The position numbers and the translations under genes were made by a program. Positions 1 to 64,000 of a DNA stretch of 64,000 nt are shown here, one piece after another. Under the pieces are notes generated by a model. The model worked only from the letters and a program-made list of their open reading frames with translations, was not told the origin of the DNA and searched no databases. The DNA lies in contig WHVD01000028.1 in NCBI GenBank assembly GCA_015178975.1, positions 620,001 through 684,000 on the forward strand, in the 5' to 3' direction. The stretch comes from Hysterangium stoloniferum (Eukaryota; Basidiomycota; Agaricomycetes; Hysterangiales; Hysterangiaceae). Within the stretch, counting starts at the first letter, position 1; each line of letters opens with the position of its first letter.

Positions 1-1524
1 ATATGCATATACTAAAGCGCCAAGAGACGGACTCATGTCATGCGCGACCTTGACGAATTCCCTGAACTTGATAAACATGGTTACTGCGACATATCAGACA
101 CCGTAAAGGAGGCTGAGGAGTTGTTCAGATCCTCTACAACTCGTACGCGTCTTCGGATGTGAGAAAAGGTTTGCATATATGCGATTCCCTTAACGGTAGT
201 CACACAACGCCTTGCCTGTTCGCATCGGCATTTCATGTCACAAAATTAAGGTAACAGTGTAACAAAGGGGCGTTGATGAAGAGGGACATTCCTGAGCCTG
301 CCCTGGAATGGCTTCCTGGAACGGAATGCACGTGGAGAAAAAAAAATTGCTTAATGGGGCACTTAGCTTGAGGTATCTGAGAGAGGTCTGAGTGGAACAT
401 GTATTAATTATGAGATCCGACGGATAGATATCCGAGAGCATTCGATTATAGGTACTTTCGGAACGGTGATCATGAGAAGCGGAAGAAGAATTGCCGCGGA
501 TTGAACCTAATATACATAATGTATACTCTAATCTACGATCTGGTTTGGTAAACGTGATTGACATCCCTATTTCTAGAAAATTCTCATGTCCGATAACCAG
601 TTAGTTGGTGCTTTGCGTTACAATACATCATTAAACTACCGTTCCCAATTTTATCAGTTATTAATATAGTGCTACAGTACTTTTTAAACGAGGCCGGGGC
701 GGGGGGGATAGGAGGAAAAGGGGGACGGAGTAGGGGGCGCTCCATCTAGTGAATTATTTAGTGACAAAAAAAGGCTCACTGAACGGGAAAAATACATACC
801 TTGTGGATGTGAATGCATCGCAAGTGGGCCGACAGCAGGCGCTGGTTCGTGCGACACCGTTGGGAAATTATACGAGCCAGTGTGGTGCCTTTGAGACGGA
901 TGCGAGGACACCGGCGACACAGAACACTGTTCATAGTCTGATTTCCATCTCAGATATGGGAGAGTATGGTAGTGGGTGAAGCACAGCGTACCTTCTGAAT
1001 ACGGGCGCGACTCGAAAGGACGTGCCGTTGTGTCATAAAGAGAGGCAACGGTAGTGGACACTTGAAGAGAATGGGGTGAAAATGCCGACATTGGTGTTCC
1101 AGACGACTCCTCATAGTCTAATGGGGTTATAGCAAGAGTATAGCGAGGCAGGAAACACCTTACCTGTCGAATACGAGCGCATCTCGCGTGGGTCTAAAGT
1201 GGGAGCGAGTATATGCGCTATTGGGTTGAAGTGTGAGAGGGTGTAAAGCGCAGTCGGAGTGGATAGGGCGGTGGGAGGAAGACCGGGGATGGGGATGGTG
1301 TGGGAGTGGGAGGCTCGTGTCCTAGAGTTCATGTCATTATAGAAAAATAAAACTAAAGAGTAGCGCACATCGCACCTTCCGAAACGCTGTCTTGTGAATC
1401 GGGAGTGGGAGCGCATACACGTGTGTCATCGTGAGGGCTTCGATGCGAATGGGGAGTTAGAGAGGACTCTGGAGACAATGGAGATGACGGCGACGCAGGC
1501 ACGTCTCTGTCTATTTGGTTAAGA
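1..1524. other. No supported gene; weak module-like motifs
   Basis: I see no convincing gene here. On the minus strand four short stretches (about 1363-1400, 1152-1181, 980-1009 and 791-817) look alike: each encodes a basic K/Q-V-(R)-C type string and also contains a possible splice donor (GTAAGG, GTACGC, GTATGT, GTGCGA). They could be decayed further modules or exons of the neighbouring Zn2Cys6 gene. The open frames are short and unconvincing. Confidence 0.3.
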
Positions 1525-2498
1525 TTAGTGACAAGAAAAACACATTGAGTAGCTCAGTGCAATAGTACCCTGTACACATGCACTCATCGACGCTTGAGCC
1601 CCCCGCCTCTCCTCGCAAGAATGGTCACGAGAGGATTCCCCTACACATCTGGGCACCACGCCTCCACAAGACCTACAGAGCTCAACACATTCGATGCGTT
1701 TCTTCTGACAACGTTTGCAAGGCCACCTGTGAAAAAAAAAAATAAAGTGTGAATATGCCAACGAAGCAAACTGAACGCGGAAACGAAACGCACTCAACGT
1801 CGCACTGGACCTTTTCGGCACGACAACCAGCGCAGGTCAATTTCACCCTCAAACCTTGGCCCTTCCCTTTGCGTGGGTTGTCTATACATTCTGACCCTCC
1901 ATCAACGCAAGGCTGACACGGCCGTACCCTCTGGCACTTGATATTTTTTTGGCGACAAGATACACAACGGAGCTTTGGACCGGGGAGTGGGAGGAAAATA
2001 CATCGAGTCCCTCGCTTTGAGCAGCGAGATCAAGGTAATTCACTGTTGCATGTAATAGCGAGACTCAATTTTGCATGCGCGGCAGATTTTGTCGGGGGGT
2101 TGATACGGCGTCGGAGGGGGTTGAGAGGGATGAGGGAGAATAGCAGGTGGAGGGGACGGGGTACGTGGTGCTTTGGCCTGAGGCTACGGGGAGCGACAGG
2201 ACGGCGGGGCAGGAGACATATTGAGCCAGTTTTCACGCAAGCAGAACAGGGGCGGTTGCCGTTGCACCTACGTACACGTGGGTGAGTGTGGACGGAGTAT
2301 GAAAGATCCAATCCGATGGGCAGCTCACACTAATTTCTTCCGTCTACACCTCTCACACCCATCGCATGTCTGCCCCTTCCCCCCAGTTTTGCAGCCGCTG
2401 CAGGGCCTCTCTTCGTCGCAACGCGACTTTTCGCGGCGACAGGTAGTGCAGGCTTGCACAACGCGGCGATAGGGTATGAGGGAATTAGATGTTTGCAT
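1525..2498 (-). pseudogene. Serial Zn(II)2Cys6 zinc-cluster gene, broken
   Basis: The reading starts MQTSNSLIPYRR at 2498. Five zinc-cluster modules follow. Module 1 (2450-2364) is CX2CX6CX5CX2CX8C. Module 2 (2357-2216) is CX2CX6CX5CX2CX6C and is restored only if a 61-nt intron (2268-2328, donor GTGAGC) is spliced. Module 3 (2084-2000) is damaged: a frame change, and TGA at 2030-2032 where a Cys codon is expected. Module 4 (1966-1886) is complete. Module 5 (1834-1687) is complete across a 67-nt intron (1727-1793, donor GTGCGT) and runs on into a further CX3CX2CX6C ladder before the stop at 1525. Zn2Cys6 clusters normally occur once per protein, as the DNA-binding domain of fungal transcription factors; five in series is odd. 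The frames between modules 2 and 4 do not join cleanly, so I call it a pseudogene, although an unrecognised intron is possible. I see no regulatory middle-homology domain. Confidence 0.6.
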
Positions 2499-5400
2499 TT
2501 GTATGGTGAGGAGATGGTAAGGCCAAAGTGAGCTAAGGGAATTACTGTGTGTGTGAGAGAGAGGGCAATAAAAAGAAATAGGTGTATATGATTCTGCCTT
2601 TGCGAGACACAGATCATAAATGCCTTGCGCCTTGGTTGATTCGCTTTCCGTTAAATAGGATGGCCCGATCAGAACTCTTCCTAGCTTCTAGCCGTACTCA
2701 GCTTCTTAAAAGCTGGACGCCTCATCTGTAAATCCCCCTCATTTCGCTTCCATGCACGCACCCAACATTCAACACCTGTTACCGTCTCCATATTTTGATA
2801 TCCGTTTTTTTCCGTTCCGCTCGTTAGTTTAGTTCTTGTCCTTTTTCGTTCTAGATCTGACATCTCCAACCGTCTCTTCGCCACATCTATTCAATTTTCT
2901 TCTGCTAAATTCCTTTGGCGTTCATACGCCGTTTTGGTTCAAGACAGACGGCCTTCTTTTTTTATGCCTTGATGCAGTATCGGTATTCTTGGCTGTGACC
3001 CATGTTACAGGGGACTCCCGGGGATCATGTTGCTAAAATGTACCCTTGTTCAATCTAGGACGAATGTTCAGGAGACTATTTTCTCCGACGTAAAACGGTA
3101 ACAGTTAATCCTGAAGCTTGCTTGACCTTGAAGTTCGAGGATTTAATTATGCGAGAGAACAGTGACGAGTCTTGAGAGATCATTCATCTTCTTTGAACTT
3201 GACGTCTTGCGTCTTCAGTAGTCATCATTTGATGCAGAACAGCGTTAAGGAATAGGGCATCGTAGTCATTCAAAAAGAAATTATAATACACTATGAATAA
3301 TTCGACTTCGGGTGTTTCAGAGAGAGGCGATAATGATCTAGACTGATGCAGTACGACTGCATAGAATGTGAGATATAGGACTCAGATACACAGAGAACGA
3401 AACTGTCCACCTAAGGGTATATATTGACTCCCTGGTTTTAGAGGCGAGGGTGGTGTGGGTACGAGAGAAATACTAAAAACAATGCGGAAAGTGAAAGGAG
3501 CGGGACGAACTGTCCATAGTGAAGCTGTATACTAAAATTTACATACCTTCAAAAAAACACAGATTATGCACAGGTAGGCTAAAGCCTGACTGTGAGAGCC
3601 GCGCGCGAGGTAAGGGCTTCCGGTGAGCCGACATAGACTGGTTCCTTGGATACAGGTGTACAGGGAGAAAATTGCATAGATATTTTTGAGGCGTTACATG
3701 CCCTTCTCCCATCTCTAGGCACGAGGTATATAATATACCACGTTGTATGACAGGCCATAACGCACCCCGTTATCTAAAAAAGGTCAGGTGATGCATGCAT
3801 CCCCATAACAATATCCACAGCGTTCAAAAAAGACATTAAAACCAATCCCCTGCAGTCATGTTCAAGATCATACCTCAATTCCAGGTGTATCAAACCAGTA
3901 AAAACTTACGGTAGTTTGTCGACCTGGAATCAAAGCCATAATCGCGTAGACACGAATATAGGTAGACAAAGCAGCAGAGCAAAGCCCAGATAGAAAACCA
4001 GTCCCCCATCACAATGTTAATAACGGTGAGCAGTCCATTCTCTTGTTTGTGCAGCTGCGTTATGCAACTGCGAACACTCAAGCTTGTATGTGAAACAGTT
4101 CATTGAATGGTGACATTCATGACTTCCGCATGAGACGAAAATCGATTCTTGAAAGAAAAATTTTAAGGCCCAAATATACAATAAGCACTAAGTTCAAAAA
4201 GGTCAATATGACGACAATAAATCTTAGCTTTATGTATACTCGATGCTGAAATAATCACGGTCCACATAATTACCTAGAAAGAAATAGATACCTGGTCTCC
4301 GCTGGATTCCCGCCTATTTCGAAGAGTTTCATGAGGTCCAACTGAGAAAGGTATTCACGTCAAATCAGCATATATTATGGTATAATGACAGATATAATAC
4401 TGACATATTGACCATAGCTATCACCGCATACTGTAAACGTCTAGTCATAAACCGATTTCAAAATATGATTATTGATTTACACACTTGTTACGGGACCATC
4501 TATCTCCAAAACACTGGGTTCTTGTCGTAATACTTCCGTTGCCTTTTCCAGAATGTACAAGGCATGTTTTTCTATCAAACATCCCTTATTGTAAAAATGA
4601 GCTTTCGAAAAAGTCTAGATTGGGGTCTGAGGATCGCTAGGAGAGGAGAATTACTCGTCTGTTGGGAACATTGCTGCAGGTGGGGGGGACCTAATAGCAT
4701 GTTGGGGCATAAAGTTAAGTAGAAAAGAGAAAATAGTTGTGGTATAGAGTTATTGTCCGTCAACATAGTGATAAAACAAAGTAAAAGCAACTCCTGCCAC
4801 TGATCTATTTAAAAAACCGCTCAGTTGTCGAAACGGTCCAGCCATCCTTAAGTGGATACAGGGTAGAGCAGATCTTGGGGATAGGTGATTTATTTTGCAT
4901 GGAGGCACCGCCAGAAATATGATAGACTCTGAGTGTCTCCCGAGATCACGAATGGTATGGTACAAAAAATATATCTCTGTCCGGTAGTAAAGGTAAATAT
5001 ACTCCGGTATTCAGGGTTTGTACAGTTACTTTGCGCACACTCCAGGCCATCTGCAAACCACATAATTATATGGTGTTCAGTAGTGAGCAAGCGTCCTTTA
5101 GCGAGGTTGCCATAGTGCCGACTTACCTAATTGAATATAGCTTCAACAATGGATTGTGATGATGCTGTAGGCTGTGGTGGGAGAATGGCCTTGTGAGATT
5201 CTGGTAGACGTGACAAATGTCAAATAAGAATGCGCAACGCAGGCGAATCAACAACGATGAAACTATAAGCGAGGTCGCTCAACCCAACAGCAAGATATAA
5301 TGGAACCACAACATTAGTTACTTATGTGAAAGGAGAATGGAGTGAAAGTGAAGAAGGGACCACGGCGATGGTGGAGGACGGCCAAGTAGGAAGGGTGAAT

Positions 5401-6712
5401 GGTACATGAGGGCCACGAGCGCGAAGCCTAGTGGATCAGGATTAAGAAGGTCAGATAGATGTTGTCTAAACCATGCCAGCTTTTATATTGTATAGTGAGG
5501 GCAACATGGCTAAGGAGAGTTAGCGCCTCCCTGTGGCCGTCGAGGCTTTGTATGGCAACAATACAAAATCAGCAATGATCAGATGTGATAAGGGATGTAT
5601 CACTTACTCGACGGTGGGAGACTTTCCAGGCGCAAGCTGTTTAAATCCGAAATCGTATGCTCCGGGAGTAGACACGAGACAGAATGGTCGACATGGTCCA
5701 CTGGAGGTCGTCGATCATCTCACAGCGATTTGTGACGCCATAAGGGTCACACTGAGTGTACATGTACTTTTGCTACATACATCCGTACTAAATAACAGAG
5801 TTTCTATTAATAGCGGTCACTCCAACATAAGCCCAGTGGTATCTCAGTTACCCTTCTGCCGACGTTGGACTAGACTTGGATGGTTTGAATGTTGAAATTG
5901 GGGGTGTGGCTACGACCGTCTTTTGCATAGGAATGTGTATATGACCTACCTTGTCCACGCATATCTCATCCGTGGCAAGGGTATGATTGTGAGTTCTGTT
6001 CCTTCCTTTCGGCGTTCTTTTGCTATGATCCCGGTCACTCATTCTGAACCTCTTGATCTGGATCATAGCTACAGCGCAATGGACAAACTCCAATGCCTCA
6101 TGCACTTACTCTGCTGTCCTACTTACCAAAGCAATTTGCACAAATGGGAACCTGTTCTTTCAGCTCGATATATCAGTCGTTGGAAGATAGAATTATAATT
6201 GAAGCTTGGGGGACGCCTGGGGAGGTTGGATCAAGCGCTCTGAGAGTATTTGCTCAAATTCAGATGTTCTTTTCTTTCAGTTTGCTCCCTTTTCATAATA
6301 GAAGTAACATGTTGTGATAGAGATTGTTTTTTAATTAGGAGAATACAAATTTTGAGAAGGAAATGTCGAAATTGGAGGAAGCATGAATTATCAATGATAC
6401 TAACGAAATCACTTATCTATTGCACTATCTAAATACTCACCGACCATTCCCCCTCGATCCATACAGATGTGCCGAGTGAGCTACATGGGTATGAGGGATT
6501 TTGGTGGGAGGGAAGCAGTCTAGGTTTTCGGTGTGAGGTGGGAAGTGGGGGTTGTACGCACAAAAAGAAAGAGACACAAGAGGATAATACAAGCATGCGA
6601 AGGGGATATAAGTATGCGAAGGAAATGCAAATAGCTAGAAGGAGACTTTTCTGTGTCCAGGAGATAGGAGGCGTAGGTCAAGCGGGAGGTCCGTGGCAAG
6701 GTAGGGGGCCTC
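2499..6712. other. Unique non-coding stretch
   Basis: I see no supported gene in this 4.2 kb. It holds only short random open frames, is moderately AT-rich from about 3200 to 5200, and shows no tandem repeats or recognisable transposon ends. 2499-2640 would be the upstream region of the Zn2Cys6 gene. Confidence 0.5.
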
Positions 6713-6720
6713 TCACGTGT

Positions 6721-7278
6721 CAAGGCTCTCTTGTTCCGTTACCACCACCTGCCTCTGGGGTTGGAACCCCCATGCTCGTGGTAAAAGGACAGAGAGGCGG
6801 ATGACAGTGAACAGGCTTGGGGAGCCTCTGAATTCACTGCTCTGTCAAAGTCGGCAGCCTTCAGCCGCGCACCAGTGTCGCCTGCAGACCGTCACTGGCA
6901 CCTCCTAAACCATGACCGCAGCCTGGCAGCGGTCTTTTCTTCCTACCCACCCCCGACTCCAGCATTCACTTATGCACTAGCAATGCAAGACTTCGGTGTG
7001 CCTGCAGCCGTCGTCGATGCCTGTTAGCAGGATCTCGGGCTCTTCCTGGGGCTTCGGCCCAAATGGCATGTGCTGTTCACTGGGAAGTTCAGCGCAATCA
7101 CCTCTCTTTATTCGACCATCCTGCCAACCACCACTCACTCTGATGCATCCGGCCTGCTTCCTCTTCATTCCCCAATAGATACTATTAGCTACGCTACGAT
7201 GCTACGGAACCGCTATGCATCTTCGTTATGCGATGCGGTATATAAATGTATTAAAAAAAGAAAAGAAAAGAAAAGAAG
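6721..7278 (+). mobile_element. SINE-like non-LTR retroelement, copy 1
   Basis: A 558-bp element flanked by the 8-bp direct repeat TCACGTGT (6713-6720 and 7279-7286). It ends in an A-rich tail of AAAAG repeats. A second, inverted copy lies at 35548-36035. The last ~50 bp (CTATGCATCTTCGTTATGCG, then a GTATATAAATGTATT stretch before the A tail) closely match the 3' end of the LINE fragment near 42190-42236. That is the usual relationship between a SINE and the LINE that mobilises it. The 5' part contains GGTTGGAACCC, only loosely like a Pol III B box, so the promoter type is uncertain. No coding capacity is apparent. Confidence 0.65.
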
Positions 7279-7286
7279 TCACGTGT

Positions 7287-7899
7287 GTGACATACGGGAT
7301 TGGTCACAGCAAGCTGATTTTCAAACACGGTAAAATGCCCTGAAGATAACCCGGCTTGCAGGTCATTCAATGATTTATGCCCCGGACAGACAACTCAAAA
7401 GGGATTCTTAATGGAGCATTTTGGGAAGGATCGTTTAATGCAATAGTGACTGTTTGGTGTTTGAGGTGCTAGTTCTGTTTATAAGGAGGGTTATCCCCGA
7501 TATGATGCGCCAATAAGTAAGTGTTTAACATGAAAAATACTAAGCTAGGCTGTATCTTCGTCATGGTTATGATTACCATTTACTTACTTTTCAAATGCTG
7601 CTTGGTCAGCTTATTCTTTTTCCCCATGGGGTCGGGAATGGACATTGCAAATGCCTAGTAGTATTCTTATTAAAAAATAGCTCCCCTGAGGTGGAGGGTC
7701 CACCTTTTTTGTAGAAGAGTCCAAAGGGTTTTTATATTTTATTTTTATATTTTATATTTTATTTGGCTGAGTCCTAATATTTTTGCGGGAAAAAAAAAGA
7801 GAGAGACAGGCGGTTAAAGTTGTGTTCATGTGTGGGTATGTGGATGTATGTGGGGCTGGCATCTAAACTGCCAGCCGTCTGCCTTCTTTCCGGCTATGG
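7287..7899. other. Intergenic, with AT-rich tract
   Basis: No gene seen. 7690-7715 contains the perfect inverted repeat AGGTGGA/TCCACCT. 7730-7762 is a short TTTTATATTTTA-type tract. Confidence 0.4.
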
Positions 7900-8395
7900 T
7901 GGAGTCTTTTACGAAAACTGGGGAGTCTTCTACAGAAACTGTGGAGTCTTCTACAAAAGCCGGAGTCTTCTACAAAAGCCGGAGTCTTCTACAAAAGCCG
8001 GAGTCTTCTACAAAAACTGCGGAGTCTTCTACAAAAACTGCAGAGTCTTCTACAAAAACTGCGGAGTCTTCTACAAAAACTGCAGAGTCTTCTACAAAAA
8101 CTGCGGAGTCTTCTACAAAAACTGCGGAGTCTTCTACAAAAACTGCGGAGTCTTCTACAAAAACTGCGGAGTCTTCTACAAAAACTGTGGAGTCTTCTAC
8201 AAAAACTGCGGAGTCTTCTACAAAAATCTTCGACAAAACCCGTGGGAGTTTTGTACGAAAACATGGAGTCTTCTACGAAAACATGTAGTCTTCTATGAAA
8301 ACATGGAGTCTTATACGAAAACGTGGGGTCTTCTACGAAAACGTGGAGTCTTCTATGAAAACTCATTTGGAGTTTTCTACGAAAAAGGTAGACTG
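7900..8395. repeat. 21-bp minisatellite (GAGTCTTCTACAAAAACTGC-type)
   Basis: About 20 tandem copies of a 21-bp unit based on GAGTCTTCTACAAAAACTGC plus one base. The central copies (7990-8225) are nearly identical and the flanking ones diverge. Because the unit is a multiple of 3, several frames on both strands stay open; these are not genes. Confidence 0.9.
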
Positions 8396-8562
8396 CCTAC
8401 CTTAAAAAAAAAAAGCATTAGTCACTTTGTGACCTGCCCCACTGCTTGCTGCGGGCTCCGGCTTGTTGGGGGGTGAAGCCCCCCAAACCCCCCCACATCC
8501 ACAACTCTCAAGTATTTCTGAGACTCATTGTCAGAGACCAAGGAAATTGCTTTCAAATGGGA

Positions 8563-8735
8563 AGTCTCGTAGAACGTAAAGTCTCGTAGAACGTAAAGTC
8601 TCGTAGAACGTAAAGTCTCGTAGAACGTAAAGTCTCGTAGAACGTAACGTAAAGTCTCGTAGAACGTAAAGTCTCGTAGAACGTAAAGTCTCGTAGAACG
8701 TAAAGTCTCGTAGAACGTAAAGTCTCGTAGCACAG
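8563..8735. repeat. 17-bp minisatellite (GTCTCGTAGAACGTAAA)
   Basis: About 10 copies in tandem, almost identical apart from one small irregularity near 8645. It occupies the position of the B satellite in the other units, just after module A. Confidence 0.9.
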
Positions 8736-8902
8736 AAAGATCTATTACAAACAGGAAGCAATGGGTACAAAGGGAGACCTCCACATCAATAACTTTCAAC
8801 TTATCTGAGGCTCATTGTTGTTTGAGAAAGGAAATTCTTTAAAAGTGGAAAGTCTTCAAAGAATGGAAACCATTTAAACAAAGGAAACCATTTAAAGAAC
8901 TG

Positions 8903-9105
8903 AAACAACATTCACAAAGGGAAACAACATTCACAAAGGGAAACAACATTCACAAAGGGAAACAACATTCACAAAGGGAAACAACATTCACAAAGGGAAA
9001 CAACATTCACAAAGGGAAACAACATTCACAAAGGGAAACAACATTCACAAAGGGAAACAACATTCACAAAGGGAAACAACATTCACAAAGGGAAATAAAG
9101 GTCAC
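8903..9105. repeat. 19-bp minisatellite (AAAGGGAAACAACATTCAC)
   Basis: About 10 near-perfect copies, passing at 9090-9155 into TCACAAAGGGAAACAATGG variants. It resembles the C satellites of the other units in composition (ACAAAGGAAACAA core). Confidence 0.9.
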
Positions 9106-9156
9106 AGATGGAAACAATGGTCACAAAGGGAAACAATGGTCACAGATGGAAATGAC

Positions 9157-9262
9157 AGCTACAAAAGGTGCAACAGTGACAAAAGGTGCAACAGTGACAA
9201 AAGGTGCAACAGTGACAAAAGGTGCAACAGTGACAAAAGGTGCAACAGTGACAAAAGCAGCA
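9157..9262. repeat. 18-bp minisatellite (AAAGGTGCAACAGTGACA)
   Basis: About six almost identical copies immediately upstream of the AT-rich D tract. Confidence 0.85.
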
Positions 9263-9289
9263 ATGGTTTCAATCAAACATTGAGTTGAT

Positions 9290-9730
9290 CTTACTGTCAT
9301 GTATTGTAGTTTATTTTACTTTATGTAATTTATTTTAGTTTATTATATTTTATTTTAATTTATTGTACTTCATTTGGATTTAGTGTTATTTATTGTATTT
9401 TATTTTGTTTTCTTTTGTTTTATTGCATTTTATTTTGACTCATTTTATTTTATTCTGATTTATTACATTTTACTTTGGTTTATTCTATTTTATTCTATTT
9501 TGAAACATTTTATTTTGATTTATTGTATTTGATTTTGATTTATTTTATTTTTCCTGATTTATTGTATTCTATTTTGATTTATTCATTTTGCTTTAGTTTA
9601 CTTTATTTTATTCAATTTTTAAGCATTTTACTTTTATTTTTTGTATTGATTTCGATTTATCCTATTTTATTTGTATTTTATCTTGATTTATCCTATGTTA
9701 TTTTGATTTATTGTATTTTATTTTAATTAA
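9290..9730. repeat. AT-rich D tract (TTTTATTTTGATTTA-type)
   Basis: About 440 bp of degenerate TTATTTTGATTTATTGTATT repeats. The same sequence type occupies the same position in four other units (20190, 44840, 57370, 61800). Confidence 0.8.
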
Positions 9731-9779
9731 CCCGGAAAACCATGTAGACCTCCTCTGGGGATTTACCATCCTTCTCCAG

Positions 9780-10363
9780 GGAAATGGCTTCACAGGGGCA
9801 TGGGAAATAGTTCCGTGAGATGTGTGGAAAATGCCCCCGTGAGAGGCGGGAAAATAGTTCCATGAAAGGTATGGAAAATCCCTCCATGAAGGGTGCAGGA
9901 AATTCCCCCAGAAACATCGTGGAAAATGCTTACATATGTGAAGGGTGCGGGAAATGTTACTTGGCGAGTCATGGGAAATGTCTTCATTAGACCCTGTGAA
10001 ATGGTTCTGCACATGTGACAAATACTGCCACAGAGTTACAAAATACTCCCGTGCATTTCAAAAATGCTCCCACGTGTGTAACAATACTTCCGTACACGTG
10101 ACAAAATACTCCTGCACATGTAACAATACTCCCGCAGCATCAGAAAATACCTCCGTACACATGACAAAATACTCCCACGAATGCCAAAAAGCCTCCAGAT
10201 TTGCTCCCGCGCTGAGTAATAAGGACCTTCAGGCACTAACACGCCCTCAGCTTAGTCACACTCTCCCACACCTCAGGGTTCGGGCGCTCTACGCCCTCAC
10301 GAATGGGGCGCCTGCAGCACCTAGAAATGCCCACCACCCACAGCCCAACTTTACTTTCTTTGA
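9780..10363. repeat. G module with degenerate short repeats
   Basis: 9786-9990 holds loose ~25-bp repeats around GGAAAAT...CCATGAA. 10015-10200 holds repeats of the ACAAAATACTCCCGCG kind, followed by the conserved terminal stretch (GGGCGCTCTACGCCCTCACG ... CCCACCACCCA) seen at the right end of every unit. Confidence 0.7.
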
Positions 10364-10484
10364 TGGATGATAGAGCATATTCACAAATATTCTTGATATT
10401 TTTGCATTTTTATTCTTTGAATTATCAGGGATATAAGTCTGAAGTACAAAACATGCCAAGGGGTTTTTGAGTCACTGTATATGT

Positions 10485-10698
10485 TGACACGGACAAAACC
10501 CTTCCAATGCAGTTTAATTAGTATTTTATTTATAGTGTGGGAAATACTGGTGCCTATGTCATAATACTTTAAGGGTAAATAGACAACATATAGACCTAAC
10601 CACACCCCAAATATTAAGTCTGTAGCTACAATGGTTCTTGAGTTATTCGAGAATCTTTGCACAACTAAAAATCATTGAAAGGGTTTTGTCCCTCACTG
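10485..10698 (-). mobile_element. Solo Tc1/mariner-type terminal inverted repeat
   Basis: Read on the minus strand from 10698 it begins CAGTGAGGGACAAAACCC, next to a TA at 10699-10700, and carries an internal inverted copy of its own tip (GGACAAAACCCTTTCAATG outside, CATTGGAAGGGTTTTGTCC inside). This is the architecture of the 214-bp TIRs of the element at 47873-49475, with different sequence. A second tip (CAGTGACTCAAAAACC, ending at 10477 next to TA) abuts it and appears truncated. No transposase is present. Confidence 0.55.
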
Positions 10699-10699
10699 T

Positions 10700-11451
10700 A
10701 TTAGAGGGGTGAGGTAGTAGAAAATGAAAATGCAGGTATGACAGAAATGGGAGAGTGTCTGGATCAGGATGAAACAGGATAGTGGAATGGGATGATGATT
10801 ATTGGAGTGCCATGGGCAATGATACTGTGTGTGGGAGTGCTGATGTTAGGATGCTAAGGGTGTAACTTGATGAAACCAAATGTTGGAGGTCTGAAATAGT
10901 GTGGATTCTAACAAGAAGTGATAGAGTGAGCTAGGTAGTGATAATTCCTGAGTGTGTGTGTAACACTAGTATCTGCTGTAGGTGCAGACAGACACTAGAA
11001 TGAGTGATGGGGAATAAACCACTACTGTATTATAATCCACATGTACAGAATATATACAAGTGGAGAACAATGGGAATGAGAACAATAGGAGTGAGAACAA
11101 GGGGAGTGGAACAATGGGATCAAATACTACCAAATCACAGTGTAGGGAGTATCACTCCCTTACAAGAGCTTGGAACAATAACCTCTGGAAAGTTTTGGAA
11201 GTGGACCAGGGAGTTGGAAATAAATTTCTGATACTGTAAAGTGCCCAATATGAAGTTTAGAAGCAATTGTTCTGTAGGAGTGACCCTTCTGGAGAATAGA
11301 AATAACTAAGAGTCTTGTTGCAGCAGACTGTTTCTTCAAAGTTCATGTAAATGTGTCATTTAAATATACATATAGTCACATGACCTTGTTGAACCTAACC
11401 AGAAACTCCTGTAGTCATGTGAATCTTAGTTGAGTTTCATGCATCAGTTGA
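10700..11451. other. Intergenic, no gene seen
   Basis: Contains only short open frames and no recognised repeat. Confidence 0.4.
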
Positions 11452-11665
11452 TAGAGCAAAAAAAAGTGTCCAGATGTACCATGTCTATTGTTCATTTTTT
11501 TACTTCCCTGATAAGGAAAGCTATGATGTCATTCTTATGTCATCATATAGGTCATATGTATACCTCTTACTTCTGATTTTTTCAGATTTTTATCCATTTT
11601 ACTTCTAGAGCTGTGAAGCCCTCTTTCCAATTTCACCAAACATCTGGACATGTTTTGGATCACTG
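11452..11665 (-). mobile_element. Solo Tc1/mariner-type terminal inverted repeat
   Basis: From 11665 on the minus strand it starts CAGTGATCCAAAACATGTCC beside TA (11666-11667). Near the other end is an inverted copy of the tip (CATCTGGACACTTTTTTTTG). The distance between tip and inverted copy is about the same as in the 214-bp TIRs of the full element at 47873, but the sequence differs, so this is a third family with the same fold-back layout. Confidence 0.5.
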
Positions 11666-12474
11666 TATCTAGTGTAACATCACCAATTAGACTTGTTTTA
11701 GGCAGAGGAATCATTGTGGGCTCGGACTGATATTATTCTGCTCATTTTGATATGTTCATGGCAGTCACAGCACTTTCCCATGGCTTCTCATTATCTAAGT
11801 AATAGTGCATCCTTTCTGCTGTCCTGCATTGAGCAGGCAAAGATTCTGTAAATATCCATACAAGTGCAGGCATAGTAGAAAGTTTAGATGGCTCTCATAA
11901 GTACAACACTATACTTGCTTCTGCTTGGACAATATAACTCATACTTTTAGCCAAAGAGAAGGTTCTGTTGACATGATCCACTGTGTTAGCCCCAAATCAC
12001 AGTAGCTCAACAACATAGCAGGCATTCTCACAAGCATCTTTATGTTTACAACACCAATGCAATCCCACGGCAACAGAAACATACCATTCTTCAGCCAATG
12101 CTACCAATGCACATTTGCAACATGCTTCACAAATGCAATGAGGAAAGACATGAGCAATGGATGCAGAGGTTCTTGGTGACATTGATCCCAATACTGGGGC
12201 ACCTCAGTTCATTGGATGATAAGGGGGTGTGCGAAAAGATGTCACAGAAGGCAAAACAATCATTGCTTCACTGTAAGTGGATTGACGTTTATCTTACACT
12301 TCACAGCTTTCCCATTGGTGAATGGAAGTAAGTATGGCAAGCTTGACATGATTGGGAAAGGGGGACCCTCTCGCGTATATCGCATCATTACACCATCCAA
12401 TATGCATCCACAGAGGCTCTCAAGATATCAATGATATCACTAACAATACAACACACATACAGAGGGTTCATCAA
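11666..12474. other. Intergenic, possible decayed coding on minus strand
   Basis: A minus-strand frame (12191-11997) is Cys-rich and faintly ankyrin-like, but stops interrupt its continuation. I cannot assign it. It may be a decayed 3' extension of the ankyrin gene. Confidence 0.25.
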
Positions 12475-14259
12475 TTACATTGACCCCGAATCGATCGAGG
12501 TATACTTTCTTTTTATGAAAATGAGAATATTCATATATAAGGCCAAGAAGGCTAGCCTGAACATGAACACATCTTCTGCATCAAGACTCGCTCCATTATC
12601 ACTGAGGTATTTCAGAACCTCGATGTGCCCCACCCCCGATGCTGCAATCAGTGCTCACTCTCTGTCCTGTCCTAAACGAGAATATACAGATTTAAGGACA
12701 AAAAGGCCAAGCTGAACATGAACACACCTTCTGCATCAAGACTCACTCCTTTATCACGAAGGTATTTCACAACCCCGATGTGCCCCGCCCCTGATGCTTC
12801 AACCAGCACTCAATCTCCGTCCCGTCCCAAATGAGAATATACATATTATACATATTTAAGGACAATAAGGCCAGGCTGAACATGAACACACCTGCGGCAT
12901 CAATGCTTGCTCCTTTATCACCAAGGTATTTCACAACCTCAATGTGCCCCCCCCCCATGATGCTGCAACCAGCGCTCGATCTCTGTCTCATTCTAAACGA
13001 GAATATACAGATTTAAGGACAATATGGCCCGGCTGAACATTAACACACCTTCTGCATCAAGACTCGCTCCTTTATCACCAAGGTATTTCACAACCTCGAT
13101 ATGCCCCGCCCCTGATGCTGCAACCAGTGCTCGATCTCCATCCCGTCCTAAATGAGGATATACAGATTCAAGGACAATAAGTCCAGGCTGAACATGAACA
13201 CACCTTCTGCATCAAGACTCGCTCCTTTATCACCAAGGTATTTCACAACCTCAATGTACCCCGCCCGTGATGCTGCAACCAGTGCTCGATCTCCATCCCG
13301 TTCTAAACAAGAATATACAGATTTAAGGACAAGATAGTCAGGCTGAACATGAACACACCTACGGAATCAAGACTCGTGCCTTTATCACCATGGTATTTCA
13401 CAACCTCAATGTGCCCCCCCCCTGTGATGCTGCAACCAGTGCTCGATCTCCATCCCATCCTAAATGAGAATATACAGATTTAAGGACAAGATGGGCAGGC
13501 TGAACATGAACACACCTGCAGCATCAAGACTCGCACCCTCATCACCAAGGTATTTCACAATCTCGATGTACCCCTCCTGTGATGCTGCAACCAGTGCTCG
13601 ATCTCCATCTGATCCTACCTGACAATATGCAGATTTCAGGACAAGAAGGCTGGGGTGAATATGAACACACCTTTGAGATCGAGACTCACTCCATTGTCAC
13701 TAAGGTATATCACACTCGCAAGGTCTCCTTTCTTTGAGACTGCAAGCAGTGCGGAGCCAAGATATTCTCCTGTGTAATTCCAGTTAATGTTGAGTCACTT
13801 TTAGAAACATTGCTCACCTTTGTCCCTGCCAGTTTCATTTCGTCCAACCAATATCCTTACCATTTCACCTCTCCCCCATTCTGCCAGAAACTTGAGAGCT
13901 GTTGTTTCAAAACCATTTATACCTTCATATGAATCCCACTTTTTAAAGTCATTGTTCTGGCAATACCTCACTTACTCAGTGCTGCAGCGGTAGCATAGGT
14001 AGCTCTATAGTTCACCAAGAATTCCACGACCTCAAGATCGCCCTCCTTCACAGCTGCTACAACTGCAGTCACACCCCTCTGATCTAGCCCAGCCTCTCCA
14101 GATAGATACAAATATGGGCAGGAGCAAAGTCATACCTTTTGCATTGATAGGCACACCTCTGTCAATCAGATTCTTGAAATCCCTGACTTTACCTTCCATT
14201 ATAACATTTTGCAACTCCTCTTCCAACTTCCATTCACCTTTCATCTGCTTTTGAATCAT
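12475..14259 (-). pseudogene. Ankyrin-repeat gene, one repeat per exon, partly broken
   Basis: Starts MIQKQMKGEWKLEEELQNVI at 14259. Exon 1 ends at 14136 and a 57-nt intron (14079-14135) leads to exon 2 (14078-13976). Further exons each encode one ~33-residue ankyrin repeat. Seven downstream exons are near copies (core GAGHIEVVKYLGDKGASLDA) separated by near-identical ~57-nt introns starting GTGTGTTCATGTTCAGC, giving units of 155-157 bp (one of 164). Two copies (near 12950 and 13425) have G runs lengthened by 2 nt, which would shift the frame. In the last repeat the donor GT has become AT (near 12573), so it reads through to a stop at 12475-12477. Ankyrin arrays mediate protein binding; the partner is unknown. 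The gene follows the membrane-protein gene on the same strand after 12 nt. Confidence 0.65.
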
Positions 14260-14271
14260 TGTTTCTTGCCA

Positions 14272-15405
14272 TCACAAAAAACTTTCCAAAACATCACGTA
14301 GAGGGACAAGGAGGAGCAGCATTGCAAGTATTTGCCCAAATGTCCAAGTTAATTCTCCCGGTTCCTGCATTGATTGGTTCCTCTGAATAGTGGCTTCTGT
14401 ATCAATGATAAATATGACATTGATCACTGCAGGAAATAGCAGGCAGAGAGAAATGGAAAAAGTACTATAATTTTTCTGTTCCCTGTGACTAGGATACTGA
14501 AGTGAGAACAGGGACACAAGAATGGTGAAACTGCTGTTGGTAGGAAGGGCTGCGTCGTATTTGCAATTGAATTTAATGTAGAAGAGAAGTACGAGACTAA
14601 TTGGAGTGATAACATTGAGTATTGGAACGAGAACGAGAGTGTAAATGCAGATGGAGAAGCCACGTAGGCTGTTTGATGTAAGTGGAACTGCGTGACCTAG
14701 AACGACACTGGCTGGAGATGTTAAACAGGGAGGATTTGGAGCCACACCAAAAGTGGTAGGATCACTCACTCCAGAGACAGATTCCGACACTGGCCATAAG
14801 TGACAGGTGGATGATGCCAAGAAAGATCATGAATTCATCGGGAGGCTCTTGCTGCGCCTTGTCCTTATCTGAGGTGTCGATCCCTTCCAAAGAGAGAGAA
14901 ACTTGCAAATCCGTCTTGTGTAAATTTGCGATTCCTCCTCAATGCGTGAAGGCTGCCCTTCGACGTCCAGAGGTTGCATGACCATATTACTACTCCCTTT
15001 GAACCCTCGGAAAAATTCACAAAATATGCCACACCAGAATCGCCCTTGCAAGCTTTTGCAGGAGAGACTGGTTTTGTGGTGAATGTAGAGCAAAAGGTAG
15101 ATGAATAGATTGGTGTTGTTCATCCAACTCAAGTTGAGGATGATAGTGGCATGGAAGGAGGTGATCTGTTGAGTCACAGCCTCAAAGATTGCTAAGATTA
15201 GGATGGCAAGAGCGGTGATGAAAATTGTCGAGGCCTGGGTTTTGACAGAAGAAAGTTCATCGACTGTGACTTCACCATTGGAGATGGCGTAGAAGGCGGG
15301 TAGAAAGCTCATGAGATTCTGAGCGTAGATGGCGACGCATACTCCTATACTGGAGATGTCTGGATTTGCTGGAAGGCAGATTTGGGACCCCCCATTGGAC
15401 GACAT
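14272..15405 (-). pseudogene. Multi-pass membrane protein gene with frame breaks
   Basis: Begins MSSNGGSQICLPANPDISSI. The N-terminal part (15405-14827) holds the NPDISxIGV and LSWMNNTN signatures and two or three hydrophobic segments. The C-terminal part (14820-14272) has further hydrophobic segments and ends in FGQILAMLLLLVPLRDVLES. This arrangement matches, from memory, a family of uncharacterised membrane proteins common in mushroom-forming fungi; its function is not known to me. The two halves are in different frames: the reading passes through a third frame (about 14880-14777, ending near a GICLWS segment) before SDPTTFG, so at least two indels or unrecognised introns are needed. Confidence 0.55.
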
Positions 15406-18400
15406 GAATGCTGGGTGAAGGATAGTATGGCGCCGGAGTGATCAGCCTTAATTTTGAATTACCAGTGTTGGTGCAACCCATGAGTGGTAGCCTTTTAGGT
15501 TGTACTTTTTGTAGAAGACTGCAGATGATTTTGTAGATGACTTTGGTGGTTTTCTGGAAAATTTCACAGTTTTTGTAGAAAACATTTAGTTCCGGCAGCT
15601 TTTCTATTCAGATTTTAGGCGTATACCTTCAGGTTTATTTAAAGAGGGTCTCAGGTATTATGAGTTTTGTGTAACAGGTCAAACAAAAGAGGGGCTTCTT
15701 CAGTCAATTGGTACCAGTCCGCATGTCGGCAGTCTGTTCACAAAGGACCATGGGAAAGTGCCGCACAGGGTGTCGCGACTGCCACGAACACCTCAAGATA
15801 CCCTCAAATATGCACTTCACTAGTATAAAATAGATATAGTTTGTATATATTCTTCATAATATATCAATCTGCCTACTGGGGCTCTATTAACCTACTTTAG
15901 ACTGGGTTTTAATGTTTAAAATTGTGAATTAGCCCTTTGTTTAAGAGAATATATCATTTAAAGTGGTATTTTGAGTATTACCATTCAAAATATAGCTATG
16001 TTGTAGTTTGAAACCAAACTGTATAATCGCGGCAATTGTCCACTTTTCCCAGCACCCCTCACAGCAGTGCACAGCACCCACAGAGTGAGATTCAATGTCG
16101 GAGTTTGAAAATTATTCGATCCTCGATAGTCAACCTCTGCAATTCCTGAGCCAAACCATACTATATTTTTTGGTGACCCTCTGATCAGCTTCTCTATTCA
16201 TCCAGTATTATTGAGGATTGTTTCTTTCCAGTTATTCCACACTTTTGTAAGAGTTTTGGGAATCTCTTGCTTTGGAAAGGTACTATCCTTTCTCTTAGAT
16301 AGCTGTCTCTTTTTCTTCCTTTTTATAGCTTGCTTGTGATTAAGTTGGGAGTACTTGGCTGATGGATCAAGACTATTAAGTCAAAACTTGCAAAATTCTA
16401 GTTTGCTGTAGCCTTGTACCTCTTTTACTTATACAGTGTGAGTGGCTTAGACTCTAGACTCTAAGATGTAGGTGTTATATATTTTATCACTTTGTTTCTC
16501 TGTTTAACCTTTAAGGGACATCAGTCAAACAGTAGAGGACTGGATCCTTTAACTTTAACTCAAGATTTTTATGATGTCATTGTTTTGATAACATATGATT
16601 TACTGCTAGCTCTAAACCCTAGAATTAGCATATCTTAACCCTAACTAGCTAGGTGGCATTGCCATAGTAATCCCATGGAAACCAGCAGAGTCATGGATAT
16701 ATACTAATAAGGTGTCTCTAACCTTTGTAGTATGTAATCTGCCTTGTCTCCTTGATTACATATTAAGGGAAATGACTCATTGACTAGTCATATCAAAAAG
16801 GCTGTGTACAAACTATGAGTAGGGATGATCTATGACTCAGATACATAGTCATAGCTGGTTGGATAACTCTAAATCCACCTATGAGTCAAGTATAGGAAAT
16901 ACTGACTCATTCTCCCAGTCACATTACTTAGGAAGCAGGATCCTGAACTAGTATAAATACAGGCTCAAATCATGTATTTACATTATCATTCAATATCATA
17001 TCACTTACTCATTTAGCTACATTAGCCTACCAGGTCCACACATTGTGCTTAAGTTGAGTACTCTCTTTGCCAATTTGTTGACCATTTTGTTTCTTTGAGT
17101 TAAGCTTTCTCCTCAGAAAAGAGACATGGACATGTAGTTGAATAAAAGTGGATACTGAATTAATTGACAAAATTCCTACATACAGATTAATTTGAATTTG
17201 AATCTGCTTTCTCAAACTACACTACTTAACTCAAGTAAAAAGAGTTTACAAGTACACTAAATAGTAATAATACATTACAGTAGGTCTAGTCTTTATCTCC
17301 TTTTTACATTTTAATACTATCCAGAGATGTATATAAGCTTTAAATCCTTATACTATCTTGTGATGAATTCTCTGCTGGTAAAATCTCATATCAGAAGTAC
17401 CATCTATGAATACATTGGATCCCTGTAGATGTGTAATTTGGAACTCTGGGCTTACTGGATCACTAAAACTGCTTACTAGACTTTCTGAAATTTATTCAGT
17501 TATTGCTTTTATTTTGGAATTGTCTGTCTTATTTCTCTAATGGTATATTATCATAATACTTTTTGAACTGATTCTAATATACTATTTATATAGTTTCTAT
17601 TCTATCATTTTCACAAATTATTTGGATTTCATTCCAGGCCTTGTAATGTATTAGCCTTATTTCAATATTATTTTCTGGAAAAAGGAGTCCAATGCTCAAT
17701 CAAAATGTGCAAATACTCAATTCACTGCAAGGTAAAATAATTTAAGTATTTGATATTAATCAGTGGCAGCCTTAATAGACTTAGAACCCCTGAAGTCAAG
17801 AGTTTACTTGAATATATGCACCCTACTTTGCAAAGAAGGTTTTGAGAGCTGCTTGTGCAAGCTTGTTCTTTTTCTGTGATAACAACTACTAAAATAAGAA
17901 TAACAATTTACTGATTCCAAAGCTAGATGTAACTTCAATGCTAGCTAGTTTATATATATTTTATACTATTTGCCAAACAGTAAAAATATTTATAAACGGG
18001 TCAAAAGATTAGATATAGAATAAAACACTATTTGGCTAATATATGCTTTATTTACACTAACCTACAGGGTCTACTGTGATACTAACTTATCAGGATCTTA
18101 ATGTAGTCTTAATGATTCTGAAGAATATTCTCAGTATTTAACTATAAGCCAAACCAGGAGAAATTAGAATTATATTCTAATTTCAAACAATAAAACAACA
18201 ATTTATTTATTACTTGGTTGATAGCCAACAACTCTAACCGAGGTGGCAACGGATTCCAACAACTTAAATAGAAGTTAGAAAAAGTAATAAAGCCAGCTAC
18301 TCAATTAAGAGGTGGCAAGGGGGAACAAAAGTCAACAACTCAGATTGAGGTGACAAGGGGAACAAAGATCAGTCAACAACTCAGATTGAGGTGACAAGGG

Positions 18401-18752
18401 ATCTTATTGGGCCAACAACTCTGATAGAGGTGGCAAGGGTTTCCAACAGCTCTGATAGAGGTGGAATTAGAAGTCCAACTGCCCAGATTGGGGTGGATTA
18501 GGCTGCTTGCTGCAGTGACACACAGATGTGGTGTAAATGGGTTGATAACATTGGTTGTATTTCATGGCTGGAGCAGAGCTCCATATATACACTGAGATCT
18601 GAGACATTTAGAGACATATTGAACTTTATTTCTATCCTATTTTAGCTATTTTACTTGGAATGTTTTAGACATTTCCGCCATTCTCTACTGTAGCATACAT
18701 GATGACATAATGTATGACATAATATTCCCAGATGACATAACATATGATATAA
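15406..18752. other. AT-rich non-coding region with decayed ~45-bp repeats
   Basis: No gene seen in 3.3 kb. Between 18220 and 18500 there are about six diverged copies of a CAACAACTCAGATTGAGGTG-type unit. The AT-rich composition and lack of open frames suggest an old, mutated repeat. 18700-18752, next to the following element, contains GACATAATGTATGACATAA, which recurs just beyond that element cluster at 28290. Confidence 0.45.
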
Positions 18753-19604
18753 CAAGGCTGTGACCCGTGGGGGGCAAGCCCCCACCATGCTACCACCCCA
18801 CAACTTTACTCGGTCACTGTGTGACCTGGTGGGTCAATTATCTATGACCATGTCATATTGAGGACTTCTACATTCCAGCTTCTCATTTATTCTCATTCAG
18901 AGACTTATTTTTAAAGTGCTTAAATTTTAAATTGTATGCATTATATACTTTTGTAAATTCACTGAACCTAAAAAACATAAGTCAGTCTCTTTTTGGAACC
19001 TTGTTGAATACTTACTCATGGATCAATAATAACATCCTTAAGCACTATATGTATATTTGGCTTGGAATAGCATTTTCATTCTTCCTCAATTTTTTTCTCT
19101 TGAAGTGTCAGGTGTTTTGTTCCACATTGGACTTCCATATGGCTGTGAGTGTCCTTCCCATGTCATATTGGGAACTTCTGCAGATTCTAGCTCCCCATTT
19201 ATTCTCCCCATACTCATACCCCACTTTCCTTCCATTCCACTCATCCATCTGTCGTTTAGTATATATTATTGTCTTGTATTCTACTTATAACATTGTTCAG
19301 ACCCCTATGTGTATTTTCAACCTACATAGCAACACACCCACTCTCTATCTCAGTTCTGTTCTAATGACATTCTATTATTCCTTGCATCACTTCATCTTAT
19401 TATTTGCCATCTCAGAATATTCATCTTTTTTTTGTTGTCTTGTATTCCTCTTCTTAAATATCCAGTTCTGTTTCCCAAATTCCTTTGTTCTGTGAATATC
19501 GAATCTCCACTTTCAGCTCTGTGCTTCCATTTATTTTAGTATACATAAAACATGATGTACACTACTATCCTTCAGTTTGAATATTGATTTACACAAAATA
19601 CTCA

Positions 19605-19870
19605 TGTAGAATCCCACTCTCATCTTTAGAGGTGTATGCAATAATACCTTCATGTGCTGTTCATACTGCTTAATCCTTTTGCTAGTGTCTGCCAGACTGA
19701 GACTTATGACCCTTTTTGACCTTAGCCTCTGAACCCCCATTTACAGCTACATTTTTAGAATCCCCCTCTCATGTTTAGAAGCTGATGGAATAATACCTTC
19801 AAAGTATTGTTCATACTGCTTAATCCTTTTGCTGGTGTCTGGCCAGACTGAGACTTACTCCCTTTGCAAG
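19605..19870. repeat. Imperfect ~147-bp tandem duplication
   Basis: Two copies (about 19612-19720 and 19759-19865) share TTCATACTGCTTAATCCTTT and CCAGACTGAGACTTA at the same spacing. Confidence 0.7.
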
Positions 19871-20189
19871 CTTAGCCATGGAGCCCAATTTATAACTACA
19901 GTAAGTGTCATTATATGTACTTCCTGGTACATTATGTACTTTGTTGCCTGTTTTGAAGTACTGGAGCATCTGACAGTTTTGTGCAGGGTGGAACATGCTG
20001 AAGTCTAAGCTCCACTTCTCTTTAGTAACTGGAATTTTTCCCATTTTGTCCCACTCTTAACACTTCCCTCTAATACATACATCCACTTTGGGAAAACCTT
20101 TTGTAATTATGGAGAATTGAGCAATTCCACAGTTTGCTTGCATTTGGTCAGTTGGTACTTCATTTTTGATTCAAGTAGTTGAAGTGATT

Positions 20190-20376
20190 GGTTTTTGAAT
20201 TGGTTGCAATTATTTGCTTTGATTGGAAATTTCCCTTTTTATTTTGACTTGATGTATTTTATTTTGATTTTTCTGATTTCCTTTTATTTTGAAGCATTTT
20301 ATTGTCATTTAATATTGTCATTTAATTTTGATTTATTCTATTCTATTCTATTCTATTTTATTTTATTTTGATTCGA
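20190..20376. repeat. AT-rich D tract
   Basis: Degenerate TTTTATTTTGATTTATT repeats directly before the E array, as in the other units. Confidence 0.75.
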
Positions 20377-20384
20377 AAAAGGTG

Positions 20385-21735
20385 TGGGAGCAAGATAGGG
20401 AGAGAAGGAACAGGAAAAGAGGAGGCTGATCAGAGTGGGATGGAGTGAGAAGAAAAGGGCACATGCACCTCCTGGAGGAAAGAGACAGGGGGCCAGTCAG
20501 AGGAGGGAGAGACGGAAATGGTACACGCACTGGCTGGAGGAGCGGATCAGAGGAGGATGGAGAGAGAAGGAAAGGGGACATGTACCACCTGGAGGAAAGA
20601 GAGAGGAAGCCAGTGAGAGCAGGACAGAGAGAGAAGGAAAGGGGACACACACTGGCTGGAGGAAAGAGAGAGGAGGACAGTCAGAGGAGGACAAAGAGAG
20701 AAGGAAAGGGTAGTACACCCACCTCCGGGAGGAAAGAGAGAGGAGGCTGGTCAGAGGAGGACAGAGACGGAAACAGAAATGGGACACGCACCGGCTGGAG
20801 GAAAGAGAGGACGAAGAAAGAAGGAAATGGTAAGTACACTGGCTGAAAGAAAGAGAGAGGAGGCCGGTCAGAGGAGGACAAAGAGAGAAGGGAAGGGTAC
20901 ATGCACTGGCTGGAGAAAAGAGAGAGAAGGAAACGGTGCTTGCACATGCTGGAGGAAGAGAGGAGGCCAGTCAGAGGAGGACAAAGAGAAAGGAAAAGGG
21001 ACACGCACATCCTGGAGGAAAGAGAGGAGGCCAATCAGAGGAGGACGGAGGAAGAAGGAAACGATACACGTACCACCTGGAGGAAAGAGCGAGGAGGCCG
21101 GTCAGAGGAGGATGGAGAGAGAAGGATAGGGTACACGCACCATCTGGAGGAAAGAAAGAGAGGCTGCTCAGAGGAGAATGAAGAGAGAAGGAATGGGGAC
21201 ACGCACCGGCTGGAGGAAAGAGAGAGGGCTGATCAGAGGAGGACGAAGAGAGAAGGGAAGGGTAGACACACTGGAGGAGGATAGAGAGAGCAGGAAAGGG
21301 AACGCGCACCACCTGCAGCAAAGATAACAGGATCACAGGAACACGGAGGAAGAAAGAAAGGGTACACACACTACCTGGAGGAAAGAGAGGGCCAATCAGA
21401 GGAGGACGGAGATAGAAGGAAAGGGAACGCTTACCGGCTGGAGGAAAGAGAGGAGGCCAGTCAGAGGAGGATGGAGAGAGAGGGAAAGGGAACGTGCACC
21501 GGCTGGAGGACAGAGAGGAGGCCGATCAGAGGAGGACAGAAAGAAGGAAAGGGAACACGTACTGGGTGGAGGAAAGAGGAGGCCCATCCCTAAACCCTAA
21601 ACCCTAAGGGCAGGTACGCACCGACAGGAAGAAAAGAGAGGGGAGGTAAGTACCGACTGGAGGAAAAGGGAGGGGAGGTCGATCAGAGGAGGAGGGAGAG
21701 AGACGGAAGGAATACACGCACCAACTGGAGGGGCC
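20385..21735. repeat. GA-rich E satellite, ~66-bp unit
   Basis: About 20 diverged copies of a unit containing GAGGCCGATCAGAGGAGGAC, GAGAGAAGGAAAGGG, ACACGCACC and GGCTGGAGGAAAGAGAG. Most spacing is a multiple of 3, so long frames stay open on both strands; I do not regard them as genes. Copies of E recur at 44941, 57519 and 61948. Confidence 0.9.
21588..21607. repeat. Interstitial telomere-like CCCTAAA repeats
   Basis: Almost three copies of CCCTAAA (TTTAGGG on the other strand) interrupt the E array. TTTAGGG is the plant-type motif; most fungi use TTAGGG. Confidence 0.7.
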
Positions 21736-22030
21736 GATCAGAGCAGGGTGCGCCCAATCGGGCACAAACGGGCACAGCGCGTTGCGAACAGGCGCGGCAC
21801 GTGCGCGCGTTGGCAAACGGAACACACTTTGCCGGTTTCTGCCCGAGTGGGCGGGCAGGCATGTGCCCGTGGATGGGAGTGGGTACGTGGTGGATGGGAG
21901 TGGGTGCACGGTGGATGGGTGCGCGGTGGATGGGAGTGGGTGCGTCGTGGATGGGCGTGCGGTGGATGGGTGCGCGGTGGATGGGTGCGTGGATGGGTGC
22001 GTTGTGGATGGGTGCGCCGTGGATACACGC
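21736..22030. repeat. F0 block and 15-bp F minisatellite (GGTGGATGGGTGCGC)
   Basis: A GC-rich block with CGGGCACAAACGGGCACAGC and GTGCGCGCGTTGGCAAACGG leads into about 10 copies of GGTGGATGGGTGCGC. The same F0 block precedes F in the unit at 43545-47594. Confidence 0.85.
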
Positions 22031-22259
22031 ACGGGAGGAAAGAGAGATTGCCAAACCAAGCGGTGACAGGCACAACATGTGTGTGACTGTAACACCTAGG
22101 GCTCGCTTCGCTCGCAAAACAGACCGTGGGGGGCCTAGGGCTCGCTTCGCTCGCAGGTGACCGTGGGAAACAGGCTGCTCACTTTGCTCGCAGATGCTGA
22201 CCTAATGCTGACCAATTAGTGACTAAGCAGCGCCCATGGACCCACCGACGTGAATTAAC

Positions 22260-25200
22260 TTATATGACAAGCTTAGGAACCCTTGCTACGCTGCGGGGCG
22301 GTCGCTTGCCCTTTTTGATGTGCCATGAGGAGTTCTTCTCACAGGGAACAGGAATTGCAAACATGCTATGAGAGGTGCGACCACCTTTGAGAATCATTGA
22401 TGCAATTCCAGATGAGGCAACACAAAGGACAATGTAGCCTTTGGCACGACATGCATGTGCAAGAGTATTCCATACAAAGGACTTGCCAGTGCCACCTGGG
22501 CCATTGACAAAGAACATTTTGCCCTCCTGCTGCTCATCAACTGCCTTGATGATAGTGTCAAAAGCCACTTGTTGTTCAGGATTGAACTTTTCAAGATTGG
22601 CTTGGGCACTGGCATGCTCATGATCAAGATTATAATTCTTCTGCTCCCTAATGAGACGATTGCCAATGAACTGATCCCAATTCTCAGTGATTTGTGGCAT
22701 GGTTGGATAGAGTGAAAGAGACTTTCCAGAATAGCGGAGGATTTTATCAATCTGATAGAGACCAAAGTCATAAATTGTGTGAGGTGCTGCATTGTCAATG
22801 TTATATGTAACCCTCAGGATCCAGTCCAAATCATCACAGATAAATTCTTTGAACTCATCCCAGAGTTCTTGAGGTTGTGCAGGGGAGGACATGGTCAAAA
22901 TGATGACGAACAACCTGCGAAGTTGAAGGCCAGGCTGTATGCGACTGGCTTCTCTGAGGCACATGTTCCACTGGCGATCATCTTCAAGCAAACCACGTGC
23001 AACACAGGCTTGTTGAAATGTGGGATGGGTCTCACCCTGAAAAGTCCTTAGATTTTCAAATGAGGTGGCACCTTGGACGACAGTGAGCAATGTACGGAGG
23101 TGGAATCTTTCACCACAGGCAGCATTGACAAAATGGATGCGTCCTATGGAAAAACCACTTTGACGTGGCTTCCATGATTTAGTCCTAGCTACAAATGTAA
23201 AATACTCGGGAAAATCCATATACAATGTGTCCCTGGCATGGCGACCATTGTAGCCAATAAGATCCTTGGCATTAGCTTCAAAATAAGCCATTAAAGTTGT
23301 GCCCGCACGCTCTGCCCTTTGTAAAGCCTCAGCAGGACCCTGATCAGCATCAAAAATGACAGTATTTTCCCCAGGGAGGTGGACACGAAGTGCCATTACT
23401 GCAGGAACCTGGGTGTGGAGTTCATTGCGCATTAATCGCCAGACAGACTCATGTGCACTAACATATCGTGCATCAAGATACTGTTTAATCTCATCTGGTG
23501 TCTTTCCAACCTCCATAGTTGTGCGATCGGGGCCTTTGTAACAGTATTTATGCATATACTTCATTGATCTATTGGTAAAGACCAACTCAACATTGATATG
23601 ACACTCAAAGGTGAGAAGCAGAATAGGAGAGTAAGGAACAACATATCTGTTGTCATATGTAAACTTGGGAGTTACATAAACCCTCCCATTGTTGGGACGA
23701 AGGTAGAATGGATAGCCTTCCTGATTGACAATGGTGGCTTCACACCAATCCTTTGGGAAGAATTTACCACATGTACCATTGGCCATACAGGCAGCATTTG
23801 GATGATGAAGACCGCAGGGGCCATGGGTCATGAGTTGACCTACTAAATTAAATAGTCTGGGATGTGTTTCAGGATCTGGAAAACAGGCAGAAATAATTGA
23901 ATCGACATCTGCAGGTGTCCTTGGCTTATCCTGCTCCTCAAACCATATAAGACAGTGCATGTGTGGAAGACCCTGCTTTTGGAATTCAATGACATGGATA
24001 TGTGCTACTGTTTTACCAAAGATATGGCCTTCTGTAATCATTTTCAGCATTTTAGCCTTTTTGATAGCAAAGACACGTGAGACCAAATCAGGACGATCAG
24101 CAGGGGTCTGGCCAGGAAGCAATTCACGGATGACCTCCTCCCAATTGGGATTAGCAGTCATGGTGATGAAGCAGCTGGCATTGCCATACTTGCGTGCAAT
24201 TGCAAAAGAATTTTGCAGACTTTGCCTCATATCCCTTGAACCACCAGTAAATGAAGAAGGGAGTATGACCCTCTGACTGATACTATTGGGATTGATATCA
24301 TCATTTGAAAAAGCATCAACGACCTGGTTGTAGAGTTCTGCACGTATCCTTGGTTGATTTTGACTCAGAAACTTCAATCTGCTCTGTTCTGTGACTGCCC
24401 AGGCATCGACAATGTACTGCTGGAACAGCTTTTGTGCATAAAAAATGGTTTTGGCTTCATTTGCTCTAAGAAATAGGCGATAGGCATAATATTCACGCTG
24501 GGTCACCTTACGACTTTTGTCTTCTTCTTCAGCTTGTTCATGCTGCTGTGCAGCCTGGGGCTGCCAATTGTTATTTGCATAGGGAATGTCCCATGACCAA
24601 CCACGCTCACCCCTGGGAAAGAGCATGACATAATGAAGGGGTGTACAAATGGCCTGTCCTTCATGCAATCGATGGAAGGGCCCCCCCCTTCTCTGAACAA
24701 TAATATCCCTTGGATCACCCTGACCTGTATCACCATCTCCAGGCACAATGACTGCAGGTTCATCACCGGTTGGAAGGTTGTACCGTCGGGGATCAGTAAA
24801 AGCCTTGTAGCTCAGTCTAACATGTAACCTTGGAGTCTCTGCCTGTGTCCTCAATCGCTCATGTGCCTGGCGATAGAGTACTATAAAGGGATTATATTGC
24901 TCCATCATGTCCTGCAAGTCAGAAAAGGTTTGATTGTTTAGATTCCAATTTGCCCTGTGATTCTGCCTTATCTGCAATGCATTCCCCAGTGCATCCTCAC
25001 GTGCCAGTGCAGGATCATGGATGTAAAGCTGAGCATAACTGGGTGATACATCTTCCCCATATGGGATTAAGGAACCATGCTCATGATACAATCCACCATG
25101 TATTTTAAAGACATATGGGCCCCGACCGCCTTGCAAGACAGACTCATCTAATTTGACACCAAGTGATATAAATGCAAATGCATTATTATATGCACAAATA

Positions 25201-26711
25201 TTTTTGCGAAATTCCTTGGCATTGTCTGTATTATCCTCAAGAAGAGACTTTAAGGTATGAGGGACTGGTCCAAGTATTGGAAGGATGATCTTTCCTTGCT
25301 TGCAACATTTGCCAAACTTTGGTGTTGTCCGAGAGCTAGCTGACAGACGCTCATCCATCCAGTGTAAAGCTCCACAGTGTGAACACTGTATGTTCATATG
25401 TCCCACATCATATCTTGGAAACCTGGCCTCCACAACTGGCTGCCGTCCAATGGGTAATTGTGCAACAGGAAGTGGAAATGGAGGGATGGCTGCAGGGTCT
25501 GGAATGGCTGGGGGTGGGGCATTGACTGCAGGTAGGGCAATAGCTGGGGATGGGGCAAGTGGGAGAATAACTGGAGGTGGAGGAATAGCTGGGGGTAGGC
25601 CCAACTGTAGCTGTTGCTGTGCATTTGCTGCTGGAAAAATAGGTGGATGGTGATGCTGTGGTGGTGCTAGCTGCAACATGGGTACCTGTTGTTGTGGAAC
25701 TGGATTTCCAGGTGGATGGTGAAGCTGTGGTGGTGCCCACTGTACAATAGGTGGTTGTTGTTGTTGTTGTTGTGGAACTGGATTTCCAGGTGGATGATGA
25801 AGCTGTGGTGGTGCCCACTGTACAATAGGTTGTTGTTGTTGTTGTGGAACTGGATTTCCACCTGGATGGTTATGCTGTGGTGGTGCTAACTGCAAAATGG
25901 GTACCTGTACCTGAGGTTGTGGAATAGCATTAATATGTTGCTGCTGTGGAACTGGATTTCCAGGTGGATGGTGAAGCTGTGGTGGTGCCCACTGCAAAAT
26001 AGGTTGTTGTTGTTGTTGCTGTGGATGGTGATGCTGTAGTGGTGCTAACTGCAAAATAGGTAGCTGTGCCTGGACTGGTGGCTGCAGTTGAGCAGGTTGG
26101 CGTAATGGTGGTAAAGCATCATACTGAGCATACAGATCAGCTACTGCAGCAGAGCCAACTACAGGCTGGACAGCTTCAGGTGCTAATTGGACATTTACTG
26201 CCTGTAGTTGAACAGGTACATTTGCTGGCTGATGACTATGCTGGGTATGTGGTGCTAATTGCAAAATTGGTTGCTGCAGTTGAGCAGCTACAGCTACATT
26301 GTCTCGTGTATGACCTGGTGCCTGTGGCTGAATAGGTGCATTTGCTGGGTGATGACCCTGCTGTATATGTGGTGCTACCTGCAAAATTGGTCGCTGCATT
26401 TGAGTAGCTGGATTTCCTTGTCCACGCCTCTGCCTTTGCCGAACAGGTAGTAATGGTGGCAAATCTCTATACCGATTAAGCAAGTCAGTCATTGCATCAG
26501 AGCCACCTGCAGCAGAGCCACCTGCAGCAGAGCCACCTACAGCAGAGCCACCTGCAGCAGAGCCACTTGCAATAGAGCCACTTGGCTGAGCAACCAAAAA
26601 TGGATTATCAGGTTGACCTCTACCAACAGGAAGATCTCCAAATGGTCGAGGAGGGAGTGGTATATTAGAATTTACAGCTAAACGCCGATGACGATCAGAT
26701 GGAGATGTCAT
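22260..26711 (-). CDS. Helitron Rep (HUH) protein with truncated helicase
   Basis: A 1483-residue open frame. Residues 1-430 are low-complexity Pro/Gln/His-rich with repeats such as LQLAPPQHHHPPG and a GSAAG tract. A CX2C...C-rich segment (CSHCGALHWMDERL) follows near residue 437. The Helitron N-terminal domain comes next, then the HUH motif (LPHMHCLIW, about residue 912) and the two-tyrosine motif YMHKYCYKG (about residue 1050). HUH supplies metal-binding histidines and the tyrosines nick and join DNA in rolling-circle transposition. Walker A GPGGTGKS is near residue 1403, but the frame leaves helicase homology about 50 residues later and ends in PPRSVARVPKLVI, encoded by the element terminus and the neighbouring unit. 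An upstream in-frame ATG (26774) is separated by TGA at 26736-26738, where copy 2 has a sense codon. It cannot supply a full helicase. Confidence 0.8.
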   Translation of the reverse strand: MTSPSDRHRRLAVNSNIPLPPRPFGDLPVGRGQPDNPFLVAQPSGSIASGSAAGGSAVGGSAAGGSAAGGSDAMTDLLNRYRDLPPLLPVRQRQRRGQGNPATQMQRPILQVAPHIQQGHHPANAPIQPQAPGHTRDNVAVAAQLQQPILQLAPHTQHSHQPANVPVQLQAVNVQLAPEAVQPVVGSAAVADLYAQYDALPPLRQPAQLQPPVQAQLPILQLAPLQHHHPQQQQQQPILQWAPPQLHHPPGNPVPQQQHINAIPQPQVQVPILQLAPPQHNHPGGNPVPQQQQQPIVQWAPPQLHHPPGNPVPQQQQQQPPIVQWAPPQLHHPPGNPVPQQQVPMLQLAPPQHHHPPIFPAANAQQQLQLGLPPAIPPPPVILPLAPSPAIALPAVNAPPPAIPDPAAIPPFPLPVAQLPIGRQPVVEARFPRYDVGHMNIQCSHCGALHWMDERLSASSRTTPKFGKCCKQGKIILPILGPVPHTLKSLLEDNTDNAKEFRKNICAYNNAFAFISLGVKLDESVLQGGRGPYVFKIHGGLYHEHGSLIPYGEDVSPSYAQLYIHDPALAREDALGNALQIRQNHRANWNLNNQTFSDLQDMMEQYNPFIVLYRQAHERLRTQAETPRLHVRLSYKAFTDPRRYNLPTGDEPAVIVPGDGDTGQGDPRDIIVQRRGGPFHRLHEGQAICTPLHYVMLFPRGERGWSWDIPYANNNWQPQAAQQHEQAEEEDKSRKVTQREYYAYRLFLRANEAKTIFYAQKLFQQYIVDAWAVTEQSRLKFLSQNQPRIRAELYNQVVDAFSNDDINPNSISQRVILPSSFTGGSRDMRQSLQNSFAIARKYGNASCFITMTANPNWEEVIRELLPGQTPADRPDLVSRVFAIKKAKMLKMITEGHIFGKTVAHIHVIEFQKQGLPHMHCLIWFEEQDKPRTPADVDSIISACFPDPETHPRLFNLVGQLMTHGPCGLHHPNAACMANGTCGKFFPKDWCEATIVNQEGYPFYLRPNNGRVYVTPKFTYDNRYVVPYSPILLLTFECHINVELVFTNRSMKYMHKYCYKGPDRTTMEVGKTPDEIKQYLDARYVSAHESVWRLMRNELHTQVPAVMALRVHLPGENTVIFDADQGPAEALQRAERAGTTLMAYFEANAKDLIGYNGRHARDTLYMDFPEYFTFVARTKSWKPRQSGFSIGRIHFVNAACGERFHLRTLLTVVQGATSFENLRTFQGETHPTFQQACVARGLLEDDRQWNMCLREASRIQPGLQLRRLFVIILTMSSPAQPQELWDEFKEFICDDLDWILRVTYNIDNAAPHTIYDFGLYQIDKILRYSGKSLSLYPTMPQITENWDQFIGNRLIREQKNYNLDHEHASAQANLEKFNPEQQVAFDTIIKAVDEQQEGKMFFVNGPGGTGKSFVWNTLAHACRAKGYIVLCVASSGIASMILKGGRTSHSMFAIPVPCEKNSSWHIKKGKRPPRSVARVPKLVI
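22400..22560 (-). other. Walker A segment of the truncated helicase
   Basis: GPGGTGKSFVWNTLAHACRA is encoded here. Helicase motifs II-VI, present in copy 2 (50500 down to 49476), are absent. Confidence 0.75.
25660..26065. repeat. In-frame minisatellite within the Rep N-terminus
   Basis: Tandem ~66-78-bp units encode (Q)nPI(L/V)QWAPPQLHHPPGNPVP. Copy number and unit order differ from Helitron copy 2 (53830-54290), so this domain evolves by slippage. Confidence 0.75.
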
Positions 26712-26774
26712 TTGTAATTGTGCCCTATGCTGCCGTCACTCTTCCTCCCTATTACGCTCAGGTGTTCGATCCAT

Positions 26775-27940
26775 AATAATACAGCAATATCAGCAGCAGC
26801 AACAGAGACAGAAATCCTGGCAAGAAAGGGAGAACAGAGGAGTGATAGAAATTTGGAGTGAATTAGGCTAAAATAGGTCAAAAATGTGAAAATTAAATTA
26901 TGAATAAATCTTTACAGCATCAGAGAAGGTATCAATACTAACCTGGAGTTGTTTTGTATCTCACAGGGTCACAGAGGGGATAGAAATAGCAATAAAGCCA
27001 AAGGCCACAGAATGGGAGGTCAATTTTAACTGTATGGATTATATCTGAGTAAAAAATGGTAAAACTAATTACAGGGAAAGGACTCACTTTCAATACTCTA
27101 CTTATGCCTATAGGGAGCAGTCAGAAAAGCAGTAGAGAGTGCCAGGGAAAAGGAATTTAGACAAAGAGGTCTAAAATAGCCCAAAAACGTGAAAAATAAT
27201 GCATAAATAATTTTTAACAGCATGAGAGAAGGTACCAATACTAACCTGGAGATATGCTATCTGTTCCAGCAAGAATAGAAACAGCAATCAAGGCAATGCA
27301 GCACAGAATAGAGGAATGTCACTGTAAGAATAATATTTGAGCAAAGAAAAGTAAGGTTAATTAGAGGGACAGGACTCACCTTCAATACTCCACTTATACT
27401 CACAGAGAGGGGTCAACAAAGCAGTGGAGAGTCCCAGGGAAAAGGGATTCACACAAATGGGTCTAAAATAGCCCCAAAACGCGAAAAATAATGCATAAAT
27501 AAATTAAAACAGCATCAGAAACCCCAAACCATACCTGATATTATAGGGCAGGCTTCAGATTGTGTGTTCCAATGAGATGAATACCTGGGAAAGAGTAATT
27601 TGACTGCAAATAAATTATTTAATCATTAAAAAAAGCGAAAATTAAATAATAATAGATAGGAGCTCACCACACCTTTTATATTGCCTGAGGAGTTGAGGAA
27701 AGCTTCAGAGATAATAGCTGTTCAATATTGGGGGTCCAGGGCCAGTGGATGGCCAGACTCTAACTGCAGAATAATATATTTAATTATTAAAAAGCGAAAT
27801 TTAATAGAATTAAATAGAGGCCTCAACACACCTTGGTATGGGCCCAAATCCCTTGAGAAATATTCTAAAGAGCAACCCCTCACAATTTAAGGAGCACCAA
27901 GCTGGGAGAGGGAGAGGGGAAAGGAGAAAGTGTGGCAGCC
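26775..27940 (-). repeat. Helitron 5' leader built of ~300-bp repeats
   Basis: Similar blocks recur about every 293-305 bp. On the minus strand each contains donor-like GGTGAGTCC (near 27080 and 27377) and GTTAGTATTG (near 26935 and 27240) next to an AATAATGCATAAATAA-type stretch. Copy 2 has the same arrangement at 54960-55990. These may be short alternating leader exons; I see no coding. Confidence 0.5.
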
Positions 27941-28270
27941 TCAAGGCTTTGCAGTGGCTATGGTGCAGAATGTTCCCACGCATCACAGAAGTCACGAAAA
28001 AGCTCCCGGCGCGCGTCACATGGTGTCACACAATGCTCCCGCGGCACCAAAATACTCCCGCGAATGTTAAAAGCCTCCGGATTTGCTCCCGCGCTGACTA
28101 ATAACAGCCTTCGGGCGCTAACGTGCCCTCAGCTTAGTCACACAGTGAGGTTCGGGCACTGCGTGCCTTCACAAATTGGGGAAAAAGCTCGGGCACTCCG
28201 CGCCCTCACAAATAGGGCCTGCGGCGCCTAAAAATGCCCACCACCCACCATGCTCCTTTCACTTATTTGA
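27941..28270 (-). promoter_or_regulatory. G module: Helitron 5' terminal region
   Basis: GC-rich, with repeated GCTCCCGCG motifs and GGGCACTCCGCGCCCTCAC. The same terminal module closes all units (10363, 47594, 56532, 59656, 63481). Confidence 0.6.
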
Positions 28271-28373
28271 TGATGATGATGATGATATTCCCAAATGACA
28301 TAATGTATGACATAACATTCCCGCGCTAGTGCGCGTGTGACACCATCGCGCCTTGTGACTGTCGCGCGCCCTT

Positions 28374-28577
28374 GTGACGACGGTCACTTGTTGTGACGAC
28401 CAGTCACTTGTTGTGACGACCAGTCACTTGTTGTGACGACCAGTCACTTGTTGTGACGACCAGTCACTTGTTGTGACGACCAGTCACTTGTTGTGACGAC
28501 CAGTCACTTGTTGTGACGACCAGTCACTTGTTGTGACAACCGGTCACTTGTTGTGACGACTGGTCACTTGTTGTGAC
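28374..28577. repeat. 20-bp palindromic minisatellite (GTGACGACCAGTCACTTGTT)
   Basis: Ten copies plus a partial one, nearly identical. Every unit contains the inverted pair GTGAC/GTCAC around a 5-nt loop and one CpG. It lies about 100 bp beyond the 5' end of Helitron copy 1. Confidence 0.95.
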
Positions 28578-29328
28578 CAATATTCCCGTGCGTTGTGTAA
28601 TAAGCGCCAGGTGGCCGGTTTGAAGATATATTAGTTAAAAAAGAATAGAAAGTAGAAATTTCGTAGCTCCCTCAATTTATAAGATAAAAATGCAAAATAA
28701 ATTGCATAAATTCAATATAAATTAAGAGAATATTGTACAATTTTATAATCGCGATATAAGTACATTTAGAAGCCTTTGTTAAGAATTTCGTTTTGGGGAA
28801 ATTGCGAAAAATAGAAAAAACCTTTTAAAATACATGACAGGCCTGATATTGTTAATACTAAAAACTATAAACCAACAATATCTATTCCTGGAAAAGACAT
28901 GCTAAGTTTCCCTTAATAATTTTTTTTATTTTACTAAATTATATACAGTTATTAAGTTCCCGAACAAAGCTTCATGGATAGTCCCATGGAGGTTTCCAGT
29001 AATTATTCCAAACACACACTTGCTTCCGGGAAATGTCCCATGGAGTCCCCAGGTAATAAGTCCGGGGAAAGTTCTGGGGATATTAGTAGTACAAGGAATG
29101 TGTGGTATCAGAATAATTACCAGAAAGGTAGGTAAACGACTGATGATGGACTTGGCTTCAGCTTATAGGCTGCACCCTCATACACTCATTTGGGTGTCCA
29201 TATTTCGAACTGACAGAATGCATACTGTACAAGGAGATATAGATTCCAGAGTTCCTGTGGGAGTTCCAGGAATTGAGCGTGCAGACAGACAAAAGGACTA
29301 GAGACTGGGATCGAGGGAAAACTTGTTT
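28578..29328. other. AT-rich intergenic, no gene seen
   Basis: Only short frames. 28650-28980 is strongly AT-rich. Confidence 0.4.
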
Positions 29329-29688
29329 GAGGGGTCAAACTTGTTTGAGGGGTCAAACTTGTTTGAGGGGTCAAACTTGTTTGAGGGGTCAAACTTGTTT
29401 GAGGGGTCAAACTTGTTTGAGGGGTCAAACTTGTTTGAGGGGTCAAACTTGTTTGAGGGGTCAAACTTGTTTGAGGGGTCAAACTTGTTTGAGGGGTCAA
29501 ACTTGTTTGAGGGGTCAAACTTGTTTGAGGGGTCAAACTTGTTTGAGGGGTCAAACTTGTTTGAGGGGTCAAACTTGTTTGAGGGGTCAAACTTGTTTGA
29601 GGGGTCAAACTTGTTTGAGGGGTCAAACTTGTTTGAGGGGTCAAACTTGTTTGAGGGGTCAAACTTGTTTGAGGGGTCAAACTTGTTT
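29329..29688. repeat. 18-bp minisatellite, 20 apparently perfect copies (GAGGGGTCAAACTTGTTT)
   Basis: Exactly 360 nt with no difference seen between copies; a partial unit precedes it. Open frames on both strands (peptides EGSNLF, RGQTCL, NKFDPS, TPQTSL) arise from the unit being a multiple of 3. Confidence 0.97.
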
Positions 29689-30370
29689 GCCCATGGCCTA
29701 TCAGTCACAGGTGAGGTGTGGCACTCGTGCCGAATGACCCAAGAAACGCCCACATCTGGGTCATGATCCCGTCGCTTTCCAGGCTTCCAAACGCGAACGC
29801 GAAAATCAATACCCAACCCTCAGCGTTGCAGCCTCTGATGCTGCGAAAACGTCGACCACCGACGCTGCATGTGTCTGCGCTGTCGAATGCAGAGTATACG
29901 GCGTATACCTAGTCGTTTTCGGAGCTGAGGATTCCAGGGGTGTCTCCAGGTAAGGACGCCGAGAGACGGTGGTTCTTAGTGTGAGGGAGGCTCGGAGGTG
30001 GATTAGAGGACGATATGGGGCGTATGTGGATGGCGCGATTGTTGATCAGGTGAGTCAGGTCGTGGATGAGAGGAAATAAAGGCCCAATCTTGACATTGGA
30101 AGACTTGCAGATTTTGAAGAATTTTGCACCAGAGTTATGGCCACATCTTGACTGGTGGCCAGTTTTTCGCGGTCATGAGAGTTGTTTGCCATGCAATCTG
30201 GTGCTTCTGTAGACGATGCACTGGTATTTGTCCAAGGTAAGTTCAGTTAGGAATCGTTACGGGGTAGCAGTCAAGCTTATCGGCGAACTTTGCAGCGAAT
30301 CCAGAGCCATTTTCTCCTGCTTCAGATTCTAAAAAAGCTTGTATCAAGTCGGGCGAAGCTCTAAGCAGAC
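29689..30370. other. Intergenic, no gene seen
   Basis: Contains short frames only. Confidence 0.35.
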
Positions 30371-31852
30371 GTGGTCCCTAATCCACCGCCCGTCCCTCCA
30401 CCCCGTCCATCTCTCGAAAGGCAGCGAACAGCAGCCACACCTCCAACACCAATCCTTTACCCCGCAGCACTCCACCCAGCACCAGCTCAAACTCCTTCAC
30501 CCGCGCCCAGTCCCAGTCCCAGTCCGAACCCCGTAAATCTCCCACAGAACTACCACCCGCATCTTCGAACCCCCCCCCCCCCCCCGCTGCCTTCCCTTTC
30601 ATCCGTAAGCTCGTCCTCGTCATGCCACTCGCCACCAACATGCAACGCCACCTCTTCCACCACGTAAACCGGCACTCTTGCCCTCACCCCGTCATGGATC
30701 TCTCGCGAGATTGCCTGTAGGCGTAAGCAAAGTCTTCTTCTACCTATACCCCACCGCTCCCGCCACCCCCTGCGCCACCTAGGCCGCCAAAGGCGACTTC
30801 GATGCTGATTAAGTAGTGTTTGCAAGCTGCCAACGGCGCGCAGAGCGTCAAGGAGGTTTTGGACATGTTGAGTAAGGAGAGGAGGGCGGAAGTGATTAGG
30901 ACGAGGGGTACGGGGAGCTCTGGCAACACTAATGGGACTAAAGTTGTTGGTAGTGGGACTGGGACTGGGACTGGGACAATGAGGAGTGTGAGCCTGCTGA
31001 GGTCGTTTTATGACGTTGCAGCTGCGCGTATTGGGATCGGGTCTTCGTCATCGTCTTCCATCTCATCCAATGAGCGGACGCCGACTCCACCAGCTGGTAT
31101 GGTCCAACCTGCGTCACCTGCCTCGCCATTAACGGTGACTCGCAGCGCCTTTTCCCAACATCACATCCTACTACTGCGCCCCTTCCTAATCCGCGTCGTA
31201 GCAAATCCCTCCATCACCTGAGTCCCGCCTCCGCTGCCGCTGCTACCTCCCCCCTCTCGCCGGTTGCATCGTCTGCCTTTCCCCGTTTCCATACACAGAT
31301 ACGCACGCACTCCCAACCACCATCACCATCACCATCTCAATCCCCGTCATCACATCACCAAACGCAGCCGCAGCCGCAGCCGCAACCACCTCCTCTCCTT
31401 CCTCCCCGACGACGCCGTCCCGAAAGCGTCCAAGTCACCCGTTCCCCTTTGCAGACATTGCAGACCAGGATCATCATCATGGTCGGAGCCGAGAACGCGT
31501 CGCAGGGGAGAGGTGGTATTCGTTTAAAGAGCTTGATGCGAGACTGGGGGCGAGTTCGAATCCGGGTCCGAATCCGACTGGGTCCGGGTCAAGCATGACA
31601 GATGCGCTACAGCGCACCTTTGCGACGCTCCGTCCCTGCCCTGGGTTTGAGAGTGTACGTGTATGGGCGGAGGGGATGGTTTTTCATGGAGGCCATTCAA
31701 CGATGGGGAAAGGGGGCGAGAGGCTGGTTGGTGAGGAGGAGATGGAGGGGAAAAAATTGGAATGGCCTATTCAAAGATCAAGACGGAAATTGCAAAAGGA
31801 AAACAATGAACAGTGTGCAATATTGGCGGCGACAGGTGATGACAGGCACTGA
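30371..31852 (+). pseudogene. Ser/Pro-rich fungal gene remnant, function unknown
   Basis: Coding-like, GC-rich sequence in several frames. 30371-30667 encodes a proline-rich stretch. 30737-31221 encodes PPLPPPPAPPRPPKATSMLI, an in-frame TAG (30814-30816), then ANGAQSVKEVLDMLSKERRA and a Ser/Gly/Thr-rich tail. About 31302-31852 encodes TTPSRKRPSHPFPFADIADQ, then GERWYSFKELDARLG and MTDALQRTFATLRPCPGFES up to a TGA. The third segment is in a different frame from the second, so the gene is broken or has introns I cannot define. I do not recognise a family. The low-complexity parts could be regulatory or disordered regions. Confidence 0.35.
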
Positions 31853-32563
31853 TAATGAATACTGCAGTGCATGTGAGGGGGTATGGTCATGAAAACAGAT
31901 AGAAAATAAACAGATAAAAAATGTGAAACAAGACTGTTGATATTCATCCAGACTTACACTCCTCTCTATTCAGAACCTGAAAACCCGGGTAAAGGCACAG
32001 TTCACAAAGAGTGAGAAATAGCGGATTTGTGAAACCAAACGAATGGTCCAGAATGCAGGGCAGAGCCAGGCTTACACCCCTCCCTGATCAAAAGACAGCA
32101 GCCTTTCACTTTTTTTTTGATATCGACTTTGCCTTTTCCGACAACGCAAACACGTCACCTTCGACTCGTTTGCATCCACTCATTTTTCATCCGACATCCT
32201 CATTCGACTCTCTCAATCGGAAATTATCGTACTGCTCTCACCCTCACTCAACATAAAATTCGAGTCATCACATCTGCGAACCATTATCTTCAACGTCGCG
32301 CTGTCTCGTTCAACACCCGCCGTTGAAACTTGGCCCAGAATCGTACCTTTAATTTCATGTTACACTTGCATTGCATTCATCACCGTCATTGTGACTTTGC
32401 CCATGCTGCTGCTGTTCACCTTGTTCGATGCCTTCAATTCATCACACTTACAAGCCGCGGTCGCCATCTTATTTAACGCCTACTGTTGAAACTTGTCCCA
32501 GAATCGTAGCTCCAACTCCGCGTTGCACTAAGAAACTGGTCATGAGCACCAAGTTTTTTCGAG
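31853..32563. other. Upstream region of the coiled-coil gene
   Basis: No separate gene seen. A frame from 32428, including an ATG near 32542, could supply an alternative N-terminus for the next gene if an additional intron exists. Confidence 0.3.
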
Positions 32564-33773
32564 ATGGAAAGCCTGTCAAACTCTCCAAGCAAGCTGCAAG
32601 GGTGGCTCTACAAGGGACTGTTAATGTACGGGCCACTTATAGTGCCACGCTCCATGAGCATCCCCTTTGAGGTACCGAACGATTTCACAGTCGGACAAGC
32701 AAGACACGCAGGACTTGTGGTTCTTCGAACACATCTGCAAGGCTCATGGGGTGGAGATCCAGCAGTAATACTAGATGCAGGAAATGTTGACATTCGTCCT
32801 AGTAAACTTTTGGTGCTGTGAACGAAGCACTTTGATTGACTGAGTTGAAACGTAGAACCAATTGATGACAGCCAACTTGTGAGGGACCTTGGAGAGGATC
32901 CATCATTCCTATACTGGCCACGGGGTGAGCGAGCACCAGAGGATTGCCCAATGGCATCGCAGGTTGTGTCACTGCGACGTCAAGAATGGCTTGGTGAAGA
33001 GGGTGGAATGTCTTTCCCAGGCTCGGTATGTTATTATACTAATTGTGATTAAATGGTGTATATTTATTAGAGTACGTCATCGACCAAGCATCCTCCACCG
33101 CAGGTACCACCACCTCAGGGTAACTGCGACCTGCGCGCTCAGTTTCAGGACCTTGCTGTGAAGTTACAAGACATGGAAGTGGAATCGAGGCGGGTGAGGG
33201 ACACATTAATGCGGGTGGAAGTGGAATCAGGGCAGACGAAGGATGAATTAAGGCAGACAAAGGATGAATTAAGGCAGATGAAGGATGAATTAAGGCAGAC
33301 GAAGGATGAATTAAGGCAATTGAAGTCAGAGAGGATTAAGGTATGTATCTTTGAGTTGACGGAGTTTGGCTGTCTAACAAGGGTTCCACTGGGTTTAGGA
33401 TGGAGTGATACTGGACAGGATCGCGAGGCGGGTGCTCCTTGACCATGTTCGGGAAAAAGTTGCAGGTCTGACACCTGAGTTGACCTGGCCAAATCTTGCA
33501 GAACCTTGCAGCAGTATACATCGACTGTGGGAGCAGATGTCTTCGATTTTGGACAACACGGATCTCTCACCTCAACTCAAGTCACGGCAGCAAAGCATGA
33601 TAAACATCCTAGTAGAGTATAACTCTATACGAGAGGAAGGAAATGTTGCCGCACATAGTGCTGCCCAAGAGCTGTTTTGGGAAGCCATAGAGGCATTAGA
33701 TGAGGGCACAGAGCGCAGAGTGCTACTTTCAGAGCTTTATAAGTGGATATATAGTTCTAATTCTAACTTGTAA
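32564..33773 (+). CDS. Hypothetical coiled-coil protein, four exons
   Basis: The best intact host gene in the window. Exons: 32564-32801, 32856-33025, 33071-33340 and 33399-33773, with introns of 54, 45 and 58 nt. Donors are GTAAAC, GTATGT and GTATGT; acceptors end in TAG. All junctions keep frame, giving about 350 residues. The N-terminal half is unfamiliar (NDFTVGQARHAGLVV..., then DDSQLVRDLGEDPSF). A Pro-rich bridge (KHPPPQVPPPQ) leads to a coiled coil of repeated QTKDELR heptads, and then a helical C-terminal domain containing RQQSMINILVEYNSIREEGN and ending in LSELYKWIYSSNSNL. I associate such C-terminal regions with uncharacterised proteins of mushroom-forming fungi; no function is known to me. 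The first ATG is the least certain point. Confidence 0.65.
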
Positions 33774-35099
33774 GATTCAACTGGGTAGTGTAGGTATCAA
33801 AAAAAAAACGACCCGGTCAGTCACGCTGCGCACTCTTTAAAGCATGATCTTTTGGGAACGTGAAATATCAAGCATACAGAGAGTCTAAATTACTAAACTT
33901 GGGAGAGTAACGTGCAGCTTAAGAGTTAAAAGGGATTTCGACGTGAAATTCAGTGGAAGGACCGTGTGTTGAGATGGGCGCGTCTCTATCCCAGAAGACC
34001 TCGCAATCGTGCAGGGAGGAAGTCTATTCGCACAACTATGTATATGCACATTTGCCGCGCAAATACTGAGTTATCATTTCGTATCTAATATTTTGCACTT
34101 GTTTTCTTACAATAACGACTTTAGATCTCAGCGATTACAGGATGGTGAGACACCTGCCTTGAACGATGACGGCGCCCACCCATTTGTAGTGTGTAAATCA
34201 TCGGGGCTGGGGTTTAGGATTTGAAAGCGAGAGCGGTAGTCCGTCCAATGAATGGCAGTGTGGCTAGAGCCTATGATGCGAATGGGACGGATTGTTGGGC
34301 GAGGGTAAGAAAAAGCCGGGAGAGGCAGCAAAGATTGATGGTTGGAGGACTAGGTCCATGAGTAGAAGTAAAACTGATGGATGGGTGAGGTGTGAGTTGG
34401 GGGACGAATTCGGCACAGGATGGACACTATGTTCACTCATAAACAGCGGTGAGCCAGGGCATTTTGCATATCCCGAAAAGTCAGGGTCATGGGCAGCAGA
34501 GAGAAGTGTGAAGGTGGACATGGTGAGTGAACGGAGTGACCCCTAGAATATAACGAATGAGACGTGCATAAATAAGATGCTATACGGGAAGATACAGGCG
34601 GCGTGTTCGGCATTTTTCAGGATCGACGTGAATTGACTGAGAGAAGGCTGCGGGTAGAGTTAACATTGGGCAGATAGAGGACGGGATACAGACACCTCAA
34701 TGTCGCTCTAGGCTTTCTCATGACCACGGGGAGCAGGAGCGGGAGCGGTCCGGTCGGTGGAGGACTAGTGCCGTTGGAGCCCTCGGGGACAGTGTGGTGC
34801 TGCGTGCGGAAGGGACATATTTCTTTGATTTGGGTCAACATAACATTATAGTGTCTAAACCAAGGGAAGAGGAGAGTACGTTTCGATCGTGGCGGAGCCG
34901 AGGGGGGACAGTGTGGTGCGGGAGGGACATTATTTGGGGTCGAGGGGAGCGCTGTACGTTTCGATCGTGGCGGGTGCCCCTGCAGCTGCCATTGTGCCGA
35001 CTCCCAAGGTGGATTACAGTATCAAGAGCGAAAGCCTTCTTCCCTCCTCCACCTCGCCGTGTGCACGCTACCTTGCATCATTTTTTCGATCGACGCGTG
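33774..35099. other. Intergenic, no supported gene
   Basis: Several frames of 70-105 codons overlap on both strands but show no recognisable domain or splice pattern. Confidence 0.35.
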
Positions 35100-35530
35100 G
35101 GGTTCATGTGAAGGATGATGTCAGTTTGCCGGAAGGGCGAGGTTGAGTGGTGGGTTTAGTTTATGAATTTGTCGTAGCAACGAGTCGACGATAGCTTCCT
35201 TTTTTGGGGGTAGTTGACCAAGGAGGTATTCTCGTTTGATGTAAATTTGGATTCCTGGGGACGGCGCTGATAAAAAACGACATTATGAAGGAACTTACTT
35301 TGGCCTAATTGAGGTTTCAGTCAGCGTCTCAACGACATACGTGGCTTTCCTACCAGCATCCAACGACAGCTGGAGGCTTGGGGCCGGTTGCAGCGTGGTC
35401 CTCTTTGCCATTGCCAGAAGAAGGCTGTGCAGCCTTCTTGCTACTGGCGATCCTCTTTGGTACTTGTTTGTGGTGACGAAATGATCGCCCTCGGCCTCAT
35501 ATCGTCGTATGGACAGATGCTTCCGTGATA
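35100..35530. repeat. Diverged inverted duplication, left arm
   Basis: Inverted relative to 40560-41090. Shared landmarks include GGAAGGGCGAGGTTGAGTGG, GTCGTAGCAACGAGTCGACG, TTTTGGGGGTAGTTG and CTACTGGCGATCCT, in matching order. A minus-strand frame (35534-35295) reads QRGSPVAR...; its counterpart on the plus strand at 40630 reads KKGSPVAS. Confidence 0.65.
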
Positions 35531-35547
35531 TCACGTGACCTCACTTT

Positions 35548-36035
35548 TTTTTTTAATACATTTATATACCCCATCGCATAACTAAGATACATAGCGGTTC
35601 CGTAGCGTCATATAGAGCATAGCTGCTATAGTATCTACGAGAGAATCGAGAGGGAGCAGGCCGGATGCGTCGCAGCGAGTGGTGGTTGGTACGATGGTCG
35701 AATGAAGAGTGGAAATTTGGGCCGAAGCCCGAGGAAGAGCCCGAGATCCTGCTAGCAGTCGACGACGGCTGCAGGCACACCGAAGCCTTACATTGCCAGT
35801 GCATAAGTGAATGCTGGAGTCGGGGGTGGGTAGGAAGAATAGACCGTTGCCAGGCTGCGGTCATGGTTAGGAGGTGCCAGTGACGTTCCGCAGGCGACAC
35901 TGGTGCGCGGCTGAAGGCTGCCGACTTTGACAGAGCAGTGAATTCAGAGGCTCCCCAAGCCTGTTCACTGTCATCCGCCTCTCTGCCCTTCCACCACGAG
36001 CATGGGGGTCTCAACCCCAGAGGCAGGTGGTGGTC
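35548..36035 (-). mobile_element. SINE-like retroelement, copy 2 (inverted, 5'-truncated)
   Basis: Homologous throughout to 6721-7278 in reverse orientation, including CTATGTATCTTAGTTATGCG and a poly-A tail (poly-T at 35549 on the plus strand). Its 5' end is shorter than copy 1 and abuts the HEAT-repeat gene fragment at about 36035, so it may have inserted into, or been joined to, that gene. No clear target-site duplication. Confidence 0.65.
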
Positions 36036-36041
36036 GAGCAA

Positions 36042-37335
36042 GGTGCGGTGTGTGATAATGGGATAAGAATCCAGTTGACGTTTGACCACAGCCGAATCTT
36101 GAGGGACCATTGTGGGTCTCATTCCCGACATTGTTGCACTGTTAAAGGACTCTGAATCTGACGTTCGATCAAATGTAGTATCGATCCTCGGGACGGGCTC
36201 AGAACAAGGTGTGGTGTGTGATAATAGGATGGGAATCCATTTGACATTTTACTGCAGCCGAATTTCAAGATGCCGTTGCGCATGCAATCCTTGACATTAT
36301 TGCACTGTTGAAGCACTCTGACTATGACGTTCGATTAAGTGCAGTATGGATCTTAAAGAAGGTTTCAGAGCGAGGTGCCGTGTGTGTTCATAGGATCGGA
36401 GTCCCGCTGGCATTTGACCACAGCTGAATCTCGAGTGACTATTGCGTCTGTCATTACCGACATTGTTGCACTGTTGAAGCACTCTCACTGGCTCATTCGA
36501 TCAAGCGCAGTATCGGTCCTCCGGAACACTTCAGAGCAAGGTACGGTTTGTGATAATGGGATCGGCATCCAGCTGACATTTGACCACAGCCGCATGTCGA
36601 CCCCCCATTGCGCCTGCCACCCCCGCCATTGTTGCACTGTTGAAGCACTCTAGCTGGCACGTTCGATCAAGTGCAGTATCGGTCCTGGACCATGTTTCAG
36701 AGTGCGGTCTCTGTTAGTGTGATCGGAGTCCAGCTGACATTTGACCACAGCTGAATTTCGTGCGGCCATTGTTGCACTGTTGAAACACTCTGACTTTGAT
36801 GTTCAATCAAGCGCAGCTTCGGCCCTGGTGAAATTATCGGAACAAGGTGATTCAATAAACTTTGTTGCAGCATTTGTTTCAAGTCTTCATAGGCGAGTTT
36901 CTCCCTCAGGTCAAAGCTGAACTACGTGTGGCTGTAGGATTGTCGGACACAACTCAACCCACGCCGCTTGGGTCAATTTCCATCCCACTTCAAAACATTC
37001 CCACTCCTTTTTCTCCATCTAATTCCGATGGAGATTGCAGTAATCTAGCAAATGTATACTACATACGCGACCTCTCCGGATTGCCTACCCATCGTCTATC
37101 ATCAACTTTGGATCTTTTAAACAGTCCTGATAGTATTTCTCGTCATGAAGACATCAGGATCATTCAATGCTTAACAATTACATGTATGTGAAAAGAGGTC
37201 ATATATTATTCATTGACTAATTTCCCTACCACTTTAAAGAGTGTATTTTTTACCTTCCCTTATCCAAATTCAACCTCACGGTGCAAAGCGGAAAGTTTGC
37301 TCTGTTAGCGGAGATCACTGCTCTGCATGTATTTG
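36042..37335 (+). pseudogene. HEAT/ARM-repeat gene, 3' fragment, one repeat per exon
   Basis: Five near-repeating units of ~166 bp. Each has a 117-nt exon encoding one ~39-residue helical repeat (core IVALLKHSDxDVRSSAVSVL) and a ~49-nt intron (GTGCGGTGTGTGATAATGGG...CCACAG). Exons start at about 36092, 36258, 36424, 36590 and 36751; the last is 7 codons shorter. The C-terminal part (about 36862-37191, LPTHRLSSTLDLLNSPDSIS) continues into an exon at 37240-37335 (SKFNLTVQSGKFALLAEITA) ending at a GTACGT donor; the true end is not resolved. The first exon has TGA (36097-36099) where sister repeats read CGA or CGT. The 5' end is cut off by a SINE. HEAT arrays are protein-binding scaffolds. Confidence 0.6.
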
Positions 37336-37636
37336 GTACGTGCACTATCATAACCCAGTGATGTCATATGGTGGGCAATTTGTACAGATTTTTATTCAGG
37401 CGCTGAATAGTGATTGTCGAGTGTCCCGCACAGCTTGGCGCATTTTCTGTAGACAGATCAAGCTATAATATTTTACTTACTGTCTATTAAGAAATATTTT
37501 TGGTTGGATTAATTATTAGAATGAAGAAGGGAGGTGGATATGAAGCACTAGAAGTGCAGACACAGACACAGACACGAACGAGCAAACGATAGATTCAGCG
37601 CGCACTACGGACCCACAAAGGTACACAACCTAGCTA
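37336..37636. other. Intergenic, no gene seen
   Basis: May hold the last exon of the HEAT gene; nothing definite. Confidence 0.3.
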
Positions 37637-38510
37637 CTATGCCGAGTCACTAAATCTAACATTAATGTCAATGCACAAACTACAGGAGGATGAGAAGGAA
37701 GGTAGTGGCACAGGGGTGGCGTTAGACCGCCGAAAGGTTACAGTGGTCAGTACAACGGGAATTGGAGTTGGGGATAATGGGATGATTTTACGTTCTTGTA
37801 CAGACTTTTCATGTTCTGTCTCTTTTTCGTTCTTCTTGACCTCAAATGTAGACAAAAGACTATCCATGCGCTCTTTGGTTGTCCTGAAAGGAGACAAAGC
37901 GAAGCGACGCGTTGGTCAACCCAATTAAAGCCAACGACGTAAAGAAAACAATCCATCGATCCTACGTCACTACCTATAGGCACTGCCATCAAACTCAACG
38001 TCTTTCCGTATAGTTAATCCTCCCAACACCTTTCGCATCAATATTTTGTACGGTAACAGACGCCCTGTTCCCATACGTCGAATTATTGATGGGCCTGCAC
38101 CGGGATGTCGTTGTAGCCTCCAGCGGGTCCGCACTGGAATGAAAAGACGCGCTGGGTCCCGTTTTATATGTGCGGTCGAAACGATCTCATCAGGGTCTCA
38201 GCTGACGCGTTACAAACACTAATTGTAATGGGCGAGACGAAAGGAAAAGGTGTAGAAGTATATTCAAAACTGCAGGAAGGTAAAGTAAGCAGTGCAGGGA
38301 GTGCGGAAAGAGACAATGGCTTGATTTCCAGTTCTTTTATAGGCACCGTTTGCGGTGTGGTTTTTCTTTTTCTTTTTTTAGCACGGGTCATATCGCTCAT
38401 TGTCCTATAAATAAAACGAAGAGAATAAGTGAAACATTAGCCAACCCAATCAAAGCCAAACCATGAGACAAAGCATCTATCGACTTGACGCACCTACTTG
38501 TGAGCTCCCA
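37637..38510 (-). repeat. Diverged tandem duplicate of a small exon-like block
   Basis: Two minus-strand blocks (about 38030-37637 and 38510-38164) share layout: an intergenic GCCAACCCAATYAAAGCCAA motif, an acceptor-like AG, a short Lys/Glu-rich frame and an ILPLSP/IKPLSLSALP-type tail. The open frames are 86 and 78 residues. The product is unrecognised; it may be an old duplicated gene. Confidence 0.35.
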
Positions 38511-39186
38511 AATCAAGCTCGGCCTCTTCCACTGTTAATTCATTTCCTTCCCATCCAAGTACAATGTCCTCTCTCTTCTCACGCTCGTCGCGTTATTGAC
38601 AGGCTCCATCACGGACGACGTCTTCCTACTCTCCTACTCTCCCAATCTCTCCAAACCCAAACCTGTCCCTTCAACGTACGCGACGATGTCTACTTCCACG
38701 AATCTCGTCAAGCAATCGCTGACCCAGTGTTGCTTGGGAGGGAACGGATCGAGCTTGTACGTCGAGGGGCATTGCAGCAGGCTGGATCGGTTGTAGCCGC
38801 GTACGTGGTGGCGGCGTGAACAACGTCTCGAATATCGATGGGACTGATTGCTTTGGCGTTTGAAGACAGGGCCGGCGCTCCCCTGACGTATCCAATTAAG
38901 ATTAGTCTGGCTGCATTACTCTGGGTGCATTATCGCGTAGCTTACAGGGACATTGTGACGCATGGCTGTCGTGCGACTGGGACCTTCGAGGCAACTTGAG
39001 ATCATACTATTGTTTGTTCCCCAACGCCGCCGTTCTCCTCCAGCTGCTGATCAGACACATCACCAGAACCAGAAGAACCAAAATACAGAATAGGCCATAA
39101 TTGCATTAGCATTCTAGCTTGTCATCATCATCGACCTTGTCCCATTGACGAAACTTCTTCCCCTCCTCGTTGTCCATTCATCGTCG
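38511..39186. other. Intergenic, coding uncertain
   Basis: Overlapping frames on both strands (38463-38819 plus, 38895-38671 minus) look partly protein-like, but neither shows a domain. Confidence 0.25.
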
Positions 39187-40443
39187 TCATCCACCTTTCA
39201 CATCACCACAAACACGAACACCCTTATCCAATTCCACGTCCGCCTCCAAACTGGGTGCCGGGGACGATGACGACAATCTACTTTGTCCCCCTAACACCCA
39301 TTCTTTTGGATTGTATACACGAACGATAAGGACTCGAGGAGGTCCGTGCTTGGTGCTGAAGCGAATACGCATACCGTTTGTAAACTTGATGCCAGGGTAG
39401 GCTGCTTTTCTCCTCATTTCTGCGTGGTGAATATATTCATCAACCCCTTGTACTTTTAGAAAGCAGCCCAGGAAGGCCAAGTCGTCACAGTGACACCGCA
39501 AAGTTACAACTGGTCTCCTCGATGTCTAGCCCGAGACAACCCTCTTGGAATATAAACACACTGGCCCTGTGTCTCTGACACCGAGAAAAGACGATAATAT
39601 CGCTGCAGAGGCCATCTCTCTCCTAGACCTTGTTGCCAGATATACATAACTTCAATATAGCCTGCACTCAAGCCCATACGTCACCCCGTATCCAACTACT
39701 GGTCCTTCCCTATTCTCCGATGGTGTGCCCGACACCCTCAGCCTCTCCTCGGTTAACACAATCGCCCTTCCCCCAAGCCACAAACATTGTTGGTATCACT
39801 ATATCGGCGTCTATCTTTACAACAGGACATATCTGGGAATGTATTCAGGTACGTGGTATGTCTGGCCATCAGCTTGTTGCTGATCTCGCGAATCCTAGTA
39901 AGATGCACTTGCGTTCTCGCTGAGACTATTGTCGACTTTTTCACCCCATTTGGCTGCTTCGAGGCTCTGAGATGAATAGCATGTCCACCTCTATGCCATA
40001 CATAGGAGGTGACACATCGGATTACTTGGACAGCGAGAGCGGAAGTGATAGTGATAGTGACAGTGGGAATGACTTCGACTGTAGTGAAAATGTAGGAAAG
40101 ACCATCCCAGTATCCGACAAACGAGGTCATTTCAAATTCGAAGAAACACTTCGGTTCTGATATCATCGTCATTCGAGGCACACCTACAATGTGACAGCCA
40201 CCCATTGTTCCTCACGGATGCCCGCCATTCTACATTGCTACAGACCTATACACGTCATCGGGTTTTCCACCTGCACCACCTCACGGCATCTACGCCCTGC
40301 GGATCTTGAGGCCAAACACCACCTTTCTCGTAAGAGTCCCAGATAACGCCGAAATACAAGCGGCGGCCACCGTTGGACTGAGTGTATCGGGTCTTACTCT
40401 GTAACCAGGACAGTTCCTCAATGACTTGGTTCAGACACCGCAA
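39187..40443 (-). other. Possible unresolved gene fragments
   Basis: Two minus-strand frames are protein-like: 39501-39187 (AAYPGIKFTNGMRIRFSTKH) and 40443-40255 (NGGRRLYFGVIWDSYEKGGV). Both begin shortly after the same plus-strand sequence ACACCGCAAAGT (minus ACTTTGCGGTGT), so they may be related exons. No family recognised. Confidence 0.3.
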
Positions 40444-40559
40444 AGTCAGAACTCATATTTACCTACCCGAAGCGTCTCACCCACCTCGACGTCAGCTGCT
40501 GCTGTTGCGACGGCGCAACAACACGCAAGTCCTACTACTTACTATGCCCTGAGCCGTGC

Positions 40560-41090
40560 CATAGACCAACATCAACAACCACCACCACGATATGTGGCGA
40601 TCAATACCTTACCATAGACAAATGCCAAAAAGGATCGCCAGTAGCCAGTGAGGCGGCAGGACGTGCAAGCGGCCAAGGCCTACAGTTGAAGACACAGTAT
40701 CGTTGGATGCTGATGATAGGGATGATGATGGGGGGATGATAAGGTACAGACGATGCAACGACTGTAGGTTGCTGCCTAGCCCTCTGGCTTACTTTACCTG
40801 ATTGCGTTCCTTTTCAATAGACCGGGAGTCGCTGCCAAAGCGGGAACTACGAGTATGTCGTTTGAGGGACTGAAACCCCAATTATGGCCACAGTTCGTTC
40901 ATAATGTCATTTTTATCAGCGCTGTCTTAACTAATCCAAATTTATAGCAAACCAGAATACCTCCTTGCGCAACTACCCCCAAAAGGAAGCTATTATCGAC
41001 TCGTTGCTACGACAAATCAATAATCCCTTACACCACTCACCACTCAACCTCGCCCTTCCGCCAAACTCACATCATCCCTCGCATGGCCTG
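40560..41090. repeat. Diverged inverted duplication, right arm
   Basis: Inverted counterpart of 35100-35530, with AGGATCGCCAGTAGC near 40630, AACTACCCCCAAAAGGAAGC at 40971 and GAGTCGTTGCTACGACAAAT-like sequence just after. The arms are about 5 kb apart. Confidence 0.65.
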
Positions 41091-41680
41091 GTTACTCCTG
41101 ACAATGTCAAAGAGTTGTTTAAAATGTGTGTGGGATATTAAGCTTTCATCATTGGTCGTGGGATACTGACAATTGTCTCTCTGCAATGTAGCTTTTATGA
41201 GCGAATTAATGGACATTCCCCCGTTTTATCGCTTCCAATTTTGCCCCCTGCTTATAATTGGTGTAACATCCTGGAAGTTGGTTGAGATGATTTGCATAAG
41301 TGGAGGCTTGAGGAAGTTGGCTATCGATAATGTTGGTGTCTTGTTTTACGTGTAGTCACAAGTCTTTAGGTAGATCAGGAGTACTCCTCCTATTCACTGA
41401 CAAATGCCATAGTTGTGATCTTTCCATTGAAGTTTATTGGTTGGATATGGAGGAAATCATTATGATAGTATTGCAGCTTTATTACAATCATTCAGCTAGC
41501 TGCTGTGATTATTATGTACTTTGTACGTTTGCAGTTACATATATTATATATGAAAATATTTCTGATCATATGTCATATTTATTGCGACTACAGGTGCATC
41601 TCTCATCCTATGTCGCCTTCTACATCAACATTTTAACGAGTATTCGGACATAGACCATCTATATCAGCTTCCTCTATGAC
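41091..41680. other. AT-rich intergenic, no gene seen
   Basis: Short frames only; it ends at the microsatellite. Confidence 0.35.
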
Positions 41681-41702
41681 TATATATATATATATATATA
41701 TA

Positions 41703-41740
<38 letters not shown>
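41681..41740. repeat. (TA)12 then (GTA)12 microsatellite
   Basis: A compound microsatellite immediately upstream of the 5'-truncated LINE fragment. Confidence 0.95.
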
Positions 41741-41741
<1 letters not shown>

Positions 41742-41744
41742 ACC

Positions 41745-42236
41745 CATATAACCCTAAACCCACACCTGTATCATCCAGGCCATCACAGGCCGTGGATTCT
41801 TTGGTGAATACTACTACTGGTCTCTCCCTGACCTCCTCTCATCCTGCCCATGTGACACATCATCCACTCAGATCCGCCTCCACATAGTATCGGAGTGTCT
41901 CCTCTATAAGGAACACTGCCACCTCCTACTTGACACCTCTCAAGACCTGTCCCTCTCTGCCATTCTCAGAACCCACAAAGGTCTCACTGCTCTAGCAAAG
42001 TTCATCAATGCTTCCAATGCCTTCAGCAAGTCATAGTCCCCTGGTTTCAATTTTATTTTGTTTTATTTCTCTTCTCTTCCCCCTCCCCCTCTCTACAACA
42101 GACCCTCACACCTACACTTACTTGCCCCAGTACCTACATACATTTCTCTACTACCATTAAAGCCTCTATTCCCAACTGCTATGTATCTTAGTTATGCAAT
42201 GCAGTATACAAATTTATTTAAAATAAAAAATCTCAT
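41745..42236 (+). mobile_element. LINE 3' fragment (C-terminal coding and tail)
   Basis: An open frame (CIIQAITGRGFFGEYYYWSL, then CPCDT...RLHIVSECLLYKEHCHLLLD and THKGLTALAKFINASNAFSK) ends at TAG near 42034. The CPC...H...C pattern and closing segment resemble the C-terminus of fungal Tad1-type non-LTR retrotransposons. A 3' UTR follows, ending CTATGTATCTTAGTTATGCA and an A-rich tail, shared with the two SINE copies. 5'-truncated, as is usual for LINEs; reverse transcriptase is absent. Confidence 0.6.
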
Positions 42237-43544
42237 CAAATTAGTTGAAGCAAAAATCCCCCAAATTTGGTATCTATCCACATGAGAATATATGCTGATC
42301 ACACGACAAATTATATCCACTGCAATATATTTCTCATCCTGACTCCCTTCCTTGTCTCTAAAAATAGCAGCCTCATCAAAACCCAACATAACTTTCATCT
42401 CAGCATCCATTCCACCAGGAGCCACGGCCAGACAAGCCGGGGAGCTTTCCGTCACTGCACCAAACCTAGGCCTCAAGTACCTTTCGTCGCCAGAAAAAGA
42501 AGGCACAGCAGGGTGCTTCGGCACGGTCCCTTTTGCAACGCATTGAAACTCGGCCTGGGAAGGCACCCTCCTATGTCCACAAAGAGGATGGTGGGGCACT
42601 GAAGGGTGCACGACGCACTCGGAACGATCTCATGACGTCTGGCCAAGTGCAGGTCAGACGCATTGACTCATCCAGTTGATAGTGAGCAAGCGGAGAATAT
42701 GGAGGTCGATCAAGGGAAGGGAGGTTAGTACAGTGACAATTTAGATGAGAGCCTTTTTGGAACTGCACAATTGAATCAGTCCGCTGTAAGTTGCACACTG
42801 AATTGCTGGTAGTGCGAGAGCGCGGGTGGGCTATCGCCATTGTCTTGGAAGATAAGCCTGAATAGAAAATTAATATCTATTGGAGGGTACTATAATTTTT
42901 CCATCATTACAATGTTTCAGTCCTATCATTTGTTGTTATGGGGCTTACTCTATTACTAGCATAAATAGGTAAACCCCCCACTAGTTACAGGAGTCTTTTT
43001 CGAATTGGAGCCTTGTCCTAAGTGCACCTGTTACACCTGAATTTATAAGCAAATTAGCCCTGGTTGTCCTACTCCTTCGTAAGAGCTCAAACCGAAGGAT
43101 TACGCTATATCTAAAGCCGAACCTTACATCTGTCATCACCTCCAGGTAACTACAGCCCCTCTGAGTCCGCCATTTGTCCATTGTAGCATAGTGTTGAAAG
43201 GGCCTCACCTGAACATCATATCGTCGTGCATACTATTAAATTCTTCTCTCACGCCCTTTGGATCCATGAATAAATGCTTTTCTTTTGCAGAATTCCTGAA
43301 CTCATCCTGACAGGTAGGTCTCATTATCCAGGAAATGGGCATTCCATGACAAGAGGGAGTCCTATGTCATCATGTTTGCGCTTCGTTATCAAACGAACAA
43401 GCTTCCCACCCTGGGTAGGCAACTAGTGACCATGGGAAATATGTGACGGCATCTTGATACAGTTCAAAATATAATATAGAGGATCCAGCTATCGAAAATG
43501 ATTCATTACGTGATAAGACTAAGGTGAAGGAGTAATTGATACAA
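42237..43544. other. Intergenic up to the Helitron array
   Basis: A minus-strand frame (about 42560-42260, HPAVPSFSGDERYLRPRFGA) looks protein-like but is unassigned. The last bases ...GATACAA precede the CAAGCC end of the array, so on the minus strand the 3' end is followed by T. Confidence 0.35.
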
Positions 43545-43667
43545 CAAGCCTGGGAACCCTTGCAATGCTGCGGGGCGGTCACTTCGTGACCTGCCCCACA
43601 ACTTCGCTGCGGGCTCCAGCTTGTTGGGGGGCTTCACCCCCCAAACCCCCCCGCATCAACAACTTTT

Positions 43668-43900
43668 AAGTGTTGCCAAACAGAAAGTGTTGCCAAACAG
43701 AAAGTGTTGCCAAACAGAAAGTGTTGCCAAATGGAACATGTCACCAAACAGAAAGTGTCACCAAATGGAAAAAGTTGCCAAATGGAAAGTGTCACCAAAT
43801 GGAAAGTGTCACCAAATGGAAAGTGTCACCAAATGGAAAGTGTCACCAAATGGAAAGTGTCACCAAACGGAAAGTGTCATGGAACAGAAAGTGTCACAGA
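43668..43900. repeat. B satellite, 17-bp (GTGTCACCAAATGGAAA)
   Basis: About 13 copies, with GTGTTGCCAAACAGAAA variants at the left end. Confidence 0.9.
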
Positions 43901-44049
43901 TGGTGACAACAACTCTTATGTATTTCTCAGACACATTGTCAGAGAATATAGAACTTGTGTTAGAAGGAAAACCATTTAAGGAACAGAAAGCCTTTAAAGG
44001 AAGGAAAGTCTTTACAGGGGAGACTGTTCAGAGAATGGAAAGAAAGGCT

Positions 44050-44720
44050 ACAGAAGGAAACAACAGTTACAGAAGGAAACAACAGTTGCAGAAGGAAACA
44101 ACAGTTACAGAAGGAAACAACAGTTACAGAAGGAAACAACAGTGACAAAGAAACCTACAGTTACAGAAGGAAACTACAGTCACAAAGGAAACTACAGTTA
44201 CAAAGGAAACACCAATGGCTACAAAGGAATCAATGGTTACAAAAGAATTAATGGTACAAAGGAATCAAAGGTTTCAAAGGAATCAAAGGAATCAACAGTT
44301 ACAAAAGAATCAACAATTACAAAGGAATCAACAGTTACAAAAGAATCAATGGTTACAAAGGAATCAATGATTACGGTTACAAAAGCAACAACAGCCACAA
44401 AGGAAAGACAGCTCAGAAAAGGAATGATGGTAAAAACAGACAAAAGGAACAACAGTTACAAAGTACACAATGGTTACAAAGTAAACAACACTTACAAAGG
44501 AAACAATGGTTAAAAAGTAAACAACAGAAACCTTTGGAGAATGGAAACCAAGGTTACAAAAGAAACAAAAGAACAACAGTTACAAAAGGAATAAAGGGGT
44601 ACAAAAGGAATACAGGTCACAAAGGTAATCACAGGTCAGAAAAGTAATGATAGGCCAGAAAAGCAATGATAGCTCACAAAAGTAATCACAGGCCTGAAAA
44701 GTAATCCCAGGTCAGAAAAG
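44050..44720. repeat. C satellite, ~15-19 bp (CAGTTACAGAAGGAAACAA-type)
   Basis: Tandem but diverging units with an ACAGTTACAAAGGAA core. They decay into TCACAAAAGTAATGAYAG variants after 44600. Confidence 0.85.
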
Positions 44721-44839
44721 CAATGACAGTAGAGAAAGACATTTGATTGAGAGAAAATTGATGAGTATTCATTAAGCATGGATGGATCATTGCCATGACT
44801 TCATTTGCATGATTGGATTTCAAAAAGAAACAATGGTTA

Positions 44840-44940
44840 CAAAATTATTTTATTTTATTGTTTTTCATTTCAATTTATTTTATTTTAAAACATTTTATAT
44901 TCATTTATTATATTTTATTTGAATTATTCTGATTTTTTTG
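44840..44940. repeat. AT-rich D tract
   Basis: TTATTTTATTGTTTTTCATT-type sequence, shared almost word for word with units at 57420 and 61850. Confidence 0.8.
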
Positions 44941-46418
44941 AGGCCGATCAGAGGGGGACGGAGGAAGAAGGAAACAGTACACACAGCAGCTGGACAAAGA
45001 GAGAAGGAAACAGTACACACACTCACTGAAGAAAGGGTACACACACCACCTGGAGGAAAGAGAGGGCTGGTCAGAGGAGGATGGTGGAAGAAGGAAATGG
45101 TAGACATACTGTAGGAAAGAGAGAGTAGGCCAATCAGAGGAACACGCACTGGCTGGAGGAAAGAGAATGGAGGCCAATCAGGGCAGGATGAAGAGAGAAG
45201 GAAAGGGTACACAAACCACCTGGAGGGAAGAGAGAGGGCCGATCAGAGCAGGATGGAGAGAGAAGGAAATAGTACACACACTTGCTGCAGGAAAGAGAGA
45301 GGGGGCCAATCAGAGCAGGACGGAGGGAGGAGGAAAGGGGACACGCACCTCCTGGAGAAAAGAGAGAGGAGGACGAAGGGAGAAGGAAACGGTACACAGA
45401 GTGGGTGGAGGAAAGAGAGAGGAGGCCAGTCAGAGGAGGACAGAGAGAGGGGGGAAAAGGAACACACACCGGCTGGAGGAAAGAGGAGGCCGATCAGAGG
45501 AGGATAGAGTGGGAAAGGGAACATGCACCGGCTTCAGGAAAGAGAAGGGGCCAATCAGAAGAGGACAGAGAGAGAGGGAAAGGAAACGCGCACCGGCTGG
45601 GGGAAAGAGAGGAGGCCAATCAGAGAAGGATGGAGAGAGAAGGAAAGGAGACACATACCATCTGGGGGAAAGACAGAGGGGGGCAAAGAGAGAAGGAAAG
45701 GGGACACACATCCCTGGAGGAAAGAGAGGAAGACAATCAGAAGAGGCTGAAGAGAGAAGGAAAGGGGACACGCACCTCCTGGAGGAAAGAGTGAGGAGGT
45801 TGATTAGAGGAGGACAGAGAGAGAAGGAAAGAAAATGCGCACCGGCTGGAGGAAAGAGAGAGGAGGCCAATCAGAGGAGGATGAAGAGAGAAGGAAACTG
45901 TACACCCACCACCTGGAGGAAAGAGAGGAGGAAAAAGGGAGAAAGACAGGCTACATGCAACTCCTGGAGGAAAGAGAGAGGAGGACGATCAGAAGAAGAC
46001 AAAGAGAGAAAGACAGGGTAAACGCACCTCCTGGAGAAAAAAGGGAGAGGGGAAGGGTACACACAGCTCAGAGGAGGGCAAAGAGAGAAGGAAAGGGTAC
46101 ACGCACTCGCTGGAGGAAAGGGAGAGGAGGACGATCAGAGGAGAACAAAAAGAGGAGGAAAGGGGACACACACTTGCTGGAGGAAAGAGAGGAGGCCATC
46201 AGAGGAGGACGAAGAGAGAAGGAAAGGCTACATGCACTCCCTGGAGGAAAGAGAGGAGGCCCATGAGTGGAGGACGAAGAGAGAAAGAAAGGGTACACAC
46301 ACATCCTGGAGGAAAGAGAGAGGAGGCGATCAGAGGAGGACGAAGAGAGAAGAAAAGGGGACACGCACCAACTGGAGGAAAGACAGACAGATGTAAGAGA
46401 GAAGGAAAGGGGACACAC

Positions 46419-46662
46419 TGTTAGATTATATAATACCAACCATTGTTCCAACTGGGACCATATGGTGTACAGCTCTGAGTTCAGTGTGTATATGATCTAA
46501 TAGGAATGGCACTTAGGGTTATATCCTTAAGTACAGTGTAAGACCAAACCTACCCAAGGTCAGATGGTGTAGTGGTTAACACCTTCGTTATGTAATCGAG
46601 AGATCCTGGGTTCAATCCCCAGTCTGGCTATTCATTTTCTACATTACTTATGTTTTCTAACA
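46419..46662. mobile_element. 244-bp TG...CA element (solo-LTR/TRIM/SINE-like)
   Basis: Begins TGTTAGATTATA and ends TTTTCTAACA, with 7-bp inverted termini TGTTAGA/TCTAACA. It is flanked by the 5-bp direct repeat CACAC (46414-46418 and 46663-46667). Removing it plus one repeat restores an E unit (GGGGACACACATCCTGG). TG...CA ends and a 5-bp duplication are typical of LTR-retrotransposon LTRs. No internal coding. The duplication is low-complexity, so chance cannot be excluded. Confidence 0.65.
46558..46630 (+). tRNA. tRNA-like sequence with A and B boxes
   Basis: 73 nt. The 7-bp acceptor stem GGTCAGA/TCTGGCT has two G-T wobbles; the D stem is GTGT/ACAC and the T arm CTGGG-TTCAATC-CCCAG. The A box TGGTGTAGTGG and B box GGTTCAATCCC match Pol III consensus. 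The anticodon stem has a T-T mismatch and the 7-nt loop TATGTAA has A where T33 is expected. The nominal anticodon TGT would be Thr, but I do not trust the identity. More likely a tRNA-derived promoter or pseudo-tRNA than a working tRNA. Confidence 0.55.
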
Positions 46663-46740
46663 CACACATCCTGGAGGAAAGAGATGAGGACGATCAGAGG
46701 AGGATGAAGAGAGAAGGAAAGGGGACACGCACCAACTGGA

Positions 46741-47130
46741 GGGGCCGATCAGAGCAGGGTGCACGCCCAATTGGGCACAAATGGGCACAGCGCGTGCGCG
46801 CGTTGGCAAACGGAACACGCTTTGCTGGTTTGTGCCCGAGTGGGCGGGCAGGCATGTGCCCATGGATGGGAGTGTGTGCGCGGTGGATGGGAGTGGATGC
46901 GTCATGGATGGGTATGCGGTGGATGGGTGCGTGGTGGATGGGTGCGTGGCAGATGGGTGCGCGGCGGATGGGTGCGTGGCGGATGGGTGCGTGGCGGATG
47001 GGTGCGTGGCGGATGGGTGTGCGGCGGATGGGTGCGCCGTGGGTGGGTGCGTGGTGGATGGGTGCGGGTGGATGGGTGCACGGTGGATGGGAGCGGGTGG
47101 ATGGGTGCGCGGTTGAAAATGCGGCGCGTG
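46741..47130. repeat. F0 block and 15-bp F minisatellite
   Basis: F0 (46741-46861) matches 21736-21870. F has about 17 copies of GGTGGATGGGTGCGC and GGCGGATGGGTGCGT. Confidence 0.85.
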
Positions 47131-47673
47131 TATAAAAGGAGGTGAATCAGAGGATGAGGGAGAGAGAAGGAAGAGGGACACTCACCGACTGGAGGAAAAG
47201 ACGGAACAGGCACCGGCTGGAGGAAAGAGAAGACGAATCAGAGGATGAGGGAGAGAGAAGGAAGAGGGACACTCACCGACTGGAGGAATACACACAGAGA
47301 GGAGGCCGATCAGAAGGCCGATCAGAGGAGGAGGGAGAGAGAAGGAACAGGACACTCACTGACTGGAGGAAAAGATGGAACAGGCACCGGCTGGAGGAAA
47401 GAGAGAGGAGGCGGATCAGAGGAGGATGAAGGAAACGTGCTCCTGTGCTGACTAATTTCGCACTGTTGATCGTACCTTTTACCTTCATTATACGGCCATT
47501 ATGGCGCTAGAGCAGGAAGAAAGTTCGGGCGCTCCGCGCCCTCGTGGTGCCTAAAAGCACCCACAACCCACCGTACAACTTTACTATATATTGACAAGCC
47601 TGGGAACCCTTGCTATGCTGCAGGGCAGTCGCTTTGCGACTGGCCCCACAACTTCGCTGCGGGCTCCGGCTTG

Positions 47674-47694
47674 TTGGGGGGCTTCGCCCCCCAA
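47674..47694. promoter_or_regulatory. Module A hairpin near Helitron 3' end
   Basis: A 9-bp stem TTGGGGGGC/GCCCCCCAA with a TTC loop. It is preceded in module A by a second palindrome (GTCGCTTTGCGAC here, GGTCACTTCGTGACC in other copies). Helitrons have a hairpin close to the 3' end; here it is about 80 bp in, farther than usual. Confidence 0.6.
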
Positions 47695-47872
47695 ACCCCC
47701 CCGCATCCATGACTCTTAAGTATTTCTCAGCACTTCTAAGTATTTACATATAACAATCACTGTTAGAAGTTAGAAAAGTTAGAAACAATCAATCAAAATA
47801 CATTAAAACTTCAATCTCATAATACATCTTTGTACACTATATTTGCTGTTCTCTTTGTCTCCTTTAATAATA

Positions 47873-49475
47873 CAGTGACTTACAAAACGTATCCAATGTT
47901 TTGTAGTTTCAGCTTATATATGCTATATCCCAGTAGATAAAATAGTAGAAATCGCCAAAATATTTGTGAACATGACCTATCATGTATATATTTAGATGGT
48001 AGAACTATATTATGTAATATCCATATATGGAAACACTATAAATATTTTAATGGAGAGGGTTCATTGGATACGTTTTGTAACTGACAGGTTCTGGCATGAA
48101 AACCATATGCCTATGTTGATTGTTTGCATTTGTTTATGTTTTTCAACATGTCATGTGATCATTCTATACTACAGTATAAGTTGAAGGGCTTTCTCAGCTA
48201 AGATTCCCTCAATTCTAACCATGCATCCCCTTTCCACTGCTGCCCAGTATGAGATCCTTTCTCTACTTGATGCTGGCCATTCTGCCAGACAAATTTCAGT
48301 TTCTACTGGCTATAGCTATGCTACTATCTCTAGACTTCATTCTAAACACCATTCCCACCTTTCTAAGTCCTCTGGTGGTCACCCTTCCAAACTCTCCACA
48401 GCCAACATCCATATTGCACAATGCCTTATCAGCTCTGGAAAGGCTGATACAGCTGTAGATGCAACGAAGGCACTTTGCACTATCACCAACCAGTCACTCA
48501 ATCCTCAAACAGTGCATCATTGACTCAAGGCAGCTGGGATGAAGCCTGTGGTAAAGAAGAAAAGGCCTCTTCTTTCTAAGAGGGATAAAAAGGAGAGAAT
48601 GGATTTTACTTTGGCATATCAGGATTGGACTGTGAAGGATTGGAAGAACGTGGTGTGGTCTGATGAGACCAAAATCAATAGGCTGGGGTCAGATGGCAGG
48701 AAGTGGGTGTGGAAAAGGGCAGGGGAGGGCTTGAGTGACAGGCTGGTTGAGGGAACCCTGAAGTTTGGTGGTGGATCTTTAATGGTTTGGGGGTGCATGC
48801 TGTGGGAGGGGGTTGGGTATGCATGCAAGATTGATGGAAGGATGGATGGGGACTCTACATCCAGATTCTGGAGGATGACCTGCAAGCCAGTCTTAAGGAC
48901 TATGGTAAATCTGCCAATGGTATCATCTTCCAGCAGGACAATGACCCCAAGCATACCTGTAAGAAGGCCCAGTATTGGTTCCAAGAAAATGGTTTCAGGG
49001 TTCTCTCATGGCCAGCACAGTCTCCTGACTTGAATCCCATTGAACACCTATGGAATGACCTGAAGAGGAGGTTGGCAGGGTATGAGAATGCACCCCAGGG
49101 GATGGAAGAGTTGTGGGAGAGGGTGGTGGATGAATGGTACAAGATTGATGAAAAGGTGTGTCAGGATTTGATTGAAAGTATGCCTAGGAGGGTTTCAGAT
49201 ATATTAAAGGCAAAGGGTGGCTACACTAAGTACTAAATACTAGTAATTTCCTGCCTAAATATGTCAGTTACAAAACGTATCCAATGAACCCTCTCCATTG
49301 AAAAATTCATAGTGTTTCCATATATGGATATTACATAATATAGTTCTACCATATAAATATATACATGATAGGTCATGTTCACAAATATTTTGGTGATTTC
49401 TACTATTTTATCTACTGGGATATAGCATATATAAGCTGAAACTACAAAACATTGGATACGTTTTGTAAGTCACTG
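47873..49475 (+). mobile_element. Tc1/mariner element nested in Helitron copy 2
   Basis: 1603 bp, with TA at both sides (47871-47872 and 49476-49477). The 214-bp TIRs (47873-48086 and 49262-49475) begin CAGTGACTTACAAAACGT and are nearly identical. Each TIR carries at its inner end an inverted copy of its own tip (CATTGGATACGTTTTGTAA). Helitron copy 3 shows the empty site (TTAATAATATTTTTATCC near 63745). It interrupts the last ~20 codons of the Helitron helicase. Confidence 0.9.
48221..49236 (+). pseudogene. Tc1/mariner DD34E transposase, broken
   Basis: Begins MHPLSTAAQYEILSLLDAGH. The N-terminal helix-turn-helix (ARQISVSTGYSYATISRLHS) would bind the TIRs. The DDE domain has its first Asp in VWSDETKINRLGSDG, its second in IIFQQDNDPKHTCKKA and Glu in PDLNPIEHLWND; 34 residues separate the last two (DD34E, Tc1 type). 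An in-frame TGA after residue 100 (48521-48523) probably replaces CGA (HH*LKAAG). A 1-nt shift in the GG run near 48845 moves the second half to another frame, which runs to a TAA at 49236. The element is therefore not self-sufficient. Confidence 0.85.
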
Positions 49476-52400
49476 TATTTTTATCCTATTCCAACTTCTT
49501 CCCCTTGAAAGTCCCACATACAATTGCCCATGTCCAAACACTGCCATTCTCAAATCTATTCCTACCACTTTCAAAGACTGTCCCTGTGACTTGTTAATTG
49601 TCATTGCAAATGCCAACCGCACTGGAAACTGAATACGATGCAGTTTAAATGGCAGTTGATCATCATTTGTAATTATTTTGATCCGTGAAAGAAATGCCAT
49701 TTTTCCAGTACATGGTCCAGTTAGGATCTGCACTTGAAGCAAATGATTTTCCATTTTCACCAATCACAATCGTGTCCCATTGAAAAGCCCCCTCTGTGGA
49801 TCTATGTTCCATAATAGCATCAATGGCACTCCTGGCTTCACCTCAAGTCGACTTGGTGAGATTCCACCAAAATTCAGGCCGTTCAAATACTCTACAGGAT
49901 ACATCTCTGTCTCACTGTCTCCCTCTGCAGTATCAGCACTGTGGTACATACGACTCTCTCCAGGGAATTTATTCAGAAGTTCTGAATTAATCTCATCTAC
50001 TTCTGAATTCCTTGGACACAGAATTGCCCGGTCTAAGAAGTCTTCATCTTGCCAATCCCTTTGGTCTCTATCCACATGGATGTCTGGATATATTTCAGCA
50101 ATTAGATCAGACATTTCTGGACCACAGATCATATGAGGAGGGATATCCATTGTATGATCCAAAGGTAAATCCTTTCTATGGCCTATATCCAATAGCCACT
50201 GAGCAAACTGTTGACTGTCTGGATCATCCTGGTCCACCCGCATATTCTTTTTCAAGAAGAGTACCTTGATATGCTTCCACAGTTCTGATTTCTGGATACA
50301 TTGTCCAATGATCTGTTCTTTTGAACCCTTTGGTACAACAGGCAAAGTCTGCTGGAAGTCACCTCCTCAGGCCACAGGAATCCCTCCAAAGGGAAGATCC
50401 TCCTTGTCTAATAAATCCCTCAGGGTTCTGTCAACTGCCTCACATGTGAAACGTGACTGCATGGGAACTTCATCCCAGATAATCAGTCGGACATTCTTCA
50501 TGAGCTCTGCTTTTTCTGAACCCTTTTTGATATGACATAGAGCATCCTTCTCACAGGGAACAGGGATTGAAAATGTGCTGTGAGAAGTGCGACCACCCTT
50601 GAGAATCATTGATGCAATTCGAGAAGATGCCACACAAGGTACAATGTAGCCCTTGGCACGACATGCATGTGCCAGAGTATTCCATACAAAGGACTTGCCA
50701 GTGCCACCTGGACCATTCACAAAAAACAATTTGCCCTGCTGCTCCTCATCCACTGCCTTCACGATAGTCTCAAAGGCAGCTCGTTGTTCAGGATTGCACT
50801 TTTCAAGATTGGCTTGGGCACTGGCATGCTCAATATCAACATCATAATCTGACTGCTCCCTAATGAGACGGTTGCCAAGAATGCCATCCCAAACATCAGT
50901 GCAGTTTGGCATGGTTGGATAGTGTGAGAGGGACTTTCCAGAATAGTGGAGGATCTTATCAATCTCATAGAGACCAAAGTCATAAATGCTATTTGGTGAT
51001 GGATTGACAATGCCATGTTTTTGCTGAAGTATGAACTTCAAATCATCACAAAGAAATACTTTAAAGTCATTCCAGAGTTCATGGGGTTGTGCAGGGGAGG
51101 ACATGGTCAAAATGATGGCAAACAACCTGCGAAGTTGAAACCCAGACTCTATGCGACTGGCTTCTGTAAGGCACATGTGCCACTGGCGGTCATCTTCAAG
51201 CAAACCACGTGCAACACAGGCTTGCTGAAATGTGGGATAAGTCTCACCCTGAAAAGTCCTGAGCTGTTCAAATGAGGTGGCACCTTTGACAACAGTGAGC
51301 AAAGTACGGAGGTGGAATCTTTCCCCACTGGCAATATTGACAAAATGAATGCACCCTATGGAAAAACCACTTTGACGTGGCTTCCATGATTTCTTCTTGG
51401 GGAAATATGTGAAATACTCAGGAAAGTCCATATATAATGTGTCCTGGGCACGCTGTCCATTATAACCAATGAGACCCTTGGCATTAGCTTCAAAATAAGC
51501 CATGAGAGTTGTCCCTGAACGCTCTGCCCTTTGTAAAGCCTCAGCAGGACCTTGATCACCATCAAAAAGTACAGTGTTTTCCCCAGGAAGATGGACCCCA
51601 AGTGCCATTACTGCAGGAACCTGGGTGTGGAGTTCATTACACATTAATCGCCAGACAGATTCATGTGCACTGACATAACGTGCATCAATGTACTGTTGAA
51701 TCTCATCTGGTGTCTTTCCAAATTCCATAGTTGTACGATCATGGCCCTTGTAACAGTATTTATGCATGTACTTCATTGACCTATTGGTAAAGGTCAACTC
51801 TACATTGATGTGGCATTCAAAGGTGAGAATCAAAATGGGGGAGTAAGGGACAACATGTCTGTTGTCATATGTAAACTTGGGAGTTTCATAAACCCTTCCA
51901 TTGTTGGGGCAACGGCATGTTGGATAGCCTTCCTCATTGACAATGGTAGCTTCACACCAATCCTTTGGATAGTGTTTACTGCATTCCTTATCTACCATAC
52001 AGGCAGCATTTGGATGATCAGTTCCACAGGGACCATGGGTCATGAGCTGACCTACTAAATTAAACAGTCTGGGATGTGTTTCAGGATCTGGAAAGCAGGC
52101 AGAAACCATGGAGTCAACATCTTCTGGTGTCCTTGGCTTATTCTGGTCATCAAACCATATAAGGCAGTGCATGTGTGGAAGACCATGCTTTTGGAATTCA
52201 ATGACATGGATGTGGGCTACTGTTCTACCAAAGATGTGGTCCTCTGTGATCATCTTGAGCAACTTAGCCTTCTTGGCAGCAAAGACCCTGGAGACTAAAT
52301 CAGGACGATCAGCTGGAGTCTGGCCAGGAAGCAATTCATCAGTAACCTCCTTCCACTTGGGATTAGCTGTCATGGTGATGAAGCAGCTGGCATTGCCATA

Positions 52401-53829
52401 CCTTCGTGCAATTGCAAATGAATTTTGCAAACTTTGTCTCATATCCCTTGAACTGCCAGTAAATGTAGAAGGGAGTATCACCCTCTGACCAATACTATTG
52501 GGATCTGTGTTGACATCCTCACGTGTAAAGGTATAAACCACCTGGTTGTAGAGTTCTGCACGTAACCTTGGTTGATTATCTCTGAGAAATCTCAATCTGC
52601 GCTGCTCTGTTACTGCCCAGGCATTGACAATATACTGTTGGAATAGATTTTGTGCATAAAAAAGGGTCATGGCTTTATATGCTCTGGGAAATAGGCAATA
52701 GGCATAATATTCACATTGGGTCACCTTCCGACTTTTATCTTCATCTTCACCTTCTTCATCCTGCTGTCCAGGCTGGGGCTGCCAATTTTGATTGGCATAG
52801 GGAATGTCCCATGACCAACCACGCTCACCCCTGGGAAAGAGCATGACATAATGAAGGGGTGTATAAATGGCTTGTGCATCATGGACATGATGGAACTGAC
52901 CCCCTCTCCTCTGAACAATAATATCCCTTGGGTCACCATGACCTGTATCACCATCTCCAGGGAGAATGACTGCAAGTTCATCACCAGTTGGAAGATTGTA
53001 TCATTAAAAGCTTTGTAACTCAGCCTGACATGTAACCTTGGAGTCTCTGCCTGTGTCCTCAATCACTCATGTGCCTGGCGATAGAGTTGTATAAAGGGAT
53101 TATATTGCTCTATCATATCCTGCAAGTCAGAAAAAGTTTGGTTATTTAGGTTTCTATTTGCCCTGTGATTCTGCCTCTGCTGCAATGCCTGCCTCAGTCC
53201 ATCCTCCTGTGCCAATGCAGGATCATGGATGTAAAGCTGCGCATAACTACGTGATACACCTTCTCCATAAGGAATCAAGGAACCATGCTGGTGATATAAT
53301 TCACCATGGATTTTAAAGACATATGGACCACCACCACCTTGCAGGACAGACTCATCCAAATTGACACCCAGTGATGTAAATGCAAATGCATTATTATAGG
53401 CACGAATATTCTTGAGAAATTCTCTGCTATTGTCTGTATTACCCTCCAGGAGAGACCTTAAAGTGTGAGGGACTGGCTCAAGTATTGGGAGGGCCACCTT
53501 TCCTCGCTTGCAACACTTGCCAAATTTTGGATGTGTCTTAGAACTATTTGCCAGACGCTCATCCATCCAGTGCAAAGCTCTACAGTCTGGACACTGTATG
53601 TTCATAGGTCCCAAGTCATGTCTTGAGAATATATCCTCCACAACTGGTTGCCGTCCAATGGGTAATTGTGGAATGGGTGGTAGTGGCAGTGGAGGTGGAG
53701 GCATAGCTGCAGGCTGTAGAATGGCTGGAGGTGGGAGTATGACAGGAGGTGGGGGAATAGCAGGAGGTGGTGCTAACTGTAACCATTGTTGCTGTTGTGG
53801 AGCTGGATTTCCAGGTACATAGTGAGGCT

Positions 53830-54290
53830 GTGGTGGTGCTAACTGCAAAATTGGTCCCTGTTGTTGCTAAGCTGGATTTCCAGGTGGATAGTGATGCTGT
53901 GGTGGAGGTGGATGGTAATGCTGTGGTGGTGCTAACTGCAAAATAGATCCCTGTTGTTGCTGAGCTGGAATTCCAGGTGGATAGTGATGCTGTGGTAAAG
54001 GTGGATGCTGATGCTGTGGTGGTGCTAACTGCAAAATGGGTCCCTGTTGTTGTTGAGCTGGATTTTGAGGTGGATGGTGAAGCTGTGGGGGTGCCCACTG
54101 CAAAATAGGTGGTTGTTGCTGTTGTGGAGCTGGATTTCCAGGTGGATGGTGAAGCGGTGGTGGTGCCCACTGAAAAATAGGTGGTTGTTGCTGTTGTGGA
54201 GCTGGATTTCCAGGTAGATGATGATACTGTAGTGGTGCCCACTGCAAAATAGGTGGTTGTTGCTGTTGGGAAGCTCTATTTCCAGGGGGA
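53830..54290. repeat. In-frame minisatellite of the Rep N-terminus (copy 2)
   Basis: Units encode PAQQQQPPILQWAPPQLHH-type peptides, with copy number and order different from copy 1. Confidence 0.75.
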
Positions 54291-54959
54291 ATATGATGCT
54301 GTGGTGGGGCTAACTGCAAAATGGGTACCTGTGCCTGGAGCTGTGGCATAGCATTAATAGGTGGATGACCATGGTGCAGTGGTGCAGATGGACGACCACG
54401 CTGGACTGGTGCTAATTCGACAATTGGCACCTGTGGCTGAACAGACACATGTGCTAGTTGATGACCCTGCTGTGGATGTGGTGCTAACTGCAAAATTGGT
54501 TGTTGCACTTGAGCAGCTGTATTTCCTCTTCCACGACCCTGTCCAATTGGTTTTTGTAATGGTGGCAAAGCTAAATACTGCCTATGCAAGGCAGCCACTG
54601 CATCAGAGCCAACTATAGCAGAGCCACCTGCAGCAGAGCCACCTGCAGCAGAGCCACCTGCAGGCTGTGGTTGTGGAGTAACCAAAAATGGATCATCAGA
54701 TTGATGTGCACCAACAGGAGGATGTGGGAATGGTGAAGCAGGGAGTGGTACATCATAATTCACCACAGCTGAACGTCGATAGCAGTCAGATGGAGATGTC
54801 ATTTGCAATTGTGCCCTATGCTGCCTTCGCTCCTCTTCCCGATGACGCTCAGGTGTTTGATCCATAATAATGGAGGGATCCACTCAAAAGAGATATGCCA
54901 GTGCAATATCACAAAGGGAGCTATATGGCTTATCTAGAACCAAGCAGTAGCAGCAAACA

Positions 54960-55990
54960 CAAAAAACCTGTTAAAGAGAGAGGGAGTAAGTTGAAATGAC
55001 TTGATTAGTAAGAAATAAAGCATAAATAAATTTTCACACAATGAGAGAAGGTATCAATACTAACCTTGAGGGATTTCCTATCTTCCAGGGAGAATAGAAA
55101 TAGCCCCAAAGCAAAAAGGCCACACAATGGGAGTCAATGTCCACTGTATGAATAATCACTCAGCAAAAAAAAGTGAAATTAAACATAGAGATAGGACTTA
55201 CCTTCAATACTCCACACTACTCACAGGGAGCACTCACAAAAACAATGGTGAGTGCTAGAGAAAAAGAAATCAGACAAATAGATCCAAAATAACCTAAAAA
55301 TGTGAAAAATGAAGTCTAAATAATTTTTAACAACATCATAGAGTGTATCAATACTAACCTGGAGGTGTTTTATATCTCCCAGGGAGAGCAGAAACAACAA
55401 TAAAACCAAAAAGCTATACAATGGAGGTGAATGGCAACTGTAAGAATTATCTTTAAGCAAAAAAAGGTGAAATTAATTCCAGGGACAGGACTCACCTTCA
55501 ATGTGCTACCTATACTCACAGGGACCACTTACAAAAGCAGTGAAGAGTGTCAGAAAAAAATAATCCAGACAATTGGATCTAACATTGCCCAAAAATGCAA
55601 AGAATAAAGTATAAATAATTTAAAACAGCATAAGGAAGTCCAAAACACACCTCAAAAGTATAGGAGAGTCTTGAGACTGTGTACAGGAAAATTATGAATA
55701 ATAAGAACTGCCAGGAAAGGGCAATGTGACTGCAGACAAATTTTTTAGTCAATCAAAAAAGCAAAAGTTGATTAATAATAACTACAGACTCACCACACCT
55801 TTGATATAGTGCCAAGAGGCCAGAAAAACTTCAGAGAAGGGCCACCTCTAATATGGGGAGCAGAGGGCCAGAAGGGAGGCAGATTCTGTCTGCATGATAA
55901 CATGATAATAAATAATTATCCATTAGAAAAGCAACATTAAATGAGATTAAATACAGTCTTAACGCACCTTGATAAAGGTTTAATATGTTG
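54960..55990 (-). repeat. Helitron 5' leader repeats (copy 2)
   Basis: ~293-bp blocks (GTATCAATACTAACCT at 55053 and 55346; TTCAATACTCC/TTCAATGTGC at 55203 and 55497) with donor-like GTTAGTATTG and GGTAAG/GGTGAG on the minus strand, as in copy 1. Confidence 0.5.
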
Positions 55991-56049
55991 AGAAATAATT
56001 CCAGATGGCAACTCTGAGGAGGAGATGGCCGGGTGAGAGGGGGAAGGGA

Positions 56050-56532
56050 GATAAGAGTGGCAGCCTTGAGGCTTGACTGCGTGCGGGCTTCCTGTGTTCC
56101 TGTGCCGGCAAAGGGAATGGTCCCACGGGATTGAAAAAGCTCCCGCGGCATTACACTGTCACGAAAGTACTTCCCGCGATGTGACAGAATACTCCCACGG
56201 TGTCACAAATGCTCCCGCGGTGTCACAAATGCTCCCGCGGTGTCACAAATGCTCCCGCGGTGTCACAAATGCTCCCGCACTATTAGAAAAGCTCCTGCGG
56301 TGTCATGAAATACTCCCGCGAGTGGAGAAAAGCTCCCGTGCTGACTCATTCATAGCACTAAATTCTGGTACCTTTTACCTGCCGTATCGGGGCATTCGGG
56401 CACTGACATGCCCTCATCGGGATTTCAGGGCCGAATCGGGGAAAAATTCGGGCGCTGCACGCCCTCACGAATAGGGCGCCTAGCGGCACCAAAAAGCGCC
56501 CACCACCCACCAAGCAACTTTACTATATATGA
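56050..56532 (-). promoter_or_regulatory. G module with four perfect GGTGTCACAAATGCTCCCGC units
   Basis: Helitron 5' terminal region. Tandem GCTCCCGCGGTGTCACAAAT (20-bp) units at 56193-56280, then the conserved GGGCGCTGCACGCCCTCACG block and the TC end. Confidence 0.6.
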
Positions 56533-56683
56533 CAAGCCTGGGAACCCTTGCTACACTGCAGGGCGGTCACTTCGTGACCTGCCCCACAACTTCGCTGCGG
56601 GCTCCGGCTTGTTGGGGGGCGAAGCCCCTCAAACCCCCCCGCGTCGACAACTTTGAAGTATTTCTGAGACTCATTGTTTGAAA

Positions 56684-56950
56684 GGAAAGTGTTTAGAGAA
56701 CGGAAAGTGTTTAGAGAACGGAAAGTGTTTAGAGAACGGAAAGTGTTCAGAGAACGGAAAGTGTTTAGAGAATGGAAAGTGTTTAGAGAACGGAAAGTGT
56801 TCTGAGAACGGAAAGTGTTCTGAGAACGGAAAGTGTTCTGAGAACGGAAAGTGTTCTGAGAACGGAAAGTGTTCTGAGAACGGAAAGTGTTCTGAGAACG
56901 GAAAGTGTTCTGAGAATGGAAAGTGTTCTAAGCAAGGAAAGTGTTGTAAG
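56684..56950. repeat. B satellite, 18-bp (CGGAAAGTGTTCTGAGAA)
   Basis: About 15 copies; TTTAGAGAA variants come first and TTCTGAGAA variants later. Confidence 0.95.
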
Positions 56951-56984
56951 AATGGAAACATCAGTCACAAATGGACGCCACAGC

Positions 56985-57335
56985 CCCAAAAGGAAACAAT
57001 GGTTACAAAAGGAGACAAAGGTTACAAAAGGAAACAACGGTTACAAAGGAAACAACGGTTACAAAGGAAACAACGGTTACAAAGGAAACAACGGTTACAA
57101 AGGAAACAACGGTTACAAAGGAAACAACGGTTACAAAGGAAACAACGGTTACAAAGGAAACAACGGTTACAAAGGAAACAATGGTTACAAAGGAGACAAT
57201 GGTTACAAAAGGAAACAACAGTTACACAGGAAACAACAGTCACAAAAGGAGACAAAGGTTACAAAGGAAACAATGGTTACAAAGGAGACAATGGTTACAA
57301 AAGGAAACAATGGTTACAAATGGAAAGAGTGGTTA
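56985..57335. repeat. C satellite, 18-bp (CGGTTACAAAGGAAACAA)
   Basis: About 19 copies, nearly identical between 57025 and 57200. Confidence 0.95.
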
Positions 57336-57369
57336 AATTGACTCTCAACTGCAAGTAATTACTGTGGTC

Positions 57370-57518
57370 ACTCAATTTATATATTTTGATTTAACATATT
57401 TTATTTTGATTTATTGAATTTTATTTTATTTTATTGTTTTTCATTTCGATTTATTTTATTTTTAAACATTTTATATTCATTTATTATATTTTATTTGAAT
57501 TATTCTGATTTTATTCAG
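57370..57518. repeat. AT-rich D tract
   Basis: TTTTATTTTGATTTATTGAA-type sequence. Confidence 0.8.
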
Positions 57519-59094
57519 GCCGATCAGAGGGGGACGGAGGAAGAAGGAAACAGTACACACAGCAGCTGGACAAAGAGAGAAGGAAACAGTACACACACTC
57601 ACTGAAGAAAGGGTACCCACACCACCTGGAGGAAAGAGAGGGCTGGTCAGAGGAGGATGGTGGAAGAAGGAAATGGTAGACATACTGTAGGAAAGAGAGA
57701 GTAGGCCAATCAGAAGAACACACACTGGAGGAAAGAGAATGGAGGCCAATCAGGGCAGGAAGAAGAGAGAAGGAAAGGGTACACAAACCACCTGGAGGGA
57801 AGAGAGAGGGCCGATCATAGCAGGATGGAGAGAGAAGGAAATAGTACACGCACTTGCTGGAGGAAAGAGAGAGGAGGCGAATTAGAGCAGGACGTAGGGT
57901 GGAGGAAAGGGGACACACACCTCCTGGAGAAAAGAGAAGGAAACGGTACACGCAGTGGTTGGAGGAAAGAGAGAGGAGGCTGATCATAGGACAAAGAGAG
58001 AAGGAAACGGTACAAACACCTCCGGGAGGAAAGAGAGAGGATGAAGGGAGAAGGAAACGGTAGATGCACCAGCTGGAGGAAAGAGAGAGGAGGCCAATTA
58101 GAGGAGGACAAAGAGAGAAGGAAATGGTACACGCACCTCCTGGAGGAAAGAGGGAGACCGATCAGAGGAGGACAAAGGGAGAAAGAAACCGTACACCCAC
58201 CGGCTGGAGGAAAGAGAGGAGGCAAATCAGAGGAGGACAAAGGGAGAAAGAAACAGTACACACAATGGCTGGAGGAAAGAGAGGAGGCCAATTAGAGGGT
58301 GACAAAGAGAGAAGGAAATGGTACACACACCTCCTGGAGGAAAGAGAGAGGAGGATGAAGGGAGGAGGAAACAGTACATGCACCGGCTGGAGGAAAGAAA
58401 GAGGAGGACAGAGGGAGAAGGAGCAGTACACGCACCGGCTGGAGGGAAGGGAGATGAGGACAAAGGGAGAAGGAGCAGTACAGGCACCGGCTGGAGGAAA
58501 GAGAGGGGGCCGATCAGAAGAGGACAGAGAGAGAGAGGGAAATGGAACGCACACCGGCTGGAGGAAAGAGAGAGGAGGCAAATCAGCGCAGGAAAGAGGA
58601 AGAAGGAAATGGTCGACGCACCGGCTGGAGGAAAGAGAGGGGGACAATCAGAGGAGGACAAAGAGAGGGGAAAGGGAGTGCACACTGGCTGGCGGAAAGA
58701 GAAGGGGCCAATCAGAAGAGGACAGAGAGAGGGAAATGGAACGCGCACCGGCTGGAGAAAAGAGAGAGGAGGCAAATCAGGGCAGGACAGAGGAAGAAGG
58801 AAATGGTAGATGCACCGGCTGGAGGAAAGAGAGAGGGCCCCGATGAGAGGATGGAGAGAGAAGGAAACGGTACACGCACCTGGAGGAAAGAGAGGAGGAT
58901 GATCAGAGGACAAAGAAAGAGGAAATGGTACACGCACCGGCTGGACGAAAGAGAGAAGAGGTCAATCAGAGGAGGACGGAGAGAGAAGGAAACGGTACAC
59001 ACACTCGCTGGAGGAAAGAGAGAGGAGGCGGATTAGCGCAGGACGGAGGGAGAAGGAAAGAGTACACACATCACCTGGAGGAAAGAGAGAGGGT
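57519..59094. repeat. GA-rich E satellite (~66-bp unit)
   Basis: About 24 units. The first ~400 bp (57519-57900) are almost identical to 44935-45340 of unit Z, and 58500-59090 to 62240-63000 of unit Y. Confidence 0.92.
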
Positions 59095-59400
59095 GCGCTG
59101 TGAATGGGAGAGGGTGCGCTGTGAATGGGAGCGGGTGTGCAGTGGATGGGAGTGGGTGCACAGTGGATGGGAGCGGTGGATAGGTACACGGTGCAGGTGC
59201 ATGGTGGATGGGTGCACGGTGGATGGGTGCGCGGTGGATGGGTGCGCGGTGGATGGGTGCGCGGTGGATGGGTGCGGTGGATGGGAGCAGGTGCGTGGTG
59301 CGCGGTGGATGGGGTGCGCGGTGGATGGGGTGCGCGGTGGATGGGGTGCACAGTGGATGGGGTGCGCGGTGGATGGGAGCAGGTGGATGGGTGCACGGTT
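59095..59400. repeat. F minisatellite, 15-bp (GGTGGATGGGTGCGC)
   Basis: About 20 copies with GGTGGATGGGGTGCGC (16-bp) variants. Confidence 0.9.
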
Positions 59401-59810
59401 GAAAATGCCGCGCATGTATAAAATAATTCCATCACGAAAAAGTTCCCGGGCATCACAAAATGTCATACAATGCTCCCGCGGCACCACAAATACTCCCGCG
59501 AACGCCAAAAAGCCTCCGCATTTGCTCCTGTGCTGAGGTAATAAGGACCTTTGGGCGTCAAGCTTAGTCAGGTTCGGGCGCTCTGCGCCCTCACGAAGAC
59601 GGCTTGCGGCACCTAAGAATGCCCATGGACCCACCATGCTCCTTTCACTTATTTGACAAGCTTAGGAACCCTTGCTACACTGCGGGGCGGTCGCTTTGCG
59701 ACCGGCCCCACAACTTCGCTGCGGGCTCCAGCTTGTTGGGGGGGCTTCGCCCCCCAAACCCCCCCGCGTCAACAACTTTTAAGTATTTCTGAGACTCATT
59801 GTTTGAATGG

Positions 59811-60430
59811 AAAGTGTTTAGAGAACAGAAAGTGTTCAGAGAGAGGAAAGTGTTCAGAGAGAGGAAAGTGTTCTGAGAGTGGAAAGTGTTTAGAGAATGG
59901 AAAGTATTCAGAGAACGGAAAGTGTTTAGAGAGCGGAAAGAGTTTAGAGAATAGAAAGAGTTTAGAGAACGGAAAGTGTTTAGAGAACGGAAAGTGTTTA
60001 TAGAATGGAAAGTGTTTAGAGAACAGAAAGTGTTCAGAGAATGGAAAGTGTTCTAAGAGCGGAAAGTGTTCTAAGAATGGAAAGTGTTCTAAGAGCGGAA
60101 AGTGCTCTAAGAGCAGAAAGTGTTCTAAGAATGGACAGTGTTCTAAGAGCAGAAAGTGTTCCAAGAACAGAAAGTCACTTTAGAACAGAAAGTCACATTA
60201 GAACAGAAAGTTGCTTTAGAACAGAAAGTCACTTTAGAAAAGAAAGTCGCATTAGAACAGAAAGTCACTTTAGAACGGAAAGTCATGTTGGAACAGAAAG
60301 TCGTGTTAGAACAGAAAGTCACTTTAGAAAGGAAAGTCGCGTTAGAACAGAAAGTCCCTTTAGAACAAAAAGTCGTGTTGGAATGGAAAGTCGTGTTGGA
60401 ACGGAAAGTCGCATCCAAAGGAAAGTCGCG
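59811..60430. repeat. B and B' satellites, 18-bp
   Basis: GGAAAGTGTTTAGAGAAC units to about 60165, then AGAAAGTCACTTTAGAAC (B') units to about 60430. Confidence 0.92.
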
Positions 60431-60620
60431 TTCAAAGGAATCAACAGTTACAAAGGAATCAACGGTTACAAAAGGGAACAACAGTTACAAAGAAATCAAC
60501 AGTTACAAAGGAATCAACGGTCACAAAAGGGAACAATGGTTACAAAAGGGAACAATGGTTACAAAAGGGAACAATGGTTACAAAAGGGAACAACTGTTAC
60601 AAAGGGAACAACCATTACAT
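60425..60620. repeat. C satellite, first block
   Basis: GTTACAAAGGAATCAACA and GGTTACAAAAGGGAACAAT variants. Confidence 0.85.
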
Positions 60621-60659
60621 AACTTTTAAGTATATCTGGGGCTTTGCTGTTTTAGAACT

Positions 60660-61380
60660 AAAGGCATTTAGAATGGAAAGTGTTCTAAGAACGGAAAGTG
60701 TTCTAAGAACGGAAAGTGTTCTAAGAACGGAAAGTGTTCTAAGAACGGAAAGTGTTCTAAGAACGGAAAGTGTTCTAAGAACGGAAAGTGTTCTAAGAAC
60801 GGAAAGTGTTCTAAGAACGGAAAGTGTTCTAAGAACGGAAAGTGTTCTAAGAACGGAAAGTGTTCTAAGAACGGAAAGTGTTCTAAGAACGGAAAGTGTT
60901 CTAAGAACGGAAAGTGTTCTAAGAACGGAAAGTGTTCTGAGAACTGAAAGTGTTTAGAGAACGGAAAGTGTTCTAAGAATAGAAAGTGTTTAGAGCACAG
61001 AAAGTGTTCAGAGAATGGAAAGTGTTTAGAGAGCGGAAAGTGTTTAGAGAGTGGAAAGTGTTCAGAGAACGGAAAGTGTTTAGAGAATGGAAAGTGTTTA
61101 GAGAATGGAAAGTGTATAGAGAACTGAAAGTGTTCAGAGAATGGAAAGTGTTTAGAGAGCGGAAAGTGTTTAGAGAGTGGAAAGTGTTCAGAGAGTGGAA
61201 AGTGTTTAGAGAATGGAAAGTGTTGAGAGAATGGAAAGTGTTTAGAGAACAGAAAGTGTTCAGAGAACAGAAAGTGTTCAGAGAACGGAAAGTGTTTAGA
61301 GAACGGAAAGTGTTCTAAGAATGGAACGTGTTCTAAGAATGGAACGTGTTCTAAGAATGGAAAGTGTTCTAAGAACGGAA
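60660..61380. repeat. B satellite, second block (AACGGAAAGTGTTCTAAG)
   Basis: The first ~15 copies (60675-60930) are almost perfect. The rest mix TTTAGAGAA and TTCAGAGAA types. Confidence 0.95.
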
Positions 61381-61417
61381 ACATCAGTCACAAATGGATG
61401 CCACAGCCCCAAAAGGA

Positions 61418-61765
61418 AACATTGGTTACAAAAGGAGACAAAGGTTACAAAAGGAAACAACAGTTACAAAGGAAACAACGGTTACAAAGGAAACAATGGT
61501 TACAAAGGAAACAATGGTTACAAAGGAAACAATGGTTACAAAGGAAACAATGGTTACAAAAGGAAAGAACAGTTATAAAGGAGACAACGGTTACAAAAGG
61601 AAACAACAGTTACACAGGAAACAATGGTTACAAAGGAGACAATGGTTACAAAAGCAAACAATGGTTACAAAAGGAAACAATGGTTACAAAAGCAAACAAT
61701 GGTTACAAAAGGAAACAATGGTTACAAAAGGAAACAATGGTTACAAATGGAAAGAGTGGTTAAAT
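61418..61765. repeat. C satellite, second block
   Basis: GGTTACAAAGGAAACAAT units, closely matching 56995-57340 of unit X. Confidence 0.95.
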
Positions 61766-61799
61766 TGACTCTCAACTGCAAGTAATTACTGTGGTCATT

Positions 61800-61945
61800 C
61801 AATTTACTTATTTTGATTTAATGTATTTTATTTTGATATATTGAATTTTATTTTATTTTATTGTTTTTCATTTCGATTTCTTTTATTTTAAAACATTTTA
61901 TATTCATTTATTATATTTTATTTGAACTATTCTAATTGTATTGAT
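61800..61945. repeat. AT-rich D tract
   Basis: Near-identical to 57370-57518. Confidence 0.8.
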
Positions 61946-61947
61946 GC

Positions 61948-63005
61948 CCATCAGAGGAGGACGGAGGAAGAAGGAAACAGTGCACACAGCAGCTGGACAA
62001 AAAGAGAAGGAAACAGTACACACACCACCTGGAGGAAAGAGAGAGGAGGACAATCAGAGGACGAAGAGAGAAGGAAACGGTACACACACCTCCTGGAGGA
62101 AAGAGAGAGGACAAAGGGAGAAGGAAATGGTACATCCACCGGCTGGAGGAAAGAGAGAGGAGGACAGAGGGAGAAGGAGCAGTACACACACCGGCTGGAG
62201 GAAAGAGAGAGGAGGACAAAGGGAGAGGGAGCAGTACACGCACTGGCTGGAGGAAAGAGATGGGGCCGATCAGAAGAGGACAGAGAGAGAGGGAAATGGA
62301 ATGCGCACCGGCTGAAGGAAAGAGAGAGGGCAAATCAGCGCAGAATAGAGGAAGAAGGAAATGGTAGACGCACCGGCTGGAGGAAAGAGAGGGGGATAAT
62401 CAGAGGAGGACAAAGAGAGGGGAAAGGGAGTGTGCACTGGCTGGAGGAAAGAGCAGCGGACAATGCTGGAGGAAACAGAGGGGGCCAATCAGAAGAGGAC
62501 AGAGAGAGGGAAAGGGAACGCACACCAGCTGGAGAAAGAGAGGGGGACAATCAGAGGAGGACAAAGAGAGGGGAAAGGGAATGCGCACCGGCTGGAGGAA
62601 AGAGAGAGGCCAATCAGAAGAGGACAGAGAAAGAGGGAAATGGAACGCACACCGGCTGGAGGAAAGAGAGAGGAGGCAAATCAGCGCAGGACAGAGGAAG
62701 AAGGAATTGGTAGACGCACCGGCTGGAGGAAAGAGAGAGGGGTCCCGTTGAGAGGAGGACGGAGAGAGAAGGAAACGGTACACACACCTGGAGGCAAGAG
62801 AGGAGGATGATCAGAGGACAAAGAAAGAGGAAATGGTACATGCACCGGCTGGACGAAAGAGAGAAGAGGTCAATCAGAGGAGGACGGAGAGAGAAGGAAA
62901 CGGTACACATACTTGCTGGAGGAAAGAGAGAGGAGGCGGATTAGCGCAGGACGGAGGGAGAAGGAAAGAGTACATGCATCACTTGGAGGAAAGAGAGAGG
63001 GCACG
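61948..63005. repeat. GA-rich E satellite (~66-bp unit)
   Basis: About 16 units. Its right two-thirds are nearly the same sequence as in unit X. Confidence 0.92.
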
Positions 63006-63007
63006 CC

Positions 63008-63255
63008 GTGAATGGGAGTGGGTGCGCAGTGGATGGGAGTGGGTGGATGGGTACGCGGTGGATGGGGGCGGGTGGATGGGTGCGCGGTGCATGGGAGCAG
63101 GTGCGTGGTGCATGGGAGCAGGTGCGGGATGGATGGGAGCAGGTGCGGGATGGATGGGAGCAGGTGCGGGATGGATGGGAGCAGGTGCACGGTAGATGGG
63201 TGCGCGGTGGATGGGTGCGTCGTGGATGGGTGCATCGTGGATGGGAGTGGGTGCG
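63008..63255. repeat. F minisatellite, ~15-20 bp
   Basis: GGTGGATGGGTGCGC mixed with GGATGGATGGGAGCAGGTGC units. Confidence 0.85.
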
Positions 63256-63481
63256 CCGTGCCTGTTTGCGTGCAAACAACGCGGCATGCGGTGCATCACA
63301 CCTGGCAATGCCCATGACAGGAACGCAGGTGACAGGTACAGCTGTTTTGCCCCCGTGCTGACTAAGCTAGGGGCGCTAAGTTTAGTAATACTCTCCCACA
63401 CCTCAGGGTTCGGGTGCTCCGCGCCCTCACACGGCGCCTAAAAGCGCCCACGGACCCACCATGCTCCTTTCACTTATTAGA

Positions 63482-64000
63482 CAAGCCTGGGAACCCTTGC
63501 TATGCTGCAGGGCGGTCACTTTGTGACCTGCCCCACAACTTCGCTGCAGGCTCCGGCTTGTTGGGGGGCAAAGCCCCCCAAACCCCCCCACATCCATGAC
63601 TCTTAAGTATTTCTGAGCACTTCTAAGTATTTACATATCACAATCACTGTTCAAAAAATTTAATCAGAACAATAAATACTTTAAAACTTCAATCTAATAA
63701 TACATCTTTGTACACTATATTTACTGTTCTCTTTGTCTCCTTTAATAATATTTTTATCCTATTCCAACTTCTTCCCCTTGAAAGTCCCACTTACAATTAC
63801 CCATGTCCAAACACTCCCATTCTCAAATCTATTCCTACCACTTTCAACGACTGTCCTTGTGACTTGTTAATTGTCATTGCAAATGCCAACCGCACTGGAA
63901 ACTGAATACAATGCAGTTTAAATGGTAGTTGATCATCATTTGTAATTATTTTGATCCGTGAAAGAAATGCCATTTTTCCAGTACATGGTCCAGTTAGGAT
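63482..64000 (-). mobile_element. Helitron copy 3 (array member 5), runs off window
   Basis: Left end CAAGCCTGGGAACCC, module A with hairpin, a ~95-bp 3' region, then the C-terminus of the helicase. It retains the uninterrupted site where Tc1 entered copy 2. Confidence 0.8.
63689..64000 (-). pseudogene. Helitron helicase C-terminus, copy 3 (partial)
   Basis: Encodes AFAMTINKSQGQSLKVVGID and, after two stops, VGLSRGRSWNRIKI followed by LLKETKRTVNIVYKDVLLD and TGA (63689-63691). Compared with copy 2 the GQLYVG segment reads G*L*VG: CAA to TAA and TAT to TAA. The rest lies beyond the window. Confidence 0.7.

Follow-up and report, generated by a model that had tools for sequence, protein, structure and literature searches.

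Head-to-tail Helitron arrays in Hysterangium stoloniferum: probable serial insertion of one family into resident 5′ tips

The window (the whole 64-kb stretch of DNA analyzed here, a piece of contig C201 of the 111-Mb genome with its 554 contigs) contains Helitron-type units that follow each other head to tail, which raises the question of how such an array is built. Two mechanisms had been proposed in a preliminary description of this DNA, rolling-circle read-through and repeated insertion at an existing end.

The array in the window and its Helitrons

The preliminary description had counted five units in the array. All five could be confirmed, but the true total is seven and the array extends beyond the window edge, spanning 43545 to about 75661 in window coordinates. 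The left termini of the five units lie exactly at 43545, 47595, 56533, 59657 and 63482, and the last four are immediately preceded by the right terminus of another unit (ATATTGA, ATATGA, ATTTGA and ATTAGA, respectively); the sequence ahead of 43545 is other than a unit right terminus. As had been described, the junctions are direct, the minus-strand 3′ end (…GCTTG) meeting the next 5′ end (TC…) with zero bases between them. Outside the window, further 3′ termini are found at 70584 and 73214 and the last 5′ tip at about 75661.

Units 1 to 4 belong to family 1 and, like unit 5, are located on the minus strand. Unit 1 (43545..47594) is the base of the array and has a class-A 5′ tip, no RepHel match and no recognized Helitron tip in its 3′ flank. 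Unit 2 (47595..56532), also with a class-A tip, contains two RepHel pieces on the minus strand, one at 50367..52844 with Helitron_like_N and PIF1 and one at 49764..50345 with the later part of PIF1 and the Pif1 2B domain, as well as two upstream ORFs (53063..54883, minus strand) without a Pfam match at E 0.01. Units 3 (56533..59656) and 4 (59657..63481) have class-B tips and no RepHel match. Unit 5, of which the window holds the 3′ part only (63482..64000), continues to 70583 and has RepHel, and it is followed outside the window by unit 6 (70584-73213) and unit 7 (73214 to about 75661).

The Helitron-type identity of the units was upheld, since Helitron_like_N and PIF1 are found in one ORF both in unit 2 and in a second element of the window starting at 22268. 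In the RepHel of unit 2, HUH, two-tyrosine and Walker A motifs are visible by eye; the strings PHMH and YMHKYCYK are presumably the HUH and tyrosine motifs of the Rep domain. The 825-aa ORF of unit 2 matches the element at 22268-28270 with 80 percent and unit 5, in three pieces, with 89-95 percent, and the other array units gave no match at E 1e-5. In four units, a long, hairpin-containing stem is formed by the last 110 bases (z -4.8, -3.9, -4.7 and -3.9), the first value being that of unit 1 (43545..43654, minus strand), where the strong hairpin is embedded in a longer stem that extends to the CTTG terminus.

A second stack in the window (18753-28270) consists of two elements, both on the minus strand. 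A family-2 Helitron (18753..22267) with the 3′ end CAAGGCTGTGACCC in plus view and a class-C 5′ tip carries on this tip a family-1 element (22268..28270). The RepHel ORF of the latter (22260-26711) ends just past the 3′ end of the element, and its PIF1 match reaches profile position 107 of 223 only. Outside the tip of this element there is a stub tract of five TGA units in plus view (28271..28285, minus strand). A further class-A-like 5′ tip is located at 10337..10363 on the minus strand, where TGGATGATAGA comes next. Apart from Helitrons, the window contains a ribosomal protein L3 gene, apparently interrupted by an intron of some 48 bases, and an exon of this gene has its best PDB matches among fungal chains (7r81, 8oo0, 7olc and 8esq at the top).

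Family 1 and its sister family across the genome

The unit ends are element ends elsewhere in the genome as well, as judged from terminus matches, stacked sites and tip flanks. A genome-wide search with the 19-base 3′ terminus resulted in 422 matches with at most one mismatch, compared to 1 for the reversed control, and TRA followed by the first 15 bases of the terminus had 208 exact matches vs 0 in the control; these matches are not due to chance. The sample consists of the 100 sites at the head of the list of these 422; each is an exact match, they are distributed over contigs C1 to C83, and the flanking sequence was fetched for every one. Among these 100 matches, 76 sit on a recognized Helitron 5′ tip and 24 elsewhere. 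The tips under the 76 stacked copies belong to class A (34), B (20), C (16; four substitutions were allowed in the assignment, and L036 and L037 may be class D) and D (6). A neighbor within 12 kb is on the same strand in 62 cases and on the opposite strand in 5 among the 100 matches listed, and the longest run comprises 13 sites on contig C28, every one of them on a tip. Genome-wide, 199 class-A, 151 class-B and 56 class-C tips were counted, in total about 400.

Viewed from the resident side, on the sample contigs and with the exact-match list, a family-1 3′ end is found on 29/63 class-A and 14/21 class-B tips, nine class-B rows of a repeat on contig C51 being left out. The 41 remaining class-A and class-B tips were fetched as well. 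Five of them, four of class A and one of class B (L046, L049, L065, L130 and L140), turned out to have a mutated family-1 3′ end on them, and one of class A a family-2 end. This raises the occupancy by family 1 to 48 of 84 tips, at least one of which (L068) is no real tip. Counts of unstacked tips, both for the occupancy and for the nearest 3′ ends below, are too high because the list contains exact matches only. For these two counts and for the comparison of stubs with array size, three further sites were joined to the 100-site list. Some unstacked sites adjoin one common other repeat (L074, L116 and L122 of family 1, L168 and L169 of family 2).

An A stands directly ahead, in plus view, of 99 among the 100 family-1 matches listed, which is a T on the 3′ side of the element. 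On the 5′ side, 35/35 tips read have a T next in plus view, that is an A flank on the element strand. This flank set excludes seven core matches that lack a known tip, as well as tips stacked by family 1; one tip that was kept (L048) has family 2 stacked on it beyond a TATGA stub. The flanks on both sides therefore fit insertion at A^T. At 55/76 inner junctions there are no extra bases, and by this figure, which comes from occupied sites, target duplication at each landing is disfavored.

The 5′ end of family 1 is TC… (GA-ending in plus view, tips without a known GA ending being set aside). Its 3′ end, CTTG, departs from the canonical CTRR of Helitron1, and for this reason family 1 is kept apart from the textbook Helitron1. 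Helitron2 and Helentron elements have TTTT before T or C, or TT, as targets according to the accessible part of one report (PMC5148889), and family 1 is found at A^T instead of at such T-rich sites.

Could the tips simply be A/T-rich targets, which resemble TATATGA and at which the Helitron end is irrelevant? The 24/100 copies elsewhere, 12 of which follow TA and 9 GA in plus view, point in this direction. However, tip-like words have a density of about 609 per Mb in the window if the tips themselves are counted, which extrapolates to tens of thousands genome-wide. Classes A to C together comprise only roughly 400 tips, and yet 76/100 copies are found on tips. The second argument against a plain A/T-rich preference, which we regard as unlikely, comes from family 2, which likewise always follows an A. 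Its 3′ end, CAAGG[CT]TGTGACCC in plus view, has 184 sites with at most one mismatch. In the sample of the first 30 exact sites, an A is directly ahead in 30/30, but only 2/30 are located on a class A-D tip, compared to 76/100 for family 1 (Fisher p = 5e-12).

The ownership of the tips was assigned by the nearest 3′ end. For class A this is family 1 in 42 cases and family 2 in 4 (none found for 17), for class B family 1 in 12 and family 2 in 0 (none found for 9), and for class C family 2 in 9 and family 1 in 0 (none found for 7). Since family 1 occupies 10/16 and family 2 1/16 of the class-C tips, stacking counts and tip ownership indicate that family 1 uses the tips of both families and family 2 does so rarely. 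An age difference between the families may be part of the reason for this contrast.

Unlike neighbors, shortened tips and stub tracts

In total, 19 units from the window array and from arrays on contigs C28, C16 and C69 were compared, 18 of which have a neighbor in the set. For 0/18 is the neighbor the best match. Close relatives are found in different arrays, such as unit 6 and the second unit on C69 (88-89 percent), C28_1 and C16_2 (91 percent), and C28_5 and unit 5 (95 percent). An ordinary tandem duplication with identical units, which had been noted as the finding that would overturn the first reading of the array, thus does not apply.

At 6/76 junctions the resident tip is shortened, and the remainder begins with T on the element strand. 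The missing 3-4 bases (TTGA or TGA, A-ending on the element strand) are located just outside the tip of the newcomer at 4/6 of these junctions (L040 to L098, L019 to L046, L036 to L037 and L117 to L118), and at a fifth (L025 to L027) one unit farther out. On C28, the resident …TTTACTATATA is followed by an insert with its own tip …ATATATTGA and then by TTGA; the TTTACTATATA remainder and TTGA, if rejoined, give the common class-A tip. In the same way, …CTTATA and TGA on C68 give the common class-C tip. The rejoined tips on C1 (L019) and C2 (L025) are two bases longer than the common class-C tip, the class of the shortened tip on C7 (L036) is doubtful, and on C31 (L078) the missing piece was not found at the next junction. 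On C1, a mutated terminus may intervene. Finding the missing piece is by itself a weak test (4/6 vs 21/76 junctions with extra bases, P = 0.053). Insertions off the exact tip are found at 5/16 class-C tips vs 1/60 in the other three classes (p 0.0012, with the class of L036 doubtful). Cut resident tips with the missing bases beyond the newcomer support serial insertion into 5′ tips. Divergence amounts to a mean of 18.6 percent for base units vs 8.2 percent for stacked units (8 vs 44 units, two of the base alignments being poor), which is not significant (p = 0.12), and no age gradient was seen along the window array.

These observations bear on rolling-circle read-through, by which several units would be copied in one transposition or a multimeric circle would be integrated. 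The G|TC junction is identical to a circle junction, and joins and arrays of this type in bats and plants have served as an argument for rolling circle, according to the accessible part of a further paper (PMC5876387). On contig C51, moreover, there are nine copies of the 44 terminal bases of a class-B tip, all in exact register with the end of the element. This repeat may be a small read-through product, and it resembles the multiple 5′ termini described for Fusarium (PMC5148889). Yet for the units compared read-through is contradicted, as neighbors are unlike in tip class and content and the closest relatives are found in other arrays or in non-adjacent units, and insertion is required by those shortened tips whose missing bases are located on the far side of the newcomer. 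We therefore consider it very unlikely, and of the two mechanisms in the preliminary description only repeated insertion at an existing end is retained.

Likewise very unlikely is a multiplication of few founding stacks by segmental duplication and recombination, for which flanks common to L083/L108, L030/L031 and L064/L129 and an outer flank word common to another tip at 11/35 tips (by eye) speak, but against which stand the differing unit content and order of the four arrays compared and the 24/35 tips without such a word (by eye). For the 11/35 tips as such, a duplication or a recurrent target repeat is possible.

Outside 19/35 tips, stubs of at least 6 bases made of TGA, TTGA, TTTGA, TATGA or TGGA-type units were found. 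Among the 4503 A^T sites of the window, 4.4 percent have such a tract (p = 9e-17 for the comparison with 19/35 tips), and in the flanks of 24 unstacked 3′ ends the value is 1.6 percent (1) of 61 A^T sites; in view of these background values, pre-existing microsatellite targets are disfavored. Abortive copying of the element's own tip was rejected as sole source, as many first stubs are, judged by eye, unlike the last bases of the element (e.g., TGA outside TTGA or TTTGA tips). No significant relation between stub length and unit number in the array was found (rho 0.28, p 0.22, n 21). Shortened tips can seed stubs, but the tracts are more numerous than cut tips can supply, and slippage, lost units and abortive events may be other sources.

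Probable insertion at resident tips, and known Helitrons

Direct junctions, A/T flanks, unlike neighbors, strand bias, the contrast with family 2 and the cut tips together make it probable that a stack results from independent serial insertions of family 1 into resident Helitron 5′ tips. Family 1, with 5′ TC…, 3′ …GCTTG and RepHel, would enter between A and T, favoring an A^T located exactly at the 5′ terminus of a family-1 or sister-family resident or no more than a few bases away. The first base of the resident, T, would double as the T of the target, so that each landing would create a G|TC junction and, on the outer side, a new A|TC tip, and the stack would consequently grow one way, outward from the 5′ end of the resident. 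The mixture of gene-bearing and gene-less units in one array, described as unusual before, would be due to the independence of the landings.

For the enzymatic step we can offer a tentative model. The Rep protein might recognize the 5′ terminal region of the resident, nick its A^T as for mobilizing that element, and join the incoming 3′ end to the resident 5′ end and not to its own, which would be circle-closing chemistry between two elements; this step is conceivable, with doubt somewhat outweighing confidence. A candidate for the recognized sequence would be the box that the four tip classes have in common, GGTGGGT, two or three bases and TGGG, starting about 22 bases in, with the first G variable in class C; only the rest of this box is independent, because its GGTGGG half belonged to the words by which the classes were assigned. 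Just as tentatively, family 1 could be described as a site-specific Helitron whose site is a Helitron 5′ end, its Rep pairing the incoming 3′ end with the nicked resident 5′ end, by which transposition would be directed to the outer side of residents from both families, with the TGA, TTGA and TATGA stubs as records of past events.

Several related cases are described in the accessible parts of the literature, to which the following comparisons refer. In maize, consecutive insertions of unclear order were inferred for two adjacent head-to-tail Helitrons, and an AT formed by the host A and the 5′ T was named as one possible target (Du et al. 2008, PMC2267711). The G/T junction and the differing content are the same as here, but the maize case is a single pair, whereas here most of the sampled family copies and six shortened tips are concerned. 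Among the non-canonical Helitrons of Fusarium oxysporum, one is located 2 bp upstream of the 5′ end of another and copies with multiple short 5′ termini exist; three tandem copies are reported from Metarhizium acridum (Chellapan et al. 2016, PMC5148889). The Fusarium elements are fungal as well, but they have Helitron2-like ends and other targets, are single cases, and the decision between insertion and rolling circle was left open there. Helitrons of Pleurotus ostreatus, a mushroom, insert between A and T and reportedly often do so in AT-rich stretches where other Helitrons are already present (Castanera et al. 2014, PMC4289320), a base-exact 5′ tip target not being mentioned in the accessible text.

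In maize, Helitrons prefer the vicinity of other Helitrons for insertion (Yang and Bennetzen 2009, cited in PMC12477314), which is a similar choice of neighborhood, although the tip is not mentioned in that citation. Helitrons in tandem arrays are also known from bats and from plants, with plant centromeres among the locations (as cited in PMC5876387 and PMC5148889). These arrays show the same direct joining of 3′ to 5′ ends, but the citing papers discuss them as products of the rolling circle or as truncated elements inserted in tandem. Like the stubs described here, the excision footprints at a maize Helitron site are short repeats at the element border (as cited in PMC10095026); these are TA repeats after somatic excision, in contrast to TGA-type units outside 5′ tips. 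For an active wheat Helitron family, de novo insertions have an AT preference, and a tip preference is not mentioned in the accessible text (PMC13286980).

Helitrons in head-to-tail pairs and in arrays, self-insertions and a preference for regions with resident Helitrons have thus been published before. In the literature on Helitrons and IS91, covered mostly by papers outside subscription and in their accessible parts, no Helitron family was found for which 5′ tips are described as the principal landing site, and the use of tips as the main target of one family appears to be new. The choice between read-through and repeated insertion for head-to-tail Helitrons has so far been argued from few cases. 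For one family, 100 sampled termini, unlike neighbors, shortened tips and a sister family that does not stack now favor insertion, and the same evidence suggests that a Rep-type transposase may be able to pick its target by recognizing transposon ends.

tRNA and tRNA-like genes and minisatellites in the array units

Unit 1 (window 43545-47594) of the head-to-tail array of minus-strand Helitrons contains a tRNA-Thr gene with the anticodon TGT (window 46558-46630), which was detected with Rfam and ARAGORN, and no match to RepHel, the Rep and PIF1 helicase protein, was found in this unit. The RepHel match of unit 5, which runs past the window edge, is broken by about 222 bases (L041:1194-1416, equivalent to window coordinates 65194-65416). 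This interruption includes a tRNA-Ser-like gene (L041:1329-1401) and is perhaps a tRNA-derived SINE. Minisatellites are abundant in the units (window 43668-47225 and other units), with periods of 15-20 and 65-67 bases and a similar order between units.

Element ends

The family-1 Helitron 22268-28270 (-), stacked on a family-2 Helitron (18753-22267), carries a RepHel ORF of 1483 aa (window 22260-26711) with a cut PIF1 match. Its stop codon lies slightly beyond the 3′ end of the element, and the usual 3′ hairpin region is largely absent. The family-2 3′ end contains ACAACTTTACT (window 18792-18810), which is identical to the class-A 5′ tip core word and lies on the same strand. On another stretch of the genome (L070, C51:36501-37101), a class-B 5′ end has its last 44 bases repeated head-to-tail in nine copies, each of which starts with TC and ends with CTAG on the element strand.

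Outer flanks

Several copies are hosted by a repeat with ATATTCCCAAATGACATAAT words (window 28286-28320 and the loci L007 and L055), and GCATATTCACAAATA and AGACCTAACCA are further recurring outer flanks. This recurrence suggests additional preferred repeats.
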